From an uncultured Flavobacteriaceae bacterium (GTDB taxonomy: Bacteria; Bacteroidota; Bacteroidia; Flavobacteriales; Flavobacteriaceae): a stretch of 64,000 bases of DNA. The stretch spans positions 1 to 64,000 of the forward strand of contig CALIJE010000020.1 of NCBI GenBank assembly GCA_938017825.1, written 5' to 3'. Below the pieces are notes generated by a model, which was not told the DNA's origin, did no database searches, and worked only from the letters and a program-made list of their open reading frames with translations. Within the stretch, counting starts at the first letter, position 1, and each line of letters opens with the position of its first letter. This document shows positions 1 through 64,000 of the stretch, piece after piece. Position numbers and translations under genes: made by a program.

Positions 1-1
1 G

Positions 2-2254
2 GGGGACAACTACGACCTGGGGCCCGTGTCACAGGAACTGCACGGGGGGACCTACCTGTTCATATCGGAACAGGGATGCTCCACCACACTCACTCTGAAC
101 GTTCAGGACCCCGCCGATGGATGTTTCAACTTCTTGGAAAATGAAAATCCGTTGTTTCCCTTAGAACGGGGTACCGTTGTTGCAGGAATCGACGGTGTTA
201 ACGGCATTTCCTCGGACACGAACGGCTCGCCCTGTGCCCTTGAACTGGTGCAGAACGATGCCGGGCAGCCCTTTGCACGCTACCGCATCACGATCGATAT
301 CGCGGAAAACGGCCTGGCGCCGGGCGACGAGCTGTTCCTGAGCCTTGATGGCAAGGGCATAACGGGCACCGCACGTATCGAGGTGGCGGTCGACGATGCG
401 CCGAACACCTCATTGTCGAGCCATAGCTTCACAAGCGATTGGGGGACCCATAGCGCGACGATAACGGTACCGACCGGTGCCGCCACGCTCGACCTCTGGC
501 TGTTCCCGAACTACAATGGTGCGACGGCCGGCACTTCCTTGTTCGACAATCTAATTGTGGAACACATTGACAATACGCCGACCGCGGTGATCGATGCGAC
601 GGTCTTACAAGGGGAGGTTCCCCTGACGGTCGATTTCACGGGCAGCGGCTCTACCGATAATATTGGCATCACGGGCTACCAGTGGGACTTCGGAGGTACA
701 GGAAGTTCAACCGACGCCGACCCGACATTTACATTTAACTCTACAGGCACCTATGACGTTACCTTGACCGTAACCGATATAGACGGGAATACCGATACCG
801 CCATGGTACAGATCATTGTAGATCCAGTTGACTGTAATACACTTGGATTGGAAACAGAATATAGCATCAATAATTCCGGAACATCCATAACAGGACAATC
901 CCAGGTTACAGTAGAAGAAGGAAATTCTATTCTTTTAAGCATAATTCCCGATGGAATTCCTTTTTCCATATCATCTACTTCAACGAATGGCAATTCAAAA
1001 CCACTGGATACCAGCGACCTAGACTTAGCAAACCTCGATGAAGATGATCAAGGATTATATACATTTACAACAGACACAGGATGCCAAGTAACGCTTCAGT
1101 TAGATGTAAACTCCGCTTCCAATGAATGTACTCTATTAAATTTGGTGCCAGAATATTATCTAAATAATGGCCCTATACAGTTGGCAAGCAACGGTGAAAC
1201 GCTAACCGTCGATTACGGTGACAGTATTCGCCTAAGTGCTTTGCCGTTCGTAAATAACGGAACAGATGTTCCTGTTACCGTAACCCTTCCTGACGGTAGT
1301 GTACAAGCTGATAATTATGAAATCGCATCTTTAAGTCTGGCCGACAACGGCAATTATATTTTTACCTCCGAAAACAATTGTATTGCAAACGTAATACTTG
1401 ATGTAAATATCTGCAATGCTCTTGAACTGACTCCGGAAATAAATATAAATGGCAATGGCTTCAATGCGACTGCCAACGATGAAACCTTAACCTTGGAAAC
1501 AGGTGATACGATTGTTTTATCCGCTACCCCTGAATTATTCGATGGAGCTGCGGTAACACTAACAGGCATCACTTTACCCGATGGCAGTATACAAACGGAC
1601 AATTACGAAATTGTATCACTGGCAACGACCGACTCCGGAGCCTATTTGTTTACGACCGATACTGGCTGTACCGCAACCTTAAATTTGAGTGTCAATGAAC
1701 CAGTTCAATGTACCAACAATAGCGTTACCCCTGAATACACCATAAACGATCAAACGACTCAGAGCGGGGGAAGTTCGGTTCTATTGACCGTCGGCACTAA
1801 GGTCGTTTTAGGAATTGTGCAAGACGAGGAATTTACCATTACCCTACCAAGTGGAGAAGAAATTGCAAATGAATACACCATTGACAGTATACAAATGAAT
1901 CAAGCTGGTATCTATAATTTTACAACTGCGCAAGGATGCACCACCAGCTTTAATATAAGTGTTAATGAAGACCTAGTAATTTCCCCGTTGAAAGATTTGA
2001 TTGTTTATCCAAATCCAGTTCGGGACGGTATACTCCATTTTGGACTTGAAACTTATATGAATCAAGAATTAAGAGTTCAGGTGACCGATATTTATGGAAA
2101 AAACATAATTCAGAAGACCTTCCCTTCAGATCATCAAGCTGAGGAAGTTATTGATCTAAGCATGCTAAGTGAGGGTACATATATTGTTTTGATCACTAGA
2201 AATATTGACAACCAAATTACATATAAGAAGGTTATTAAATTGAGCGGTTCTTAA
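2..2254 (+). CDS. Secreted Ig-like/PKD multidomain protein with T9SS sorting domain (5' end missing)
   Basis: The reading frame is open from base 2, so the gene starts before the window; the GTG at 26 lies inside a domain and is not the start. In order: the tail of an Ig-like repeat (to about 115), a beta-sandwich, carbohydrate-binding-like segment (about 120-570), a PKD domain (about 575-830), four Ig-like repeats of roughly 95 residues (about 830-1970), and a C-terminal domain of about 85 residues with the YPNPV opening typical of type IX secretion type A sorting domains. The repeats share a pattern of LPDG, DNYE, D-G-Y-F and GC. It is expected to be exported through the T9SS and attached to the cell surface, perhaps as an adhesin or polysaccharide-binding protein. 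No catalytic domain is visible in the part present. Bases up to about 720 are much richer in GC than the remainder. Confidence 0.85.
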   Translation, partial: GDNYDLGPVSQELHGGTYLFISEQGCSTTLTLNVQDPADGCFNFLENENPLFPLERGTVVAGIDGVNGISSDTNGSPCALELVQNDAGQPFARYRITIDIAENGLAPGDELFLSLDGKGITGTARIEVAVDDAPNTSLSSHSFTSDWGTHSATITVPTGAATLDLWLFPNYNGATAGTSLFDNLIVEHIDNTPTAVIDATVLQGEVPLTVDFTGSGSTDNIGITGYQWDFGGTGSSTDADPTFTFNSTGTYDVTLTVTDIDGNTDTAMVQIIVDPVDCNTLGLETEYSINNSGTSITGQSQVTVEEGNSILLSIIPDGIPFSISSTSTNGNSKPLDTSDLDLANLDEDDQGLYTFTTDTGCQVTLQLDVNSASNECTLLNLVPEYYLNNGPIQLASNGETLTVDYGDSIRLSALPFVNNGTDVPVTVTLPDGSVQADNYEIASLSLADNGNYIFTSENNCIANVILDVNICNALELTPEININGNGFNATANDETLTLETGDTIVLSATPELFDGAAVTLTGITLPDGSIQTDNYEIVSLATTDSGAYLFTTDTGCTATLNLSVNEPVQCTNNSVTPEYTINDQTTQSGGSSVLLTVGTKVVLGIVQDEEFTITLPSGEEIANEYTIDSIQMNQAGIYNFTTAQGCTTSFNISVNEDLVISPLKDLIVYPNPVRDGILHFGLETYMNQELRVQVTDIYGKNIIQKTFPSDHQAEEVIDLSMLSEGTYIVLITRNIDNQITYKKVIKLSGS

Positions 2255-2336
2255 TACTATAAATGGTGCAAAATATATTTTGGGTACCACCGTTTTTTAA
2301 AATAACATATTGATATTTGCTTTAAATTAAGATACG

Positions 2337-3374
2337 GTGAAAATTTTAGTTACTGGTGCTGCAGGATTTATAGGATTTCATGTCGCCAAAAGATTATTGG
2401 AAGCCAATCACGAAGTAGTTGGCCTGGACAATATCAATGATTACTACGATGTTGGTCTCAAATATGCGCGCCTAAATGAACTTGGAATCGACCAAAAAGA
2501 TGCCGAGGTATTTGATTCACCATGTCAAAGTTCCATATTTGTTGGCAAATTTAAATTCGTTCGTTCGGCTTTAGAAAATCGGGAATTTCTTCCTACGCTA
2601 TTCCAAAAAGAAAAATTTGATGTTGTTTGCAATTTGGCTGCTCAGGCCGGTGTGCGCTATAGCCTCGAAAACCCAGAGGCCTATATTGATAGCAATATTG
2701 TTGGCTTTTTGAACATTTTAGAATGTTGCAGACATCATGAAATTAAACACCTGGTGTATGCAAGTAGTTCGAGTGTATATGGGCTTAATGAAAAAATACC
2801 CTTTGAAACAACCGATTCTGTAGATCATCCCGTGAGTTTATACGCGGCCTCAAAAAAGAGCAATGAGCTGATGGCGCATACCTATAGTCACTTGTTTGGT
2901 GTACCTACCACGGGGTTGCGATTTTTCACAGTATACGGACCTTGGGGGAGGCCAGATATGGCCATGTTTCTATTTACCGAGGCCATTCTAAAAGGGGAGC
3001 CTATTAAGGTCTTCAACAATGGAGATATGGAACGTGACTTTACCTACATTGATGACATCGTAGAAGGGGTTGTCAGAATAATTGAAAAAGTAAAACCTGT
3101 ATCTAAACGATTAGATTACAGCGTCTACAACATTGGCAATAACCAATCAGTGAAACTTATGCGATTTATTGAAGCTATTGAGCATAAACTCGGTACAAAG
3201 GCCAAGAAAAACCTGTTGCCCATGCAGCCAGGAGATGTACGCAGAACTTGGGCCAACGTTGAAGGACTAATAAAAGACTACGGCTACCAGCCGAATACGC
3301 CAATTGAAGAAGGAATTAGCGCCTTCATTGATTGGTATCAAAAATACTATGAAAGCGATAGCCAAACTACCTAA
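2337..3374 (+). CDS. NAD-dependent epimerase, UDP-glucuronate 4-epimerase (CapI-like)
   Basis: Extended short-chain dehydrogenase predicted to convert UDP-glucuronate to UDP-galacturonate in the cytoplasm. Visible features are the NAD-binding glycine motif TGAAGFIG at residues 6-13, SSSSVYG at 143-149, and the catalytic Tyr169/Lys173 pair (YAASK). The N-terminal DNINDYYD segment is characteristic of the CapI/LspL group. At 345 residues it is close to family length. The start is GTG, placed because the glycine motif follows at once, as in relatives. It opens a block of four sugar-nucleotide genes, and the UDP-glucose dehydrogenase two genes downstream would supply its substrate. Only 82 bases separate it from the surface-protein gene upstream. 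The substrate is inferred from family resemblance and context. Confidence 0.88.
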   Translation: MKILVTGAAGFIGFHVAKRLLEANHEVVGLDNINDYYDVGLKYARLNELGIDQKDAEVFDSPCQSSIFVGKFKFVRSALENREFLPTLFQKEKFDVVCNLAAQAGVRYSLENPEAYIDSNIVGFLNILECCRHHEIKHLVYASSSSVYGLNEKIPFETTDSVDHPVSLYAASKKSNELMAHTYSHLFGVPTTGLRFFTVYGPWGRPDMAMFLFTEAILKGEPIKVFNNGDMERDFTYIDDIVEGVVRIIEKVKPVSKRLDYSVYNIGNNQSVKLMRFIEAIEHKLGTKAKKNLLPMQPGDVRRTWANVEGLIKDYGYQPNTPIEEGISAFIDWYQKYYESDSQTT

Positions 3375-3438
3375 TTCACCCGACGTATTTCTTCGCTACC
3401 TATTTTGTCGAAAATTAAGCACGGCATGACAAGCATTG

Positions 3439-3470
3439 TTGGCTATTTAGGTTTCTTTTACCCATCTTTG
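3439..3470 (+). promoter_or_regulatory. Candidate Bacteroidota-type promoter for the sugar-nucleotide genes
   Basis: TTG at 3439-3441 is followed after 21 bases by CATCTTTG at 3463-3470, one mismatch from the TAnnTTTG -7 element. It ends 19 bases before the ATG at 3490. It could drive the 3490-7112 genes independently of the upstream epimerase. Confidence 0.45.
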
Positions 3471-3489
3471 CACCTCAAATTATATATGT

Positions 3490-4491
3490 ATGAATTTATC
3501 TAATTTAAAGCTTGATTCTACCTACCGCATTCTAGTAACAGGAGGCGCTGGTTTTATAGGATCTAATCTATGTGAATCGCTTCTAAATAATGGTAATGTA
3601 GTCGTATGTCTCGATAACTTTGCAACGGGTAAAAAAGAAAATATAGCGCATCTATTCGAAAAAGAAAATTTCATTTTTCATGAAGGTGATATTCGAAATC
3701 TCGAAGATTGTGCCACGGCCTGTAAAGATGTAGACTATGTTTTGCATCAAGCAGCTTTGGGTTCGGTACCTAGATCTATTAACGATCCAATAACCAGCAA
3801 TTCGGTAAATGTCTCAGGTTTTTTAAATATGCTTGTGGCCTCTAGAGATGCAGGGGTAAAACGTTTCGTTTATGCAGCAAGTTCATCGACCTATGGCGAC
3901 TCGGAGAAACTGCCTAAAGTTGAAGATGTCATCGGTAAACCTCTTTCTCCATATGCCATTACCAAGTATGTAAATGAGCTATATGCGGATATATTCAGTA
4001 AAACATATGGTCTTGAGACCATAGGTCTTCGCTATTTCAATGTATATGGGAGAAAACAGGACCCAAATGGGGCTTACGCTGCGGTGATACCAAAATTTGT
4101 AATGCAATTTATGCGCCACGAATCTCCGGTAATCAATGGTGACGGAACTTATTCCCGAGACTTCACGTATATAGACAATGTTATTCAAATGAACGTCAGA
4201 GCTCTAATTACGCATAATAAAGATGCTATCAACACCGTTTACAATGTGGCATGTGGGGAGCGAACCAATTTAAATCAACTTGCCAATTTATTAAAAGAAT
4301 ATTTGGGAGAATTCGACCAAAAGATAAACACCGTGGAAATAAGCTATGGTCCTAACAGATTGGGCGATGTTCCACACTCGTTGGCTTCTGTTGAAAAAGC
4401 TGAAAAATTATTGGGTTACAAACCTGAAATTGATATTCAAACCGGACTAAAGGAAGCTGTTTCCTGGTACTGGGAAAATTTAGAAAAGTAA
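3490..4491 (+). CDS. SDR epimerase, UDP-N-acetylglucosamine 4-epimerase (WbpP/TviC-like)
   Basis: Extended SDR enzyme predicted to interconvert UDP-GlcNAc and UDP-GalNAc, or the corresponding uronic acids as TviC does. It has GGAGFIG at residues 18-24, the SSSTYGDS segment, and the catalytic pair Tyr155/Lys159 (YAITK). The KVEDVIGKPLSPYA stretch and the DNVIQMN segment near the C-terminal third are typical of the WbpP/TviC group. Length (333 residues) is normal. It lies 3 bases before ugd, suggesting translation from one transcript, and the TviB-like dehydrogenase follows ugd. That pairing recalls the TviB/TviC and WbpO/WbpP pathways to N-acetylgalactosaminuronic acid. The exact substrate is inferred. 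Confidence 0.85.
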   Translation: MNLSNLKLDSTYRILVTGGAGFIGSNLCESLLNNGNVVVCLDNFATGKKENIAHLFEKENFIFHEGDIRNLEDCATACKDVDYVLHQAALGSVPRSINDPITSNSVNVSGFLNMLVASRDAGVKRFVYAASSSTYGDSEKLPKVEDVIGKPLSPYAITKYVNELYADIFSKTYGLETIGLRYFNVYGRKQDPNGAYAAVIPKFVMQFMRHESPVINGDGTYSRDFTYIDNVIQMNVRALITHNKDAINTVYNVACGERTNLNQLANLLKEYLGEFDQKINTVEISYGPNRLGDVPHSLASVEKAEKLLGYKPEIDIQTGLKEAVSWYWENLEK

Positions 4492-4494
4492 AAG

Positions 4495-5823
4495 ATGAAT
4501 TTAACAGTTATAGGAACTGGTTATGTAGGTTTAGTTAGTGGAACATGTTTTGCAGAAATGGGAAATACCGTGACCTGTATTGATGTTGACACGAAGAAAA
4601 TCGAAAATCTTAAAAATGGGATCATACCCATTTATGAACCTGGTCTTGAGGCCATGGTAGAGCGAAATGTAAATAATAGAACCTTGCGTTTCAGCACCAA
4701 GTTATCCGAAAATTTAGAAAAGTGTGATATCGCCTTCATAGCAGTTGGTACACCAATGGGCGATGACGGTTCTGCTGATTTACAGTATGTGCTACAAGTT
4801 GCCAAGGAAATCGGTGAAAACATGACGCATTCCTTAATTATAGTTGATAAATCAACGGTACCAGTAGGAACGGCCGATAAAGTGCGAGCGACGATAAAAA
4901 AAGAACTCGAAAAAAGAGATTTGAACATAGGTTTTGATGTGGTATCGAATCCAGAATTCTTGAAGGAAGGCGATGCAATCAATGATTTTATGAAACCTGA
5001 TCGGGTTGTGGTGGGTTCAGATAATGAAGAAGCTACCGATAAGATGAGAGCTCTGTATTCTCCATTTTTTAGAAGTAGTGTGGAACGATTGATTACTATG
5101 GATGTGCGCTCGGCTGAAATGACAAAGTATGTCGCCAATGCCATGCTTGCGACCAAAATTTCGTTCATGAACGAAATTGCCAACATTTGCGAATTGGTTG
5201 GGGCTGATGTAAACAAGGTTCGCGTTGGAATCGGCTCTGATAGCAGAATCGGATACAGCTTTATATATCCCGGCAGCGGTTATGGTGGATCGTGTTTTCC
5301 CAAAGATGTAAAGGCATTGAAGAAAACCGCTGAAGAACATGGTTATACTGCCAAATTGATCACCTCTGTCGAAGAGGTGAACAACAAACAAAAATTCGTT
5401 ATCGCCAATAAAGTAATTCAGCGATTTGGCGAAGATTTAAAAGGCAAAACGTTTGCCGTTTGGGGTCTCGCTTTTAAGCCGGAAACCGATGATATGCGTG
5501 AAGCACCTGCGATATATATAATTAAGGAGTTGACAAAAAGAGGAGCCAAAATCAATGCCTATGATCCTAAGGCAATGGAAGAAGCACAGCATTATTATTT
5601 AAAAGATGAAGAAAATGTGAGTTACTTCAATTCGAAATACGAGACCTTAAAGGGTGCAGAAGCCATGATCTTGTTGACAGAATGGAAAGAATTCAGATCA
5701 CCGGATTTTGAAGAACTAAAGGTTCAACTCAACCATCCTATCATCTTTGATGGACGAAATCAATACAATCACGAGCGTATGCTCGAAAAAGGATTTGAAT
5801 ACTTTCAAATCGGAAAAAAATAA
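4495..5823 (+). CDS. ugd: UDP-glucose 6-dehydrogenase
   Basis: Oxidises UDP-glucose to UDP-glucuronate with two NAD+ in the cytoplasm. The Rossmann motif GTGYVG is at residues 7-12, and the catalytic cysteine lies in YGGSCFPKD at Cys267. The three family domains (N-terminal NAD-binding, central helical, C-terminal UDP-binding with the FDGRN segment) are all present within 442 residues. It sits between the WbpP-like epimerase (3 bases upstream) and the second dehydrogenase (5 bases downstream), so co-transcription is very likely. Its product can be used directly as UDP-GlcA, or epimerised to UDP-GalA by the CapI-like enzyme at 2337. Confidence 0.95.
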   Translation: MNLTVIGTGYVGLVSGTCFAEMGNTVTCIDVDTKKIENLKNGIIPIYEPGLEAMVERNVNNRTLRFSTKLSENLEKCDIAFIAVGTPMGDDGSADLQYVLQVAKEIGENMTHSLIIVDKSTVPVGTADKVRATIKKELEKRDLNIGFDVVSNPEFLKEGDAINDFMKPDRVVVGSDNEEATDKMRALYSPFFRSSVERLITMDVRSAEMTKYVANAMLATKISFMNEIANICELVGADVNKVRVGIGSDSRIGYSFIYPGSGYGGSCFPKDVKALKKTAEEHGYTAKLITSVEEVNNKQKFVIANKVIQRFGEDLKGKTFAVWGLAFKPETDDMREAPAIYIIKELTKRGAKINAYDPKAMEEAQHYYLKDEENVSYFNSKYETLKGAEAMILLTEWKEFRSPDFEELKVQLNHPIIFDGRNQYNHERMLEKGFEYFQIGKK

Positions 5824-5828
5824 AGAAT

Positions 5829-7112
5829 ATGCCCAATAATAAGATTGCAGTAATAGGTCTAGGATATGTAGGTCTGCCCTTGGCACACCTTTTTGCCGCT
5901 AAATACCCTGTTATCGGTTTTGATATTAACGAAAATAGAATCCAAGAATTAAACAAAGGAATCGACAGTACCCTAGAGGTAGACAATGATAAATTAAAGG
6001 CAAGGATTTCGTCATCTTCAGATATGACCAAAGGACTTTATTGTTCTAATGACATTCAAGACCTCAAGGATTGCAATTACTATATCATTACAGTGCCCAC
6101 GCCGGTAGACAGTAGTAACCGCCCTAACCTCACCCCTCTTTATAAAGCAAGTGAAACCGTTGGTAAGGTTTTGAAAAAAGGAGATATCGTTATTTATGAA
6201 TCCACAGTTTATCCTGGGGCTACAGAGGAAGATTGCGTTCCCGTACTTGAAAAAATAAGTGGACTAAAATTCAATGTTGACTTTTATGCTGGATATTCTC
6301 CTGAGCGTATAAACCCTGGGGATAAAGAGCATACTGTAGATAAAATACTAAAGGTTACCTCGGGATCAACGCCTGAAATAGGACAAGAAATAGATGCATT
6401 GTATAAATCTGTTATTACTGCAGGCACCTATTTGGCTTCTTCGATCAAAGTAGCAGAAGCGGCGAAGGTCATAGAAAATTCACAAAGAGATATCAATATT
6501 GCATTCGTAAACGAGTTGTCCAAAATATTCAACCTAATGGATATAGATACACAGGAGGTTTTGAAAGCAGCCGGAACCAAGTGGAATTTCTTGCCGTTTA
6601 GGCCAGGTCTCGTTGGAGGACATTGTATAGGGGTTGACCCATATTATCTTGTTCAAAAAGCACAAGAGTATGGTTACCATCCTGAAATAATTCTTGCAGG
6701 TAGACGAATGAACGATGGTATGGGGCAACATGTATCCTCAGAAGTGATTAAGTTAATGGTCGCGAACAATAACAGGGTCAATGGAGCCAACATTTTAGTA
6801 CTAGGAATTACGTTTAAAGAGAATTGCCCTGATGTACGGAATACAAAAGTGGTAGATGTCGTGGAAAACCTAAAAGGTTTTAGTACTAATGTTTGTGTTT
6901 ATGACCCATGGGCCAACCCCGAGGAAGTGCACAAGGAATACGGTTTCAGTACCACAAAAGAAATACCACGCGATGTTAAGTTCGATGCTATAGTACTGGC
7001 AGTCGCACACAAAGAATTTTTAGATATTTCCCTAAGAGATTTGCTCAACCCTAATGGGATTATCTATGACGTAAAAGGTATTTTGGAGGAAAAAGTAGAA
7101 GGTAGACTCTAA
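5829..7112 (+). CDS. UDP-N-acetylhexosamine 6-dehydrogenase (TviB/WbpO-like)
   Basis: Nucleotide sugar dehydrogenase of the Vi-antigen TviB/WbpA/WbpO branch, predicted to oxidise UDP-GalNAc or UDP-GlcNAc to the uronic acid. It has GLGYVGLP at residues 10-17, the YESTVYPG segment, and the catalytic cysteine in VGGHCIGVDPYY (Cys266). This motif separates it from the Ugd branch, whose cysteine sits in GGSCFPKD. At 427 residues it is full length. The WbpP/TviC-like epimerase in the same operon favours UDP-GalNAcA as the end product, but the choice of epimer cannot be read from the sequence. It ends 23 bases from the convergent deacetylase. Confidence 0.9.
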   Translation: MPNNKIAVIGLGYVGLPLAHLFAAKYPVIGFDINENRIQELNKGIDSTLEVDNDKLKARISSSSDMTKGLYCSNDIQDLKDCNYYIITVPTPVDSSNRPNLTPLYKASETVGKVLKKGDIVIYESTVYPGATEEDCVPVLEKISGLKFNVDFYAGYSPERINPGDKEHTVDKILKVTSGSTPEIGQEIDALYKSVITAGTYLASSIKVAEAAKVIENSQRDINIAFVNELSKIFNLMDIDTQEVLKAAGTKWNFLPFRPGLVGGHCIGVDPYYLVQKAQEYGYHPEIILAGRRMNDGMGQHVSSEVIKLMVANNNRVNGANILVLGITFKENCPDVRNTKVVDVVENLKGFSTNVCVYDPWANPEEVHKEYGFSTTKEIPRDVKFDAIVLAVAHKEFLDISLRDLLNPNGIIYDVKGILEEKVEGRL

Positions 7113-7135
7113 TTTCAAGAAGGCTGTTTTGGGCT

Positions 7136-8053
7136 TCAGTCCATAGAAGACGGACAGTAATTAGATAAAAGACTTGCCTTCTTAGAGGCATTTGCGATAA
7201 AATACATGGTATGCCTAAGGGGCCATGCGCAAATTACTTGATCTCTTCTCACAAGTAATTGATTCTTTTCAATTTCACTCCCATCGCTAATGTGGCAACC
7301 CCTTTCACCGGTAGAGCAAGATGTGTACCCTGCTTCAAAGACTAAGTCGAAGGCCTTCTTGTTAAAATCGAAAAAACGACCATAGGGGTAAGCAAAATGG
7401 GATATCGCATCACAATGCTTTTCCAAGATTTCTTTTGAAGTATGCAAATCATCTTGCAATTCGCTCACGGTCATGTGAGCAACATTCTTATGGTTCATTG
7501 TATGAGAACCAATTTCATGTCCCCATTTTTGAAGTTGCTCAACCTCTTCCCAATCCACAAATTCGACAGCGGGCATTTTTAGGCGTTCATTACAAAATCC
7601 AGTTATCCATTCCCGGTCATTAGTTCCAATACTATCAGGGTTAACAAAAAAACAGGCTTTGGCATCGAAACGATTTAATATTTTGGCAGCGACCAAATTA
7701 TTTTTAAAGCCGTCATCGGAGCTCCAAGAAATATATGGTCTGTCTATATTTCCTTTCAAAATTCTATTTACGGCCTCAGAATGCGAAATAAATGTGTGGT
7801 CTTTGGACAACTCCTGTAATAACGCCTCGAAATTTGCGGCCTCATCATTAAAAACGTGATGAATAAATAGAAATTGAATTCTAGGTTTTCTATACCATTC
7901 ATCAACTCCCATTATTCTGTTCTGAAGAGACAACATGTCCAAGGCATATTTTCTGGCAATGTCTCTGAGGGAAATTCCCTGATATTTTTGTACAGCACTA
8001 AAGTCGTCGGTGAAGATCAAGTTGGTTCTTAAGTTTGGGGTTAAAATTAGCAA
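7136..8053 (-). CDS. Polysaccharide deacetylase family protein (NodB homology)
   Basis: Carbohydrate esterase 4-like protein of 305 residues. The NodB metal-site motifs are recognisable: SSDDG at 111-115 (usually TFDDG), the HTMNH zinc histidines at 184-188, and the YPYG motif at 222-225. No signal peptide or membrane segment is seen at the N-terminus, so it may act in the cytoplasm, for instance on a sugar nucleotide or lipid-linked intermediate, rather than on exported polymer. The first 100 residues form a family-variable region. The gene is reversed relative to the surrounding polysaccharide genes and ends tail-to-tail with the UDP-HexNAc dehydrogenase. Deacetylation of a HexNAc in the polymer is an inference from context. 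Confidence 0.78.
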   Translation of the reverse strand: MLILTPNLRTNLIFTDDFSAVQKYQGISLRDIARKYALDMLSLQNRIMGVDEWYRKPRIQFLFIHHVFNDEAANFEALLQELSKDHTFISHSEAVNRILKGNIDRPYISWSSDDGFKNNLVAAKILNRFDAKACFFVNPDSIGTNDREWITGFCNERLKMPAVEFVDWEEVEQLQKWGHEIGSHTMNHKNVAHMTVSELQDDLHTSKEILEKHCDAISHFAYPYGRFFDFNKKAFDLVFEAGYTSCSTGERGCHISDGSEIEKNQLLVRRDQVICAWPLRHTMYFIANASKKASLLSNYCPSSMD

Positions 8054-8388
8054 TTAAATTATTCTTGAACCGATTTACTGCTTTTTCAAGATAGGTATTG
8101 CCAAAAAATATACTGATTTAGTGCAGATTAGAAGTACTAAATTGATTGCTTTTGGAGTTATATGTTAAAAAAAAATGCATTTCATCGAATATATTGGTAG
8201 TTAAAAATCTTTTTTGGGAAAATGTAGCGTACTTACAACCATTATTTAAGTGAAATTGGTAGTTCGTCGAAAAGTGGATGGTGATTCATCGAAAAAATTA
8301 GTTTAAGATAAAAAATATTGAAAATAATGTTCAAATTTGGATTCCCAAAACTTACACACTTAAATCTTAACCTAATATAGATTCCCTT
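8054..8388. promoter_or_regulatory. Divergent AT-rich intergenic region with three TTCRTCGAA motifs
   Basis: This 335-base gap separates two divergent genes and should hold promoters for both. TTCATCGAA occurs at 8181-8189 and 8285-8293, and TTCGTCGAA, a near-perfect palindrome, at 8263-8271. The string ATTGGTAGTT occurs twice, around 8193 and 8255. A weak -7-like CAAATTTG lies at 8332-8339 without a well-spaced TTG. No coding potential is visible. Confidence 0.4.
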
Positions 8389-10779
8389 ATGGTCCCTTCT
8401 TTACACGTCAGTAAATTGACTTTACTTCTTTTTGTTTTCACCTGCCTTTTTTCCTGTAGCAAGGATTCAGATTTATTAGAGGAATACGCCTTGTACGACG
8501 AACCCTTTAATGAGCCAATTCAAATTAGGGATGATCTATTTAAGACAGACGGTGGTGGCAGTATCATTTTAGATGTACTTTCCAATGACTCCTTTCCAGA
8601 CAGCACCAAGGTGACCATTAAGAATATATCCAGTCCCAGTCACGGAACTGTTCAAATTAGAGAGGATAATACAATTGTTTATACGCCAATGGGTACTGGA
8701 ACGGAAACCTCTCCCCCATCTGCCGATGGCTCATCGAGTACTCAGACGAGTGAAAGTAGCACTACAACGAGCACTGAAGGAAATTCGGATTCTTCGACTA
8801 ATTCAAATACCGATGAGGAGTCGACAACAACTAGCGAAGAATCAACAACAACTAGCGAAGAATCAACGACCACAAGTGAAGAAACAACGACCACTACCGA
8901 AGAAAATAGCGGTACTAATGAAACCGATACTAGTGGCGATGCATCAACTTCTGAGAATTCAGGTTCTGAAAATTCCGAATCAGACGAAGCTAGTTCAACT
9001 TCAGAGGATGCAGCAGTGCAATCAGATACCTTTACCTATACTACGGAAACCGAAAATGAAGATGGTTCCACAACAACGGAAGAAGGCACCGTTACTATAG
9101 AATTTGAAGTGGAAGAAAGCACTGCAGAAGAAGCTGCAACTACGGAGGAGTCTACTGCCACTGAAGAAGCTGGTTGTACCCCTGAACAAATTATTCCCGA
9201 ATACAGATTGAATGGTGTATGGTCTAGTGGAGAAAATGACCTAACCGTGAGCCATGGTACGGCAGTTGCTTTTAGTATGCTGCCCAATGATATTGGTGTT
9301 ACGATTCAGCTGCCCGATGGCACCACTGTGAGCGACAATCATGATTTAGGCCCTGTGTCAACTGACCATAGCGGTGCGTATCTACTTACTTCTGCCGAAG
9401 GTTGTCAAACAACCATTAATTTGACCGTTGAAGAAGCGCCCGCCGAAGTTGCCGAAGAACCACAATATAATGACATCGCCGATAATGCAAGATTTGTCGC
9501 AACTTATGGCAACTCTTCAAATGACGGACTGTCAGAAAATCAACCTTGGAGCATTGAGCATGCATTTAATGTAGCGCAGGCCGGGCAGACCATATATATC
9601 AAAGCAGGTAATTATGGTAACCAACAGATTCTATTAAGAGGAAGTGGTTCGTATGGCAATCCTATTGTATTTAAAGGATATAAATCGGTTCCAGAGGATA
9701 TCCAATCCCAAAATGGATCTACCTTCGAATATGGTGATCAAATTAGCGCCTCTGAAATGCCCTTATTGGAAGGGATTGTAACTAACGGTGCAGCTCAAGG
9801 CTGGGCGTTTGAACTTCGCGGTAGCAACCTTGAATTTCATAACATCCAATTTAGAAAATATGCGAGAGCAATCATGTCCGATGGTGATAACAACCTCTTT
9901 AAGAATATGATCGTCGATGATATAGGAAAAGATGCTCAAAGTTCTTTGTATTCAGGAATTGGATTACGAATTTCAGGAAATAACAACAAGGTAACCGATT
10001 CCTTTGTCAAAAATGCAGGCGGAGAAGGTATCACCTTTAATGATTGTGACAACTGCGTGTTATCGTATAGCGCTGTATATTCTGATGATGTCAGCAACCC
10101 AACTGATTACTATATCTTACTTACGGGGGGCACCGAGAATACAGTTGTACAATACTGTACGGTCAACAGGAAAACCAAGTTAACACATGGAGGTCACGGT
10201 CTCACTGGAAAAAACGGAGCGTACAATAATCAGTTCCTAAATTCAACCGCAATCAACACCAGCATCGAATTATCTTATGGAAATGTGTACAACAATCTCA
10301 TTAAGAATTGTGCAGTTCAATCGATGTTCACACAAAATGGAGATGTCTTTGGTACCATTGATGTTGCGAACGGCGCACACCATAATACATTTGAAAATGT
10401 TACTGTAGATGGTGCTTGGGGCGCTGTGAACTTTAAGGATTGGAACGAATCTAACGCTGCTGATGAACAAAATGCCGGACATGATAATGAATTTATCAAT
10501 GTAACCGTTACCAATAGTATAAATGCAATTCATTTTAATGAATACCAAAGAACCGAAGGTACAGCCGACAACAACATTTTTAGAAATTGTACCTTCAAAG
10601 ACGTATCTAAAGTATTTCAAGTAAACAGACCTAACTCAGGTACACAGCTCATTAATTGTAAGGTAGAAAATGTACCAGTGCTTTGGCGTACCTCTAGTGG
10701 ATACAACTATTCTCTAAATTCGAATACAGTTTTTCAAAATATGACCTGGATTAATATTGGATTTCAGGCACCTAATTAG
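8389..10779 (+). CDS. Surface lipoprotein: Ser/Thr/Glu stalk, Ig-like domain, right-handed beta-helix
   Basis: A 796-residue protein with a lipoprotein signal (hydrophobic residues 10-22, lipobox LFSC with Cys23). Residues about 45-105 form an Ig/cadherin-like domain (LDVLSNDSF, GTVQI, TYTP-type pattern). Residues about 105-262 are a low-complexity stalk of Ser, Thr and Glu containing 7-residue repeats. Residues about 263-350 are an Ig-like repeat of the same family as those in the protein at 2-2254. The remainder, from about 360, is a right-handed parallel beta-helix with a DGLSENQPW opening and repeated N-N-F/N-V-V turns, as in polysaccharide lyases and C5-epimerases. A role in binding, cutting or modifying the exported polymer at the outer surface is inferred; no catalytic residues were assigned. 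A strong terminator follows. Confidence 0.8.
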   Translation: MVPSLHVSKLTLLLFVFTCLFSCSKDSDLLEEYALYDEPFNEPIQIRDDLFKTDGGGSIILDVLSNDSFPDSTKVTIKNISSPSHGTVQIREDNTIVYTPMGTGTETSPPSADGSSSTQTSESSTTTSTEGNSDSSTNSNTDEESTTTSEESTTTSEESTTTSEETTTTTEENSGTNETDTSGDASTSENSGSENSESDEASSTSEDAAVQSDTFTYTTETENEDGSTTTEEGTVTIEFEVEESTAEEAATTEESTATEEAGCTPEQIIPEYRLNGVWSSGENDLTVSHGTAVAFSMLPNDIGVTIQLPDGTTVSDNHDLGPVSTDHSGAYLLTSAEGCQTTINLTVEEAPAEVAEEPQYNDIADNARFVATYGNSSNDGLSENQPWSIEHAFNVAQAGQTIYIKAGNYGNQQILLRGSGSYGNPIVFKGYKSVPEDIQSQNGSTFEYGDQISASEMPLLEGIVTNGAAQGWAFELRGSNLEFHNIQFRKYARAIMSDGDNNLFKNMIVDDIGKDAQSSLYSGIGLRISGNNNKVTDSFVKNAGGEGITFNDCDNCVLSYSAVYSDDVSNPTDYYILLTGGTENTVVQYCTVNRKTKLTHGGHGLTGKNGAYNNQFLNSTAINTSIELSYGNVYNNLIKNCAVQSMFTQNGDVFGTIDVANGAHHNTFENVTVDGAWGAVNFKDWNESNAADEQNAGHDNEFINVTVTNSINAIHFNEYQRTEGTADNNIFRNCTFKDVSKVFQVNRPNSGTQLINCKVENVPVLWRTSSGYNYSLNSNTVFQNMTWINIGFQAPN
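8818..8901 (+). repeat. 21-bp tandem repeat, four copies, coding ESTTTSE heptads
   Basis: Four consecutive 21-base units (8818-8838, 8839-8859, 8860-8880, 8881-8901) encode the heptad ESTTTSE and close variants within the stalk of the beta-helix lipoprotein. The first two units are nearly identical at the DNA level and the last two have drifted, as expected from in-frame duplication. Confidence 0.85.
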
Positions 10780-10801
10780 GACATCTAAAAACAAGGTTAA
10801 G

Positions 10802-10833
10802 AAAAGGCAATGCACGAACGCATTGCCTTTTTT
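10802..10833 (+). terminator. Rho-independent terminator after the beta-helix lipoprotein gene
   Basis: A perfect 12-bp stem (10802-10813 with 10820-10831) around a 6-base loop ACGAAC, ending in a run of six T. It lies 22 bases after the stop codon at 10779 and separates this gene from gmd. Confidence 0.88.
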
Positions 10834-11109
10834 GTTGATGGTTGCCTAATTGAAGGAGCCGCCAAAAAATAGTATCGTATCAAAAAGGCCATAAAGACAG
10901 CCCTTAGCCGGGAACTTCATCGGAATTAAATGACTCTCGTCATAAAAATTGATTGAACACTCATTAAATTTGATAATATTTGCAAAAAAATTAGAAAGGT
11001 TCAATAAACTATATTCTAAAGTTATTCGTTTACCAAATAAAACAAATCTTAATGCTAAAAGTTTTTAGTCTTTAGATACCAACAAAAAAGTTTCTGAAAT
11101 ACAATATTT
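10834..11109 (+). promoter_or_regulatory. Leader region upstream of gmd
   Basis: This is the non-coding part of a 330-base gap, after the terminator. A perfect -7-type element TAAATTTG lies at 10965-10972, but the nearest TTG is only 13 bases upstream. A short inverted repeat ATGAC-TCTC-GTCAT sits just before it at 10930-10943. If transcription starts near 10980 the leader is about 130 bases and AT-rich. No open reading frame or known riboswitch was recognised. Confidence 0.35.
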
Positions 11110-12225
11110 ATGAGCAAAGTTGCATTGATTACAGGAGTTACCGGACAAGACGGGGCTTATTTGAGTGAATTTTTATTAAAGAAAGGATACATTGTTCATG
11201 GTCTTAAAAGAAGATCATCTTTATTCAATACAGATCGTATCGATCACCTTTACCAAGATCCACACGTAGAACACAGAAATTTTATTCTACATTATGGTGA
11301 TATGACCGATAGTACGAATTTAATTCGTCTAATTCAGGAAATTCAACCAGATGAAATCTACAATTTAGCCGCTATGAGCCACGTTCATGTGTCTTTTGAA
11401 GTTCCTGAATATACAGGCAATGCAGATGGATTAGGTACACTAAGAATTTTGGATGCGGTTAGATTACTTGGACTGAATGACAAGACAAGGATTTACCAAG
11501 CATCTACCTCAGAATTATATGGGAAGGTACAAGAGGTACCGCAGAGCGAAACAACACCTTTTTATCCCAGAAGTCCGTATGCTGTTGCAAAAATGTACGC
11601 CTATTGGATTACGGTCAACTATCGCGAGGCCTATGGTATGTATGCCTGTAATGGTATTTTGTTCAATCATGAATCCCCAATTCGTGGCGAAACTTTTGTT
11701 ACAAGAAAAATTACCCGGGCCACGGCAAGAATTGCATTGGGCCTACAAGACAAAATGTATTTAGGAAATCTTGATGCTCAACGAGATTGGGGCCATGCAA
11801 AAGACTATGTACGTATGATGTGGATGATCCTTCAGGCAGATGAAGCTGAAGATTGGGTCATCGCAACAGGTAAGACCACCCCGGTACGTGAGTTTGTGCG
11901 TATGAGTTTTAGCGAGGTTGGTATTGAATTGGAGTTCAAAGGAAAGGGTGTAGATGAAAAGGCTTTCGTAAAATCTTGTTCAAATCCTGATTATCAAATA
12001 GAAATCGGAAAAGAAATTTTAGCAGTAGATCCGAAATACTTTAGGCCTACAGAAGTAGAATTGCTTATAGGCGATGCTTCAAAGGCAAATAACAAACTAG
12101 GTTGGATTCCTGAGTTCGAATTAAAAGATTTGGTAAAGGACATGATGCAGAGCGATGTAAAATTGATGAAGAAGGACCAATATCTTCAAAAAGGCGGTTA
12201 CCGTATCCTTAACTATTTTGAATAA
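11110..12225 (+). CDS. gmd: GDP-mannose 4,6-dehydratase
   Basis: Converts GDP-D-mannose to GDP-4-keto-6-deoxy-D-mannose, the first step towards GDP-L-fucose. The NADP-binding motif TGVTGQDG is at residues 8-15, the STSELYG segment is present, and the catalytic Tyr157/Lys161 lie in YAVAK. The conserved [17 protein letters not shown] region, specific to Gmd, is also visible. At 371 residues it is the usual length. The fcl gene starts 3 bases after the stop, so the two steps are encoded together. The long leader suggests it heads the transcript that includes the flippase and the first glycosyltransferases. Confidence 0.96.
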
Positions 12226-12228
12226 CTA

Positions 12229-13311
12229 ATGAATAAGAATTCAAAAATTTACGTTGCTGGTCATAGAGGGCTAGTAGGTAGTGCCATTGTTAAGAATTTA
12301 CAGGCCAAAGGCTATGAGAATATTATTTTTAGGACCCATGCTGAATTAGATTTGACCGACGCCAACGCAGTGGCAAGCTTTTTCGAGGCTGAAAAACCCG
12401 AATACGTATTTTTGGCTGCAGCCAAGGTTGGAGGAATTGTGGCGAACAACATTTACCGTGGCGATTTTATCTATGCCAATTTGATGATACAAAACAATGT
12501 TGTTCATCAAAGTTACTTGCACGGCGTTCAAAAACTTATGTTCCTGGGCAGTACCTGTATTTACCCTAAGAATTGTCCCCAGCCCATGAAAGAAGATTAT
12601 CTTCTCACTGATGTGTTGGAGTATACCAATGAACCTTATGCCATTGCCAAAATAGCGGGCATTAAGTTGTGCGAGAGTTACAATCTTCAATATGACACCA
12701 ATTTTATTTCTGTAATGCCAACCAATCTTTATGGCCCAAATGATAATTTTGATTTGGAAAAATCTCATGTTCTTCCGGCCTTAATCCGAAAAATCCACTT
12801 AGGAAAGGCATTGCAAAACGATGATTGGCAAAGTATCCAGAACGATTTGAACAAACTGCCCATCGAAGGAACTACCGGAGACGCCAGTAAAGAAGAAATT
12901 CTTGAAAAATTGACAAAATATGGTATTACTATTTCTAGCGAAGGTGATGTAAATGTTGAAATTTGGGGAAGCGGAAAACCAATGAGAGAATTTCTATGGT
13001 CAGAGGATATGGCAGATGCCTGTGTCTTTTTAATGGAAAACCGAGATTTCAAGGACACTTATGAAGGTACATCCGAGGTACGGAATACTCATATCAACAT
13101 TGGAACAGGGGTAGATATTTCAATTGCCGAACTGGCACAGCTAATAAAAAATGAAATTGGTTTCAAGGGCGGATTTATTTTTAATACCGAAAAACCAGAT
13201 GGAACACTCAAAAAACTTACTGATGTGACTAAACTGAACGCACTAGGCTGGAAACATGAAGTTTCGCTGGAAAATGGCGTTCAGCGGGTATATAACTGGT
13301 ATTTGTCATAA
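12229..13311 (+). CDS. fcl: GDP-L-fucose synthase (epimerase/reductase)
   Basis: Carries out 3,5-epimerisation and NADPH reduction of GDP-4-keto-6-deoxymannose to give GDP-L-fucose. It has GHRGLVGS at residues 11-18, the GSTCIYPK motif with the catalytic cysteine, and Tyr137/Lys141 in YAIAK. It is 360 residues long, with an insertion around residues 185-245 compared with the roughly 320-residue enterobacterial enzyme; such an insertion is common in Bacteroidota. The gene follows gmd after 3 bases. An alternative symbol is wcaG. Confidence 0.95.
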   Translation: MNKNSKIYVAGHRGLVGSAIVKNLQAKGYENIIFRTHAELDLTDANAVASFFEAEKPEYVFLAAAKVGGIVANNIYRGDFIYANLMIQNNVVHQSYLHGVQKLMFLGSTCIYPKNCPQPMKEDYLLTDVLEYTNEPYAIAKIAGIKLCESYNLQYDTNFISVMPTNLYGPNDNFDLEKSHVLPALIRKIHLGKALQNDDWQSIQNDLNKLPIEGTTGDASKEEILEKLTKYGITISSEGDVNVEIWGSGKPMREFLWSEDMADACVFLMENRDFKDTYEGTSEVRNTHINIGTGVDISIAELAQLIKNEIGFKGGFIFNTEKPDGTLKKLTDVTKLNALGWKHEVSLENGVQRVYNWYLS

Positions 13312-13390
13312 CACCATTTTTGAAGTTTCAAGTGTCATTTGAAGGCATCAAATGATGCATACTTGCTATTTCAAAAAAGCATAAAATCTA

Positions 13391-14833
13391 ATGGGCTTAG
13401 CGAACAAAATGTTCAGCGGAATGGTCTGGAGTGCACTCGAACGCATTTCGGTGCAATCGGTATCTTTTGTACTTACCATATTCTTGGCTCGACTATTAAC
13501 CCCAACGGAATATGGCACCGTTGCCCTACTCCTTGTATTTATAAGTTTTTCGCAGGTTTTTATTGATAGTGGCTTCAGCAAAGCATTGATTCAAAAACAA
13601 GATCGCACTTCCGAAGATATCTCTACGGTCTTTATTTTCAATATCCTAATTGCAGCGGTTTGTTATATTCTGCTTTGGTTCGGTGCGCCTTTTGTCGCCT
13701 CGTTCTATGAAGCACCACTTTTAGAAATCCTGCTTAAGGTATTATCTATATCATTGATTTTCAATTCTTTATATGCAATACCCTTAACTTTATACACCAT
13801 AAAACTCGATTTTAAGTCGATAGCTAGGGTCAATTTTATTGCAACGCTTTTAAGTGGGGTCGTAGCCATTTATTTGGCATTTGAAGGATTTGGTGCTTGG
13901 GCACTCGTTTGGCAGACCATCATAAAATCTGTCTTAACCGCAGTTCTCATGTGGTATAAATTAAGCTGGAAACCAAGTTGGGTTTTTTCGAAAAAATCAT
14001 TCAATAGTCTTTTTTCATTTGGCTCAAAACTTCTCATATCCTCACTATTGAATAAATTGGTAAACAACTTTTACGCCTTTTTCATTGCCAAAATGAGCAC
14101 CAGAGATTTAGGGTATTATGATAGGGGTACGCGATTCTCGGATATTTTTTATGCCACGATTAACGCTGTTTTCGAAAACGTGTTACTCCCTGGCTTGGCG
14201 ACTGTGCAAGACCAGAGGGATGTCCTGGTGGATCACACCCGTAGAATCATCAAAATGGCAGCCCTAATGATTACACCGTTGTTCTTTGGCCTTGCCGTAA
14301 TTGCAGAACCACTTATAAAGGTTCTAATTGGAGAAATATGGTTGCCAGCAGTGCCCATTATGCAATTAATATGCATTGCAAGACTCATTACGATAGTCTC
14401 GGGAATCAATATGAATCTGCTTTACGTACTTGGCCGCACAGACTTGGCCTTGAAACAACAATACCTAAAAATCACCGTTAGAGTTATACTCTTAATTTTG
14501 GCCTTGCCTTACGGCATCGTCTACATTGCTATGGCAGAATTGGTTTCGACAAGTATTCACTTTTTCATCAATACATATCATCCTGGAAAAATAATGCAAT
14601 ACGGGGCCGCAAATCAATTAAGCGATATGAAATCGATCTTTTTCGCGGGATTGGTTATGAGTATAGTAGGTTATTTTTCGATGTATTTGGTCTCAAACGA
14701 TATTCTAAAATTGGTTATTGCCATAACAAGTTCAGCCCTCACCTATTACGGATTGGTTGTACTCTTTAAAATAGAAGAAATGAATTTGTTGAAAAGTAAG
14801 CTAACGGGCCTCATAAGAGCTAAAAAAAAGTAG
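13391..14833 (+). CDS. Wzx-type polysaccharide flippase (MOP superfamily)
   Basis: Integral membrane protein of 480 residues with about 12-14 hydrophobic segments and the N-terminal pattern MVWSALERISVQ...FLARLLTPTEYG typical of the lipopolysaccharide biosynthesis/PST flippase family. It is predicted to turn undecaprenyl-linked repeat units across the inner membrane. It sits after fcl and before the glycosyltransferases, the usual context for Wzx. With the Wzy-like protein at 17941 it supports a Wzx/Wzy-dependent pathway. The symbol wzx is not assigned because substrate and pathway are inferred from family and context. Confidence 0.88.
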   Translation: MGLANKMFSGMVWSALERISVQSVSFVLTIFLARLLTPTEYGTVALLLVFISFSQVFIDSGFSKALIQKQDRTSEDISTVFIFNILIAAVCYILLWFGAPFVASFYEAPLLEILLKVLSISLIFNSLYAIPLTLYTIKLDFKSIARVNFIATLLSGVVAIYLAFEGFGAWALVWQTIIKSVLTAVLMWYKLSWKPSWVFSKKSFNSLFSFGSKLLISSLLNKLVNNFYAFFIAKMSTRDLGYYDRGTRFSDIFYATINAVFENVLLPGLATVQDQRDVLVDHTRRIIKMAALMITPLFFGLAVIAEPLIKVLIGEIWLPAVPIMQLICIARLITIVSGINMNLLYVLGRTDLALKQQYLKITVRVILLILALPYGIVYIAMAELVSTSIHFFINTYHPGKIMQYGAANQLSDMKSIFFAGLVMSIVGYFSMYLVSNDILKLVIAITSSALTYYGLVVLFKIEEMNLLKSKLTGLIRAKKK

Positions 14834-14851
14834 GATAAACAAACCCTAAGA

Positions 14852-15970
14852 ATGAACACGGATATTTGCTGCATATTCAATTTGGCCCCTCATTATCGGC
14901 AAGCGATCTTTGTACTTATGGATCAAAAACTAGAATGTGATTTCTATTTTGGCGACCAAGTAAAAGGCTCTATAAAATTAATGGACTATAATGTGCTAAA
15001 GGGATACAAGGGAATGCTTAGCACAAAAAATATAATGAATACAAGCTTTGAATGGCAAAAAGGTGTACTCAATTTAATTTTCAAACCTTATAAATTTTAC
15101 CTTATTACCGGGCATCCTAATGTCCTCTCTAATTGGCCTTTACTCGTAATAGCAAAATTATTGGGCAAAAAAGTTATCGCATGGAGTCATGGTATGAAGG
15201 ACAACCCAGATTCGAAACACAAATGGTTTGAAAAACTATTTTATAGATTAACCGCTTCTGTGCTCTTATATGGGGAACATGCCAAAAAAAATATGATTTC
15301 GAAAGGGTTCGACCATAAACGATTGATTCCTATCTATAATTCGCTCGACTATGAAAAACATTTAGAAGTTAGAAAATCGCTAAAGTCCAGTTCAATTTAT
15401 GAAAATCATTTCGGTAACAAACTCCCTGTAATTATTCATATCGGTAGAATTCAAGCCTCAAAAAACCTGGATTTCTTGGTACAGGCAGCGCAGGAGTTAA
15501 CCCTGGAAAACAACCCTTGCAACCTTGTGTTTATCGGTGAGGATATAGGGGATAACAATTTAGTTGAGGTCACCAAAAAACTTAACTTTGACAACAACGT
15601 ATGGTTTTATGGGCCTTCTTATGATGAAGAAGAAATTGGTAACTTATTGTTTAATGCGGATGTATGTGTGTCGCCGGGTTCAGTTGGCTTAACGGCAATT
15701 CATTCAATGTCTTATGGCACGCCAGTAATCTCGCATAACGACATAAACAGGCAAGCCCCAGAACACGAAACGATAATTGATGGTAAGACGGGAAGTTTAT
15801 TCGAATTAGGAAGCCTCGAGGATTTGAAAACCCAAATTAATCGCTGGATTGGCCTGGATTCGGAACAGCGCGAAAACATACGAAAATATGCCTATAGCGT
15901 AGTAGATGAAAAGTATAACCCCTTTTACCAAATTCACGTGTTGGAACATTTATTTCAAAAGAAGAAGTAA
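14852..15970 (+). CDS. GT4-like glycosyltransferase lacking the EX7E glutamates
   Basis: A 372-residue GT-B fold protein with IHIGRIQASKNLDFLV (sugar-nucleotide domain start) in its second half. At the position of the EX7E donor-binding motif it reads SPGSVGLTAIHS: the two glutamates correspond to Gly276 and His284. The same substitution is found in its paralogue at 22011, with which it also shares NSLDY, PE-E and YNP-YQ segments. Donor and acceptor are unknown. The gene lies between the flippase and the GT4 gene at 15970, and its stop codon overlaps the start of the latter. It is expected to act on the cytoplasmic face of the inner membrane. Confidence 0.8.
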   Translation: MNTDICCIFNLAPHYRQAIFVLMDQKLECDFYFGDQVKGSIKLMDYNVLKGYKGMLSTKNIMNTSFEWQKGVLNLIFKPYKFYLITGHPNVLSNWPLLVIAKLLGKKVIAWSHGMKDNPDSKHKWFEKLFYRLTASVLLYGEHAKKNMISKGFDHKRLIPIYNSLDYEKHLEVRKSLKSSSIYENHFGNKLPVIIHIGRIQASKNLDFLVQAAQELTLENNPCNLVFIGEDIGDNNLVEVTKKLNFDNNVWFYGPSYDEEEIGNLLFNADVCVSPGSVGLTAIHSMSYGTPVISHNDINRQAPEHETIIDGKTGSLFELGSLEDLKTQINRWIGLDSEQRENIRKYAYSVVDEKYNPFYQIHVLEHLFQKKK

Positions 15971-17223
15971 TGAAGGTACTCTGGATTACAAATACGATAT
16001 TTCCTGATTTGGCCATTAAGCTGAATATAAAGCCCCCAGTAGTTGGTGGATGGATGTACGGCCTAGCGGAAAAGGTTGCTCAATCAGTAGATTCATTTTC
16101 CGTGGCTACGGTTCATAGTACTTTCGAATGTTCAGAACATCTGAATGGGGTAGATTATTTTGTTCTGAAAGGAATAAAAACAAGTGGGAAATACGACAGA
16201 AATTTAGAAAAAAAATGGGTTAAGCTTATTGAGAAAATCAAACCCGATGTTGTACATATACATGGTACCGAATATGCACACGGCTTGGCGCTCATTAAGG
16301 CCGCACCCAATCTAAAATATGTAATTTCGATTCAAGGCCTAATTAGTGTATTCAAACGTTATTATTTAGGTAGAATAACCCATGTAGAGGTCAAAAGAAA
16401 TATTACCCTACGGGATCTATTGAAAAACGACAACATGATTCAGGCCAGGAGAAAGTTCGATAAAAGAGGGTTGCTGGAAATTGAGTACATACGCTCTGTT
16501 GACCATGTTATTGGAAGGACCTCTTGGGACAAAGCCCATGCTTTTGCAATAAATCCAGACATTCAATACCACTTTTGCAACGAATCACTAAGAAACCAAT
16601 TCTATGAATCGGCAAAATGGAACATTGATAAGAAATCAGATTTTACTATATTTTTGAGTCAGGCTAGTTACCCGCTAAAAGGCATGCACAAAGTGTTGGA
16701 AGCCGTTGCCCTTTTGAAAAATGAATTCCGCTCTATAAACATAAGAGTCGGCGGACCAAATATATTGCGCGAAGATTCTTTCAAGGATCGATTAAAACAA
16801 GGAGGTTACGCTAAATACCTTAAAAGACTAATTAAGAAAAATCAATTAGGAGAGCATGTTACTTTTTTGGGTAGCCTATCAGCCGAAAACATGATTGTCG
16901 AATATCTAAATTGTCATGTTTTCATTTGTCCGTCTAGTATTGAAAACAGCCCAAATTCGCTCGGAGAGGCCCAACTATTAGGGGTCCCAAGCATAGCTAG
17001 TTATGTCGGTGGTATTCCAGACATGGTTGAAGATGGAAAAACGGGCTTGCTCTATAGATTTGAGGAAGTAGAAATGTTGGCACAACATCTAAAAAGGGTA
17101 TTTTCAGACAGAGAACTTGCTCAAAAACTATCGGAAAATGGTATCATTGCGGCATCAAATAGACATGACAGGGCGGTGAACTTGAAAAATACGATCGGCA
17201 TCTATAAGACCTTAGCTTCCTAA
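15970..17223 (+). CDS. Glycosyltransferase family 4
   Basis: A 417-residue GT-B retaining glycosyltransferase. The N-terminal half contains VVGGWMYGLAEKVA and the VHIHGTEYAHGL acceptor-domain segment. The C-terminal half has a canonical EX7E motif in SIENSPNSLGEA followed by LGVPSIAS and GGIPDMVEDGKTG. It overlaps the stop codon of the preceding gene by one base, so translation is probably coupled. It is predicted to add one sugar to the lipid-linked repeat unit; the donor cannot be told from the sequence. Confidence 0.88.
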   Translation: MKVLWITNTIFPDLAIKLNIKPPVVGGWMYGLAEKVAQSVDSFSVATVHSTFECSEHLNGVDYFVLKGIKTSGKYDRNLEKKWVKLIEKIKPDVVHIHGTEYAHGLALIKAAPNLKYVISIQGLISVFKRYYLGRITHVEVKRNITLRDLLKNDNMIQARRKFDKRGLLEIEYIRSVDHVIGRTSWDKAHAFAINPDIQYHFCNESLRNQFYESAKWNIDKKSDFTIFLSQASYPLKGMHKVLEAVALLKNEFRSINIRVGGPNILREDSFKDRLKQGGYAKYLKRLIKKNQLGEHVTFLGSLSAENMIVEYLNCHVFICPSSIENSPNSLGEAQLLGVPSIASYVGGIPDMVEDGKTGLLYRFEEVEMLAQHLKRVFSDRELAQKLSENGIIAASNRHDRAVNLKNTIGIYKTLAS

Positions 17224-17270
17224 GGACAAAAATGCTAAATGACTAATTCTCTTAAGGAAACCCAGTAAGA

Positions 17271-17855
17271 ATGATAAAGTATTTAACAAAAAATAGATTG
17301 GTCTTAAGGTATGCCATTTTTAATTGGCTACTGATCAAATTTAGAAAAGTTGAGTACCAGGAGTACCCTAAAATCTCAGGCAAACTGTTCATAACAGGAA
17401 GAGGTAAACTCAAATTAGGGAAAAATATCCGACTAAATTCGGGGATTACCTCGAACCCTATAGGTGGTGATTCGCGAATCGTCATATCAGTGGCTGAAAA
17501 TGCCGTTTTAGAAATAGGTGACAATTGCGGTATTTCCAACAGTGCAATCATCTGCAACGAAAAGATAATCTTAGGAAATAATATTTATCTTGGAGGAGGG
17601 GTAAAAATTTATGATTCTGACTTTCATTCTTTGAATGTTTCGGAAAGAACAGGATCAAAAAAAAGCGATATTCCGGTCAAAGCCCCTGTATTTATTGAAA
17701 ATGGGTGCTTTATCGGTGCGCATAGTATCATATTAAAAGGGGTTACCATAGGAGAGGGATCGATTATTGGTGCTGGGTCAGTTGTTGCAAAATCAATACC
17801 TTCGGGCGAAATTTGGGGCGGTAATCCTGCAAAATTCATTAAGAAATTAGACTAG
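17271..17855 (+). CDS. Left-handed beta-helix acyltransferase (hexapeptide repeat)
   Basis: A 194-residue member of the maltose/galactoside/WcaF-type O-acetyltransferase group. Hexapeptide repeats run from about residue 60 to 180 (patterns such as IGDNCGISNSAI, LGNNIYLGGG, IGAHSIILKGVTIGEGSIIGAGSVV), ending in the family signature GGNPAKFIKK. The catalytic histidine is expected in the DSDFHSLN segment. It probably uses acetyl-CoA to O-acetylate a sugar of the repeat unit. It lies 47 bases after the GT4 gene and before the polymerase-like gene. Confidence 0.87.
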   Translation: MIKYLTKNRLVLRYAIFNWLLIKFRKVEYQEYPKISGKLFITGRGKLKLGKNIRLNSGITSNPIGGDSRIVISVAENAVLEIGDNCGISNSAIICNEKIILGNNIYLGGGVKIYDSDFHSLNVSERTGSKKSDIPVKAPVFIENGCFIGAHSIILKGVTIGEGSIIGAGSVVAKSIPSGEIWGGNPAKFIKKLD

Positions 17856-17940
17856 TTGACTTTGATTCATAGTGCCCTAGCCAATGTACAGATAAAGGAT
17901 ACTGTTTCTAAACACAAGAAGGGTCAATGTTAACATTTCG

Positions 17941-19137
17941 ATGGTAGGTATGAAAGGTATATATAATTCCATTAAGAGCATTGGTACTATTCCCTGCATA
18001 TTTATCCTCTTCTATTTTCTAGACCCCTTTAACTTAGGCTTTATTTTTGGGTACCTATTGATGGGATTTTTTGTAATCAATAGCAAATTGTTAAAGTTGC
18101 TTCCCGACTTCGACATAGTCCTCTTGTTTATTTTTTGTTTTGTTTACGCCCTATTCTATAGTTTTGACCCGGCCAAAGGGAGCCAGTTCATATTTATCTA
18201 TATGATCTTCCCAAGCTGCTTTTATCTATTTGGGAAGTATATTGCTAAGCGCATCCTTGACTATAAGCAACTGTTCAATTTTATTTTTGTTCTTGGTGTT
18301 GTTTTTTCAATTATTGCACTAGTTTCGACCAGCTACGATATTCTGATTAACGGCTTTGTACAAACCAAAAGGGATGTTAGTAAGATTTGGGGAGGAGATC
18401 CCATAAATGCCACTGGAATGGCTTCTTACCTCTTTGCGAATATGTGTATCCCTGCTATTATTTTCTTTGGTTTTTCAAAAAAGAAAATATGGTTTTACAT
18501 TTTTTCGGCGACCATCTACATCACAAGTGTAATGTGCGTTCTTAGGCTAGGCAGTAGAACACAACTGGCAATTTCCCTTATCATACTTATTATTTCCGTT
18601 GTATTTAAAATGTCATCGTTCTCAACCTTAAAAAATATTGGAGTAATTATAGTCCTATTCATAGGAATTAATTTGGGTTTCAGTTATTTGAATATTGATA
18701 AGGATTCTGACCTTTTGGCCTCGTACGCAACCCGAATGGACAATAAGAAATATGGGGCGGCTACGGCAGGTGGAAGAACCGAAAGATGGGAAAAATCGAT
18801 TACGAACTTAATCGAGGAGCCATTGGGTTGGCCCTTGGAAGAATTCGGCTATTCGCATAACCTTTGGTTTGATGCTGCAAGAATCGGTGGTACCTTGTCA
18901 TTTGTCATACTCTTAATGTTTAGTGCAAGAGCAATATGGAAAACGAAGAAAATTATTGGGTTTCGAAAGATACATAATGAGTTCAGGAATATAATCTTGG
19001 TCTATGCTGTTGCCTTCAACCTTCAATTTTTTGTTGAACCTACCCTAGAAGGTTCGTTCAATCTTTTTGTCTTTTTCTGTCTCTTTCAAGGCATACTCAA
19101 TAGTGGGTTGGAAAATGTACGACAGCGGGCAGTCTGA
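17941..19137 (+). CDS. Wzy-like O-antigen/exopolysaccharide polymerase (O-antigen ligase family)
   Basis: A 398-residue membrane protein with roughly ten hydrophobic segments and a long periplasmic loop near residues 255-305 that contains RMDNKKYGAATAGGRTERW and the SHNLWFDAARIGG stretch, the pattern expected in Wzy polymerases and WaaL-type ligases. Polymerisation of repeat units in the periplasm is the most likely role given the flippase and transferases nearby. An alternative start at 17950 (second Met) is possible. It is separated from the reversed methyltransferase by only 3 bases. Sequence alone does not distinguish polymerase from ligase. Confidence 0.78.
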   Translation: MVGMKGIYNSIKSIGTIPCIFILFYFLDPFNLGFIFGYLLMGFFVINSKLLKLLPDFDIVLLFIFCFVYALFYSFDPAKGSQFIFIYMIFPSCFYLFGKYIAKRILDYKQLFNFIFVLGVVFSIIALVSTSYDILINGFVQTKRDVSKIWGGDPINATGMASYLFANMCIPAIIFFGFSKKKIWFYIFSATIYITSVMCVLRLGSRTQLAISLIILIISVVFKMSSFSTLKNIGVIIVLFIGINLGFSYLNIDKDSDLLASYATRMDNKKYGAATAGGRTERWEKSITNLIEEPLGWPLEEFGYSHNLWFDAARIGGTLSFVILLMFSARAIWKTKKIIGFRKIHNEFRNIILVYAVAFNLQFFVEPTLEGSFNLFVFFCLFQGILNSGLENVRQRAV

Positions 19138-19140
19138 CCT

Positions 19141-19779
19141 TTATTTGACGCATTCTAAGGCCACGGCACTAACAAATCTGCTCTGATCCTCTACATGTGC
19201 GAACATATTATCCTTCGAGTCGTTGAACTCACATCGTCGAATTTGACTAAAGCCAGCTAGCTCGAGTTCATGTGCCATTGATTTGTGATCCCACATCCAT
19301 AAGTGATTGGCATTGCCAAAAATATTTCGAATAAGGCCCTTAAAACCCTTGGCACGTTCCTCAGTTCCTAATAAGGTATTAGCACCAATAAAGTTGACAC
19401 TGGCAAGAGATTCACCATTATCGAGTGCCGCAACATACTTACGTGCCTCTGGTTCAAGATCTGGAACAATGCATCTGAACACCCCTCCAGGTTTCAATAT
19501 CTTGTATGTATTTTTAAGAGCCTTGCGAAACCCATTCAACGAAAGGTGTTCCAAGGTGTGCGAACAATAGACCCCATCACATGAATTCTCCTTTACAGGT
19601 AGCCCTTTTATAATATCGCCATACTTTACATTGTCAGGAAAAACAACGCCTGTTCTTCGCACTATCGGTTTTCCGATAATCGGTAATTTTTGAATTCTCA
19701 GGGTCGGGGACACATCAAAATTCATCCATTCTTTGGGCGCCGATAATCCGCAACCATATTGTACATAATTATGTTTCAT
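19141..19779 (-). CDS. Class I SAM-dependent methyltransferase (type 11)
   Basis: A 212-residue protein with the opening VQYGCGLSAPKEWMNFDVS, a variant of the LNLGCG-x-W-N-D start of small sugar methyltransferases. The SHTLEHLSL segment and KPGGVFRCIVPDLE match motifs of the methyltransferase 11 family. It probably transfers a methyl group to a sugar hydroxyl or carboxyl of the polysaccharide. It is the only gene on the minus strand between 11110 and 30514, lies tail-to-tail with the polymerase-like gene, and has a 289-base divergent gap before the GT2 gene at 20069. The substrate is inferred from location only. Confidence 0.8.
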   Translation of the reverse strand: MKHNYVQYGCGLSAPKEWMNFDVSPTLRIQKLPIIGKPIVRRTGVVFPDNVKYGDIIKGLPVKENSCDGVYCSHTLEHLSLNGFRKALKNTYKILKPGGVFRCIVPDLEPEARKYVAALDNGESLASVNFIGANTLLGTEERAKGFKGLIRNIFGNANHLWMWDHKSMAHELELAGFSQIRRCEFNDSKDNMFAHVEDQSRFVSAVALECVK

Positions 19780-19973
19780 ACTTCTAAACTTTTATAAAAA
19801 ACAGGGGAAATCGAAATCCGTAAAAGATATTAAATATATGAAAATCGGTTCAAAAAAATAGAATTGTATCAATTCTTGCTAAAACGGCCTACCCCTACTC
19901 GAATTATTGCATGGTGTTTTGAGAGAATTGACAATATTTTTCAAAGAATCGACCACTTCGTTTTACATTACTT

Positions 19974-19981
19974 TATCTTTG
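19974..19981 (+). promoter_or_regulatory. Candidate -7 element for the 20069 glycosyltransferase operon
   Basis: TATCTTTG is a perfect match to TAnnTTTG and is followed by C, as in many Bacteroidota promoters. No TTG lies at the proper upstream distance. The gap (19780-20068) also holds an inverted repeat GAATTG-TAT-CAATTC at 19861-19875. The predicted leader is about 80 bases. Confidence 0.42.
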
Positions 19982-20068
19982 CATTTCAAAAGGAATCGGC
20001 AAATAGCCAAATGTTTAGGATACACTACAATATCTTCTAAATAATGACGATTATAGATTAACCTTTAG

Positions 20069-20944
20069 ATGTTCGTTGTGAACCAAATTGCCGTATTACT
20101 TACCTGCTTTAACAGAAAGGAAAAAACCCTTTCCGCGCTTGAGCACTTTAAGGTAGCTACAAGCCTACATCCTAATCTAACTTTTGACATCTATCTCACT
20201 GATGATGGTTCTACAGATGGTACCGGACCAGCAGTAAAGAAAAGATTTCCCGAGGTAACGATTTTGGAAGGTACTGGAGATTTGTATTGGGCCGGCGGTA
20301 TGCGCCAATCTTGGGCCACAGCACTTCGATCAAAATATGATGCGTTTTTATTACTAAATGATGATACCAATCTCTTTAAGACTTCCTTAGATCAACTTTT
20401 GAACACACATAAGACATGTCTAGAACAATACAACTCTTCGGGTATTTATCTAGGTTCTACGAAAGACAATCAGACAGGTGAATTTACGTATGGGGGTGCT
20501 CGATTCGAAAACCGGTATTTGTTTAAATACAGCTTTTTGATTCCTAACGGCCAAGTACAGAACTGTGAATTGGGCAATGCCAACATTATGATGGTGACCA
20601 AAGAGGTGGTCGACGAAATTGGTCAACTTTCAGATGGATATCGACACGGGGTGGCAGATTATGATTACACCTTGAAGGCTATGAAAAGAAAAATTCCGAT
20701 ATTAATCGCTCCTGAGTATTGCGGTACCTGTACCAAAGACCACGATGATGTTTATGCCAGTTTCGCAAAAAAGACATTCAAGGAGCGCCTTAAAACTTTG
20801 GTACATCCGTTGGGACTTGATTTTTATTCGAATCTGTTATTGATGCGCAGACATTTTCCATTAAGGGTCCCAGGCGTGATTTTTGCTGCAGGTTTGAAGC
20901 TTTTGTTCCCCCAACTCTATATTAAAGGGAGGGGTAAAGGTTAA
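20069..20944 (+). CDS. Glycosyltransferase family 2
   Basis: A 291-residue GT-A fold enzyme. The N-terminus reads VLLTCFNRKEKTLSAL, followed by the nucleotide-binding DDGSTDGT and the metal-binding LLLNDDTNL region. The GDLYWAGGMRQSW segment is typical of rhamnosyl/galactofuranosyl-type GT2 proteins. It is probably the first gene of a second transferase transcript, starting from the -7 element at 19974. Donor and acceptor are unknown. Confidence 0.87.
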   Translation: MFVVNQIAVLLTCFNRKEKTLSALEHFKVATSLHPNLTFDIYLTDDGSTDGTGPAVKKRFPEVTILEGTGDLYWAGGMRQSWATALRSKYDAFLLLNDDTNLFKTSLDQLLNTHKTCLEQYNSSGIYLGSTKDNQTGEFTYGGARFENRYLFKYSFLIPNGQVQNCELGNANIMMVTKEVVDEIGQLSDGYRHGVADYDYTLKAMKRKIPILIAPEYCGTCTKDHDDVYASFAKKTFKERLKTLVHPLGLDFYSNLLLMRRHFPLRVPGVIFAAGLKLLFPQLYIKGRGKG

Positions 20945-20982
20945 CCTCCAAGGATGACAAAGGGAATATAAAGACATGAACA

Positions 20983-22014
20983 ATGAATAAGTACATCGCA
21001 ACTTGGGTCTATTTAGACTCGCCAGAAGAAAAAAGTAGATATCCTAACACAGGCGGAAATTCTACAACAACTGAATTTCAAGCGGTATACTGGCGTTGTA
21101 TTGTGCTTTTTTACGAAACTTCATTGCGGTTTCATTCCAATATGAAACATATTTTTTTTACAAATTCAGAGATCATTCCTGTGGTAGACGGACTTGATAT
21201 CGCTGCTTTTTTCGAAAAAAATGATATTCAGGTAGTGAGTCTAAAAAACCTCTATCCGCTGCCCAAGAATTATTTCAGCAGTTTTAGAAATCAGTTCTTT
21301 GAGTTTTCGATCATTGATTATATTTCCAAGATAATGGCTAATGAGGATATGTTGATTTTACTCGACTCGGATTGCGTATTTTCAAAATCGTTACAGCCTG
21401 CTTTCCAGGAGTTATCAAATTCGGATTCCCCTGCAATGACCTATGTCCTTAATCATACTGAAGAATATGAAATACATGAACTTACTGGAAAAGACATGAA
21501 ACAAATTTCTGAGGAATTTGGACTTAAACTTCACAACAATCCGTATTATTCAGGTGGGGAGCTCTTATTCGCCAAGGGGAGTTTCTTTAAACATGTCGCA
21601 GAGGATTTTAAAATGGTCTACAAAGACCTTCTTCTAAGACATAACGAAAATCGCCTCAAATTTAACGAAGAAGCTCAAGTGCTTAGTTATTACTATTACA
21701 AACTGAATGCCGTTATAGGAGGTATGGATGGTTACATCAAGAGAATGTGGACCAATAGAAACTATTTTCGCAACATCGGGCCTTCGGATCACCAACTAAC
21801 CATATGGCATCTTCCCAATGAAAAAAGAGTAGGTATCCATAATCTTTTCCAAATGATTAAAAATGGAGAGAACTTAAGGGAGATAGAAGAGGAAGGTTAT
21901 CTAAGGCTTCTCAAATCGAAATTACTTTTGGCAACAAATCATAAAAGGGATTACTACAAGATGGGCAAGGCCATTTTCAACAAAATACTTCGTAAACTCC
22001 ATTTAGGTAAATGA
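20983..22014 (+). CDS. Uncharacterised glycosyltransferase-like protein with DSD motif
   Basis: A 343-residue protein I cannot place in a named family. A likely GT-A feature is LILLDSDCVFSK (Asp128, Asp130), resembling the DxD metal-binding motif of nucleotide-sugar transferases. It is followed by the YYSGGELLFAKGSFFKH segment, similar to the donor pocket of GT8-like enzymes, and a NEEAQVLSYYYY stretch. There is no signal peptide or membrane segment. The gene lies inside the glycosyltransferase operon and overlaps the next gene by 4 bases (ATGA), so it very probably works on the same repeat unit. The glycosyltransferase assignment rests on the DSD motif and the context. Confidence 0.65.
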   Translation: MNKYIATWVYLDSPEEKSRYPNTGGNSTTTEFQAVYWRCIVLFYETSLRFHSNMKHIFFTNSEIIPVVDGLDIAAFFEKNDIQVVSLKNLYPLPKNYFSSFRNQFFEFSIIDYISKIMANEDMLILLDSDCVFSKSLQPAFQELSNSDSPAMTYVLNHTEEYEIHELTGKDMKQISEEFGLKLHNNPYYSGGELLFAKGSFFKHVAEDFKMVYKDLLLRHNENRLKFNEEAQVLSYYYYKLNAVIGGMDGYIKRMWTNRNYFRNIGPSDHQLTIWHLPNEKRVGIHNLFQMIKNGENLREIEEEGYLRLLKSKLLLATNHKRDYYKMGKAIFNKILRKLHLGK

Positions 22015-23171
22015 AACCAGTAATCTATCACTTTACGAATATTGCGCCGCTTTATCGCAAGAAATTATGGAAAACCCTATTGGAGAGTGACTATTTTGAA
22101 TTTGTAAATTTCTTCGGTCAAAATAAAGTCTCAGGAATCAAAACCATTGATTTTTCTGCACCACCTTTTGTTGACCAAAAGCACAAACTTAGGCCTCTAA
22201 AAAATTACTGGATCAAAGGAAAATATTTGATTTGGCAAAGTGGTATCATTCGCCGCGTGCTTACCGACAAAGTAGATATGGTGATAATACTCGGTGAATT
22301 CATTGTACTGTCTAACTGGCTAGTTGCCCTAATTTGCCGGTTTAGAGGAATTAAATTGGTTTTTCGAGGACATGGCATGTATGGCAATGAAGGGCCTTTA
22401 AAAATGTTCTTTAGAAAAACATACTACCGCCTGGCCAATGCGCATTTACTCTATGAAAGACGGTCAAAAAAAATAATGGTCTCTAAAGGCTTTAAGCCAG
22501 AAAATCTACATGTGTACTTTAATAGTCTAGATTATGATACGCATAAAAATCTGCGGGAGACTAATAAAAATCTTAGAAAAGAGGATGTCTTTCCATTTTT
22601 CACCATTCCTGATCGAATAACATTCATTTTTGTGGGAAGACTTACGAAAGTCAAGAAAATTGATATGCTTATCAAGGCAGTTCAGGCACTAAAATCTCTG
22701 GGGCAAGAAATCAATCTCATATTGATAGGCGACGGTACCGAAAAAGTTATTCTTGAAAAGCTAGCCACAGAAGTACTGGATAAGGGTAGCTTTCATTTTT
22801 TCGGTGCATGCTATGATGAAAATGAATTAGGGAAATATCTGGCCACATCCGATGTTTGTGTTTCCCCAGGTAATGTTGGTCTAACTGCGATTCACAGTTT
22901 AAGTTCTGGTACTCCAGTATGCACACACAAAAGCTTTGAAAATCAAATGCCCGAGGTAGAAGCCTTGGAAGAAGGAAAATCCGGTATCTTTTTTAAAGAG
23001 AATGATTTGGAAGATATGGTCTACCAATTGAACAAATGGATCAGTTCAAAAAAAAGAAATAAAGAAGAAATACGTCAAATTTGTTTTAAGGTAATAGATG
23101 ATTATTACAACCCCTATTACCAGGAAAAAGTAATTCATAATCTTGTAAATGGCCGTTCGGCCATGGTATAA
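22011..23171 (+). CDS. GT4-like glycosyltransferase lacking the EX7E glutamates (paralogue of 14852)
   Basis: A 386-residue GT-B protein. The FIFVGRLTKVKKIDML segment begins the donor domain. The motif SPGNVGLTAIHS replaces the usual EX7E, with Gly287 and His295 at the glutamate positions. It shares with the protein at 14852 the FNSLDY-H, PEVEAL and YNPYYQ segments, so the two are paralogues. It starts within the stop codon of the unassigned gene upstream, and its own stop overlaps the next start by one base, which points to coupled translation. The sugar transferred is unknown. Confidence 0.8.
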   Translation: MKPVIYHFTNIAPLYRKKLWKTLLESDYFEFVNFFGQNKVSGIKTIDFSAPPFVDQKHKLRPLKNYWIKGKYLIWQSGIIRRVLTDKVDMVIILGEFIVLSNWLVALICRFRGIKLVFRGHGMYGNEGPLKMFFRKTYYRLANAHLLYERRSKKIMVSKGFKPENLHVYFNSLDYDTHKNLRETNKNLRKEDVFPFFTIPDRITFIFVGRLTKVKKIDMLIKAVQALKSLGQEINLILIGDGTEKVILEKLATEVLDKGSFHFFGACYDENELGKYLATSDVCVSPGNVGLTAIHSLSSGTPVCTHKSFENQMPEVEALEEGKSGIFFKENDLEDMVYQLNKWISSKKRNKEEIRQICFKVIDDYYNPYYQEKVIHNLVNGRSAMV

Positions 23172-24382
23172 TGAATACATTACTACAAATAAATGTTGAA
23201 GTTAACTTCGGTTCTACCGGAAGAATAGCAGAAGATATAGGGCAGTTGGCTATTCATGATGGTTGGACAAGCTATATCGCCTATGGCCGCAAAAAAAGAA
23301 ATAGTGCGTCGAGACTAATTCCGATCGGAAACCGATGGAATCATTTTATTCACCTCCTGCAAACACGGTTTTTGGATCAACATGGCCTTGCGTCGAAAAG
23401 GGCTACACGTGCGTTTATCAGTAGAATAAAAGATATTCAACCCAGTATTATACACCTACATAATATTCATGGGTACTATATCAACTATGAACTATTATTT
23501 GAGTACCTCTCTACCAGTAACATTCCTATTGTGTGGACACTACATGATTGTTGGGCGATTACCGGCCATTGCACCCATTTTACCGAGGTTGGATGTACAA
23601 AATGGCAGACGAGCTGTCACCAGTGCCCGCAACTTGATGTATATCCGAGCAGCCTGGGTAGGGATAGGTCCAAAAAAAATCAATTTCAAAAAAAAGCTGC
23701 ATTTAATAGATTGAAAAACCTCATGCTAGTTCCGGTATCTGAATGGTTGTCAGGTATTTACAAGAAATCATTTTTATCACACCATAATTGTAGAACTATT
23801 CCAAATGGTGTTGACACCACAGTATTTCAACCAACATCTTACACCAATTTACTTGAAAAGTACCAGCTAAAAGGCACATTTATTATCCTTGGCGTTGCCA
23901 GCGTATGGAGTGAAAAAAAAGGGTTGCAAGATTTTATAAGCCTATCAAAATTGTTGCAAAGCGATGAAATCGTTGTGCTAATAGGACTAACCAAGAAGCA
24001 GTTGGGCCAATTACCCCACAATATTATTGGCATCGAAAGAACAGAGAATATCAAAGAACTGGCACAGTGGTATTCTTTGGCAGATGTCTATGTGAATACT
24101 TCCTTAGAAGAATCATTTGGTTTGACCAATGCAGAAGCATTGGCCTGCGGCACCCCAATTATAGTTTATGATGCGACCGCGTCTCCTGAAATGGTGGTAC
24201 CAGAAGTAGGTTTTATAAACGAAAAGAAAAACATCGAATTACTATATCGGAATATTGACCAAATCAAACAGGACGGCAAGCAATATTATTCAAATGCCTG
24301 CAGAAATAGGGCACTAGACCGCTATGATAAGAATAAGATATATGCCGAATATTTAGAATTGTATTCAGAATTGCTTGTATAA
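23171..24382 (+). CDS. Glycosyltransferase family 4 (WcaC-like)
   Basis: A 403-residue GT-B enzyme. The N-terminal LLQINVEVNFGSTGRIAEDIG and the WTLHDCWAITGHCTHF segment with nearby cysteines (CTKWQTSCHQCPQL) are characteristic of the colanic acid WcaC-type group. A canonical EX7E motif is in LEESFGLTNAEALACGTP. It begins on the stop codon of the previous gene. It is predicted to add a sugar to the repeat unit on the inner-membrane cytoplasmic face. Confidence 0.87.
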   Translation: MNTLLQINVEVNFGSTGRIAEDIGQLAIHDGWTSYIAYGRKKRNSASRLIPIGNRWNHFIHLLQTRFLDQHGLASKRATRAFISRIKDIQPSIIHLHNIHGYYINYELLFEYLSTSNIPIVWTLHDCWAITGHCTHFTEVGCTKWQTSCHQCPQLDVYPSSLGRDRSKKNQFQKKAAFNRLKNLMLVPVSEWLSGIYKKSFLSHHNCRTIPNGVDTTVFQPTSYTNLLEKYQLKGTFIILGVASVWSEKKGLQDFISLSKLLQSDEIVVLIGLTKKQLGQLPHNIIGIERTENIKELAQWYSLADVYVNTSLEESFGLTNAEALACGTPIIVYDATASPEMVVPEVGFINEKKNIELLYRNIDQIKQDGKQYYSNACRNRALDRYDKNKIYAEYLELYSELLV

Positions 24383-24487
24383 TAGCAACACCTATGTAGC
24401 ACTTTATCGAAAACAGCTACTTCTGTAAAATAAATATCGATTAAAAGCGTAACTTTATTAACCATAGCCCCTAATTCCCCCGAATCG

Positions 24488-25603
24488 ATGAATATTATCG
24501 TTGACAATGTAATTTTTTCCCTCCAAGAGTCGGGTGGTATCTCTGTTTATTGGCACCATCTAGTCAAACAACTTATTGATGATAACCAGTTTGAAGTTTC
24601 CTATATAGAAGGAAAAAATGCCGATCGAAACATATTCAACAATAAGATTTCCTATGACAGTTGTATGCTGATCGAGACCAACTCTGTACCGGTTCTAGGG
24701 AGGTATTTAAATTTTGAACTGCCAAGGTTCAACGAGTTGAGCATCTTTCATTCTAGCTATTACAGAATATCAAAGAACCCAAATCACGTTAATATCACTA
24801 CGATTCATGACTTTACCTATGAAAATTTCAATTCTGGAATTCGGCTCTATGTGCACCGCAATCAAAAAAAGAAGGCCATTCTAAGCTCTGACGGCATTAT
24901 TTGTATCTCAGAAAACACAAAGCGAGATCTTTTAAAGTTTATCCCAGAGGCCATCGATAAGAATATTGAAGTAATTCCTAATGGTGTAAATGATATTTTC
25001 AAAAAAGTCCCTATTGAAGAATTTCATGATCTTGATATAGGTTTCGAGGCCTTTTCGTACATTCTATATATCGGAGATCGCAGTTCAACGTACAAAAATT
25101 TTAATGCCGCTGTTGAAACGGCCAAGCTTGTGAAGAAGCCACTTGCTATTGTCGGTGGTGGTATTCCTACCGAAAAGGAATTGGCCATGCTGAATGTTGA
25201 ACTGGCTGAGTCGAAATTTCGCCATTTTGATAATATCGATAGTTCTAAACTCAACATTCTTTACAATTTTGCCTATTGCCTTCTATACCCGTCAATTTAT
25301 GAAGGTTTTGGCATCCCTCCTATAGAAGCTCAAAAAGCGGGTTGTCCTGTTGTGGCCTTCAACGCTTCCTCAGTACCAGAAGTTGTTGGTGATGGCGCTA
25401 TTTTGGTAAGTCAAAATACCCCAGAGGCATTTTGTTTTGCCGTACTTTCTTTGAAAAAAGAAAACTTCAGAGAGCGTCTCATTAATAAGGGCTATAAAAA
25501 TGCGGACTCTTATTCATGGAAATCGACCTATTTGAAAACCGTAGCTTTTTACTTTGATGTAATGAATCAAAAAAATGCGCTCTTGAAAAACAGCAACGTG
25601 TAG
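24488..25603 (+). CDS. Glycosyltransferase family 4 (mannosyltransferase-like)
   Basis: A 371-residue GT-B enzyme with the opening NIIVDNVIFSLQESGGISVYW, TIHDFTYE, and a canonical EX7E motif in YEGFGIPPIEAQKAGCPVV followed by ASSVPEVVGDGA. This combination is typical of the WbaZ/MtfB-like mannosyl- and related transferases. The gene is separated from the previous one by 105 bases without a clear terminator. The donor could be GDP-mannose or a related sugar; this is inferred from family similarity only. Confidence 0.86.
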   Translation: MNIIVDNVIFSLQESGGISVYWHHLVKQLIDDNQFEVSYIEGKNADRNIFNNKISYDSCMLIETNSVPVLGRYLNFELPRFNELSIFHSSYYRISKNPNHVNITTIHDFTYENFNSGIRLYVHRNQKKKAILSSDGIICISENTKRDLLKFIPEAIDKNIEVIPNGVNDIFKKVPIEEFHDLDIGFEAFSYILYIGDRSSTYKNFNAAVETAKLVKKPLAIVGGGIPTEKELAMLNVELAESKFRHFDNIDSSKLNILYNFAYCLLYPSIYEGFGIPPIEAQKAGCPVVAFNASSVPEVVGDGAILVSQNTPEAFCFAVLSLKKENFRERLINKGYKNADSYSWKSTYLKTVAFYFDVMNQKNALLKNSNV

Positions 25604-25688
25604 ATAATTTTTTAGCCTTTTAACGGTTTTAGTAATGCTAACTTCAAATCCAATAAATTTGGACAAATCTTAAGCTGAAGTAATTCCA

Positions 25689-26432
25689 ATGAAAATAAGC
25701 ATTGTAACCGGTACCTATAACAGTCAGGCATACATATCTGATTGCGTGACAAGCGTACATAATCAGACCTATGACAACATTGAACATATCATTATCGATG
25801 GAGCATCGTCAGATGCCACTGTCAACACCATTCGGGATACCCCAAACAAAGTCTCTCAATTAATCTCGGAAAATGACAATGGCATATATGATGCCATGAA
25901 CAAAGGCCTGAAACTCGCCACGGGTGAAGTCTTAGGCATTCTAAATTCAGACGATTTTTACAATTCTACGGCAGTGATTCAAAACGTCGTTGATGCCTTT
26001 CAAGATCCCAAAATCGATATTGTATTTGGTGATTTATTTTATGTTAATCAGCAAAATCCAGATAAGATAGTTCGTAAATGGAGCAGTGGCCCTTATTATG
26101 ATGGTGCATTCAAAAAAGGATGGCACCCGGCACACCCTTCTTTTTTCGTTCGCAAAAATGTCTACGAAAAATTCGGATATTTCGATTTGGACTATCAGTT
26201 GGCCGCAGATTTTGAACTAATGTTGCGATTTTTGGAAAAACATCAATTGAAATCCACGTATTTAAAAATTCCAATGGTCAGAATGCGCCTTGGGGGTGCC
26301 ACAAATAAAAGTTGGGAGAATATCGCTAAGGGCAATAAGGAGTGTATCGCAGCATTCAAAAAAAATGGCATAAGTGCACCACTTTTATATCCTATTTATA
26401 GACTTTTACCCAAGTTAAAGCAATTTTTATAA
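25689..26432 (+). CDS. Glycosyltransferase family 2 (WcaA-like)
   Basis: A 247-residue GT-A enzyme. It opens with KISIVTGTYNSQAYISDCV, has IIIDGASSDAT in the nucleotide-binding region, LNSDDFYN as the DxD-type motif, and HPSFFVRKNVYEKFGYFD typical of the WcaA/putative colanic acid transferase group. It lies 85 bases after the GT4 gene and 9 bases before the epimerase/reductase, so it is likely part of the same transcript. Confidence 0.87.
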   Translation: MKISIVTGTYNSQAYISDCVTSVHNQTYDNIEHIIIDGASSDATVNTIRDTPNKVSQLISENDNGIYDAMNKGLKLATGEVLGILNSDDFYNSTAVIQNVVDAFQDPKIDIVFGDLFYVNQQNPDKIVRKWSSGPYYDGAFKKGWHPAHPSFFVRKNVYEKFGYFDLDYQLAADFELMLRFLEKHQLKSTYLKIPMVRMRLGGATNKSWENIAKGNKECIAAFKKNGISAPLLYPIYRLLPKLKQFL

Positions 26433-26441
26433 GCAAGGAGC

Positions 26442-27353
26442 ATGACAGTATTAATAACCGGCGCAAACGGATTTTTAGGCTCTCACATAAAAAGGTCATG
26501 GGAAAATCGAGGCCATGAAACTATTGAAATCGGAAGGTCGGCACAAAATCAAATTCAATGTGACCTAAGTAACGAAATTCCTGTCTTGCCAAAAGTCATA
26601 GACTATGTTATCCACTCTGCGGGCAAAGCACATGTTGTGCCAAAGAATGAAGCCGAACGAAACGCGTTTCACGAGGTCAATGTTACTGGGACGAAAAATC
26701 TTCTCAATGCATTAGACAAGCTCGAAAAAAAGCCAAAAGGACTTCTGTTTGTAAGCTCAGCATCGGTTTATGGGCGCCAAACAGGAAAACTTCTCAAAGA
26801 AAATAGCGAACTCAATGCGCAAGACCCATATGGAAAAAGCAAAGTTTTGGGTGAGCAGATGGTCACCGAATGGGGAATCGAAAATGAGGTTTTGATAGCC
26901 ATAATAAGACCCCCTTTGATCATTGGTAAAAATGCCCCTGGCAATCTTAAGCAAATGATTGATGCCATAAAAAAAGGGAAGTATAGAAATATCGACAAGG
27001 GAAAAGCCAGGAGGTCAATGGTGTTTGCAGAAGATATAGCCGACTTCTCACCTTCCCTCTTGTCCCAAGGTGGTATTTATAATGTAACTGATGGTATAGA
27101 CCCGAGCTTTAACGAACTTTCTGCCGTTATAGGTGATAAACTGGGTGTCAAGATATATAATCTACCTCTGGTTCTGGCAAAACCTTTGGCTTTAACTGGT
27201 GATGTTCTGGGAAAGTGTTTTGGAAGAGAAATGCCATTTTCAAGTCAAAAACTCTTAAAAATGACCAATGACTTAACACTAGATTCTTCAGCCGCCAAGA
27301 ATATAGGATGGATGCCTAAATCTGTTTTAGCACATCCAGATCTATGGCTTTGA
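26442..27353 (+). CDS. NAD-dependent epimerase/4-keto reductase (WbpV-like)
   Basis: A 303-residue SDR protein with TGANGFLG at residues 6-13, the HSAGKAHV segment, VSSASVYG, and the catalytic Tyr130/Lys134 (YGKSK). The HSAGKAHVVPK region and the proximity of a WecA/WbpL-type phosphoglycosyltransferase suggest the reductases that make UDP-N-acetylquinovosamine or UDP-N-acetylfucosamine from the 4-keto-6-deoxy intermediate. The 4,6-dehydratase (WbpM/CapD type) that would supply this intermediate is not in the window. The function is a family and context inference. Confidence 0.75.
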   Translation: MTVLITGANGFLGSHIKRSWENRGHETIEIGRSAQNQIQCDLSNEIPVLPKVIDYVIHSAGKAHVVPKNEAERNAFHEVNVTGTKNLLNALDKLEKKPKGLLFVSSASVYGRQTGKLLKENSELNAQDPYGKSKVLGEQMVTEWGIENEVLIAIIRPPLIIGKNAPGNLKQMIDAIKKGKYRNIDKGKARRSMVFAEDIADFSPSLLSQGGIYNVTDGIDPSFNELSAVIGDKLGVKIYNLPLVLAKPLALTGDVLGKCFGREMPFSSQKLLKMTNDLTLDSSAAKNIGWMPKSVLAHPDLWL

Positions 27354-27742
27354 AACAGTTTGAACAAACGCGGATTTCAAATTTTAAAAAGAATTTTTAG
27401 CATAACCACTTTTTACATTAGTCAAACTACACTACATTTAAAACTTGAATTCCAATTAGCTCTATACAAAGACATAAAAAAAGTTAGTTACGATTGATAG
27501 AAAGCCATACTATAAGTAGTATTGAATCGTTAGTTAAAATATAAAAGCAAAACAAACAAGATTATAGTGCAGTTTTGCTAGTTAAAAGAGCATTAATCCC
27601 CTTGCGTTTTTTAATTTTAACTTAGTGTTAATGTCGTTAAACGATTACCCCCAGTACCGAATAAGTAAACAAGAATAAATCTATTAAACTTGTGCAGATA
27701 AAGCACTTTTAAATTGAAATGTTTTTATAATACAGAATTGAA
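27354..27742 (+). promoter_or_regulatory. 389-base non-coding leader before the carbamoyltransferase
   Basis: AT-rich and without coding potential. It contains a nested inverted repeat at 27490-27530 flanked by two copies of GTTAGTTA (27483-27490 and 27529-27536). A -7-like CAGTTTTG lies at 27570-27577 without a matched TTG. It probably holds the promoter for the genes at 27743 and 29549, and perhaps the end of the previous transcript, though no clear terminator is visible. Confidence 0.4.
27490..27530. repeat. Nested inverted repeat upstream of the carbamoyltransferase gene
   Basis: Outer arms ACGATT (27490-27495) and AATCGT (27525-27530) enclose inner arms ATACTA (27507-27512) and TAGTAT (27517-27522) around TAAG. 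No T-run follows, so an operator or RNA fold is more likely than a terminator. Confidence 0.5.
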
Positions 27743-29458
27743 ATGATTGTACTAGGGTTAAACACACACCATGCAGATTCGTCTGCAGCCATATTTGTTG
27801 ATGGGATTCTTATCGCAGCTACCGAAGAAGAGAGATTTACACGAATAAAGCACTGGGCAGGCTTCCCAGAACAGGCCATTCGTTTTTGTCTTAGTGAAGC
27901 CAATGTTACCTTAGACCAAGTTGATCATATTACGATAGGGCGCGATACCAGCGCTAAACTAGATCGCAAAATGCTCTATGTCTTAAAGAACGCAGGTAAA
28001 ATTTCCGGCCTTCTAAAAGACCGTCTTTCCAATCGAAAAAAGATAACTTCAATGGCCGAATATTTTTCGAAAGCTTTTGGGGTATCGGAAGAATCGATCA
28101 ACAACAAACTTAAGGGTATCGAACATCATAGGGCGCACCTTGCCTCTACTTTCTTTGCCTCTCCGTTTGAGGAATCCGCAATAATTTCGATAGACGGTTC
28201 GGGAGATTTTACCACCACAATGATCGCCCATGGAAAAGGAAATAAGATTGAAGTTCTAGATTCTATAGATTTTCCCGTTTCCCTAGGGTTCATTTACACC
28301 GCCTTTACCCACTATTTAGGATTTCCGCATTATGGTGATGAATACAAGGTGATGGGACTTGCCCCTTATGGGGAACCGAAGTATGTTGATCAGATCATGA
28401 AAATTGTGAAGCTTAAGAAAAACGGACTATGGACCTGGGACGCTTCCTATTTTAATGAAATCAAAGTTCTTTATGAAAACAACCAGCCTGTAGTACCTTC
28501 CTTTTTCTCAAAAAAATTCGAAACCGAGTTTGGAGTTCCGAGAAAGAAAAACGAAGAGCTTACCCAATACCACAAAGACTTGGCAAAATCTGTACAGGTT
28601 TTTACCGAGAATGTCATATTTCACATGCTGAACCATCTTCAGAAAAGAACTGGTAGCAAGAATGTTTGTCTGGCTGGTGGAGTCGCGCAGAATTCAGTGG
28701 CCAACGGCAAAATAATAGCGAATACCGATTTTGAGAATCTTTATATTCCATCTGCCGGTCACGACGCCGGAATTTCTATGGGATCTGCCTTGTTTCACTA
28801 TCACCAGAACTTAAATAAGCCAAGAAACAAATCCATTCGTACGGCAAGTACCGGATCCTCGTTCTCTAATGCGGAAGTCGAAGCTTTTTTAAAGGAGAAT
28901 AATATCCCGTACAAGAAGATGGAAGATGAGGCGCTTTTTGATTATATCAGCGATAAATTGATCGTGCCCTGCGTGGTTGGATGGTTTCAAGGAAAAGCGG
29001 AATTTGGCCCCAGAGCCCTTGGAAACCGCTCAATTATTGCAGATCCAAGAAATGAAAAAGCGAAAGAACTGCTAAATTTAAAAATCAAAAGACGCGAAAG
29101 TTTTAGACCATTTGCACCATCGGTACTTAAGGAGTATGTTGATGAATTTTTCGTTTACAATGACGAAGTACCGTTTATGGAAAAAGTATTTCCAATTAGA
29201 CCGGAAAAGCATAAAGACATACCAGCGGTTACACATGTTGATGGTACCGGAAGGTTACAAAGTGTAGACAAGGAGGTTTCTCCTCGCTATTACGGTCTAA
29301 TTGATGCGTTTAGAGCTAAAACCAATGTCCCTATTTTGTTAAACACTTCCTTTAACGAAAATGAACCTATCGTAAACACACCACAGGAGGCGTACGCCTG
29401 TTTTGATCGTACTCAGATGGATGTTCTGGTTTTGGAAAATTGCGTAATTGAGCGTTAG
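27743..29458 (+). CDS. Carbamoyltransferase (NodU/CmcH family)
   Basis: A 571-residue enzyme of the family that transfers the carbamoyl group of carbamoyl phosphate, via carbamoyl-AMP, to a sugar or antibiotic hydroxyl. The N-terminal domain begins LGLNTHHADSSAA and contains the HHRAH metal/ATP-site motif at 128-132 and IDGSGDFTTT. The C-terminal carbamoyltransferase domain has FQGKAEFGPRALGNRSIIADPR and the SFNENEPIV segment. Length is normal. Its place between a WbpV-like reductase and the initiating transferase indicates O-carbamoylation of a polysaccharide sugar. The exact acceptor is unknown. Confidence 0.9.
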   Translation: MIVLGLNTHHADSSAAIFVDGILIAATEEERFTRIKHWAGFPEQAIRFCLSEANVTLDQVDHITIGRDTSAKLDRKMLYVLKNAGKISGLLKDRLSNRKKITSMAEYFSKAFGVSEESINNKLKGIEHHRAHLASTFFASPFEESAIISIDGSGDFTTTMIAHGKGNKIEVLDSIDFPVSLGFIYTAFTHYLGFPHYGDEYKVMGLAPYGEPKYVDQIMKIVKLKKNGLWTWDASYFNEIKVLYENNQPVVPSFFSKKFETEFGVPRKKNEELTQYHKDLAKSVQVFTENVIFHMLNHLQKRTGSKNVCLAGGVAQNSVANGKIIANTDFENLYIPSAGHDAGISMGSALFHYHQNLNKPRNKSIRTASTGSSFSNAEVEAFLKENNIPYKKMEDEALFDYISDKLIVPCVVGWFQGKAEFGPRALGNRSIIADPRNEKAKELLNLKIKRRESFRPFAPSVLKEYVDEFFVYNDEVPFMEKVFPIRPEKHKDIPAVTHVDGTGRLQSVDKEVSPRYYGLIDAFRAKTNVPILLNTSFNENEPIVNTPQEAYACFDRTQMDVLVLENCVIER

Positions 29459-29548
29459 ACGAGAATAGCAATTCCTATTTCGCTGACCTTCTAATTTTAA
29501 TAATATGGGTCACAGAAATTACCTACCATCTTCAATATAAGGCATACT

Positions 29549-30514
29549 ATGCAATTCGTTCATTATCCGCTAATCACATTGTCTATTTTTGTTTTGGCAC
29601 TTGTCTATTTACGCTTGGCTACCAAATACAAGATTATTGACAAACCCAATGAAAGAAGCTCGCATTCAATACCCACTATCAGAGGAGGTGGAATCGTATT
29701 TTTCTTATCCGTTTTAATTTTTTTCCTAATCAATGATTTCCAATACCCCTTCTTTGTTGCTGGGGTGAGCTTAATGGCTATCATTAGTTTTGTTGATGAC
29801 ATTGTAACCTTAAGTGCGCGGTTTCGGCTTATTTTTCAGCTTGTCGGAGTTGGTCTATTGCTCTTTGAAGCTGGTTTTCTGGTACCCCCATATGCCGTGG
29901 CCCTTCTGATTCTAGTAGCTACAATTGGGTTTACCAATATCTATAATTTCATGGACGGGATAAATGGTATTACCGGTATGTATAGTTTGGCGGTACTCAC
30001 TGGATTCCTTGTGTTGAATTTCAAATTTTCAATTGTTCCCATAGACTTGATTATTATCCCAATGCTCTCGGTTGTGGTATTCGGTTACTTTAACTTCCGT
30101 AAAAAAGCGCGCTTTTTCGCCGGCGACGTAGGAAGCATTTCTATGGCGATGATCGTCGTTTTTTTGGCACTTCTTTTCTTTAAAAAGCTTGCTGCACCGA
30201 TTCTACTACTACTCTTCGTTGTTTATCTATTGGATGGCGGTTTGACCCTTATAAGGCGATTGATCAATGGAGAAAATATCTTTGAACCCCATCGATCTCA
30301 TTTATATCAGCGGATGGTGCAAGAGACAAGCTTGTCTCATTTACAAGTGTCGGGCGTTTTTGCGGCAGTTCAATTATTAATGATTATCCCTGTTATGCTA
30401 TCAATAGAGAAAGACTGGAAAATACAGACTATCGTCTTATTGACTTGTCTTATTGTACTAACAGTTGCTTATTTAATCGTTTACAGAAAAATGAACCTAA
30501 AAGCCAAAGTATAA
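29549..30514 (+). CDS. WecA/WbpL-type polyprenyl-phosphate phosphoglycosyltransferase (MraY family)
   Basis: A 321-residue membrane protein with about ten transmembrane segments. It is predicted to transfer a HexNAc-1-phosphate to undecaprenyl phosphate and so start repeat-unit synthesis. Diagnostic features are HSIPTIRGGGI near the N-terminus, FVDDIVTLSARFR, YNFMDGINGITG with Asp136, FFAGDVGSIS, and HRSHLYQR at 248-255. These fit the WbpL/WecA branch rather than MraY. With the WbpV-like gene at 26442 it recalls the wbpV-wbpL arrangement of Pseudomonas O-antigen loci. It is the last gene of the polysaccharide locus and is followed by a strong bidirectional terminator. Confidence 0.88.
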   Translation: MQFVHYPLITLSIFVLALVYLRLATKYKIIDKPNERSSHSIPTIRGGGIVFFLSVLIFFLINDFQYPFFVAGVSLMAIISFVDDIVTLSARFRLIFQLVGVGLLLFEAGFLVPPYAVALLILVATIGFTNIYNFMDGINGITGMYSLAVLTGFLVLNFKFSIVPIDLIIIPMLSVVVFGYFNFRKKARFFAGDVGSISMAMIVVFLALLFFKKLAAPILLLLFVVYLLDGGLTLIRRLINGENIFEPHRSHLYQRMVQETSLSHLQVSGVFAAVQLLMIIPVMLSIEKDWKIQTIVLLTCLIVLTVAYLIVYRKMNLKAKV

Positions 30515-30538
30515 AGAACTGGCAAGATCATACAAGAA

Positions 30539-30567
30539 AAAACGCCATTGCTAGACAATGGCGTTTT
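30539..30567. terminator. Bidirectional terminator at the end of the polysaccharide locus
   Basis: A perfect 12-bp stem (30539-30550 with 30556-30567) with loop CTAGA. A run of A on the left and of T on the right lets it serve both convergent genes (29549 plus strand, 30596 minus strand). Confidence 0.85.
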
Positions 30568-30595
30568 CGTTTCACAAAACAAAATGGTCGTTTGG

Positions 30596-31774
30596 CTACA
30601 AATTCGTAATGATAAATTCTGATCGTCTATTTATTTTATGCTTCTCTTCAGGGCAATAGGTAGTATCATCACATTCATTTAACAACTGCTCCTCACCTAC
30701 TCCTTCAAACGTTAATCTATCTGGAGCTATACCGGCATCAATCAAATAATCTCTTGTACGCTGCACTCTTCGCTCAGACAACCATAGGTTATACGTTGAG
30801 GCACCTCTTGAATCGGTATGCGATACAATCTTTAGAACCACCGTAGATTCTTTCTCCAAAATCAAAGCCATGGAATCGAGAACCGCTTTGGATTCTTGAT
30901 TTAAGTAAGACGAATTAAGGTCAAAGTATACATAACCCAGTTCTTTGATGCTATTTTCCAAAGCGGCCTTACGTTGGTTTTCAGCATCTATTTTTGCTTT
31001 TTCAATTGCAGCTAGTCGTTCTTTTTCTTTTGCAGCGGCCAAACGTTCGGCCATTAATGCTTCCTCCTTTATTCGGTTCGCGTTGGCAATAGAATCTTGA
31101 ACGCGCTGCTTTTCTTGCTCTAAGGCAAGTATTTGGGCCAATTTCTCTTCGCCTTTTTTGGAAAGTCCTTTTTCAATACCGAATTGATAGACCACCCCCG
31201 CCGAATGTTGCAGGTGATTTGTTGCTCCTTTATCTCCCATTGCCCATTTACCACTCGAGTTGATATCAATTCCCCATCTGTCAGAGATCCATGTTCGAAA
31301 GCCCAAAATCGCATTGTACGTTCCGCGAGACATGTTGTTGGCCTCTGAATATCCTAAACCGATGCCCACATACGGATCAAACCACGCGGTCTGCCCGATC
31401 AATTTGTTTAAATCATAGCTCAATCGGGTGTCAATCGCATAATAGGTAGTCTCCTCTGTATTGATAGCGGCGTCAATGGTCTTACCTACTTTGTATTTAT
31501 TGTAGGTTCCGATTGCTTCTATACCGATACCACTCTTGAAATATCTTCCGATACTTATCCTTGACGGAAATGAGACGGCATTCCATTCATCCTTGATATT
31601 AAAAAGTCCGTCGTACACATTTCCGGAATCATCTACAAAGTTGAAACCTAAGCCCGCCATGTAGGAACTAATGACGATACTATCCTTTTCAGTAAGCTGC
31701 AAAGAGTCTTGGGCATAGGTACTCACTAAAAATGAGCATGACAGAACACCTAACAAAAGCGTAATTTTCCTCAT
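30596..31774 (-). CDS. OmpA family outer membrane protein
   Basis: A 392-residue protein with a signal peptide (MRKITLLLGVLSCSFLVSTYAQ). An N-terminal outer-membrane beta-barrel-like domain (about 25-200) is followed by an Ala/Glu/Lys-rich helical linker (about 205-270) and a C-terminal OmpA peptidoglycan-binding domain with YFDLNSSYLN, SHTDSRGASTYNLWLSERR and NRRSEFIITN. A DDTTYCPE cysteine loop, with a partner cysteine at NECDD, lies near the end, a feature common in Bacteroidota OmpA proteins. It links the outer membrane to peptidoglycan. The gene is separate from its neighbours (199 bases upstream, terminator downstream). Confidence 0.92.
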   Translation of the reverse strand: MRKITLLLGVLSCSFLVSTYAQDSLQLTEKDSIVISSYMAGLGFNFVDDSGNVYDGLFNIKDEWNAVSFPSRISIGRYFKSGIGIEAIGTYNKYKVGKTIDAAINTEETTYYAIDTRLSYDLNKLIGQTAWFDPYVGIGLGYSEANNMSRGTYNAILGFRTWISDRWGIDINSSGKWAMGDKGATNHLQHSAGVVYQFGIEKGLSKKGEEKLAQILALEQEKQRVQDSIANANRIKEEALMAERLAAAKEKERLAAIEKAKIDAENQRKAALENSIKELGYVYFDLNSSYLNQESKAVLDSMALILEKESTVVLKIVSHTDSRGASTYNLWLSERRVQRTRDYLIDAGIAPDRLTFEGVGEEQLLNECDDTTYCPEEKHKINRRSEFIITNL

Positions 31775-31973
31775 AATGATAACATTTGGGTATTAATCAA
31801 GTATAAAGTTATTGTTAAGGAAGGTTGGCAACAAAATTGTACCGTTAACGGGCATTTTATTCGTTGGACTACATTTTGGAAAAACTAGGTTGTAGGAAAT
31901 ATAAATTCAAATACACCATATCTAAAAAAGAGGTACTTGGTCGGTATTGTACAATGTAAATTTTCGAAAAAGG

Positions 31974-32450
31974 CTATTCCATGGCCTTAAAACGTATATT
32001 CTTTGTGGTATTGGGCATTTTATAAATACTAAAAGGGCTCACGGTACTTACAGGTTTTTCCTTGTTCTCTATATTATTCATTCCTAAAACCATTTCAGTA
32101 TCCGTTTCTTCCGCAACCAATAAAGTTGGTTTGGTTCCATTGCCATCGATTCCCGCGCAATAAATGATGACCATATCTTTTGAGAAATCAACATCGGGTA
32201 CAGGAATTCCCGGTTTTCTGGTCCTATTAATTTTTGAAAAGAATTTTGACAAGCTTTTTGAACTAGTAAACACATGGGTTTCAACACTATCCGTTGGAGC
32301 GTAGCCAGCCTCTGCTAAAAGGGTTAATTGTGAATCGGTAGCGGTTTCATCACTGTCGCTATCCATAGCTGTTTTTTTTTGTCCGTTACAACTAAGTATA
32401 AGTAGCCCAGTCAAAATAACACCGAGAACAACTGATTTAACCAATTGCAT
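31974..32450 (-). CDS. Small lipoprotein of unknown function, possibly PrcB-like
   Basis: The start at 32450 is chosen over 32492 because it gives a proper lipoprotein signal (MQLVKSVVLGVILTGLLILSC). The product is 158 residues. After the lipid-attachment cysteine there is an acidic linker, then a compact domain with FTSSKSLSKFFSKINR and VDFSKDMVIIYCAG, which loosely resembles the PrcB C-terminal domain seen in protease-associated proteins; this is a weak resemblance. The first 14 bases overlap the end of bshA, so translation is probably coupled. The function is unknown. Confidence 0.7.
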   Translation of the reverse strand: MQLVKSVVLGVILTGLLILSCNGQKKTAMDSDSDETATDSQLTLLAEAGYAPTDSVETHVFTSSKSLSKFFSKINRTRKPGIPVPDVDFSKDMVIIYCAGIDGNGTKPTLLVAEETDTEMVLGMNNIENKEKPVSTVSPFSIYKMPNTTKNIRFKAME

Positions 32451-33582
32451 TTTTGTACCGTCTTTCATACGCTTTTTTATAAATGTCCTCATATAATGGT
32501 AAAATATTCAATATATCGAAGTCTAGGGCTACCTTCTTGGCATTCGCCTTGAACGATTCCAAGACCTTGTCGTCGCCAAGAATTTTCAGGGCGTTTTGTG
32601 CCATCTCGTCGATATCACCAATTTCACTAAGATAACCGGTGACTCCCTGTTGGTTTACTTCTGGTATACCCCCGGCATTACTTGAGATTACCGGAACTTT
32701 ATTGATCATTGCCTCTAGTGCTGCCAAACCGAAACTTTCAGACTCTGAGGGCAGTAAGAACAAATCGGTAAAACAAAGAATACGATCTATTTGATTGCTG
32801 TTGCCCAAGAAAATTACCCTATCGGAAATGCCCAGTTTTTCACAGAGTTCTTCGGCCCCCTCCTTTTCTGGCCCATCACCTACCATGACTAATTTCGCCG
32901 GAAGTTGTTGCTGTACCTTATAAAAAATTTGAATAATATCGGGAATACGCTTTACTTTTCTAAAATTACTGATGTGGGTGATAATCTTTTCATCGTCATT
33001 TGCCATCAGGGCACGTTGACAATCGGTAAACGAATCGCTGTACTTACGTTTATCAATGAAATTGGGAACCACTTCGATCTCATTTTTAATATTGAAAATA
33101 TCCAAAGTGCGTTGCCTCAAATTCTCTGAAACTGATGTAACTACATCCGATTGATTAATGCTAAAGGTTACGGCCGGTTTGTAAAAAGGGTGTTTTCCGA
33201 CCAAGGTAATATCGGTGCCGTGCAATGTTGTAACCATAGGTATATGAATACCTTCTTCCTCCAACATTTTTTTTGCCATATAACCGGCATAGGCGTGTGG
33301 TATTGCATAGTGTACATGAAGCAGCTCGATACCGTATAATTTGATCGTATCGACCAACTTGCTCGACAAGGCCAATTCATAGGGTTGATACTTAAACAGC
33401 GGATATTCAGGGACATGCACTTCATGGAAGTGTATGTTATTGTTCAACAATTCTAACCGAACGGGTTGTCTATACGTCACAAAATGCACTTCGTGCCCTC
33501 TGTCGGCCAAAGCAATACCTAATTCTGTGGCTACCACGCCACTACCGCCAAAGGTGGGGTAACATACAATCGCTATTTTCAT
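32437..33582 (-). CDS. bshA: N-acetyl-alpha-D-glucosaminyl L-malate synthase
   Basis: GT4 enzyme that joins UDP-GlcNAc and L-malate in the first step of bacillithiol synthesis. It is recognised by the opening MKIAIVCYPTFGGSGVVATELG, the HVHYAIPHA segment, TTLHGTDITLVG, the donor-domain HISNFRKVKRI, and EX7E in SESESFGLAALEA. At 381 residues it matches the family. The bshB and bshC genes are not in the window. A small lipoprotein gene overlaps its 3' end. A TAAATTTG element (on the minus strand, 33587-33594) lies immediately before the start codon, too close to be a standard promoter with a leader. Confidence 0.93.
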   Translation of the reverse strand: MKIAIVCYPTFGGSGVVATELGIALADRGHEVHFVTYRQPVRLELLNNNIHFHEVHVPEYPLFKYQPYELALSSKLVDTIKLYGIELLHVHYAIPHAYAGYMAKKMLEEEGIHIPMVTTLHGTDITLVGKHPFYKPAVTFSINQSDVVTSVSENLRQRTLDIFNIKNEIEVVPNFIDKRKYSDSFTDCQRALMANDDEKIITHISNFRKVKRIPDIIQIFYKVQQQLPAKLVMVGDGPEKEGAEELCEKLGISDRVIFLGNSNQIDRILCFTDLFLLPSESESFGLAALEAMINKVPVISSNAGGIPEVNQQGVTGYLSEIGDIDEMAQNALKILGDDKVLESFKANAKKVALDFDILNILPLYEDIYKKAYERRYKNAIG

Positions 33583-33666
33583 TAGTCAAATTTAATAAAA
33601 CCAAAGGGTTAGTTGCTCCACAAAAGGCAATATTACAAGTATCTTAACAAAAATGGGAGCAAGATG

Positions 33667-36579
33667 CTAGTCTAACATGGCATCGTATATAGCAGCCTGT
33701 ATTCGGGTCCTAAGCCCAGATTTTACCAGAAGTCTGTTCGTGGCGGTCGGGTAGGTTCTGTTAGAAAGGAAAACATATACCAAATCCTTGGCAGGGTCTG
33801 CCCATGTATAGGTACCAGTAAAACCGCTATGTCCGAAGCTTTTGGGAGAAACACGATCACTTGCCGGACCTCCACCTCGTGCATCCGGTTTGTCAAAACC
33901 AACACCTCGACGCACCTTTTTATTACAGAAATAGCAGGTATTGAATTTCTTTACCGTTCGTGAATCAAGAAATCGGTCTCCACCATAAAAACCACCCTGA
34001 AGATACATCTGCATAATTTTGGCCACATCATTCGCGTTACTGAACAAGCCTGCATGGCCACCAACTCCTCCTTGCATAGCAGCTCCCATGTCATGAACGT
34101 AGCCCTGTACACGCCCGTAGCGGTAATAGGTATCCTCTTCACTCGGCACGATGCGTTCTTTGGGGTATTTGTCCAAAGGATTATAGGTAGTCGTGAATGC
34201 ACCCAACGGTTTGTAGATAAGTTCTTCGGTCAATTCATCCAAACGCTTTCCTTTTTTATCTTCAATGTACTTTTTTAGCACATAATAGGCCACATCACTG
34301 TAGCGATAACGGTTGGATTTTAAATCTTGCCGACCAATTCGATTATAGATCGAATCTTTATAGGCATCGGTCAAATACAATTCATCATTGACCTTGATAG
34401 AGAAACCATTTAGGGGTTTGTTTCTATAAAATTCACCTGAAGGCTTTCGATTATCATCTAATGTACTCACATAGAACGCAATCCAAGCAGGAAGTCTTCC
34501 ATAGTGGGAAAGCGCTTTCAGCACAGTAACATTTTTCAAATTTGTTGTATCATAACCGGGAATAAGCTCCCCAAATGTGTCGTTCAGCTTAATTTCTTTT
34601 TTTTCCTCCATTCGCATTACCATGGGCAAGGTGGCCAATATTTTGGTAACTGAGGCCAAGTCATATAAGTGATCGTTTGTGATACTATCATTTGACTTAT
34701 AAGTAGGCTTCCCAAATGATTTATGGTAGATCACCTTTCCCCTTCTTGCAATCAATACCTGTGCTCCTGGATACATCAACGAATCCAATCCATCGTGTAC
34801 CAAAGAGTCAACGGCAGCCAATTTCGAAGAATCGAAACCCACGCGCTCAGGATAACTATAGCCTAATCGTTTCAAAGACTTCAACTGAATACTTGTATTT
34901 ACCGGAAAATCCTTATGTGAACTTACAGGAAGTTTTCCTTTGGCCGCAACTGCCCCAAAAAGCAGCTGAGCAGTCTTGCGCTGTGCAATAGCACTATTTT
35001 GATAAGCCATAACAACTCCATCTACGTTCTTGAAATTCGGAACGTCTAGCAAGGCATAAGGTCGCGCAAACACAGCCAGAATAACATTTGAGGTACGTAC
35101 CTCGGAAATTTTCTTGAGCCAGTCGAGCTCCTTTTTAGAAAATTTAAACCCTTTCCACGGGCTTTCATTGCTCTTATGATGCCCAATTATGACAAGATTA
35201 AAATCTTCTAGTTTGCTTTTTAACGTTCCAATATCATTGGCTTGAATTTCCGTCACTGTTGTATACTTGTTCAACTCTTCCAAAAAAGGCTCATGATCTG
35301 CCTCTCCGAATTTGACATAGGCAATTTTCTTCTTTTCCAATTTTTTGATTCCTAACATGTAGTAATCGTTCTTTACGACGGTTATAGCATTTTCAATAGC
35401 CTCTTCGTAAAGCATATCATCCTGCAGCGAATTTAGGTCCTCATATAGGTTCTTCGTAGCAACCGTGCTGTTTTTATGTAATCCGACCTTATATTTGGCC
35501 ATAAGCACTTTCTTTACTGAATAGGCCAAACGCTCCTCGCTTATTTTCTTCTTATTGAATGCTTTGAGAAGTTTTTCTTTGGCTTTTGCGACATCCAAAG
35601 GCATGAGCAGAATATCGTTCCCTGCCCTAAAAGCCTTTAGCTCAACCTCGCCGTTCTTGCCATGCTTGGTTGCCCCCTTCATATTCAAGGCATCGGTAAA
35701 AACAAGACCTTTAAAGCCCATTTCTTCCTTGAGCACAGTGCTTATTATCTGTTCAGAAAGGGAAGACGGAAGACCTTTTTTCATTTCCAATTCAGGAACC
35801 TCCAAGTGTGCTACCATTACACTGCTCAGGCCTTCAGCAATGATTCGTCTATACGGATACATTTCAATACTATCCAAACGCTTTCTACTAAAATCGATTA
35901 CCGGCAGATCATGATGGGAGTCGGTAGCGGTATCTCCGTGACCCGGAAAGTGCTTTCCACTAGAGAGGACACCAGTACTTTCAAGGCCCTTCATAAAGGC
36001 AATACCTTTCTGTGCTACATTTTCACGATCTTCACCGAACGATCGGTTGCCGATGATTGGGTTTTTTGGATTGATATTGATATCAATATCGGGTGCGAAA
36101 TTAATATGCACCCCAAGTCTTTTGGCATGCATCCCTATGCGCTTCCCAACTTTTTCCACAATCGCATTGTCCCTAATGGCACCCAAGGTCATATTCCAAG
36201 GAAAAGAATAAGTAGAATCCAAGCGCATGGCCAGACCCCATTCAGCATCCATTGCCACCATCAGCGGGATCTTTGAAAGTTTTTGATATTTGTTGGTGAG
36301 TTGCGCTTGACGTACGGGTCCTCCAGTAGAAAAGATGACACCCCCAATATGTTGTTCCTCAATAAGGCGGGCAACTTTATCCTGGCTTGCCTTACTGGCA
36401 TCTGAATGGACCATTACCATGAAAAGTTGCCCTAATCGCTCTTCCAAGGTCATTTTATCGTATTGCGAATCGACCCATCTTTGTTGGGCAATGCTGTCTT
36501 TTGTAACCAATGGGTTTGATTGCCCATTAACGGCAAGGATGGCTAAAATAAAAATGGGGAGAACAAAACGAATTCGCAT
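33667..36579 (-). CDS. GH3 beta-N-acetylhexosaminidase fused to a serine hydrolase (beta-lactamase family)
   Basis: A 970-residue exported protein (signal peptide through residue 19). The N-terminal glycoside hydrolase family 3 domain (about 30-370) carries the NagZ signature KHFPGHGDTATDSHHDLP near residues 208-225, whose His-Asp pair acts as acid/base. A GH3 C-terminal-like domain follows to about 590. The last 370 residues are a class C beta-lactamase/esterase-type serine hydrolase with SVTK near residue 642 (SxxK nucleophile), a YSDVAYYVL Tyr motif and a GHSGFTGT segment in place of KTG. The fusion is known from Bacteroidota and suggests peptidoglycan fragment turnover in the periplasm. 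The substrate of the second domain is unknown. Confidence 0.9.
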   Translation of the reverse strand: MRIRFVLPIFILAILAVNGQSNPLVTKDSIAQQRWVDSQYDKMTLEERLGQLFMVMVHSDASKASQDKVARLIEEQHIGGVIFSTGGPVRQAQLTNKYQKLSKIPLMVAMDAEWGLAMRLDSTYSFPWNMTLGAIRDNAIVEKVGKRIGMHAKRLGVHINFAPDIDININPKNPIIGNRSFGEDRENVAQKGIAFMKGLESTGVLSSGKHFPGHGDTATDSHHDLPVIDFSRKRLDSIEMYPYRRIIAEGLSSVMVAHLEVPELEMKKGLPSSLSEQIISTVLKEEMGFKGLVFTDALNMKGATKHGKNGEVELKAFRAGNDILLMPLDVAKAKEKLLKAFNKKKISEERLAYSVKKVLMAKYKVGLHKNSTVATKNLYEDLNSLQDDMLYEEAIENAITVVKNDYYMLGIKKLEKKKIAYVKFGEADHEPFLEELNKYTTVTEIQANDIGTLKSKLEDFNLVIIGHHKSNESPWKGFKFSKKELDWLKKISEVRTSNVILAVFARPYALLDVPNFKNVDGVVMAYQNSAIAQRKTAQLLFGAVAAKGKLPVSSHKDFPVNTSIQLKSLKRLGYSYPERVGFDSSKLAAVDSLVHDGLDSLMYPGAQVLIARRGKVIYHKSFGKPTYKSNDSITNDHLYDLASVTKILATLPMVMRMEEKKEIKLNDTFGELIPGYDTTNLKNVTVLKALSHYGRLPAWIAFYVSTLDDNRKPSGEFYRNKPLNGFSIKVNDELYLTDAYKDSIYNRIGRQDLKSNRYRYSDVAYYVLKKYIEDKKGKRLDELTEELIYKPLGAFTTTYNPLDKYPKERIVPSEEDTYYRYGRVQGYVHDMGAAMQGGVGGHAGLFSNANDVAKIMQMYLQGGFYGGDRFLDSRTVKKFNTCYFCNKKVRRGVGFDKPDARGGGPASDRVSPKSFGHSGFTGTYTWADPAKDLVYVFLSNRTYPTATNRLLVKSGLRTRIQAAIYDAMLD

Positions 36580-36678
36580 ATCAAAACATCTAAGGAAATA
36601 ACAGAAAACCGTTGAAAATATTGCATTTCATCGATCAAGACTCAAAAACAGTACCGTTTCACAAAATGGCTCTTGGAT

Positions 36679-37161
36679 TTACATGAAGCGAGAGTGCCAA
36701 CTTTGACTGGCCGGAACTTCCCAATGTTCTTTGTATTCACCCTTATTCGTGACCAAATTGTTAAAAACAACCGTATTGGCTGAAACCGATTTTGCCTTTG
36801 CCATTTTTTTAAAATCGATTAGCGATTTATATGCCACAAAATCCCCTTGTTTATACGATACATTCATCTTATCCAACAAGCTAACGTCATATTGCTTCTC
36901 CAAGGCAAGTATAAAGTGTACCGACGCATCAATTGAACAGCCCGAGGCGGCATGTTGCGACTGATCTAAGGCCAAAACAATAAATCTATTATACGGCAAT
37001 TCATAGCCAGCTTTCAGCTCCTGACCATGGGCAGTCCACTCCGTTATAAAAGCCTCTAGAGATGCTCTAAGTGTCACCAATTCGTCCTTTGAAAAAGTAC
37101 GATTCGCTTGGTAAATCCACACGCGTGAAGAATCAGGAAGTGAATCAAAATCTACTAGCAT
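36679..37161 (-). CDS. Conserved hypothetical protein (often mislabelled ABC transporter ATPase)
   Basis: A 160-residue soluble protein with the opening LPDSSRVWIYQANRTFS, LEAFITEWTAHGQ, a central FIVLALDQSQHAASGCSIDASV segment and a C-terminal VPASQSWHSRFM. No Walker motifs are present, so the ABC-ATPase label sometimes given to this flavobacterial family is not supported. The conserved Asp, Gln and Cys residues around positions 66-78 could be functional, but this is a guess. It follows the CCG-domain protein gene after 50 bases and may be co-transcribed with it. Confidence 0.8.
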   Translation of the reverse strand: MLVDFDSLPDSSRVWIYQANRTFSKDELVTLRASLEAFITEWTAHGQELKAGYELPYNRFIVLALDQSQHAASGCSIDASVHFILALEKQYDVSLLDKMNVSYKQGDFVAYKSLIDFKKMAKAKSVSANTVVFNNLVTNKGEYKEHWEVPASQSWHSRFM

Positions 37162-37211
37162 AAAATCAATTTCAGGATTAGGGTTCGGTCAAAACCTTTA
37201 GCGGTTAGGTA

Positions 37212-38003
37212 TTAAAGGTCCTCTGCCGTTGCGATCATCTCGGCTATATCCATTACGGCAACATCACCTTCTCGTTCCTTATTTTTTACACCATCGGTCA
37301 TCATGGTATTACAGAAGGGACATCCGGCAGCAATAATTTCCGGTTGTACATCCAACGCCTGTTCGGTACGTTCAATATTCACATCTTTATTGCCTTTTTC
37401 CGGCTCCTTGAACATCTGTGCCCCTCCGGCGCCGCAACAGAGTCCTTTTTTTCTGCAATTTTTCATTTCAACCAACTCGGCATCCAATTTGCGAATTAGC
37501 TCACGAGGGGCTTCGTAAACACCATTGGCCCGCCCCAGATAACATGGGTCATGAAACGTAATGCGTTTACCTTTGAAATGTCCGCCTTCCATAGAAATTC
37601 TACCATCTTGCAGCAGTTGTTTTAAAAACTGCGTATGGTGCACAACTTCATAGTTTCCGCCTAGCCCGGGATATTCGTTTTTAATCGTATTGAAGCAATG
37701 CGGACATGCCGTAACTACCTTTTTGACCCCATAGGCATTTAATACCTCGATATTGGTAACGGCCTGCATTTGAAACAAAAATTCGTTTCCGGCCCGTTTT
37801 GCAGGATCACCTGTACAACTTTCTTCCGTACCGAGTACAGCGAATGAAACATTGGCCTTGTTGAGTATTTTAACAAAGGCCTTCGTTATTTTTTTTGCCC
37901 TATCGTCGAAACTACCGGCACAGCCCACCCAAAAAAGGACTTCAGGTTCTTGGCCTGCAGCGAATAGTTCTGCCATTGTTGGTACGCGCAATTCGTTGCT
38001 CAT
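37212..38003 (-). CDS. CCG-domain Fe-S protein (HdrB/GlcF-like)
   Basis: A 263-residue protein with two cysteine-rich CCG-type domains: CPHCFNTIKNEYP and later GLCCGAGGAQMF, AAGCPFCNTMM. Such domains bind Fe-S clusters in heterodisulfide reductase subunit B, glycolate oxidase GlcF and LutA-type proteins. It has no membrane segment. The next gene upstream in transcription (38030) encodes a membrane protein with two 4Fe-4S motifs, so together they reproduce the HdrD/GlcF-plus-membrane-subunit architecture. The electron donor and acceptor are unknown; quinone-linked electron transfer is the likely theme. Confidence 0.88.
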   Translation of the reverse strand: MSNELRVPTMAELFAAGQEPEVLFWVGCAGSFDDRAKKITKAFVKILNKANVSFAVLGTEESCTGDPAKRAGNEFLFQMQAVTNIEVLNAYGVKKVVTACPHCFNTIKNEYPGLGGNYEVVHHTQFLKQLLQDGRISMEGGHFKGKRITFHDPCYLGRANGVYEAPRELIRKLDAELVEMKNCRKKGLCCGAGGAQMFKEPEKGNKDVNIERTEQALDVQPEIIAAGCPFCNTMMTDGVKNKEREGDVAVMDIAEMIATAEDL

Positions 38004-38029
38004 CTAATTAAATTCAGGTTCAAAAAAAA

Positions 38030-39340
38030 CTATTCCTCTTTGGCCCAATTCAGTCTATCCATTTGATTAAAAGGCCATGGGGCACCATTATTTTCAATAT
38101 TGCCCATCATATTATTCAGGTCTGCCGGTGCGGCGGACTGTTCCATCACCAAATATTGGCGCATATCCATGATAATTGATAACGGGTCTATACTCACAGG
38201 ACATGCTTCAACACAAGCATTGCATGACGTGCATGCCCACAATTCTTCTTTTGTAATGTAATCGCCGAGCAATTGCTTACCATCGTCAACGAAGGCGCCC
38301 TTATTCGCATCGATGTTCTTCCCAACTTCCTCAAGTCTGTCTCGGGTATCCATCATTATTTTTCTGGGGGACAACTTTTTACCCGTTTGGTTCGCTGGGC
38401 ACTCACTGGTACATCGCCCACACTCTGTACAGGTATAAGCATTCAGTAGTTGTACCCAACTCAAATCTGTGACATCCGAAGCTCCAAACTTTTCAGGGTC
38501 TGCAGCATCTTCATCGGCAGCAGCAAATGGGTCGGCCGAAGGATCCATCATCAACTTCACTTCGTTGGTCACCGCTTCCAAGTTCTTAAATTGTCCTTTG
38601 GGCTTTAGATTACCATAATAGGTATTTGGAAACGCTAAAAGAATATGCAAGTGCTTTGAATAGTACAGGTAATTCAGGAAAATCAATATGCCAACTATAT
38701 GCAACCACCAAGCCGAGCGTTCTATCAAAACTAAGGTTGATTCTGGCAGATTTGAAAAAAGCGGTGCCACATATTGACTTATCAAATTACCAGAACCTAA
38801 AGACTGGAATGCGGTATCGGTAGCGTTCATCAACAAGAAGAGGCACATCAAGACCACTTCGAAGTATAGAATTATATTACCGTCGCTCTTGGGCCACCCG
38901 CTCATTTCATTACTCAGAAAACGCTTAAGTTTAATAATGTTTCTCCGAATCCAGAATACGATTACGGATACCAAAACCAAGACGGCCAAAACTTCAAAAG
39001 AACCAATTAAAAAGCCATATAACGACTCATTGAGGAATTTAAGCCCTATGCGATGTGTTCCCAACAGGCCATCGAGGATAATCTCGAGCACTTCAATATT
39101 AATTATGACAAAACCAATGTAAACGATGATATGCAAAAAACCAGCAATTGGACGAACCACCATTTTAGACTGCCCCAAGGCAATCCGTATCATGTTTTTC
39201 CAACGCTGTTGAGTATTGTCGGAAACATCAACATCCTTGCCCAACTTGATGTTTCTCGAAAGGCGTTTTACATTTTTGGCAAAAAAACCAATTCCAAATA
39301 CTAAAACGATTCCAAAGATAATTTGAGGAAGGTAAGCCAT
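38030..39340 (-). CDS. Membrane-bound 4Fe-4S ferredoxin-type electron transfer protein
   Basis: A 436-residue protein. The N-terminal 260 residues hold about six hydrophobic segments resembling the NarI-like cytochrome b domain, with histidines in the membrane part (GFLHIIVYIG, WWLHIVGILIF) that could bind haem. Two 4Fe-4S motifs follow: CTECGRCTSECP and CTSCNACVEACP near residues 305-375. It is co-transcribed with the CCG protein 26 bases downstream and lies 5 bases after the MCE gene. The pair is common in Flavobacteriia, but the physiological reaction is not established from sequence. Confidence 0.87.
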   Translation of the reverse strand: MAYLPQIIFGIVLVFGIGFFAKNVKRLSRNIKLGKDVDVSDNTQQRWKNMIRIALGQSKMVVRPIAGFLHIIVYIGFVIINIEVLEIILDGLLGTHRIGLKFLNESLYGFLIGSFEVLAVLVLVSVIVFWIRRNIIKLKRFLSNEMSGWPKSDGNIILYFEVVLMCLFLLMNATDTAFQSLGSGNLISQYVAPLFSNLPESTLVLIERSAWWLHIVGILIFLNYLYYSKHLHILLAFPNTYYGNLKPKGQFKNLEAVTNEVKLMMDPSADPFAAADEDAADPEKFGASDVTDLSWVQLLNAYTCTECGRCTSECPANQTGKKLSPRKIMMDTRDRLEEVGKNIDANKGAFVDDGKQLLGDYITKEELWACTSCNACVEACPVSIDPLSIIMDMRQYLVMEQSAAPADLNNMMGNIENNGAPWPFNQMDRLNWAKEE

Positions 39341-39345
39341 GAATT

Positions 39346-40326
39346 TTATTGTTCGGGATCTGGTTCTTGAATGGTATCGGCAGGGTCATCCTCTGGTAAT
39401 TCGTATTCTTTCTGCTTTTTTCCAAAGACGGATACATTTACATATCGTTTGGGGTTTAAACGAAAATCCTGTAACAGAAGATCTAATTCCCTAGAGGTTG
39501 CGTTTAAGTTGTTATATAATTCCTTATCGTTCATTAACTTGCCCAAGGTACCTTCACCATTTTGAATTTTCGCCATAACCCGATCCAAATTGGCAACGGT
39601 CGATTCTAAACTTTCAAGCGTTTTGGGCAAACCGGAATTGTTCAAAGAATCGGCTAAAAGTGAAAAACTTGTGGTCAAATTTTGAAAATTGGTCAAAGAA
39701 CTATCCAATTTTCCGCTATTGTTACTCAAAAGCTTATCCAAAGAATTGGCGCTCCCCTGTAAGCTATTGATCAAGGTACTCAATCCAGAAATCGCACTTC
39801 TCAAATCTCTTTTGGTCTTTTCATCCAAGACCTCGTTCACGTTTACCAAAACGGAATCTGCATCGGCAACCGCAGCTTCGAATTTTTGAAAAAGTGGTGT
39901 CAATTTTTGTTGGGCCAATTCCGTAAGGCCCGGGCGTACGGTTGTTCCCAATGTGTCCCCTGATTTTGCCATAGGCGCATCATCGAACAACGGTAAGATC
40001 TGAAGTCCTTTTCCCCCTATTATCCCAGTGTCGTATAATACTGCAGGGCTGTTTTTAGAAAAACTAAAATCGCTGTTCACGGTAAAGGTTACAAGCAAAT
40101 TTCCTTTAGCATCTATAAAGCGAATATCATTTACTTTCCCGACATTCAAGCCATTAATAGAAACAGCCGTACCCGGTTGTAAACCACCCACATTAGGGTA
40201 TATCGCGTACATTTTTTTACTGTTATCGAAAAGAGAAGATGATTTTAAGTAACTAAAACCCAGTATAAAGAGCAGAATACCACCTATAACAATTATTCCT
40301 GTTTTAATTTCCCTGGATAGTTTCAA
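39346..40326 (-). CDS. MCE/MlaD family protein
   Basis: A 326-residue protein with one N-terminal membrane anchor (residues 8-27, IKTGIIVIGGILLFILGFSYL) and a single MCE domain at about 35-115 (YAIYPNVGGLQPGTAVSINGLNVGKV). A long helical, coiled-coil-prone C-terminal half follows, with repeated S-N-L spacing. MCE proteins carry phospholipids between the inner and outer membranes as substrate-binding parts of ABC systems. The MlaE/MlaF partners are not beside it. The gene lies between the amidase and the Fe-S unit, all on the minus strand with short spacings. Confidence 0.88.
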   Translation of the reverse strand: MKLSREIKTGIIVIGGILLFILGFSYLKSSSLFDNSKKMYAIYPNVGGLQPGTAVSINGLNVGKVNDIRFIDAKGNLLVTFTVNSDFSFSKNSPAVLYDTGIIGGKGLQILPLFDDAPMAKSGDTLGTTVRPGLTELAQQKLTPLFQKFEAAVADADSVLVNVNEVLDEKTKRDLRSAISGLSTLINSLQGSANSLDKLLSNNSGKLDSSLTNFQNLTTSFSLLADSLNNSGLPKTLESLESTVANLDRVMAKIQNGEGTLGKLMNDKELYNNLNATSRELDLLLQDFRLNPKRYVNVSVFGKKQKEYELPEDDPADTIQEPDPEQ

Positions 40327-40380
40327 GAAGTAGTATTTACTATTTATACAAAATTAGAAATAAATATCCGAAGACGGTAA

Positions 40381-41739
40381 CTATTGTGAAACGTATTTAC
40401 CGGCCTCTGTTAAGCTAACACGCTTTCCATCTTTATACGCTACAATAAACGAAGTAGGATATCCTTTTATGTCGGCATTCGATTTCAATAACTTGGCACT
40501 TTTTAGCGATGTCGCACTACCATACATATACCGAAATAGGTTTTTATAGGGTTCTTTCGAAAGCTTGTTGAGACCATTAAAGTTACTGCCGCTAAGTGCT
40601 ATATTTTTTGCGCTTGCCAAAAGTTGAACGCGATATTCAATGGTCACCTTAGGAGTAGGTGATACACTTTTGGGCTTCGGTGCCGGTTTCGGAATTACCT
40701 CTACGGGTGTGGTTTGAACCACTTCCTTTTCGGGAAGCACTTCTCTTATTTCTGGTTTTTGCGCCTCGACTGCTTTGGTGGTTTCGGCAATTGTAGTTTC
40801 AGGTTCTACCGAAACAGGGTCGACCGATTCGGTCGTATTCACTACTTTTTCCTCCGGTGCCGTAATTCGCACATCGGTAATCACGTCTTGAGGGTCGGGG
40901 GTTTTGGTCGGAACCTTTTGATCGGCAATAGCTACATTTGGTTGTGATTTACTTCTATAGGATTGAATGGCATTTGCTATTGCCGTGCCCATTTCAACTT
41001 GTCCTTTGGTCGAATTTAAATAGGCCCCTTCTTTATCGTTCGTCAAAAATCCTGTTTCGATCAACACACTGGGCATAAAGGTTTGATGTAATACAATAAA
41101 CCCAGCCTGTTTTACTTTGCGATCGTTTCTTTTGAGCTTGTTCGAAAAATTCCCTTGAATGGCCTTGGCCAAATTGATACTTTGGTCAAGAAATTCCTCT
41201 TGCATTATTGTCAACCCGATTACAGATTCTGGCGAATTGATGTCATAGTCCGCATAGCGATCTTGATAGTTATCCTCTAAGTAGATTACCGAGTTCTCTT
41301 TCTTGGCAATTTCAAAGTTTTGTTTATTCGCATGCAAGCCCAAGACAAAGGTACCTGCTCCATGGGCATTTGAAGTATGCGAATCGCAATGCACGGAGAC
41401 GAACAGGTCGGCATTGGCCTTATTTGCTATTTCTCCTCGAACATATAAATCGACAAAGGTGTCGTCTTTTCTTGTGTAGATAACCTTAAAGTTTGGATCT
41501 TCCTCTAAAATTTCCCCAATCTTCAATACAATGTTCAATGCAATGTTCTTTTCGAAATAGCCATTTCCTAGATTGCCGGGATCATGCCCGCCATGACCAG
41601 CGTCTAAAACCACTACAAATGGTTCTTGATATTCTTTTTCGTTTTTAGGTGTATCGAATGATTGCAGAGGACATACCGTAACAAGAACAAGAATCAAAAA
41701 AAACGACCTATACTTCATTTTAGCGGGGAATTTTAGCAC
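40381..41739 (-). CDS. N-acetylmuramoyl-L-alanine amidase
   Basis: A 452-residue exported amidase_3 enzyme that cleaves the MurNAc-L-Ala bond of peptidoglycan during cell separation. Visible zinc and catalytic motifs are LDAGHGGHDPGN (first His), the EKNIALN segment (Glu), HCDSHTSN and VLIETGFLTN. A Pro/Thr/Val/Glu-rich linker of about 100 residues leads to a C-terminal SPOR-like segment (EYRVQLLASAKN) that may bind septal glycan. The start could also be 41718, which gives the tighter signal peptide MKYRSFFLILVLVTV. The promoter lies in the divergent gap with lptD. Confidence 0.9.
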   Translation of the reverse strand: MLKFPAKMKYRSFFLILVLVTVCPLQSFDTPKNEKEYQEPFVVVLDAGHGGHDPGNLGNGYFEKNIALNIVLKIGEILEEDPNFKVIYTRKDDTFVDLYVRGEIANKANADLFVSVHCDSHTSNAHGAGTFVLGLHANKQNFEIAKKENSVIYLEDNYQDRYADYDINSPESVIGLTIMQEEFLDQSINLAKAIQGNFSNKLKRNDRKVKQAGFIVLHQTFMPSVLIETGFLTNDKEGAYLNSTKGQVEMGTAIANAIQSYRSKSQPNVAIADQKVPTKTPDPQDVITDVRITAPEEKVVNTTESVDPVSVEPETTIAETTKAVEAQKPEIREVLPEKEVVQTTPVEVIPKPAPKPKSVSPTPKVTIEYRVQLLASAKNIALSGSNFNGLNKLSKEPYKNLFRYMYGSATSLKSAKLLKSNADIKGYPTSFIVAYKDGKRVSLTEAGKYVSQ

Positions 41740-41794
41740 GCTTAATAAGGTTAAAATTATTGTAATGCCCCTCTACGGGAACAAAAAATATATG

Positions 41795-41802
41795 TAAGTT
41801 TG
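41795..41802 (+). promoter_or_regulatory. Candidate -7 element for lptD
   Basis: TAAGTTTG matches TAnnTTTG exactly and lies 58 bases before the TTG start at 41861. No TTG is found at the usual upstream spacing. A second match, TAGCTTTG at 41856-41863, overlaps the start codon itself. Confidence 0.35.
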
Positions 41803-41840
41803 ACCTAAAATACCAATACATTAGTCTCGCCGAACTACTA

Positions 41841-41870
41841 CAAAAATAGGATTTATAGCTTTGCAATCAA
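41841..41870 (-). promoter_or_regulatory. Candidate promoter for the amidase gene, overlapping the lptD start
   Basis: On the minus strand, TTG (41870-41868) is followed after 19 bases by TATTTTTG (41848-41841), a full match to the Bacteroidota consensus. Transcription would start near 41835, giving a leader of about 95 bases. The -33 part lies inside the first codons of lptD. Confidence 0.48.
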
Positions 41871-44620
41871 ACAAACATCTTCTGCTTTTCCTATTCATGC
41901 TATTGTTCGGGACCATTGCCTTATATTCCCAAGAAGATCGCATTAAAACGGTTACCTTCCCCGTGGCACGGGATACGACCACCATTCCCACGGCCCCGTT
42001 GCCCGTACTCAGGGATACCATTCAAACAGATTCTGTTGCGGTTGATAGCATAAGCCCAAAACAATCAACCTTACTTGATAAAATTCGATACAAGGCCAAA
42101 GATTACGTTCGTTTAAGCAATAAGGAGCAAAAAATATATCTGTATAACGAAGCCGAAATATACTATCAGGATACTGAACTAAAGGCAGGGGTGATCATTC
42201 TCGATTATGTAAATAATGAAGTATATGCCGGCCGACTGAAAGACTCCGTGGGCAACTATACCCAATTGCCCTTTTTTAAACAAGGAACACAGGAGGTGCG
42301 ACCAGACTCAATACGGTTTAATTTTGATACCCAAAAAGCGCTCATATTCAACTCGAGAACCGAACAACAGGCAGGCTTAGGCCAAGTAGGGAGCGATGCA
42401 ATGAAAGTCTATGCCCAAATCACGAAAAAGGAAAACGACTCCGTCTACTTCTTAAGTGAAGGTAAATTGACAACTTCAACCGACACCATAAATCCTGACT
42501 ATTACATTCGAGTTCGAAAGGCCAAGTTTGTACCCAAAAAGAAGGTAATCGCCGGATACAGCAACCTGTACATCGCAGATGTGCCAACCCCTATAGCCCT
42601 GCCTTTCGCCTACTTTCCATTAACAGTGGGAAGAACCGCCGGTTTAATGATGCCCAATATCGGTAATGATCCGAATAGAGGCTATTTCCTGCAAGGTGGT
42701 GGTTATTACATACCATTTGGTGAGTATGCCGACCTTACGGTTACTGGGGATTTCTATACCAATGGAAGTTATGGCTTTCGAGCACAATCGGTCTACGCAA
42801 AGCGCTATCGCTATCGCGGAAATATCAATTTTAATTTTCAAAATTTGGTGACGAGCCAAAAGGGTTTTAGTGATTATAGCCGCAGCTCCTTGTACAACAT
42901 TCAAATCTCCCATGCGCAGGACCCCAAGGCAAGTCCGAATTCCCGGTTTTCTGCTTCGGTGAATTTGGGCAGTAGCACCTATTTTCAAAACTCTCTTTTG
43001 CAAAGAGATTTGCCCTTAACCCAAAATAATAATCAATCTTCCTCTATTTCGTATTCAAAAACGTTTCCCAACTATCCATCGGTGAACTTGAGCTTAACCG
43101 CCACCCATAGTTCCAATACACGCCAGGCACAAACGGCAGCTGAAAGCGGTACTACGGTTGACAATATTTCAATGACCTTGCCTACCGTTCAGGGAAGTGT
43201 AGAGCGTATTTTTCCTTTTGCCAAGCGAGACGGAATTAAAAAAGGGGCATTGCAAAATATCAATTTTCAATACGATTTCAATGGCCGAAACAGCTTGCGA
43301 ACCAACGATGAAGATTTTCTGACCGGAGCCATGTTCGATAATGCACAAGTTGGTGCACGGCACAGAATTCCGATCAGCACCAATTTTAAGGTAGCCAAGT
43401 TTTTCAGTGTAACCATGGGAGGTAATTATGAGGATGTATGGACTCTGGAAACCTACAGACGAGATTTCGTGGCAGACCCTGATGGCGGAAGTGGTACGGT
43501 TGAAATCGATACCATAAAAGGTTTTGACCGTTTTAACAAATATAATTTTAACGCCAGTGTGGGTACGACCCTATATGGAACATTCAATTTTGGGGAGGAT
43601 AAAAAACTTCAGGCGATTCGACACGTGATGCGTCCTTCACTTAGTTATGGCTATACGCCCTCTTTTGAACAGTTTTTTGATGAATACGTTGATGGGGATT
43701 CAGGAGAGGTGGTACAATACACAAGGTTTCAGGGTACCTTGAACGGGGCGCCTTCATTAGGAAAATCGAATAGCCTAAGTTTTTCGTTGGCCAATACCTT
43801 AGAGGCCAAGGTTACCGATAAGGATAGCACGGCAACCGAAGCGAAAAAAATTCCACTGCTCAGCAATTTGAATATTTCTACCGGTTACAATTTTGAAGCT
43901 GACTCGCTGAAGCTAAGACCATTGTCCCTAAATGGTGGAACCACCATACTTGATAATAAGATGGCCATTAATTTTGGGGCATCGCTAAACCCATATGCAA
44001 TTGACAATAATGGTCGCACCATTGATAAATGGAATATTGACAACGGCGGTAGTTTATTGCGACTTACAAGAGCTAATGTTAATATCAGCTACTCGATCAG
44101 CAACGAGACATTTCGCAGATCAAGCGAAGAGGACGAGGATGAAGACGAACCAGACCCCTATGATTACGGTGCGGCCAGTGGTGGTCGAGATGATGACCTT
44201 TTTGGAAAGTCGGAGGGGTATCAAGACTACGGCGCAAATGCCAGAGACCCTGACAGGGATGGGGACAATGTGGAGAATCCTTTGTACGCGACCAAAATTC
44301 CGTGGGACTTCAGACTGGCCTACTCTGCCAATTACAGTAACTCAGCGAGACAAAATGAATTTAGTAGCCATTCCTTAATGTTTTCTGGAAACGTGCAGCT
44401 CAGCCCTCGATGGAAGGTCGGGGTGTCTTCTGGATATGACTTTAAGAATCAAGGTTTTACCTTGACGCAGTTTCGTTTTGAACGCGATTTGAAGAGCTTT
44501 AATCTAAAATTCGATTGGACCCCTTTTGGACAATTTCAACGTTGGTATTTTTATATTGGAATCAAAAGCTCAATCCTGAAAGATTTGAAATGGGAAAACA
44601 GGAGTCAACCGTTCAGATAG
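41861..44620 (+). CDS. lptD: LPS assembly outer membrane protein LptD
   Basis: A 919-residue outer-membrane protein that inserts lipopolysaccharide into the outer leaflet together with LptE. The start is TTG at 41861: no ATG lies between the upstream stop at 41822 and this codon, and it gives a good signal peptide (MQSNKHLLLFLFMLLFGTIALYSQ). An OstA/LptA-like jellyroll (about 75-255) precedes the LptD beta-barrel with YFPLTVGRTAGLMMP near 250-265. Near the C-terminal quarter is a strongly acidic stretch (SSEEDEDEDEPDPYDYG then DDDLFGKSE, DPDRDGDN) between barrel strands, probably an extracellular loop. It is divergent from the amidase. Confidence 0.9.
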   Translation: MQSNKHLLLFLFMLLFGTIALYSQEDRIKTVTFPVARDTTTIPTAPLPVLRDTIQTDSVAVDSISPKQSTLLDKIRYKAKDYVRLSNKEQKIYLYNEAEIYYQDTELKAGVIILDYVNNEVYAGRLKDSVGNYTQLPFFKQGTQEVRPDSIRFNFDTQKALIFNSRTEQQAGLGQVGSDAMKVYAQITKKENDSVYFLSEGKLTTSTDTINPDYYIRVRKAKFVPKKKVIAGYSNLYIADVPTPIALPFAYFPLTVGRTAGLMMPNIGNDPNRGYFLQGGGYYIPFGEYADLTVTGDFYTNGSYGFRAQSVYAKRYRYRGNINFNFQNLVTSQKGFSDYSRSSLYNIQISHAQDPKASPNSRFSASVNLGSSTYFQNSLLQRDLPLTQNNNQSSSISYSKTFPNYPSVNLSLTATHSSNTRQAQTAAESGTTVDNISMTLPTVQGSVERIFPFAKRDGIKKGALQNINFQYDFNGRNSLRTNDEDFLTGAMFDNAQVGARHRIPISTNFKVAKFFSVTMGGNYEDVWTLETYRRDFVADPDGGSGTVEIDTIKGFDRFNKYNFNASVGTTLYGTFNFGEDKKLQAIRHVMRPSLSYGYTPSFEQFFDEYVDGDSGEVVQYTRFQGTLNGAPSLGKSNSLSFSLANTLEAKVTDKDSTATEAKKIPLLSNLNISTGYNFEADSLKLRPLSLNGGTTILDNKMAINFGASLNPYAIDNNGRTIDKWNIDNGGSLLRLTRANVNISYSISNETFRRSSEEDEDEDEPDPYDYGAASGGRDDDLFGKSEGYQDYGANARDPDRDGDNVENPLYATKIPWDFRLAYSANYSNSARQNEFSSHSLMFSGNVQLSPRWKVGVSSGYDFKNQGFTLTQFRFERDLKSFNLKFDWTPFGQFQRWYFYIGIKSSILKDLKWENRSQPFR

Positions 44621-44664
44621 CACATAATCACGCACTTCCGATAATTAAACTATAACATAAATAC

Positions 44665-45045
44665 ATGAAAAAGATAATTAGCACACCCGATGCCCCAGCA
44701 CCCATAGGACCATACAATCAGGCAGTATTAACGGGCAACACCTTGTATATTTCAGGACAGATACCCATGGATTCGGTTAGTGGAGAATTGATATCAGGCG
44801 ATATTCGAAAGGAAACCAAAAAGTCTATGGAAAATCTCGCGGCCATACTGAAAGCTGCCGGTGCGACATTTGAAAATGTGGTGAAGGCCACTATTTTTGT
44901 AAAAGATATGCACCAATTTTCACAGATAAATGAAGTGTATGGTGCCTACTTTAGTGAAGAAACCGCCCCTGCAAGGGAAACTGTAGAGGTTTCGAATCTT
45001 CCCAAATTCGTAAATGTGGAAATTTCGATGATCGCTATTGTCTAA
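44665..45045 (+). CDS. ridA: RidA family reactive intermediate deaminase
   Basis: A 126-residue protein that hydrolyses enamine/imine intermediates such as 2-aminoacrylate released by PLP enzymes. It shows the family pattern APAPIGPYNQAV, LYISGQIPMD, KATIFVKDM, and PARETVEVSNLPK with the substrate-binding Arg in PAR near residue 104. Homotrimer formation is a known family property. It lies 44 bases after lptD and ends 3 bases from the convergent kinase gene. Confidence 0.95.
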   Translation: MKKIISTPDAPAPIGPYNQAVLTGNTLYISGQIPMDSVSGELISGDIRKETKKSMENLAAILKAAGATFENVVKATIFVKDMHQFSQINEVYGAYFSEETAPARETVEVSNLPKFVNVEISMIAIV

Positions 45046-45048
45046 AGT

Positions 45049-45900
45049 TTAGAGATTGCCTTTGTGAAACTCGACCAACCCTTCAATTGGTCTTTGACGA
45101 ATTACACCGACAATTAAGTCATTGCGCTCTAAAACCGCAATCAATTCCTCCTTCAAATAATAGGCAATGCTCCCAACGAAATTAATGGGCACTTTCGTGG
45201 CCAGTTCAAATTGCATGATATAATTGTTCACGAATTGCTGCAATCCTTTATCAATAACGCCTTTGCAATAAGGGTGTGTTTTGTTCTCTATCAAGAAACG
45301 GGCGAAAGTCGCCAAATAGGTATTTGGATTGGGTTGCTTGTATAGATTTTCTTTGATCACGTCGGCATCTAAATCATACTCCTTATTGAATTTCATACCC
45401 AAATCTTGCGGCATTTTATGAAAGTAGTAATCCCTTATCAATTTTCGGCCAAAGAAATTACCGCTTCCGTCATCCATGGGAATATAGCCCAAGGAGGTTA
45501 CTTTTTGAAATAGCTGATGCCCATCATAGTAACTGCAATTAGAACCTGTACCAAGAATACAAACAATTCCCTGATGACCGATTTTGGTCGTCGAAAAAAT
45601 CGCGGCATAGGTATCTTCCTTTACCTCGGCCTTGGCATTTGGGAAAAAATCCTTGAAAATCTCCTTCAAAAATTTCTTCATCCGATCCGTACCGCATCCG
45701 GCACCATAAAAATACAATCTCGAAACCTTGTCCTTGTTTTTGGATATTTCGAAATTATTGGCCAACCGGTCTTCGATAACCTCCCTAGTAAGTACTTCAG
45801 GACTCAAACCCAAGGTTTGGGTTAAGAACAACTGCTCTCCCTTTTCATCTAAAGCGATCCAATCTGATTTGGTTGCGCCACTGTCAACAATCAATACCAT
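45049..45900 (-). CDS. BadF/BadG-type kinase, probable N-acetylglucosamine kinase
   Basis: A 283-residue ASKHA-fold ATPase. It has the phosphate-1 motif LIVDSGATKSDW at the N-terminus, YGAGCGTDRMKKFL, the phosphate-2 region ILGTGSNCSYYDG, and GSIAYYLKEEL near the C-terminus. These match the flavobacterial N-acetylglucosamine kinase group of the BadF/BadG/BcrA/BcrD family. It could phosphorylate GlcNAc or MurNAc freed by peptidoglycan recycling. It lies downstream of gap and pfkA on the same strand, with an inverted repeat in the 81-base gap. The substrate is a family inference. Confidence 0.8.
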   Translation of the reverse strand: MVLIVDSGATKSDWIALDEKGEQLFLTQTLGLSPEVLTREVIEDRLANNFEISKNKDKVSRLYFYGAGCGTDRMKKFLKEIFKDFFPNAKAEVKEDTYAAIFSTTKIGHQGIVCILGTGSNCSYYDGHQLFQKVTSLGYIPMDDGSGNFFGRKLIRDYYFHKMPQDLGMKFNKEYDLDADVIKENLYKQPNPNTYLATFARFLIENKTHPYCKGVIDKGLQQFVNNYIMQFELATKVPINFVGSIAYYLKEELIAVLERNDLIVGVIRQRPIEGLVEFHKGNL

Positions 45901-45912
45901 AAGTCTTATTTA

Positions 45913-45958
45913 AAAAGAATTCCCGAAAATAAACCAATTTACTAGCTACTTTCGGGAA
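45913..45958 (-). terminator. Possible terminator after gap
   Basis: On the minus strand a 9-bp perfect stem (45958-45950 with 45928-45920) around a 21-base loop is followed by TTCTTTTT. The loop is long, so read-through into the kinase gene is plausible. Confidence 0.35.
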
Positions 45959-45981
45959 ATTCCCAGAAATGTCGTAAAATT

Positions 45982-46995
<1,014 letters not shown>

Positions 46996-47000
46996 TTAAT

Positions 47001-47987
47001 TTATGTTGTCATTATATCTGACACTCTTATGAGTTCACTATCAATTTTAGTATGCCCTTTAACCGCTTTTTCAATAGGGGTCAATATCAATTTATTGTCC
47101 TTAACCCCTACCATAAAATTTGTCTTTCCGTCCAATAGCGATTCTACGGCCTTTACTCCCATTCTACTGGCAAGTACTCGGTCGTAACATGAAGGTGAGC
47201 CTCCACGCTGCATATGACCTAACACCGATACACGCACATCGTAAATCGGCAAATGTTCTTCTACATATTCCGCCAGCTCGAATACATTCTTACCGGTCTT
47301 ATCGCCCTCTGCAACAATGACAATGCTCGAAGATTTGCCAGACTTCTTACTTCTTTTTAAGGAGTCTAAAAGTCTTTCAAGACCAAGGTCTTCTTCTGGT
47401 ATCAATATTTCCTCTGCACCAGCTCCTACACCAGAATTCAATGCTATATGTCCTACATCACGTCCCATAACTTCCACAAAGAAAAGTCGGTTATGTGAAC
47501 TGGCGGTATCTCGAATCTTATCAATGGCTTCAACCACCGTATTTAGAGCCGTATCATAGCCAAGCGTAAAAGTTGTACCAAAAATATCATTGTCTATGGT
47601 ACCAGGAATGCCTATCACGGGGAAATCGAATTCTTTGTTAAAGAGCATTGCTCCGGTAAAACTGCCGTCTCCACCAATTACCACAAAGGCATCAACTTTT
47701 TCTTTTTTTAGTTGGTCGTAAGCAAGCTGTCTTCCTTGCTTTGTGCGAAACTCTTTGCACCGGGCAGACTTTAAAATCGTACCTCCTTTGTTTATTATAT
47801 TATTTACGCTACGGGCATTCATTTCCTTAAAGTCACCTTCTATCATACCCTGATAGCCCCTATAGATACCTACGCACTCTAACTTCAAATAAGCACATGT
47901 CCTAACCACTGATCGAATGGCAGCATTCATGCCTGGAGAGTCACCACCCGAAGTAAAAACCGCTATCTTTTTAATATCCCCCATCAA
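47001..47987 (-). CDS. pfkA: ATP-dependent 6-phosphofructokinase
   Basis: Phosphorylates fructose 6-phosphate to the 1,6-bisphosphate. In 328 residues it has FTSGGDSPGMNAAIR (ATP site), the GGDGSFTGA motif with the glycine-rich turn typical of ATP- rather than PPi-dependent enzymes, PGTIDNDI with the catalytic Asp, EVMGRDVGHIAL, and LGHMQRGGSPS. The start could be the first or second Met. It is the first gene of the pfkA-gap transcript. Two -7-type elements lie in the upstream gap. Confidence 0.96.
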   Translation of the reverse strand: MMGDIKKIAVFTSGGDSPGMNAAIRSVVRTCAYLKLECVGIYRGYQGMIEGDFKEMNARSVNNIINKGGTILKSARCKEFRTKQGRQLAYDQLKKEKVDAFVVIGGDGSFTGAMLFNKEFDFPVIGIPGTIDNDIFGTTFTLGYDTALNTVVEAIDKIRDTASSHNRLFFVEVMGRDVGHIALNSGVGAGAEEILIPEEDLGLERLLDSLKRSKKSGKSSSIVIVAEGDKTGKNVFELAEYVEEHLPIYDVRVSVLGHMQRGGSPSCYDRVLASRMGVKAVESLLDGKTNFMVGVKDNKLILTPIEKAVKGHTKIDSELIRVSDIMTT

Positions 47988-48001
47988 AAAAAAGTAAGCT
48001 G

Positions 48002-48018
48002 CAAAAATAGCAAACTTA
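48002..48018 (-). promoter_or_regulatory. Two adjacent -7-type elements upstream of pfkA
   Basis: On the minus strand TAAGTTTG (48018-48011) and TATTTTTG (48009-48002) both match TAnnTTTG and are each followed by C. Both lie within 31 bases of the pfkA start. Neither has a TTG at the standard spacing. Confidence 0.4.
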
Positions 48019-48143
48019 TTTCAATAAAAGAACTGAAGAAAATGAAGATGATTGACCAACTGGATACTAAAACGTTTGCGAAGCAGGGTAAAAGTCTTGA
48101 AAATGACATTTATTTAACACAAACGATACATTTCGTGAAACGA

Positions 48144-51100
48144 TTATAGCCCCTCTGGTTTGGGTCTAGGAAAAAATTTGATCAAGCTATCGTTGCCCAT
48201 GGCGGAATAAGGCGCGACTTTGGTCTCGGGTTTTTCTTCCAAAGCTTTTTCGCTCTTGCGAAATATCTTTTTGGTCAGTTCCTTAAAGGTATCGAAATCT
48301 ACCTCATAGGACAGACCCAAGCCTTGTGTAGTGCCTAAGCGATCGGCCAAAAATGTCTGAATCTCGCTTTCACGGCTAAAAAACTTGGCGCTAAGGGTAC
48401 CTTCCTCATTAAGTAAGACCTGTATTTCAAAATTACCCGCCACAACCGTTTCACTTGCCCCACCGACCGGCACCCCCACCTGGCCGTTAAATAGTACGCG
48501 ATCACTAATTTTCGTCGAAAGGGTTACTGCCACTCTATTTTCTGCCTGAGCATCCAATGTTTGACCTGGCTCAAGAGCAAGAGCGATATCGAACTTTTCA
48601 TTTCCAGAACTTAAAACCGAATTCAGAATTCCAGAGAAAGACTGTGCAATATTCCCAGTTAAGGCTCCCGCGGTCAATCCCTGTTGCTGCGTATTTACAA
48701 AAGACCCTTGTGCCAATAGAAATATTGCGTTTCGTTCCTTCACCGTTGGATCACTTAAACTGTACTCCAATTCAGATTTTACAATCGCGTTTGTATTTGG
48801 AAAATCAATATCAAATTCTATCCCAGGATTCTCAAGCTCTTCGGTGAGCTTGATAATTACATCCGTCGGTACCTTTCGATACGTACCATTATCGAGCAAA
48901 GGTGCCGGATTGGCGGATAAACTATATACCGCTTCAAGATTTAGAATGGCCCCGAGTGGGGGGCCGTCCCAGTTAATGGTTCCACCGGGTTCAACCCTAA
49001 AGTTCTTGTTTATCAAATTTCCAAATTTGAAGTTGTATTCCCCGGTTACGACTACAAATTCACCAAACATCTCGAAATCCCCTTTGGTGTTGATTCGAAT
49101 AAGCATGGGGCCTTCTCCCGTTCCTTTTAGCGTACTGCCCGTCTCTAGATCCGTTACGATCTGTACCTCGGCATCTTTGGTAATCGCTAGATCAAAATTC
49201 ATTTGCAGACCTTGAAATTCATCTAAAATACGGGGGGTACCCAGACTATCGATTTCGCTCTTATTTATAAAATTGATAAAGGAATAATCACCGACCGAGA
49301 CTACATCGCTCAACGGAATCTTCAAGGATGTACCCCTAGCGGTTTCCCCCTTTACATCTATATTCAATGCCTTGGTAGGGCCATGTATTCGGCCAGAGCC
49401 TTTTAAAAACCCCGAGCCATAGTATAAAACCTCATCTTCATACGGGGTATTCAAAATCAATAAACGATCGCCCCTAGTATCAACGTTCAAGTTTAGTCGC
49501 CAATCATCGAAAAAACTGTGGCTGATGGTACCGTCTAAGGTTGCCCTGGTATTTTCGTCTACATCAGTGATTGCTATTCGATCAAAATCAAAGGTCTGAT
49601 CAAAAAGGTTTACCCGCGAATTGGGCGCAAAACTGTAATCAACATTAAGATAAGGTATGCCCAAACCTGCATCGTCTAAAGTGAGGATACCATTGAAATT
49701 AGGATTATCAACTTCGCCACTAATAGTTGCACTACCACTCACAAAACCACGTATATTATCAATAACCCCTTCGCCCAAAGGGCTGAAAGGGGAAATATCG
49801 AAATCGTTCATATTAACCAGTAAATCTGCCGTCGGAATTTCTGCGGTATTATTGATTTTACCATAAATACCGACCTTCTCGATGCCGTTCTCTGTAATTT
49901 GGCTATTCACAGAAAACTCCGTGAGGTCTTTGTTGCCCACAATTCCGATTGCCATATCCCCGATTGCCATTTTATTGATCGAAAAGTCATCTATTTTTAA
50001 GTTCGATGAAGGCAGGTAAATACCATCTTTTTGATAAATGTTTAATACCCCGTTCACCTCTCCTTGCAACTTTAAACTATCAACGGCCGGGGTGATTTTA
50101 TCCAGGGAAACTATTTTGAATTCCAACTGCAGGTCTTTGTCGGTCGAATCTGCCAAGGACCCTCTTAACCTTATTTGTTCCTCCTTGTTGTTGTTCATGA
50201 CAATCTCCTGAATAGTGATGCTATCAAGGGTTCTGTTCACAATGACCTTATTCTTATTATTTCCATCCTTGTTTAAGACCCATTTGTTTCCTTTTATATC
50301 TATTTCCGACTTCTTGAGGCCTATAACCGACTTATTTTCAGCATTGAACGTATGGTAGAAATTGAGGTTGTATATATCATTATAGGTATTGCCTCCTGCA
50401 AATTCTGCCCTAAAGAATAGCGTGTCTTTGAGCTTCGTATTGATGATATTGAAATTCTTAACGTCGTAATACGGATTGGACAAATCGCCTACCGAAGCAA
50501 ACGTATTGAATAAGGGGTTTTTGTTATCAATGGTGACGTCTATATCATCGGCCTTGGAGCCAAAGGCCTCTATATATGGTGATTTGAAGGTCAGCTTAAA
50601 GTCCCCTTCGTCCGATCTAATTCGACCTTTTATAAACGTATTGGGATCAAATTTCACCTCAGGAAAAAAGACATCGACAATCTTGTTGTATATCTTGAAA
50701 TTAAAAGAAAGATTTTGGCCTGCTGAAATTTCGAAAGGCCGGTAATTTGTATAGATACTACCCAATGAATTCTGAACCAATCTACCCAATTCATTAACCT
50801 TGAAATTACCGCGTACAAAGCCTGTTATAATGTCTGGGGAATTAATGTTTATGGTGCGTACCGAATCGCTTTCGAAACTTGAAACAATTTCGAAGTCGTC
50901 AAAATAATAGGTGTCGTTCTTATTCTGAAAACTGGTCTTGGTAAATTTTATGTCGCCCTCTAGGTTATCGAGATTGTTCCCGGTGACATCCATATTTACA
51001 TCTCCTTTGAAAATGGAAATACTGTCGTTTATGAAATTAAGCTTCTTTAGATCGGCATACTCAACAGAAGCCACAAAATTAAAGTCGTTACGGTCGGCGC

Positions 51101-52598
51101 CAAAATCTGCCAATCCCTTAAAATCGAATTTTAAATTCTCGTCCTTACTATCTACGGTACCATCGAACAATTGTTCTTTAAGTATCCCCGATACTTTGAG
51201 GTTATTGTATTCGTAGTTATTGAAGTTCAAAGCATACACTTCTCCGATCACTTCGGTATTCAAACTTTTTTGCACGAAACCAGTTCCTTCGACATTAAAA
51301 TCCAAGGTGGCCTTCCCGACCCTGTCATTTTCGATGAAGCTCCCCAGGTCGAAATCAATGAGCGAAACGAAACCTTTATATGTCGCATTATCAATATTGT
51401 TGACATTGCCAAGCTCTAAATCGGCATAACTACTGCCAATGGCGGTATTCAGATTTACCTTTGCCTTAATAGAATTCGTGGTCACCTCGGTCTGGCCGCG
51501 AATGGTAAACTGTCCTAATTTCGTAAAGGAAGATGGTAATGATTTTCCGAGAATATTCGGCATCAAGGCCCGCAATTGATAGTAGCTAGAGGTTACGTTC
51601 TTCATTTGGGCATTCATTACAAAACTCTCATTCCTATCAAATAGATTTTTGAAGTTAAAATCGCCCCTAATCCCCGTATTATCTGATTGCAGAAATAGAT
51701 CTTCGGTATTCAAATCGTTCAAAACGCCATTTACTTTCGAAGAAAAGGTTACTTCCTTGCCCTTGCCGAACTGGTCGTAGAGCAGGTTAATCTCATCAAA
51801 TGCAACGATCGATTCCTCAAATTGCGCATCTACTTTGACCAGATTGAAAAAGTCCCTAAAGTCTTTCCTATCGTAATTAAAAACCAAATTTCCGTTCAAG
51901 GCCGAAGCCGGGGTTTTGATATTCAACGAATCGAATCGCATCTGTTGCTTGGTGTACTTGAACTGTGTTCGTAAAGAGTCTACCCGAATGCCTCTGCTGC
52001 TATCGAATGACATTTCCTTGATCGCCATTGATACCTCGGGGCCAAGAATCAGAAAATCATCGGCATCGATATTTAAATTGACAAAATCGAGAACTTGTTG
52101 GTATTCACGATTTTCGTCGATCATTTTAAAACTGCTATTCGCGATAGAAATATGCGAAGAAGAAAAGAAAAATGGCGGTGTACCCTTTTTACGTGGGGCA
52201 CCATCATCTAACTTGTCGATAAATACCTCAAGATTGGTATCTGTACTGTCCTGATACGTTTTGAGTTTAAAGTCGAGATGGTCTACCTCGATATCTCCGA
52301 ATTCTAATTTTCCTTTGGTTAAGTTACCAACACTTAAAATAGAGGTAGTGAGCTCATTGATGTAAAACAGCGTGTCTTTTTCGTAGTCTTTTATAAAAAC
52401 ATCCTCTAGAGTTGTATCCCAAGAAATCAAAGAGAATCGAAGTTTCTCGATATTGATATCGGTATTATAGTCTTTGTTTACCCTATTGGTAACATACTGT
52501 GCCAACTTCGTCTGTACAGTTGGGAGCGAAAACACTAAGGTGCCTAAAACACAGATCAGCACAACGGCCAAAAGCGTTCGAAGCAGTATTTTTTTCAA
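48144..52598 (-). CDS. tamB: Translocation and assembly module protein TamB
   Basis: A 1484-residue AsmA-like protein with one N-terminal membrane anchor (residues 7-26). It is made almost wholly of beta-strand repeats forming a long groove that spans the periplasm, ending in the DUF490/TamB C-terminal domain (about 1050-1420, with SGSATISGEVDNPNFNGILTL before it and the FVVVTGEYNFKFGNLINKNF segment within). TamB-type proteins take part in outer-membrane protein assembly with a BamA-like partner and in lipid transport between membranes. It is divergent from tsaD, with 57 bases between the starts. The size agrees with Bacteroidota homologues. Confidence 0.92.
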   Translation of the reverse strand: MKKILLRTLLAVVLICVLGTLVFSLPTVQTKLAQYVTNRVNKDYNTDINIEKLRFSLISWDTTLEDVFIKDYEKDTLFYINELTTSILSVGNLTKGKLEFGDIEVDHLDFKLKTYQDSTDTNLEVFIDKLDDGAPRKKGTPPFFFSSSHISIANSSFKMIDENREYQQVLDFVNLNIDADDFLILGPEVSMAIKEMSFDSSRGIRVDSLRTQFKYTKQQMRFDSLNIKTPASALNGNLVFNYDRKDFRDFFNLVKVDAQFEESIVAFDEINLLYDQFGKGKEVTFSSKVNGVLNDLNTEDLFLQSDNTGIRGDFNFKNLFDRNESFVMNAQMKNVTSSYYQLRALMPNILGKSLPSSFTKLGQFTIRGQTEVTTNSIKAKVNLNTAIGSSYADLELGNVNNIDNATYKGFVSLIDFDLGSFIENDRVGKATLDFNVEGTGFVQKSLNTEVIGEVYALNFNNYEYNNLKVSGILKEQLFDGTVDSKDENLKFDFKGLADFGADRNDFNFVASVEYADLKKLNFINDSISIFKGDVNMDVTGNNLDNLEGDIKFTKTSFQNKNDTYYFDDFEIVSSFESDSVRTININSPDIITGFVRGNFKVNELGRLVQNSLGSIYTNYRPFEISAGQNLSFNFKIYNKIVDVFFPEVKFDPNTFIKGRIRSDEGDFKLTFKSPYIEAFGSKADDIDVTIDNKNPLFNTFASVGDLSNPYYDVKNFNIINTKLKDTLFFRAEFAGGNTYNDIYNLNFYHTFNAENKSVIGLKKSEIDIKGNKWVLNKDGNNKNKVIVNRTLDSITIQEIVMNNNKEEQIRLRGSLADSTDKDLQLEFKIVSLDKITPAVDSLKLQGEVNGVLNIYQKDGIYLPSSNLKIDDFSINKMAIGDMAIGIVGNKDLTEFSVNSQITENGIEKVGIYGKINNTAEIPTADLLVNMNDFDISPFSPLGEGVIDNIRGFVSGSATISGEVDNPNFNGILTLDDAGLGIPYLNVDYSFAPNSRVNLFDQTFDFDRIAITDVDENTRATLDGTISHSFFDDWRLNLNVDTRGDRLLILNTPYEDEVLYYGSGFLKGSGRIHGPTKALNIDVKGETARGTSLKIPLSDVVSVGDYSFINFINKSEIDSLGTPRILDEFQGLQMNFDLAITKDAEVQIVTDLETGSTLKGTGEGPMLIRINTKGDFEMFGEFVVVTGEYNFKFGNLINKNFRVEPGGTINWDGPPLGAILNLEAVYSLSANPAPLLDNGTYRKVPTDVIIKLTEELENPGIEFDIDFPNTNAIVKSELEYSLSDPTVKERNAIFLLAQGSFVNTQQQGLTAGALTGNIAQSFSGILNSVLSSGNEKFDIALALEPGQTLDAQAENRVAVTLSTKISDRVLFNGQVGVPVGGASETVVAGNFEIQVLLNEEGTLSAKFFSRESEIQTFLADRLGTTQGLGLSYEVDFDTFKELTKKIFRKSEKALEEKPETKVAPYSAMGNDSLIKFFPRPKPEGL

Positions 52599-52602
52599 TT
52601 TT

Positions 52603-52629
52603 TTGATAACGCCTTATGTTTTACCTTTG
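52603..52629 (+). promoter_or_regulatory. Candidate promoter for tsaD
   Basis: TTG at 52603-52605, a 16-base spacer and TACCTTTG at 52622-52629. This is one base short of the usual 17-23 spacing. The GTG start of tsaD follows 26 bases later. Confidence 0.48.
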
Positions 52630-52655
52630 AGCTTTCAATTTTTATTCCAAACCTG

Positions 52656-53678
52656 GTGCAAAACGAAACTATTTACATTCTTGCCATAGAATCTTCCTGT
52701 GACGATACTTCAGCAGCAGTTCTTAAGGACGGAAAAGTGCTGAGCAACATTGTCGCCACCCAAAAAATTCATGAGCAATACGGGGGTGTTGTGCCCGAAT
52801 TGGCATCTAGGGCACACCAGCAAAATATCGTTCCAGTGGTTCACCAAGCCTTAGCCAAGGCAAATATCGATAAAAAACAACTATCGGCCATAGCTTTTAC
52901 CAGAGGCCCCGGACTTATGGGCTCCTTGCTTGTTGGGACTTCTTTCGCCAAATCGCTCTCCTTGGGACTGCAAATTCCTTTGATAGAAGTCAATCATATG
53001 CAGGCGCATATTTTGGCCCATTTTATTAAAGAGGAGCAAACTGCCCCACCCGAGTTTCCGTTTTTGGCCATGACCATTAGTGGCGGTCATACGCAAATCG
53101 TACGTGTCAACGACCATTTTGATATGGAAATTCTAGGAGAAACTCTAGATGATGCGGTGGGCGAAGCTTTCGACAAAAGTGCCAAATTAATGGGGCTACC
53201 ATATCCTGGGGGGCCGCTTATAGATAAATATGCCCAGACAGGAAACCCTAAGGCTTTTGATTTTCCCCGACCAAAAGTAGCAGGCTTAAATTTTAGCTTT
53301 AGTGGACTTAAAACCAGTATTCTTTACTTTTTACAGAAACAAGTACAGCAAAATCCTGACTTTATCGCACAAAACCGGGATGATATTTGTGCTTCTATTC
53401 AAGATACCATAATAGCTATTTTGATGGGTAAATTAGAAAAGGCCGTTGAACAAACAGGCATCAAAACCATTGCCATCGGAGGCGGTGTCTCGGCCAATTC
53501 CGGTATTCGAAATAGCTTGGTACAAAAGGAAACCGAAAAAAAGTGGCGCACATATATCCCAAAATTTGAATACTGCACTGATAATGCCGCCATGATCGGC
53601 ATTGTTGGACATTTAAAATATTTGAAAAACGATTTTTCACAACAAGATATAAGCGCAAAAGCGCGCTATTCTATTTAA
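52656..53678 (+). CDS. tsaD: tRNA N6-adenosine threonylcarbamoyltransferase
   Basis: Transfers threonylcarbamoyl to A37 of tRNAs reading ANN codons, with TsaB and TsaE. The start is GTG at 52656. In 340 residues it has LAIESSCDDTSAAV, the metal-binding HMQAH (His114, His118), ISGGHTQIV, GEAFDKSAKLMGLPYPGGP, and the C-terminal GGGVSANSGIR and CTDNAAMIG. A good promoter-like site lies just upstream. rsmE follows after 8 bases. Confidence 0.96.
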   Translation: MQNETIYILAIESSCDDTSAAVLKDGKVLSNIVATQKIHEQYGGVVPELASRAHQQNIVPVVHQALAKANIDKKQLSAIAFTRGPGLMGSLLVGTSFAKSLSLGLQIPLIEVNHMQAHILAHFIKEEQTAPPEFPFLAMTISGGHTQIVRVNDHFDMEILGETLDDAVGEAFDKSAKLMGLPYPGGPLIDKYAQTGNPKAFDFPRPKVAGLNFSFSGLKTSILYFLQKQVQQNPDFIAQNRDDICASIQDTIIAILMGKLEKAVEQTGIKTIAIGGGVSANSGIRNSLVQKETEKKWRTYIPKFEYCTDNAAMIGIVGHLKYLKNDFSQQDISAKARYSI

Positions 53679-53686
53679 ACACGATT

Positions 53687-54394
53687 ATGCAATTATTCTA
53701 CAACCCTAACATTGATGGTAGTTCAAATCAGTTTTCCCTGAACCCGGAGGAGAGCAAACACATCGTAAAAGTGTTGCGCAAAACTACTGGAGACCAACTC
53801 CATATCACCAATGGCAACGGATACATCTTTACCGTTGAAATAATAGAGCCCAGTGAAAAAAAATGTAAGGTGGCCATCGTGGACGAAGAAAAAATTCACC
53901 CCGCAAAGCACTGGCTACACATGGTCGTTGCACCGACAAAAATGAACGATCGGTTTGAATGGTTCTTGGAAAAGGCCACTGAAATAGGCGTGCATGAAAT
54001 TACCCCGATACTATGCGAACGATCGGAAAGGAAAGTCATTAAGCCAGAACGTCTGCAAAAAGTTTTGCAATCCGCAATGAAACAAAGTCTTCGTGCGCAC
54101 TTGCCCAAATTGAACGAGGCCATATCGCTTGAAAAATTCTTGAGCAAGGAACAAAACGGACTGCTTTTTATAGCGCACTGTGAGGATGAGGAAAAGCTAG
54201 AGTTGAAGCGTCGCGTGGCTCCCGACAAGGACATTACCGTTCTTATTGGTCCTGAAGGCGATTTCACAAGCAAAGAAATTGATCTCGCTTATGCAGCTGG
54301 TTTTCTCCCAATCTCGTTGGGGACAAGCAGATTGCGTACCGAAACTGCGGCTGTCGTTGCCTGTACGATAATAAATATGATCAATAACGGATAA
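53687..54394 (+). CDS. rsmE: 16S rRNA (uracil1498-N3)-methyltransferase
   Basis: A 235-residue SPOUT-fold enzyme that methylates U1498 of 16S rRNA. It has the PUA-like N-terminal domain (HIVKVLRKTTGDQL) and a C-terminal SPOUT knot with VAPTKMNDRFEWFLEKATEIGVHEI, LIGPEGDFTSKEID and LGTSRLRTETAAVVA, all family hallmarks. It is co-directional with tsaD (8-base gap) and ends 2 bases from the convergent DUF1223 gene. Confidence 0.95.
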   Translation: MQLFYNPNIDGSSNQFSLNPEESKHIVKVLRKTTGDQLHITNGNGYIFTVEIIEPSEKKCKVAIVDEEKIHPAKHWLHMVVAPTKMNDRFEWFLEKATEIGVHEITPILCERSERKVIKPERLQKVLQSAMKQSLRAHLPKLNEAISLEKFLSKEQNGLLFIAHCEDEEKLELKRRVAPDKDITVLIGPEGDFTSKEIDLAYAAGFLPISLGTSRLRTETAAVVACTIINMINNG

Positions 54395-54396
54395 AC

Positions 54397-55179
54397 CTAT
54401 TTGGTGAAATCGGTTTTCACCGCTGCGGTGATATCCAAATCGGTATTCGAGACAAGTAGAATAAGTGCTACATCTTCGTTTTTTTGGAGTAGGGTTGGCA
54501 ATTCTACTTCGATTTCTCCTTTTGCGTTTGTTAAGCGTAGTTCGTTTTCGGCAACTACGATGTTAGCGTTCCTAATGGTTCTATTGCGGTTTTCCCCTCT
54601 TTTCACCTCAGTGGTCCGCTCGTCTAAAACCAAAACCGCACGAAGTTTTTTATTATCTATGTTTCCTTCTATTTCAAAGCCAGCGACGACTGAATTGTCT
54701 TTTTGTTCAAATTTGATGATGCGAGCGCTATTTTCAACTTTCATGCCCTTAAAACTTGTAATGGCCTCGTTCATTTTAGCCCTATTTGAACCGGTAAAGT
54801 GTGTTTTTCCATTTACGACAATCTCTGGGGTATAATTACCTCGATATCCTAGCTTTTTGTTGTAGTTGCTTTGTCTATTGGAATATATTTTTTTACTAAA
54901 AGGGTCTTTCCACCCAATATAGTTCCAATAGTCTACATGATATGACAGTGTAAAAACATTTTTAGGGTGTAATTGCTTCACCTCCTTAAGTAACCTATCC
55001 GCTGCAGGACAACTAGAGCAGCCTTGGGAAGTGAAAAGTTCAAGAACTACTATAGGTTCATAAGGAGCTTCTTTACTATTGTGCTGCTCATGTTGTGCAT
55101 CCGCTCTTTTATCATCCAATGAAAACGCGGCCAGTATACCGGCAGACAAAACAATTCCTAGAATTAAAAATCTTCTCAT
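54397..55179 (-). CDS. DUF1223 family exported protein (thioredoxin-like)
   Basis: A 260-residue protein with a signal peptide (MRRFLILGIVLSAGILAAFS). The domain opens VVLELFTSQGCSSCPAADRLL, which carries a CxxC pair (CSSC) in a thioredoxin-like context and is the signature of DUF1223. The conserved YHVDYWNYIGWKDPF and YTPEIVVNGK segments follow. A redox role in the periplasm is suggested by fold and export, but no substrate is known. It is divergent from the DUF4159 gene. Confidence 0.88.
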   Translation of the reverse strand: MRRFLILGIVLSAGILAAFSLDDKRADAQHEQHNSKEAPYEPIVVLELFTSQGCSSCPAADRLLKEVKQLHPKNVFTLSYHVDYWNYIGWKDPFSKKIYSNRQSNYNKKLGYRGNYTPEIVVNGKTHFTGSNRAKMNEAITSFKGMKVENSARIIKFEQKDNSVVAGFEIEGNIDNKKLRAVLVLDERTTEVKRGENRNRTIRNANIVVAENELRLTNAKGEIEVELPTLLQKNEDVALILLVSNTDLDITAAVKTDFTK

Positions 55180-55205
55180 GATGATATTTGCTATTTTTGA
55201 ATTCT

Positions 55206-55877
55206 ATGAATTTAGTTCGTCTCTACATCAAACAACTTACGCTGCTCAGCCTATTTTGTCTATTTATTGGCTCCAATTTATCATTGGGACAGGAAATTGC
55301 CATCCTAAAATATAAAGGTGGAGGCGATTGGTACGCCAACCCTACGGCACTGCCCAATTTGGTACGTTTTTGCAATTCCAATATTGACAGCGCCATCCCT
55401 GAAAAGATCGATCAAATTGAAGTAGGAAGCTCTTCCATTTTTCAATATTCTTTTGTGCACATGACCGGGCATGGCAACGTGGTATTTTCGCAGGAAGAAG
55501 CCGAGAATCTTCGTAATTATCTGTTATCAGGCGGGTTTCTGCATATTGATGACAACTATGGTATGGAGCCCTACTTGCGTAAGGAGCTTATCAAGGTATT
55601 TCCAAATAAAGAACTGGAAGAACTAGGGGCCGACCATCCCATTTTTAAACAAACCTATGACTTTCCGCAAGGGTTACCCAAGATTCATGAACATGACGGG
55701 AAGCGACCACAGGCACTGGGTATAATTAATGAAGGCAGACTGGTGCTTCTTTTTACCTACGAAACTGACCTCGGTGATGGCTGGGAGGACCCTGCGGTTC
55801 ATAACGACCCCCCTGAGTTACGTGAAAAGGCTTTGCAAATGGGTGCTAACATTATATCTTACGTTTTTAAAAACTAA
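55206..55877 (+). CDS. DUF4159 domain-containing exported protein
   Basis: The ATG at 55206 is preferred over the TTG at 55188 because it gives a typical signal peptide (MNLVRLYIKQLTLLSLFCLF). The product is 223 residues. After export the DUF4159 domain begins ILKYKGGGDWYANPTALPNL, with FVHMTGHGNVVFS and GGFLHIDDNYGM (a conserved Asp pair) and a C-terminal NDPPELREKALQMGANI. The family is found near exported enzymes and resembles a glutamine-amidotransferase-like fold. The function is not known. It is followed by the AI-2E transporter gene after 4 bases. Confidence 0.85.
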   Translation: MNLVRLYIKQLTLLSLFCLFIGSNLSLGQEIAILKYKGGGDWYANPTALPNLVRFCNSNIDSAIPEKIDQIEVGSSSIFQYSFVHMTGHGNVVFSQEEAENLRNYLLSGGFLHIDDNYGMEPYLRKELIKVFPNKELEELGADHPIFKQTYDFPQGLPKIHEHDGKRPQALGIINEGRLVLLFTYETDLGDGWEDPAVHNDPPELREKALQMGANIISYVFKN

Positions 55878-55881
55878 CCAA

Positions 55882-56982
55882 ATGACGGCCAAAAACATAT
55901 CTAAGGGAATTTTAAGGGCAATCGGCATCATCGTGGCTATCGTATTGACCTTGTATTTTTTGTACGAAATACGATCAGTTCTCGCCTATTTGGCCATAGC
56001 TGCCGTAGTTGCTTTAATTGGAAGGCCAATAGTACTTTTTTTAAGAAGAAAGCTCAAATTCCCCAACCTTTTGGCGGTCATTGCCACTATGGTCTTGATG
56101 GTGGGCCTGCTAATCGGTATCATTGCCCTATTCGTTCCATTGATTTCAGAACAAGGCAAGAATCTATCGCTGTTGAACCTAGAGGCCTTACAGCAAAAAA
56201 TAAATGCGCTGTATATTGAAATCACCCAGTATTTTGGCGGTTCGCCTGCCACTGTGAACGAAATGCTAACGCAATCGGAGCTTGGCAAAAGTGTTCTCGA
56301 AAAATTGGATGTCGGCTTTATACCCAATTTCCTAAATTCATTTCTAGAAGTTCTCAGTAGCGCAAGTATTGGGTTGTTTTCCATACTTTTTATCTCATTC
56401 TTCTTTCTAAAGGACAGCAAATTATTTCAAAACGGACTCCTCATGTTCGTACCCAATGATAAGGAGACCGGCACGGTGAAGTCTATCGATAAAATCAATA
56501 ATCTCTTATCTAGATATTTCGTCGGACTTTTGCTTCAAATTTTTGTTTTGTTCATTATTTATACGGTAACCCTCTTTAGTGTTGGGGTAGAGAATGCAAT
56601 TGTTATCGCATTTTTATGCGCCCTTTTTAATGTGATTCCGTATGTCGGCCCCATCATCGGGGGAGTACTCATGATCGTGCTCACTATGACCAGTTTTTTA
56701 GGTATGGATTTCAGTACGGTGATACTGCCAAAAGCAGGTTATGTTTTGATCGGATTGGTGGCTGGCCAAATCGTTGATAATTTTGTTTCCCAGCCCATTA
56801 TTTTTTCGAATAGCGTAAAGTCACACCCCCTTGAAATTTTCTTGGTCATCATTATCGCTGGACTCCTTTTTGGGGTAGTCGGGATGATCGTCGCGGTACC
56901 CGGCTACACTGCAATAAAGGTAATATTGAAGGAGTTTTTGTCTGAAAACAAGCTCGTAAAATCGTTAACTCATAATTTATAG
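55882..56982 (+). CDS. AI-2E family transporter
   Basis: A 366-residue polytopic membrane protein with about eight hydrophobic segments. The reading frame is open further upstream (from 55729), but that part overlaps the DUF4159 gene, and the ATG at 55882, just after its stop, gives the normal family length and an N-terminal helix. The family pattern FNVIPYVGPIIGGVLMI and the C-terminal PGYTAIKVILKEF are present. Members export or import small molecules, or act as Na+/H+ antiporters in some bacteria. The substrate here is unknown. Confidence 0.86.
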   Translation: MTAKNISKGILRAIGIIVAIVLTLYFLYEIRSVLAYLAIAAVVALIGRPIVLFLRRKLKFPNLLAVIATMVLMVGLLIGIIALFVPLISEQGKNLSLLNLEALQQKINALYIEITQYFGGSPATVNEMLTQSELGKSVLEKLDVGFIPNFLNSFLEVLSSASIGLFSILFISFFFLKDSKLFQNGLLMFVPNDKETGTVKSIDKINNLLSRYFVGLLLQIFVLFIIYTVTLFSVGVENAIVIAFLCALFNVIPYVGPIIGGVLMIVLTMTSFLGMDFSTVILPKAGYVLIGLVAGQIVDNFVSQPIIFSNSVKSHPLEIFLVIIIAGLLFGVVGMIVAVPGYTAIKVILKEFLSENKLVKSLTHNL

Positions 56983-56989
56983 TAAAAGT

Positions 56990-58168
56990 TTGAATACTAA
57001 TATATTAAAAACTGATATTCAATCTTTTATATTTAAAAATGAGACTGTTGATATTGCTTCTATATTGTTTAAAAAGACACTTTTCGTAGAGGTTACGAAT
57101 CGTGAGCTTGTAGCACAATTGGAAGCACGCAGAAAGTGTAGAAAAAAACTACCGACCTGGTATAACAGCCCGAACATATATTACCCAAGCAAACTTCAAA
57201 TCGAACAAACTTCTTCAGAAGTCACCGCAGCATACAAAACCAATTTGGTCAGCGGAAAATGCCTGGTAGATCTCACAGGGGGATTCGGTGTTGACAGTTA
57301 CTTTTTTAGTAGAAAAATAGAGCAGGTTTTTCATTGTGAAATAGCGGAAGAATTATCCAGAATAGCAAGTCATAATTTTGGTGTTCTAAAAAGAAAGAAC
57401 ATCACCCAAATTCCTAAGGATGGTATTTCGTTCTTGACCTCACAAAATCTTTCAGTTGATTGGGTATATATTGACCCCTCAAGAAGAAATGAATTCAAGG
57501 GAAAAGTATTTCAACTAGCCGATTGCACCCCGCATATTGTAAAACATTTGAATCTTATTTTTGAGAAATCGAAAAACCTTCTCATCAAAACTTCCCCACT
57601 TTTGGATATCAGCATGGGAATTTCAGAACTTGGCCAGGTGGCTGAAATTCATATTGTCGCAGTAGACAATGAGGTTAAGGAATTGCTTTGGGTACTTAAG
57701 AAAGGGTTCAATGGGCATACTGAGATCAAGACTATCAATATTCAAAAAAAATCGTTACAAAAATTCGACTTCACACGTTCAAAGGAAAAAACAGCTGTTT
57801 CAAAATTTTCAGAACCCCTCACCTATTTGTACGAGCCAAATGCTGCGCTGATGAAATCGGGCGCTTTTCGAATAATCGGTGAGCGGCTAAAGCTTTCAAA
57901 ACTACATACGAATACACACCTATATACCTCTAATCAATTAATTGAATTCCCGGGCAGGCGTTTCAAGATAATGGCATCATATCCATTTAACCTTCGCATA
58001 CTAAAAAAATTACGCCTTCAAAAAGCCAACATCACCACCAGAAATTTTCCACATTCCGTTGCGTATCTAAGAAAGAAACTCAAAATCGAAGAAGGCGGCG
58101 AAATTTTCCTGTTCTTTCTAATCAATAAAGATGATGACCTTGTAATGGTTCAGTGCAAAAAATTCTAA
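56990..58168 (+). CDS. THUMP-like class I SAM-dependent methyltransferase
   Basis: A 392-residue protein with a TTG start. The first 75 residues form a helical region with ARRKCRKKLPTWY. A Rossmann methyltransferase core then begins LVDLTGGFGVDSYFFSRK (SAM-binding motif I) and includes VDWVYIDPSRRNE (the DPSRR motif typical of the THUMP-like group). The C-terminal part resembles the THUMP-like domain. An RNA substrate is likely from family similarity, but the modified base is not known. It follows the AI-2E gene after 7 bases, so the two are probably co-transcribed. Confidence 0.82.
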   Translation: MNTNILKTDIQSFIFKNETVDIASILFKKTLFVEVTNRELVAQLEARRKCRKKLPTWYNSPNIYYPSKLQIEQTSSEVTAAYKTNLVSGKCLVDLTGGFGVDSYFFSRKIEQVFHCEIAEELSRIASHNFGVLKRKNITQIPKDGISFLTSQNLSVDWVYIDPSRRNEFKGKVFQLADCTPHIVKHLNLIFEKSKNLLIKTSPLLDISMGISELGQVAEIHIVAVDNEVKELLWVLKKGFNGHTEIKTINIQKKSLQKFDFTRSKEKTAVSKFSEPLTYLYEPNAALMKSGAFRIIGERLKLSKLHTNTHLYTSNQLIEFPGRRFKIMASYPFNLRILKKLRLQKANITTRNFPHSVAYLRKKLKIEEGGEIFLFFLINKDDDLVMVQCKKF

Positions 58169-58549
58169 AAAGGCTACTATCATCAAAAAAGGCGACCAAA
58201 ATTGCGCAACTCAAACGATGTAGAAACACGAACTCAAACGTTTTAGTTCCTATAAAAATGCTCACAAATTGATCTTTATTTGTGACAAGAAAATTGACCG
58301 CTAATAGATCGGATTGTTGATTATCTCTTTCAAAACAATAACAAACATGGGGGTTACGAGTTTTTTAAGCGACTATTTAGATTGTTAATATGTTCCAAAT
58401 AATGTTAAAATTTTAAGGATTCTTTGTATTTTTTTCCTATAATTTTGTTATTATTACAGCTTGGTTTGGTTTTATTTAACAGTTAAGCGGGCCTTTTCAC
58501 CTATCTAGAACCTTTCTCTCTTAAATTAATTTAAACTAACAAACAAACA
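58169..58549 (+). promoter_or_regulatory. 381-base regulatory gap before susC
   Basis: AT-rich, non-coding. It holds a perfect 8-bp inverted repeat at 58262-58285 and a -7-type match TAATTTTG at 58440-58447, but the nearest TTG is only 13 bases upstream of it. The leader to the susC start would be about 95 bases. No anti-sigma or regulator gene lies in the gap. Confidence 0.4.
58262..58285. repeat. Inverted repeat, possible operator upstream of susC
   Basis: TCACAAAT (58262-58269) and ATTTGTGA (58278-58285) are perfect complements around an 8-base spacer. No T-run follows, which argues against a terminator for the methyltransferase gene. Confidence 0.5.
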
Positions 58550-61500
58550 ATGATTATGAATCAAAAACGTGATTTCAGTTCGTTGAAACCTAAAGCAAAG
58601 ATGTCTTCTTATGCGCTTGGGTTTCTTACGATGCTATTTTGCATGGGTACGCAACTCGCTCAGGCAAATTCGACGACAATTTTGGAAAACGGTGTTATTG
58701 CCGATCCAATTCAATCTACCATTACGGGTACGGTAACCGATGATACCGGGGCTCCACTTCCTGGAGCGAACGTATTGGTAAAAGGAACAACTAATGGTAC
58801 GCAGACCGATTTTGACGGTAACTATACCATTACTGCCGATAGTGATGCGACATTGGTCATCAGTTATATCGGCTTTGCAACTCAAGAAGTTGCAGTTGAT
58901 GGACAATCCACTATCAATATAAGTATGGCCGAGGACGCCAATCAGTTGAGCGAGGTGGTTGTTTTGGGTTATGCTTCCCAAACAAGAGGTGATGTAACGG
59001 GTTCCGTTGCTTCGGTTGATCTTGAAGAAGCGACCAAGGCGCCTATCGTCAATGCTGCTGAAGCCCTAGAAGGTAGGGTAACCGGTGTTACGGTTATCAA
59101 TAACGCAAACCCGGGTGCAGCTCCTAAAATCAACATTCGTGGTTTCGGTACAAGTAACAATACCAATCCCTTATATATAATTGACGGGGTACAGACAGAT
59201 AACCCTTCGGTATTGAATAGTATCAACCCGAACGACATCGCACAGATGAACGTTCTTAAAGATGGTGCTGCGGCCATTTATGGTGCAAGGGCATCTAACG
59301 GTGTTGTCATCATAACAACAAAAGGTGGTGGTTACAATATGGCCAAGCCTTCGATATCGGTTGATATGTATGCCGGTAATTCGAAAGCTGTAAATGTGCC
59401 AGAATTGCTCAACGCACAGCAGCACGGTGATATGTTGTTCCAAAGTTTCGCGAACGACGGTACGCCATTCGACCATCCACAATATGGGAACGGTGCTTCC
59501 GCTGTAGTGCCTTCTTCCTTACAAGGCTATACGCGAGTTGTGTCGTACAATCCTATTGTTAGAGGGCCAGCTTCTGCAGCTGTTACCCCAGGAGGAACCG
59601 ATTGGATGGACGCCATTCTAAGAAGTGCGGCTACACAAAGTGCTTCCATCAGCGTTCAAAACGGTGGTGAAACCGGTAAATATTTACTCTCTGCCTCTTA
59701 TTTGAACAGAGATGGTATTCAAATCAACACAGGTTTCAAACAAGGTATTACCAGATTAAACTCCGAGTTTAAGTTAGGAGAAAGAGTTCGAATTGGTGAG
59801 CACCTTACCGCATCATTCTCCGATGCTGTTAATGGTAACCAGATCAACCCTGCATTAAGAAGCAGCCCATTGATTCCTTTATATGATGATGAAGGACGAT
59901 TTGCTGGTACAGGTGCGCAAGGAACTGGTAACTCTAGAAGTCCGTTGGCACTATTGGAAAGAGGTAAAGACAACTTTAACAGATTATTCCGTTTGTTCGG
60001 TGATGTTTATGTTTCTGCTGAATTATTTGATGGCTTAACTGCCAAATCAACCTTTGCCGGTACGCTTGAAGCCTTCAATAGTAGATCTTTCCAAGCGTTG
60101 GATCCTGAGCATGGCGAGCCATTGGGAACAAATACCTTAACAGAAGGTACCAATGATGGGTATAGCTGGACATGGACTAATACCTTAAACTATACAAAGG
60201 TTTTTGGTGAGCATAACATCAACGCCATCGTAGGTGTTGAAGCCTTAAAGGATAGAAACAAAGGAAATCAAATCAGTAGAGACGGATTCCTTTTCGAAAC
60301 ACCAGATTTCTACCTTTTGGAAAATGGTAGTGGTACACCTAACGTAGCATTTGCCTATGACGGTTCCAACTCCCTATTCTCGGTTTTCGGAACTGCAAAT
60401 TACAACTATGCCGGTAAGTACTTTTTAACGGCTACCGTTCGTAATGATACATCATCACGTTTCTTGGGAGATAACAAGAGCGATACCTTCCCATCATTCA
60501 GTGCAGGTTGGTTGATCAGTAATGAAGATTTCTTTCCACAGGATGGTGCGATAAGCAGATTAAAACTGAAAGGTTCTTGGGGTCAATTGGGTAACCAAAC
60601 CTTACCAGCAAGTAACCCAACGATCAATATTTCTGCCTTGAGCGAAGGTTTGGCAAACTATGCCATTAATGGTGCCAGTATCAGTACCGGTGCAATTCTT
60701 AGAGATGTTGGTAACCCGAATCTAAAGTGGGAAACGAGTGTCGCCACCAACTTTGGTATCGAATTAGGTCTTTTGGACAACGCCTTCAATATTGGATTTG
60801 AATATTTCAACATTGAGACCCAAGATTTGATTACACGTGACAATAGCCAGATTAGTACAACAGCTATCGATGCTGCTGCACCATTGGTTAACTTAGGAAC
60901 TGTAGCCAATACAGGTTTTGATCTAAGTCTTGGATATGAAAATGATACTGACTCTGGATTCTCTTACGGAATTCAAGCCAACATTTCCAAGTACAAGAAC
61001 GAGGTAAAAGAGTTGATCAGCGAATTTCAAACCGGTAATAGCGGATTTAGAGGTGGAGCTGTAACAAGAACAGAAGTTGGTCGTCCCATTTCTTCTTTCT
61101 ATGGAAGACAAGTAACCGGTTTCGACAGTGCTGGTAGATTTACCTATGAAGATGTGAATGGTGATGGAACGATCGATGATACCGATCGTAAGTATATTGG
61201 ATCACCGCATCCAGATTTCACTTTCGGTCTAAACTTTAATGTAGGGTACAAAGGTGTTGATCTTACGGCCTTCTTTACTGGCTCGCAAGGAAACGACATT
61301 TACAACTATGAGAAAATCTTTACTGATTTCCCAACTTTCGTAAATGGTAACAGAAGTACTAGAGTATTGGATTCTTGGACTCCAACGAACACCAATGCTA
61401 CACTTCCTGCCTTGAGCAACTCAATTCAAAACGCTGAAACACAACCAAATTCATATTTTGTTGAAGATGGTTCGTTCATCCGTTTGAAAAACCTTCAACT

Positions 61501-61708
61501 AGGTTATACGTTACCAAGCGACATTACGGAGAAAATTGGAATGGATACATTTAGAGTATACGTACAAGGCTCTAACTTGTTCACAATTACCGATTATCAA
61601 GGATTCGACCCAGAAATCATATCAAATGATAACTTAACTTTGGGCGTGGATAGCAACATTTATCCGCAAGCAAGAATTTTAACTTTAGGCGTTAACTTAA
61701 AATTGTAA
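58550..61708 (+). CDS. SusC/RagA-type TonB-dependent outer membrane transporter
   Basis: A 1052-residue outer-membrane nutrient importer. After an export signal (about 16-37, SSYALGFLTMLFCMG) there is a carboxypeptidase-like CNA-B domain (ITGTVTDDTGAPLPGANVLV to about 118), the SusC plug domain with VTGVTVINNANPGAAP, NIRGFG and LYIIDGV, then NVLKDGAAAIYGARASNGVV typical of SusC, and a 22-strand barrel ending in ARILTLGVNLKL. Start 58550 is used; 58556 is also possible. The SusD partner begins 4 bases later. The substrate is not known, since no glycoside hydrolase lies in the window. A glycan or peptide is imported using TonB energy. Confidence 0.93.
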   Translation: MIMNQKRDFSSLKPKAKMSSYALGFLTMLFCMGTQLAQANSTTILENGVIADPIQSTITGTVTDDTGAPLPGANVLVKGTTNGTQTDFDGNYTITADSDATLVISYIGFATQEVAVDGQSTINISMAEDANQLSEVVVLGYASQTRGDVTGSVASVDLEEATKAPIVNAAEALEGRVTGVTVINNANPGAAPKINIRGFGTSNNTNPLYIIDGVQTDNPSVLNSINPNDIAQMNVLKDGAAAIYGARASNGVVIITTKGGGYNMAKPSISVDMYAGNSKAVNVPELLNAQQHGDMLFQSFANDGTPFDHPQYGNGASAVVPSSLQGYTRVVSYNPIVRGPASAAVTPGGTDWMDAILRSAATQSASISVQNGGETGKYLLSASYLNRDGIQINTGFKQGITRLNSEFKLGERVRIGEHLTASFSDAVNGNQINPALRSSPLIPLYDDEGRFAGTGAQGTGNSRSPLALLERGKDNFNRLFRLFGDVYVSAELFDGLTAKSTFAGTLEAFNSRSFQALDPEHGEPLGTNTLTEGTNDGYSWTWTNTLNYTKVFGEHNINAIVGVEALKDRNKGNQISRDGFLFETPDFYLLENGSGTPNVAFAYDGSNSLFSVFGTANYNYAGKYFLTATVRNDTSSRFLGDNKSDTFPSFSAGWLISNEDFFPQDGAISRLKLKGSWGQLGNQTLPASNPTINISALSEGLANYAINGASISTGAILRDVGNPNLKWETSVATNFGIELGLLDNAFNIGFEYFNIETQDLITRDNSQISTTAIDAAAPLVNLGTVANTGFDLSLGYENDTDSGFSYGIQANISKYKNEVKELISEFQTGNSGFRGGAVTRTEVGRPISSFYGRQVTGFDSAGRFTYEDVNGDGTIDDTDRKYIGSPHPDFTFGLNFNVGYKGVDLTAFFTGSQGNDIYNYEKIFTDFPTFVNGNRSTRVLDSWTPTNTNATLPALSNSIQNAETQPNSYFVEDGSFIRLKNLQLGYTLPSDITEKIGMDTFRVYVQGSNLFTITDYQGFDPEIISNDNLTLGVDSNIYPQARILTLGVNLKL

Positions 61709-61712
61709 AAAA

Positions 61713-63401
61713 ATGAAAAAGAGATTTATTTATTCATTAATGCTTTGCGTTACATTGATTGCATGTAGCGATGAGTTTACCACTGTGCCAGCTGTTGGTG
61801 CATTGAGTGACGAAGCAGTGGCCAATGAGCAAGGTGTTGACCTGCTGCTTATCGGAGCCTATTCTACATTAGATGGTATCCGAAATAATTTAGCTGGTAA
61901 CGGTTTCGCTGCCAGTGGTGATAACTGGTGGCTTGATGTATTGTCGGATGACGCCCACAAAGGGAGTACCGACGGTGACCAAGCCGATTTATTCGAAGTG
62001 GAAACCTATAACTGGGCCACGGGTAATCCTTATATCTTAGGTAGATGGTCTTCTATCTTTGCCGGGGTGAATCGATCAAATGCCGTTATCGCACTTATTG
62101 CGACCATTGAAGGTGCCGACTTAACTGGAAAACTTGCGGAAGCAAGATTCTTGAGAGGGCATTTTAACTTCGAACTTCAGAGAATGTACGGTAACGTGCC
62201 CTATATATCGGAAGAGAATTATGCGAATACAGAATTCAACCAGCCAAATCCCGGTCCTATTTGGGATCAAATCGAAGCTGATTTTCAATTCGCTATAGAC
62301 AACCTTCCGGCGACTCAAGCAGATGTTGGGCGACCAACTTCTTGGGCGGCAAAAGCGTATATGGGCAAAGTTCACTTACAGCAAACCGACTATGCAACTG
62401 CATTGCCTTTCTTTACGGATGTCATCAATAATGGTCCTTATTCCCTGCAAGCAGAATTTGTCTCAAATTTTGAGAGTTCAGGAGAGAACGGATCTGAATC
62501 TGTATTTACCATTCAGTTTACTGCTGATGGTGGTCAATCATTGAACGGTAATAGAGGTGGTGTTCTAAACTACCCTAACCCAGGTCCATTTGGATCATGT
62601 TGTGGTTTCTATCAGCCAACCCAAGATTTGGTCAATGCCTTTCAAACTGGTGCTGATGGTCTTCCTCTTTTGGATACCTTCAACCAAACCGATGTGGCGA
62701 ATGACTATGGCTTGGAAGATGCGGATCCCTTCACGCCTCATGCAGGTCCATTAGATCCTAGATTGGATTACACTGTAGGTAGGCGAGGAATCGATTACAA
62801 CCGTTTCGGTACCTTCCCAGGACACTCTTGGATTCGTGCGACCTTCGCCGACATCTCTGGACCGTATCTTCCTGCGAAAAATGTTTACCAATCGGGAGAC
62901 GATGTTAATCAAGGAACAGGTGGCTGGGGACAGCAGCATTCTGGTATCAACTATCACATCATTCGATTTGCGGATGTATTGTTAATGGGTGCCGAGGCCG
63001 CTGCAGAAACTGGCGATATAGGAAATGCGTTGACATGGGTCAACCTAGTTCGTAATAGAGCTAAGAATATGACCTACGTTCAGAATGAGGCCGGTACCGG
63101 ACCCGCAGCAAACTATGTAATTGAACCATATGCTGCTTTTGCCGATGCTGCCGAGGCTGTAAAAGCTGTACGTCATGAGCGTAGATTAGAGTTAGGTATG
63201 GAAGGTAACCGTTTGTTCGACATCAGAAGATGGGGCAACGGAGTTCAGATCATTAACGATTATATCGCTAATGAGACAAGAACAATCTCCAATTTTGGTC
63301 CTAAAACAAATCCGTACGAAGCTAAGCACGATTTGTTGCCAATACCTCTTAATGCTATCGATTTAAGTGGTGGTATTCTTACACAGAATCCTGGTTACTA
63401 A
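61713..63401 (+). CDS. RagB/SusD family surface lipoprotein
   Basis: A 562-residue substrate-binding lid for the SusC barrel. It has a lipoprotein signal (KRFIYSLMLCVTLIACSDE, Cys19). The SusD N-terminal TPR-like region includes YNWATGNPYILGRW and LAEARFLRGHFNFELQRMYGNVPYI. The C-terminal SusD_RagB domain has IIRFADVLLMGAEAAAE, VRHERRLELGMEGNRLFDIRRWG and the closing DLLPIPLNAID and NPGY. It is followed by a clear terminator, so susC-susD form one unit. Confidence 0.93.
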   Translation: MKKRFIYSLMLCVTLIACSDEFTTVPAVGALSDEAVANEQGVDLLLIGAYSTLDGIRNNLAGNGFAASGDNWWLDVLSDDAHKGSTDGDQADLFEVETYNWATGNPYILGRWSSIFAGVNRSNAVIALIATIEGADLTGKLAEARFLRGHFNFELQRMYGNVPYISEENYANTEFNQPNPGPIWDQIEADFQFAIDNLPATQADVGRPTSWAAKAYMGKVHLQQTDYATALPFFTDVINNGPYSLQAEFVSNFESSGENGSESVFTIQFTADGGQSLNGNRGGVLNYPNPGPFGSCCGFYQPTQDLVNAFQTGADGLPLLDTFNQTDVANDYGLEDADPFTPHAGPLDPRLDYTVGRRGIDYNRFGTFPGHSWIRATFADISGPYLPAKNVYQSGDDVNQGTGGWGQQHSGINYHIIRFADVLLMGAEAAAETGDIGNALTWVNLVRNRAKNMTYVQNEAGTGPAANYVIEPYAAFADAAEAVKAVRHERRLELGMEGNRLFDIRRWGNGVQIINDYIANETRTISNFGPKTNPYEAKHDLLPIPLNAIDLSGGILTQNPGY

Positions 63402-63423
63402 GATCAGTATTAAACAAAAGATG

Positions 63424-63452
63424 AGCGGGTCGTTATACGGCCCGCTTTTTTT
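63424..63452 (+). terminator. Rho-independent terminator after the SusC/SusD pair
   Basis: A 10-bp stem with one G-T pair (63424-63433 with 63437-63446) around a TAT loop, followed by a run of T to 63452. It lies 22 bases after the susD stop codon. Confidence 0.85.
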
Positions 63453-63458
63453 ATTCCC

Positions 63459-63492
63459 TTGTTTTACCAACCACAAAATTGAAGTATCTTTA
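63459..63492 (+). promoter_or_regulatory. Candidate promoter for the FG-GAP repeat lipoprotein gene
   Basis: TTG at 63459-63461, a 23-base spacer and TATCTTTA at 63485-63492, one mismatch from TAnnTTTG. The ATG follows 18 bases later. It would give this gene transcription independent of susCD. Confidence 0.45.
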
Positions 63493-63510
63493 AATCTTGA
63501 AATCTACTAA

Positions 63511-64000
63511 ATGAAAAAGTACATTTTGTATTTCTTCGCTGCCGTTGGGTTGTATTCCTGTACTACCGAATCGCCCACCAATACACTTTTCGTAAAGGTT
63601 GCAGCTGAAGCATCTGGCCTACACTTTAACAACCAGCTCACCGAGAACGACTCTATGAACATTATTGACAACGAGTTCGTGTACAATGGTGCAGGTGTGG
63701 CCCTGGGCGACCTGAACAACGATGGCCTTGACGATATTTTTTTTACTGGGAATCAGGTACCCAATAAATTATTCTTGAATTCCGGGGAACTGAAATTCAA
63801 GGATATTTCGAACATTGCGCAAATCACAAAACCAGACACCCTCCAATGGTCGTCCGGAGCGACCATCATAGACATTAACCTTGATGGTTTAATGGATATC
63901 TACGTGTGCAATACCTTTCGTAAACCCGAGGCGCAACGAGCCAATTTCCTATACATCAACCAAGGAAACAATGCAGACGGAATACCAACATTTAAAGATA
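63511..64000 (+). CDS. FG-GAP/VCBS repeat lipoprotein (3' end missing)
   Basis: The reading frame runs from ATG 63511 to the window end. The first 17 residues form a lipoprotein signal (KKYILYFFAAVGLYSC). The mature part shows FG-GAP/VCBS-type calcium-binding repeats: GAGVALGDLNNDGLDDIFFTG and a second copy in IIDINLDGLMDIYVCN, with Asp-rich loops. Such proteins are often paired with SusC/SusD and include CRTAC1/ASPIC-UnbV-type forms that bind glycans or proteins at the surface. The 163 residues visible are not enough to tell which. A terminator and a separate promoter-like site precede it. Confidence 0.85.
   Translation, partial: MKKYILYFFAAVGLYSCTTESPTNTLFVKVAAEASGLHFNNQLTENDSMNIIDNEFVYNGAGVALGDLNNDGLDDIFFTGNQVPNKLFLNSGELKFKDISNIAQITKPDTLQWSSGATIIDINLDGLMDIYVCNTFRKPEAQRANFLYINQGNNADGIPTFKD

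Follow-up and report, generated by a model that had tools for sequence, protein, structure and literature searches.

A truncated surface protein, in all likelihood the tail of a galactose oxidase, and a predicted beta-helix lipoprotein flank the uronic acid genes of a Flavobacteriaceae polysaccharide locus

Genes and features of the locus

The window analysed here is the opening 64 kb of C20, a 93-kb contig in the draft genome G000 of an uncultured Flavobacteriaceae bacterium (171 contigs, 87% complete). It opens with the C-terminal part of a protein bearing a type IX secretion system (T9SS) sorting tail, which is followed by sugar genes, a predicted surface lipoprotein, and the continuation of the locus (Table 1). 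The first-pass annotation described the T9SS and lipoprotein genes as bracketing the uronic acid genes, and this arrangement is confirmed: capI, tviC, ugd, and tviB lie between them, as does a polysaccharide deacetylase gene. The name capI is taken from that annotation, and no equivalog model exceeded its cut-off among the 25 matches listed for this gene; the name fcl for the epimerase gene 12229-13311 is presumed. Large open reading frames (ORFs) in the window region 41861-64000 include 48144-52598 and 58550-61708.

Table 1. Features of the polysaccharide locus, with coordinates in the window
Feature	Position	Strand	Evidence
T9SS-secreted protein, C-terminal 750 residues, cut by contig start	2-2254	+	Por_Secre_tail, PKD
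Partial Ig-like repeat of the T9SS protein, at assembly break	2-109 (matched copy 2-106)	+	Profile search
Jelly-roll domain, CBM4-like fold, about residues 41-189	122-568	+	1gui Z 8.9, rmsd 3.0, 114 aligned, residues 38-189 compared, low-confidence model
PKD domain	578-817	+	PF18911 E 8e-14
Four full tandem Ig-like repeats of the T9SS protein	833-1111, 1127-1408, 1412-1699, 1709-1969 (block 833-1969)	+	Profile search
T9SS C-terminal sorting domain	2003-2236	+	PF18962 E 1.3e-9, TIGR04183, both over cut-off
capI-like NAD-dependent epimerase, presumed UDP-glucuronate 4-epimerase	2337-3374	+	PF01370 E 2.5e-58
tviC-like UDP-N-acetylglucosaminuronate C4-epimerase	3490-4491	+	NF011728 388.7 bits, under cut-off 760
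ugd, UDP-glucose 6-dehydrogenase family	4495-5823	+	TIGR03026 over cut-off; best equivalog TuaD under its cut-off
tviB-like UDP-N-acetylglucosamine C6-dehydrogenase	5829-7112	+	NF011729 546.4 bits, cut-off 592
Polysaccharide deacetylase	7136-8053	-	PF01522 E 4.5e-18
Predicted surface lipoprotein (lipobox-like start, Big_9 domain, acidic linker of Ser/Thr/Glu, single Ig-like repeat, beta-helix)	8389-10779	+	
Big_9 domain of constant N-terminal anchor	8515-8709	+	PF17963 E 1.2e-6
Single Ig-like repeat of the lipoprotein	9175-9435	+	Profile search
Right-handed beta-helix	9478-10776	+	AlphaFold2; fold nearest mannuronan C5-epimerases and PL6 lyases
gmd, fcl-like epimerase, wzx-like flippase, locus continuation	11110-14833	+	GDP_Man_Dehyd, Polysacc_synt_3; PF01370 for 12229-13311

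The Ig-like repeat

The Ig-like repeat copies reported for this stretch are real: five in the T9SS protein, of which one is partial, and one in the lipoprotein. A profile made from the four full T9SS copies only recovers the lipoprotein copy with E 1e-17, against a best value of E 0.012 among 2000 shuffled lipoproteins; it detects the partial copy as well. When aligned, 17 copies from G000 show an invariant first cysteine, a G-x-Y corner (G67 and Y69 invariant), and a late cysteine. Scanned singly, none of these 17 copies exceeded the cut-off of a Pfam Ig family (best Ig match E 0.04), and two whole congener proteins do exceed such a cut-off (Ig_3 and V-set). Ig structures also match the modelled T9SS array, where model confidence is moderate.

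The partial copy and the lipoprotein copy had been singled out as the closest pair. This holds within the window (54% over 35 residues); among 193 copies, however, the nearest relative of the partial copy belongs to a GSDH protein on contig C9, and the lipoprotein copy comes second. The lipoprotein copy is itself nearest to copies on contig C171 (71%), rather than to those of the T9SS protein. Of the latter, copies B, C, and D best match one oxidase gene of G009 (49, 53, and 67%), and copy A best matches repeat genes on the capI side (60-65% for the best four).

In G000, 20 repeat matches at E 1.6e-7 or better are distributed over five ORFs: the two of the window, a 540-residue T9SS piece and a 1733-residue GSDH/beta-propeller protein that both lie on C9 by lon, and a 782-residue protein on C171 adjoining groEL. 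The genus total is 34 repeat ORFs across nine genomes, grouped by hand according to contig and reading frame. Nine of them are found within 10 kb of an NDP-sugar dehydrogenase gene (PF03721) and three at 15-33 kb. A further seven are more than 35 kb away on the same contig, and 15 lie on other contigs of draft genomes, for which distance is not measurable and which were counted as away. The binomial expectation would be 0.26 ORFs within 10 kb, against the nine observed, and 0.76 within 35 kb, against 12, although this test takes related ORFs as independent, which they are not. The repeat had previously been tied to polysaccharide loci; with 22 of the 34 ORFs elsewhere, including beside lon and groEL, it is largely scattered, and its use as a marker of such loci was rejected.

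Within the genus, the domain partners of the repeat include galactose oxidases, GSDH, metallophosphatase, cadherin-like arrays, and F5/8-type proteins. The idea of a genus-only family, suggested by its presence in 8 of 9 congeners and 0 of 50 others, was weakened by wider samples: the repeat turned up in 6 of 394 further genomes from the order (four of them weakly), and further copies occur in G517, G521, G537, G595, and G655, genomes outside the earlier samples. We read the repeat as an Ig-fold spacer that several surface proteins of this bacterium share and that has expanded in the genus and in certain relatives.

Two further settings of the repeat were observed. Single copies are found at L098, L099, L100, and L101 in proteins whose ends look, by eye, tail-fibre or S74-type chaperone-like, some of them sharing the jelly-roll domain of the window T9SS protein. 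In G236, an ORF with one copy (L092:7778-11461) that shares 54% identity with the C9 GSDH/propeller protein is found at the end of the polysaccharide locus; its congener relatives are located at lon.

The T9SS protein and the oxidase genes beside capI

The visible 750 residues of the T9SS protein, whose gene is cut at the contig start, show no Kelch domain or copper-radical site, and the jelly-roll domain has no Pfam match. A structure model from alignment A7 was weak, with a mean pLDDT of only 66.8; the whole-protein alignment A6, in which non-homologous parts were aligned, was left out. The Ig part of this model retrieved fragments of GhpA from Aureispira first (Z 9.0-11.5, with a large rmsd that presumably reflects different domain angles), tied with human KIT (Z 10.5).

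In eight of the nine repeat-bearing genomes (G000, G001, G002, G003, G004, G005, G007, and G008), a T9SS gene with the repeat lies just 5' of capI-tviC-ugd, in the case of G002 with the lipoprotein gene between the repeat gene and capI. The gene tviB comes next after ugd in six of these eight, and is not at that place in G003 and G007. In the ninth genome, G009, two repeat genes and the lipoprotein gene are located 15-33 kb from NDP-sugar dehydrogenases and adjoin wza- and wzc-type genes. Neither the repeat nor a PF03721 (ugd) gene was found in G006, the tenth genome of the genus.

The complete capI-side genes of G001, G005, and G008 encode Kelch repeats, a GO-like E-set, LamG, nine Ig copies, and a C-terminal T9SS tail. 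When its first 641 residues were searched, the G001 protein aligned with a galactose oxidase structure over residues 30-515 (E 8e-130), and the same oxidase motifs are found in G002 when the gene is read across two stretches. In G000, G003, G004, and G007 a contig end truncates the capI-side gene ahead of any oxidase domain, and the GO-like E-set was not found in G003, which is listed as 100% complete. Judging from its position, shared with complete oxidase genes of congeners, and from the matches of its repeat copies to oxidase and capI-side genes, the T9SS gene of the window very probably represents the 3' portion of a galactose oxidase gene. Site pairing can vary: the capI-side oxidase of G008 has sigma-factor genes upstream and groups with a gene that lies beside lon in G004 (100/99 support, about 0.09 summed branch length), and is therefore a chimera or the product of gene conversion.

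The missing 5' part may still be present in the assembly. Window positions 1-141 are identical to C9:1-141 and the first difference appears at base 142, so that the partial Ig copy at the window start marks an assembly break within near-identical paralogues; an exact overlap of 141 bases presumably reflects the word length of the assembler. Exactly 141 bp are also shared by the starts of contigs C15 and C32, whose first bases carry two galactose-oxidase 5' ends (about 60 matched residues each). Contig C32 continues with genes for a capD-type epimerase/dehydratase, a Poly_export (wza-type) protein, a Wzz/GNVR (wzc-type) protein, and a CpsB/CapC phosphatase. On C15, the genes are those of a sigma-70 factor and, presumably, its anti-sigma partner. 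Since these contigs show both kinds of site used by oxidase genes elsewhere, gene order suggests that C32 is likely joined to C20 and C15 to C9. The four contigs (L018, L021, L106, and L107) have pairwise identical starts inside repeat-rich oxidase genes, and this metagenome-assembled genome (MAG) therefore seems to be without the middle of two galactose oxidase genes. If so, surface genes rich in repeats can fragment assemblies, and oxidases of this kind would readily escape notice in MAGs.

The lipoprotein and its exchangeable parts

As read by eye, the predicted lipoprotein starts with a hydrophobic stretch followed by LFSCSKDSD, and this start is similar in nine lipoproteins. Its anchor, consisting of the lipobox-like start, Big_9, and the acidic linker, is 44-60% identical to those of eight congeners over 77-79 columns. 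The parts beyond the anchor differ between genomes. A beta-helix forms the C-terminal part in G000, G003, G004, G007, and G008, and what looks by eye like a pectate-lyase beta-helix does so in G002 and G009; the lipoproteins of G001 and G005 end in a different domain, with a GH127 match below the cut-off in G005 (E 0.001) and none in G001. A correspondence between the type of enzyme domain and the sugar genes was rejected, given that gmd/fcl accompany the beta-helix types and, in G001, the other type as well. In the stretches read, a polysaccharide deacetylase gene adjoins all five lipoprotein genes of the beta-helix type in the genus and none of the four of other types; it was not labelled at six beta-helix loci of other genera.

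The AlphaFold2 model of residues 256-796 is of high confidence (mean pLDDT 92.6). With VIA-align, the beta-helix matches AlgE6 (Z 33.0, rmsd 2.7, 322 residues), a PL6 lyase (Z 31.4), and the Vibrio cholerae matrix lyase RbmB (Z 27.4), but NosD (Z 30.7), phage tailspikes, and hydrolases are also among the structural matches, so that the shared fold is no proof of activity. Sequence searches with the beta-helix gave no Pfam family at E-values up to 1 and no relative in the PDB, and in the absence of a family profile match the lipoprotein is not filed as a member of the PL6 lyases or C5-epimerases. Residues Y574, Y575, R594, H600, H603, and E627 are invariant in a 13-row alignment of the beta-helix and are candidates for catalytic residues.

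Beyond the genus, relatives of the beta-helix are encoded at six loci, 37-40% identical at five of them and 29% at the sixth. In nine of ten loci the beta-helix genes are found among polysaccharide genes, and at the tenth, where identity is 29%, the nearest such genes are epimerase- and ugd-like ones at a distance of 3-4 kb. The relatives from other genera have PKD domains or an acidic linker at the place of the spacer, with PKD-like repeats in four proteins and four PKD stretches in the one scanned with Pfam. The Ig copy is present in the lipoproteins of only two of nine genus genomes, G000 and G009, and thus behaves as an exchangeable spacer. The proposed role of the repeat as the common link of the two surface proteins is not borne out by this distribution.

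Oxidase genes across the family

PF09118 is found in 17 of 397 sampled genomes of the family, and in 8 of 19 chosen genomes, seven of these eight belonging to this genus. The survey yielded 33 distinct hits, reduced to 30 ORFs by dropping those of G510, G572, and G704; two of the dropped hits match the oxidase over the last 200 residues only (30-34%) and one lacks a recognisable ORF. Five site patterns, FCPG, RGYQ, GGSW, RxYHS, and THxxNxxQR, whose residues we take to form the copper-radical site, occur together in 27 of the 30. The remaining three lack only RGYQ, which surrounds the cross-linked tyrosine, and are all lon-side genes (L149:7037-14488, L151:8258-14161, and L152:2-4186).

Half of the ORFs (15 of 30, from seven genera) are located beside capD-wza-wzc or capI, or one to two genes away. 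They comprise one each in G001, G002, G005, G008, G517, G595, and G537, and two each in G009, G655, G236, and G521. In G655, G236, and G521 the capD-wza-wzc group is flanked by two oxidase genes, and the capD-type gene of G236 and G521 is only 27-29% identical to that of G000. The link to PF03721 alone is weaker, with 3 of 22 oxidase hits outside the genus within 20 kb (in G517 and G655). Another 14 ORFs lie beside a sigma-factor group or lon, a second conserved home of these genes (L066, L070, L071, L093, L094, L095, L144, L145, L147, L149, L151, L152, L154, and L155), and one, in G364, is near rpsB. Mapping the capsule-side label onto the oxidase gene tree takes 5 changes; shuffled labels took 10.1 on average, and 1 of 500 shuffles was as low. 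That T9SS galactose oxidases accompany capsule-type export genes in seven genera is of more interest than the Ig repeat.

Proposed function and alternative explanations

The proposed function starts from what the analysis establishes, which is the domain anatomy, the gene order, the kinship of the T9SS part with galactose oxidase genes, and the fold class of the lipoprotein. The locus would produce an acidic polymer containing uronic acids through ugd, capI, tviB, and tviC. The T9SS protein would be the C-terminal stalk and sorting end of an AA5-type copper radical oxidase, with its 5' part on another contig, probably C32 beside capD-wza-wzc. Such an oxidase could turn primary hydroxyls of the exported polymer, for instance galactose C6, into aldehydes, releasing H2O2, and the aldehydes may cross-link the polymer. 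The lipoprotein, in turn, may display a uronan C5-epimerase or lyase of the beta-helix type on a constant anchor, epimerising or cutting uronate residues at the cell surface. In both proteins, Ig-fold spacers would hold the exposed enzyme domains away from the cell.

It seems somewhat probable, on balance, that the Ig spacers carry surface enzymes in this way, and that the galactose oxidase end and the C5-epimerase- or lyase-like lipoprotein modify the polymer of the locus. The joining of the T9SS part to an oxidase domain, the substrates, the reactions, and the action of both proteins on the same polymer are what we infer here. A broader version is tentative and has the smaller probability: in Flavobacteriaceae, a T9SS-secreted, Ig-stalked copper radical oxidase might be a dedicated maturation enzyme of Wza/Wzc-exported capsules, its aldehydes cross-linking the surface polymer, accompanied by an anchored lipoprotein in which enzyme domains of epimerase, lyase, or toroid type are exchanged to suit the polymer of each strain. 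Against the oxidase reading stands the fact that half of the 30 oxidase ORFs are away from polysaccharide genes.

The same genes could be explained in other ways. The two proteins might be non-enzymatic matrix adhesins that hold the capsule by binding the polymer through their Ig, PKD, and CBM4-like domains, and the visible T9SS part indeed contains only such domains and a sorting tail. This is improbable, considering that the full-length genes found at this position encode an oxidase with the site patterns, that the family of the lipoprotein beta-helix keeps invariant Tyr, Arg, His, and Glu residues, and that Ig copies occur in many proteins distant from polysaccharide genes. Of the earlier suggestion that a surface module may hold or shape the polymer, shaping by predicted enzymes on Ig spacers seems to fit better than holding. 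The module itself stands insofar as both genes belong to the locus, show polymer-acting features, and keep their order in the genus; its shared Ig repeat does not stand as the link.

This conserved order could also be plain inheritance within one genus, devoid of functional coupling, as congeners share much of the locus order and the binomial test counts related ORFs as independent. We consider this unlikely, because oxidase genes are found at capD-wza-wzc in six further genera, with varying orientation and number; the clustering of the site label on the gene tree points in the same direction, although shared descent alone could also produce it. Finally, the enzymes could act on foreign polysaccharide, such as that of algae, for feeding, and merely adjoin the capsule locus. 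LamG and F5/8 domains are common in degradative enzymes and are contained in these oxidases, which are also found away from capsule genes. Such a feeding role is nevertheless doubtful, given the position of the genes between export and sugar-nucleotide genes (for G000, as deduced from the contig pairing) and the presence of the beta-helix relatives at polysaccharide loci, weakly so in one of ten. Modification of the polymer of the locus is the reading preferred here. If true, it would provide a testable rule on how capsule loci bring along surface-modifying enzymes of their own.

Comparison with known systems

The open-licence literature returned nothing joining galactose oxidase with type IX secretion, Flavobacteria capsules, GlxA-exopolysaccharide, or kelch exopolysaccharide gene clusters. 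For galactose oxidase and wza the one match was a genome comparison of Vibrio vulnificus, and the Bacteroidetes matches, among those listed, were off-topic by their titles and the beginnings of their abstracts.

The Ig-like array resembles that of GhpA, the grappling-hook protein of Aureispira, a T9SS cargo used in predation. GhpA was the first structural match, tied with KIT, but is a different protein, and none of the 45 sequences matched by the repeat profile is a GhpA entry.

Polyuronates are the substrates of both mannuronan C5-epimerases and PL6 lyases. AlgE4, AlgE6, and PL6 lyases offer the folds nearest to the lipoprotein beta-helix (Z about 28-33), with 13-18% identity among the matches listed and no family HMM match. 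In V. cholerae, rbmB sits between the vps clusters. RbmB has been shown to be a secreted lyase that cuts the cell's own exopolysaccharide, VPS (PMC11637428). The likeness consists in a beta-helix enzyme fold; the difference is that RbmB is a secreted lyase and the protein described here a lipoprotein of predicted function.

The oxidase genes of the genus presumably belong to AA5. This label denotes the family of galactose oxidase-type copper radical oxidases (PMC11267884). The complete capI-side genes resemble its members, for instance that of Pseudoarthrobacter siccitolerans (9g43), in their Kelch propeller, E-set, and site patterns. They differ in adding a T9SS tail, LamG, and 9-14 Ig repeats, features of the relatives' genes and not seen together in the cut gene of the window, and in their location at capsule-type export genes. 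The closest functional parallel may be the GlxA-CslA system of Streptomyces, where a radical copper oxidase is coupled to the synthesis of an exported polysaccharide (PMC11022532). There, GlxA forms a complex with the cellulose synthase CslA, whereas the oxidases described here are T9SS cargo encoded beside the Wza/Wzc-type export genes of Gram-negatives. If the proposed function is true, the role of copper radical oxidases in surface glycans, as in GlxA of Streptomyces, would extend to capsule export in Bacteroidota.
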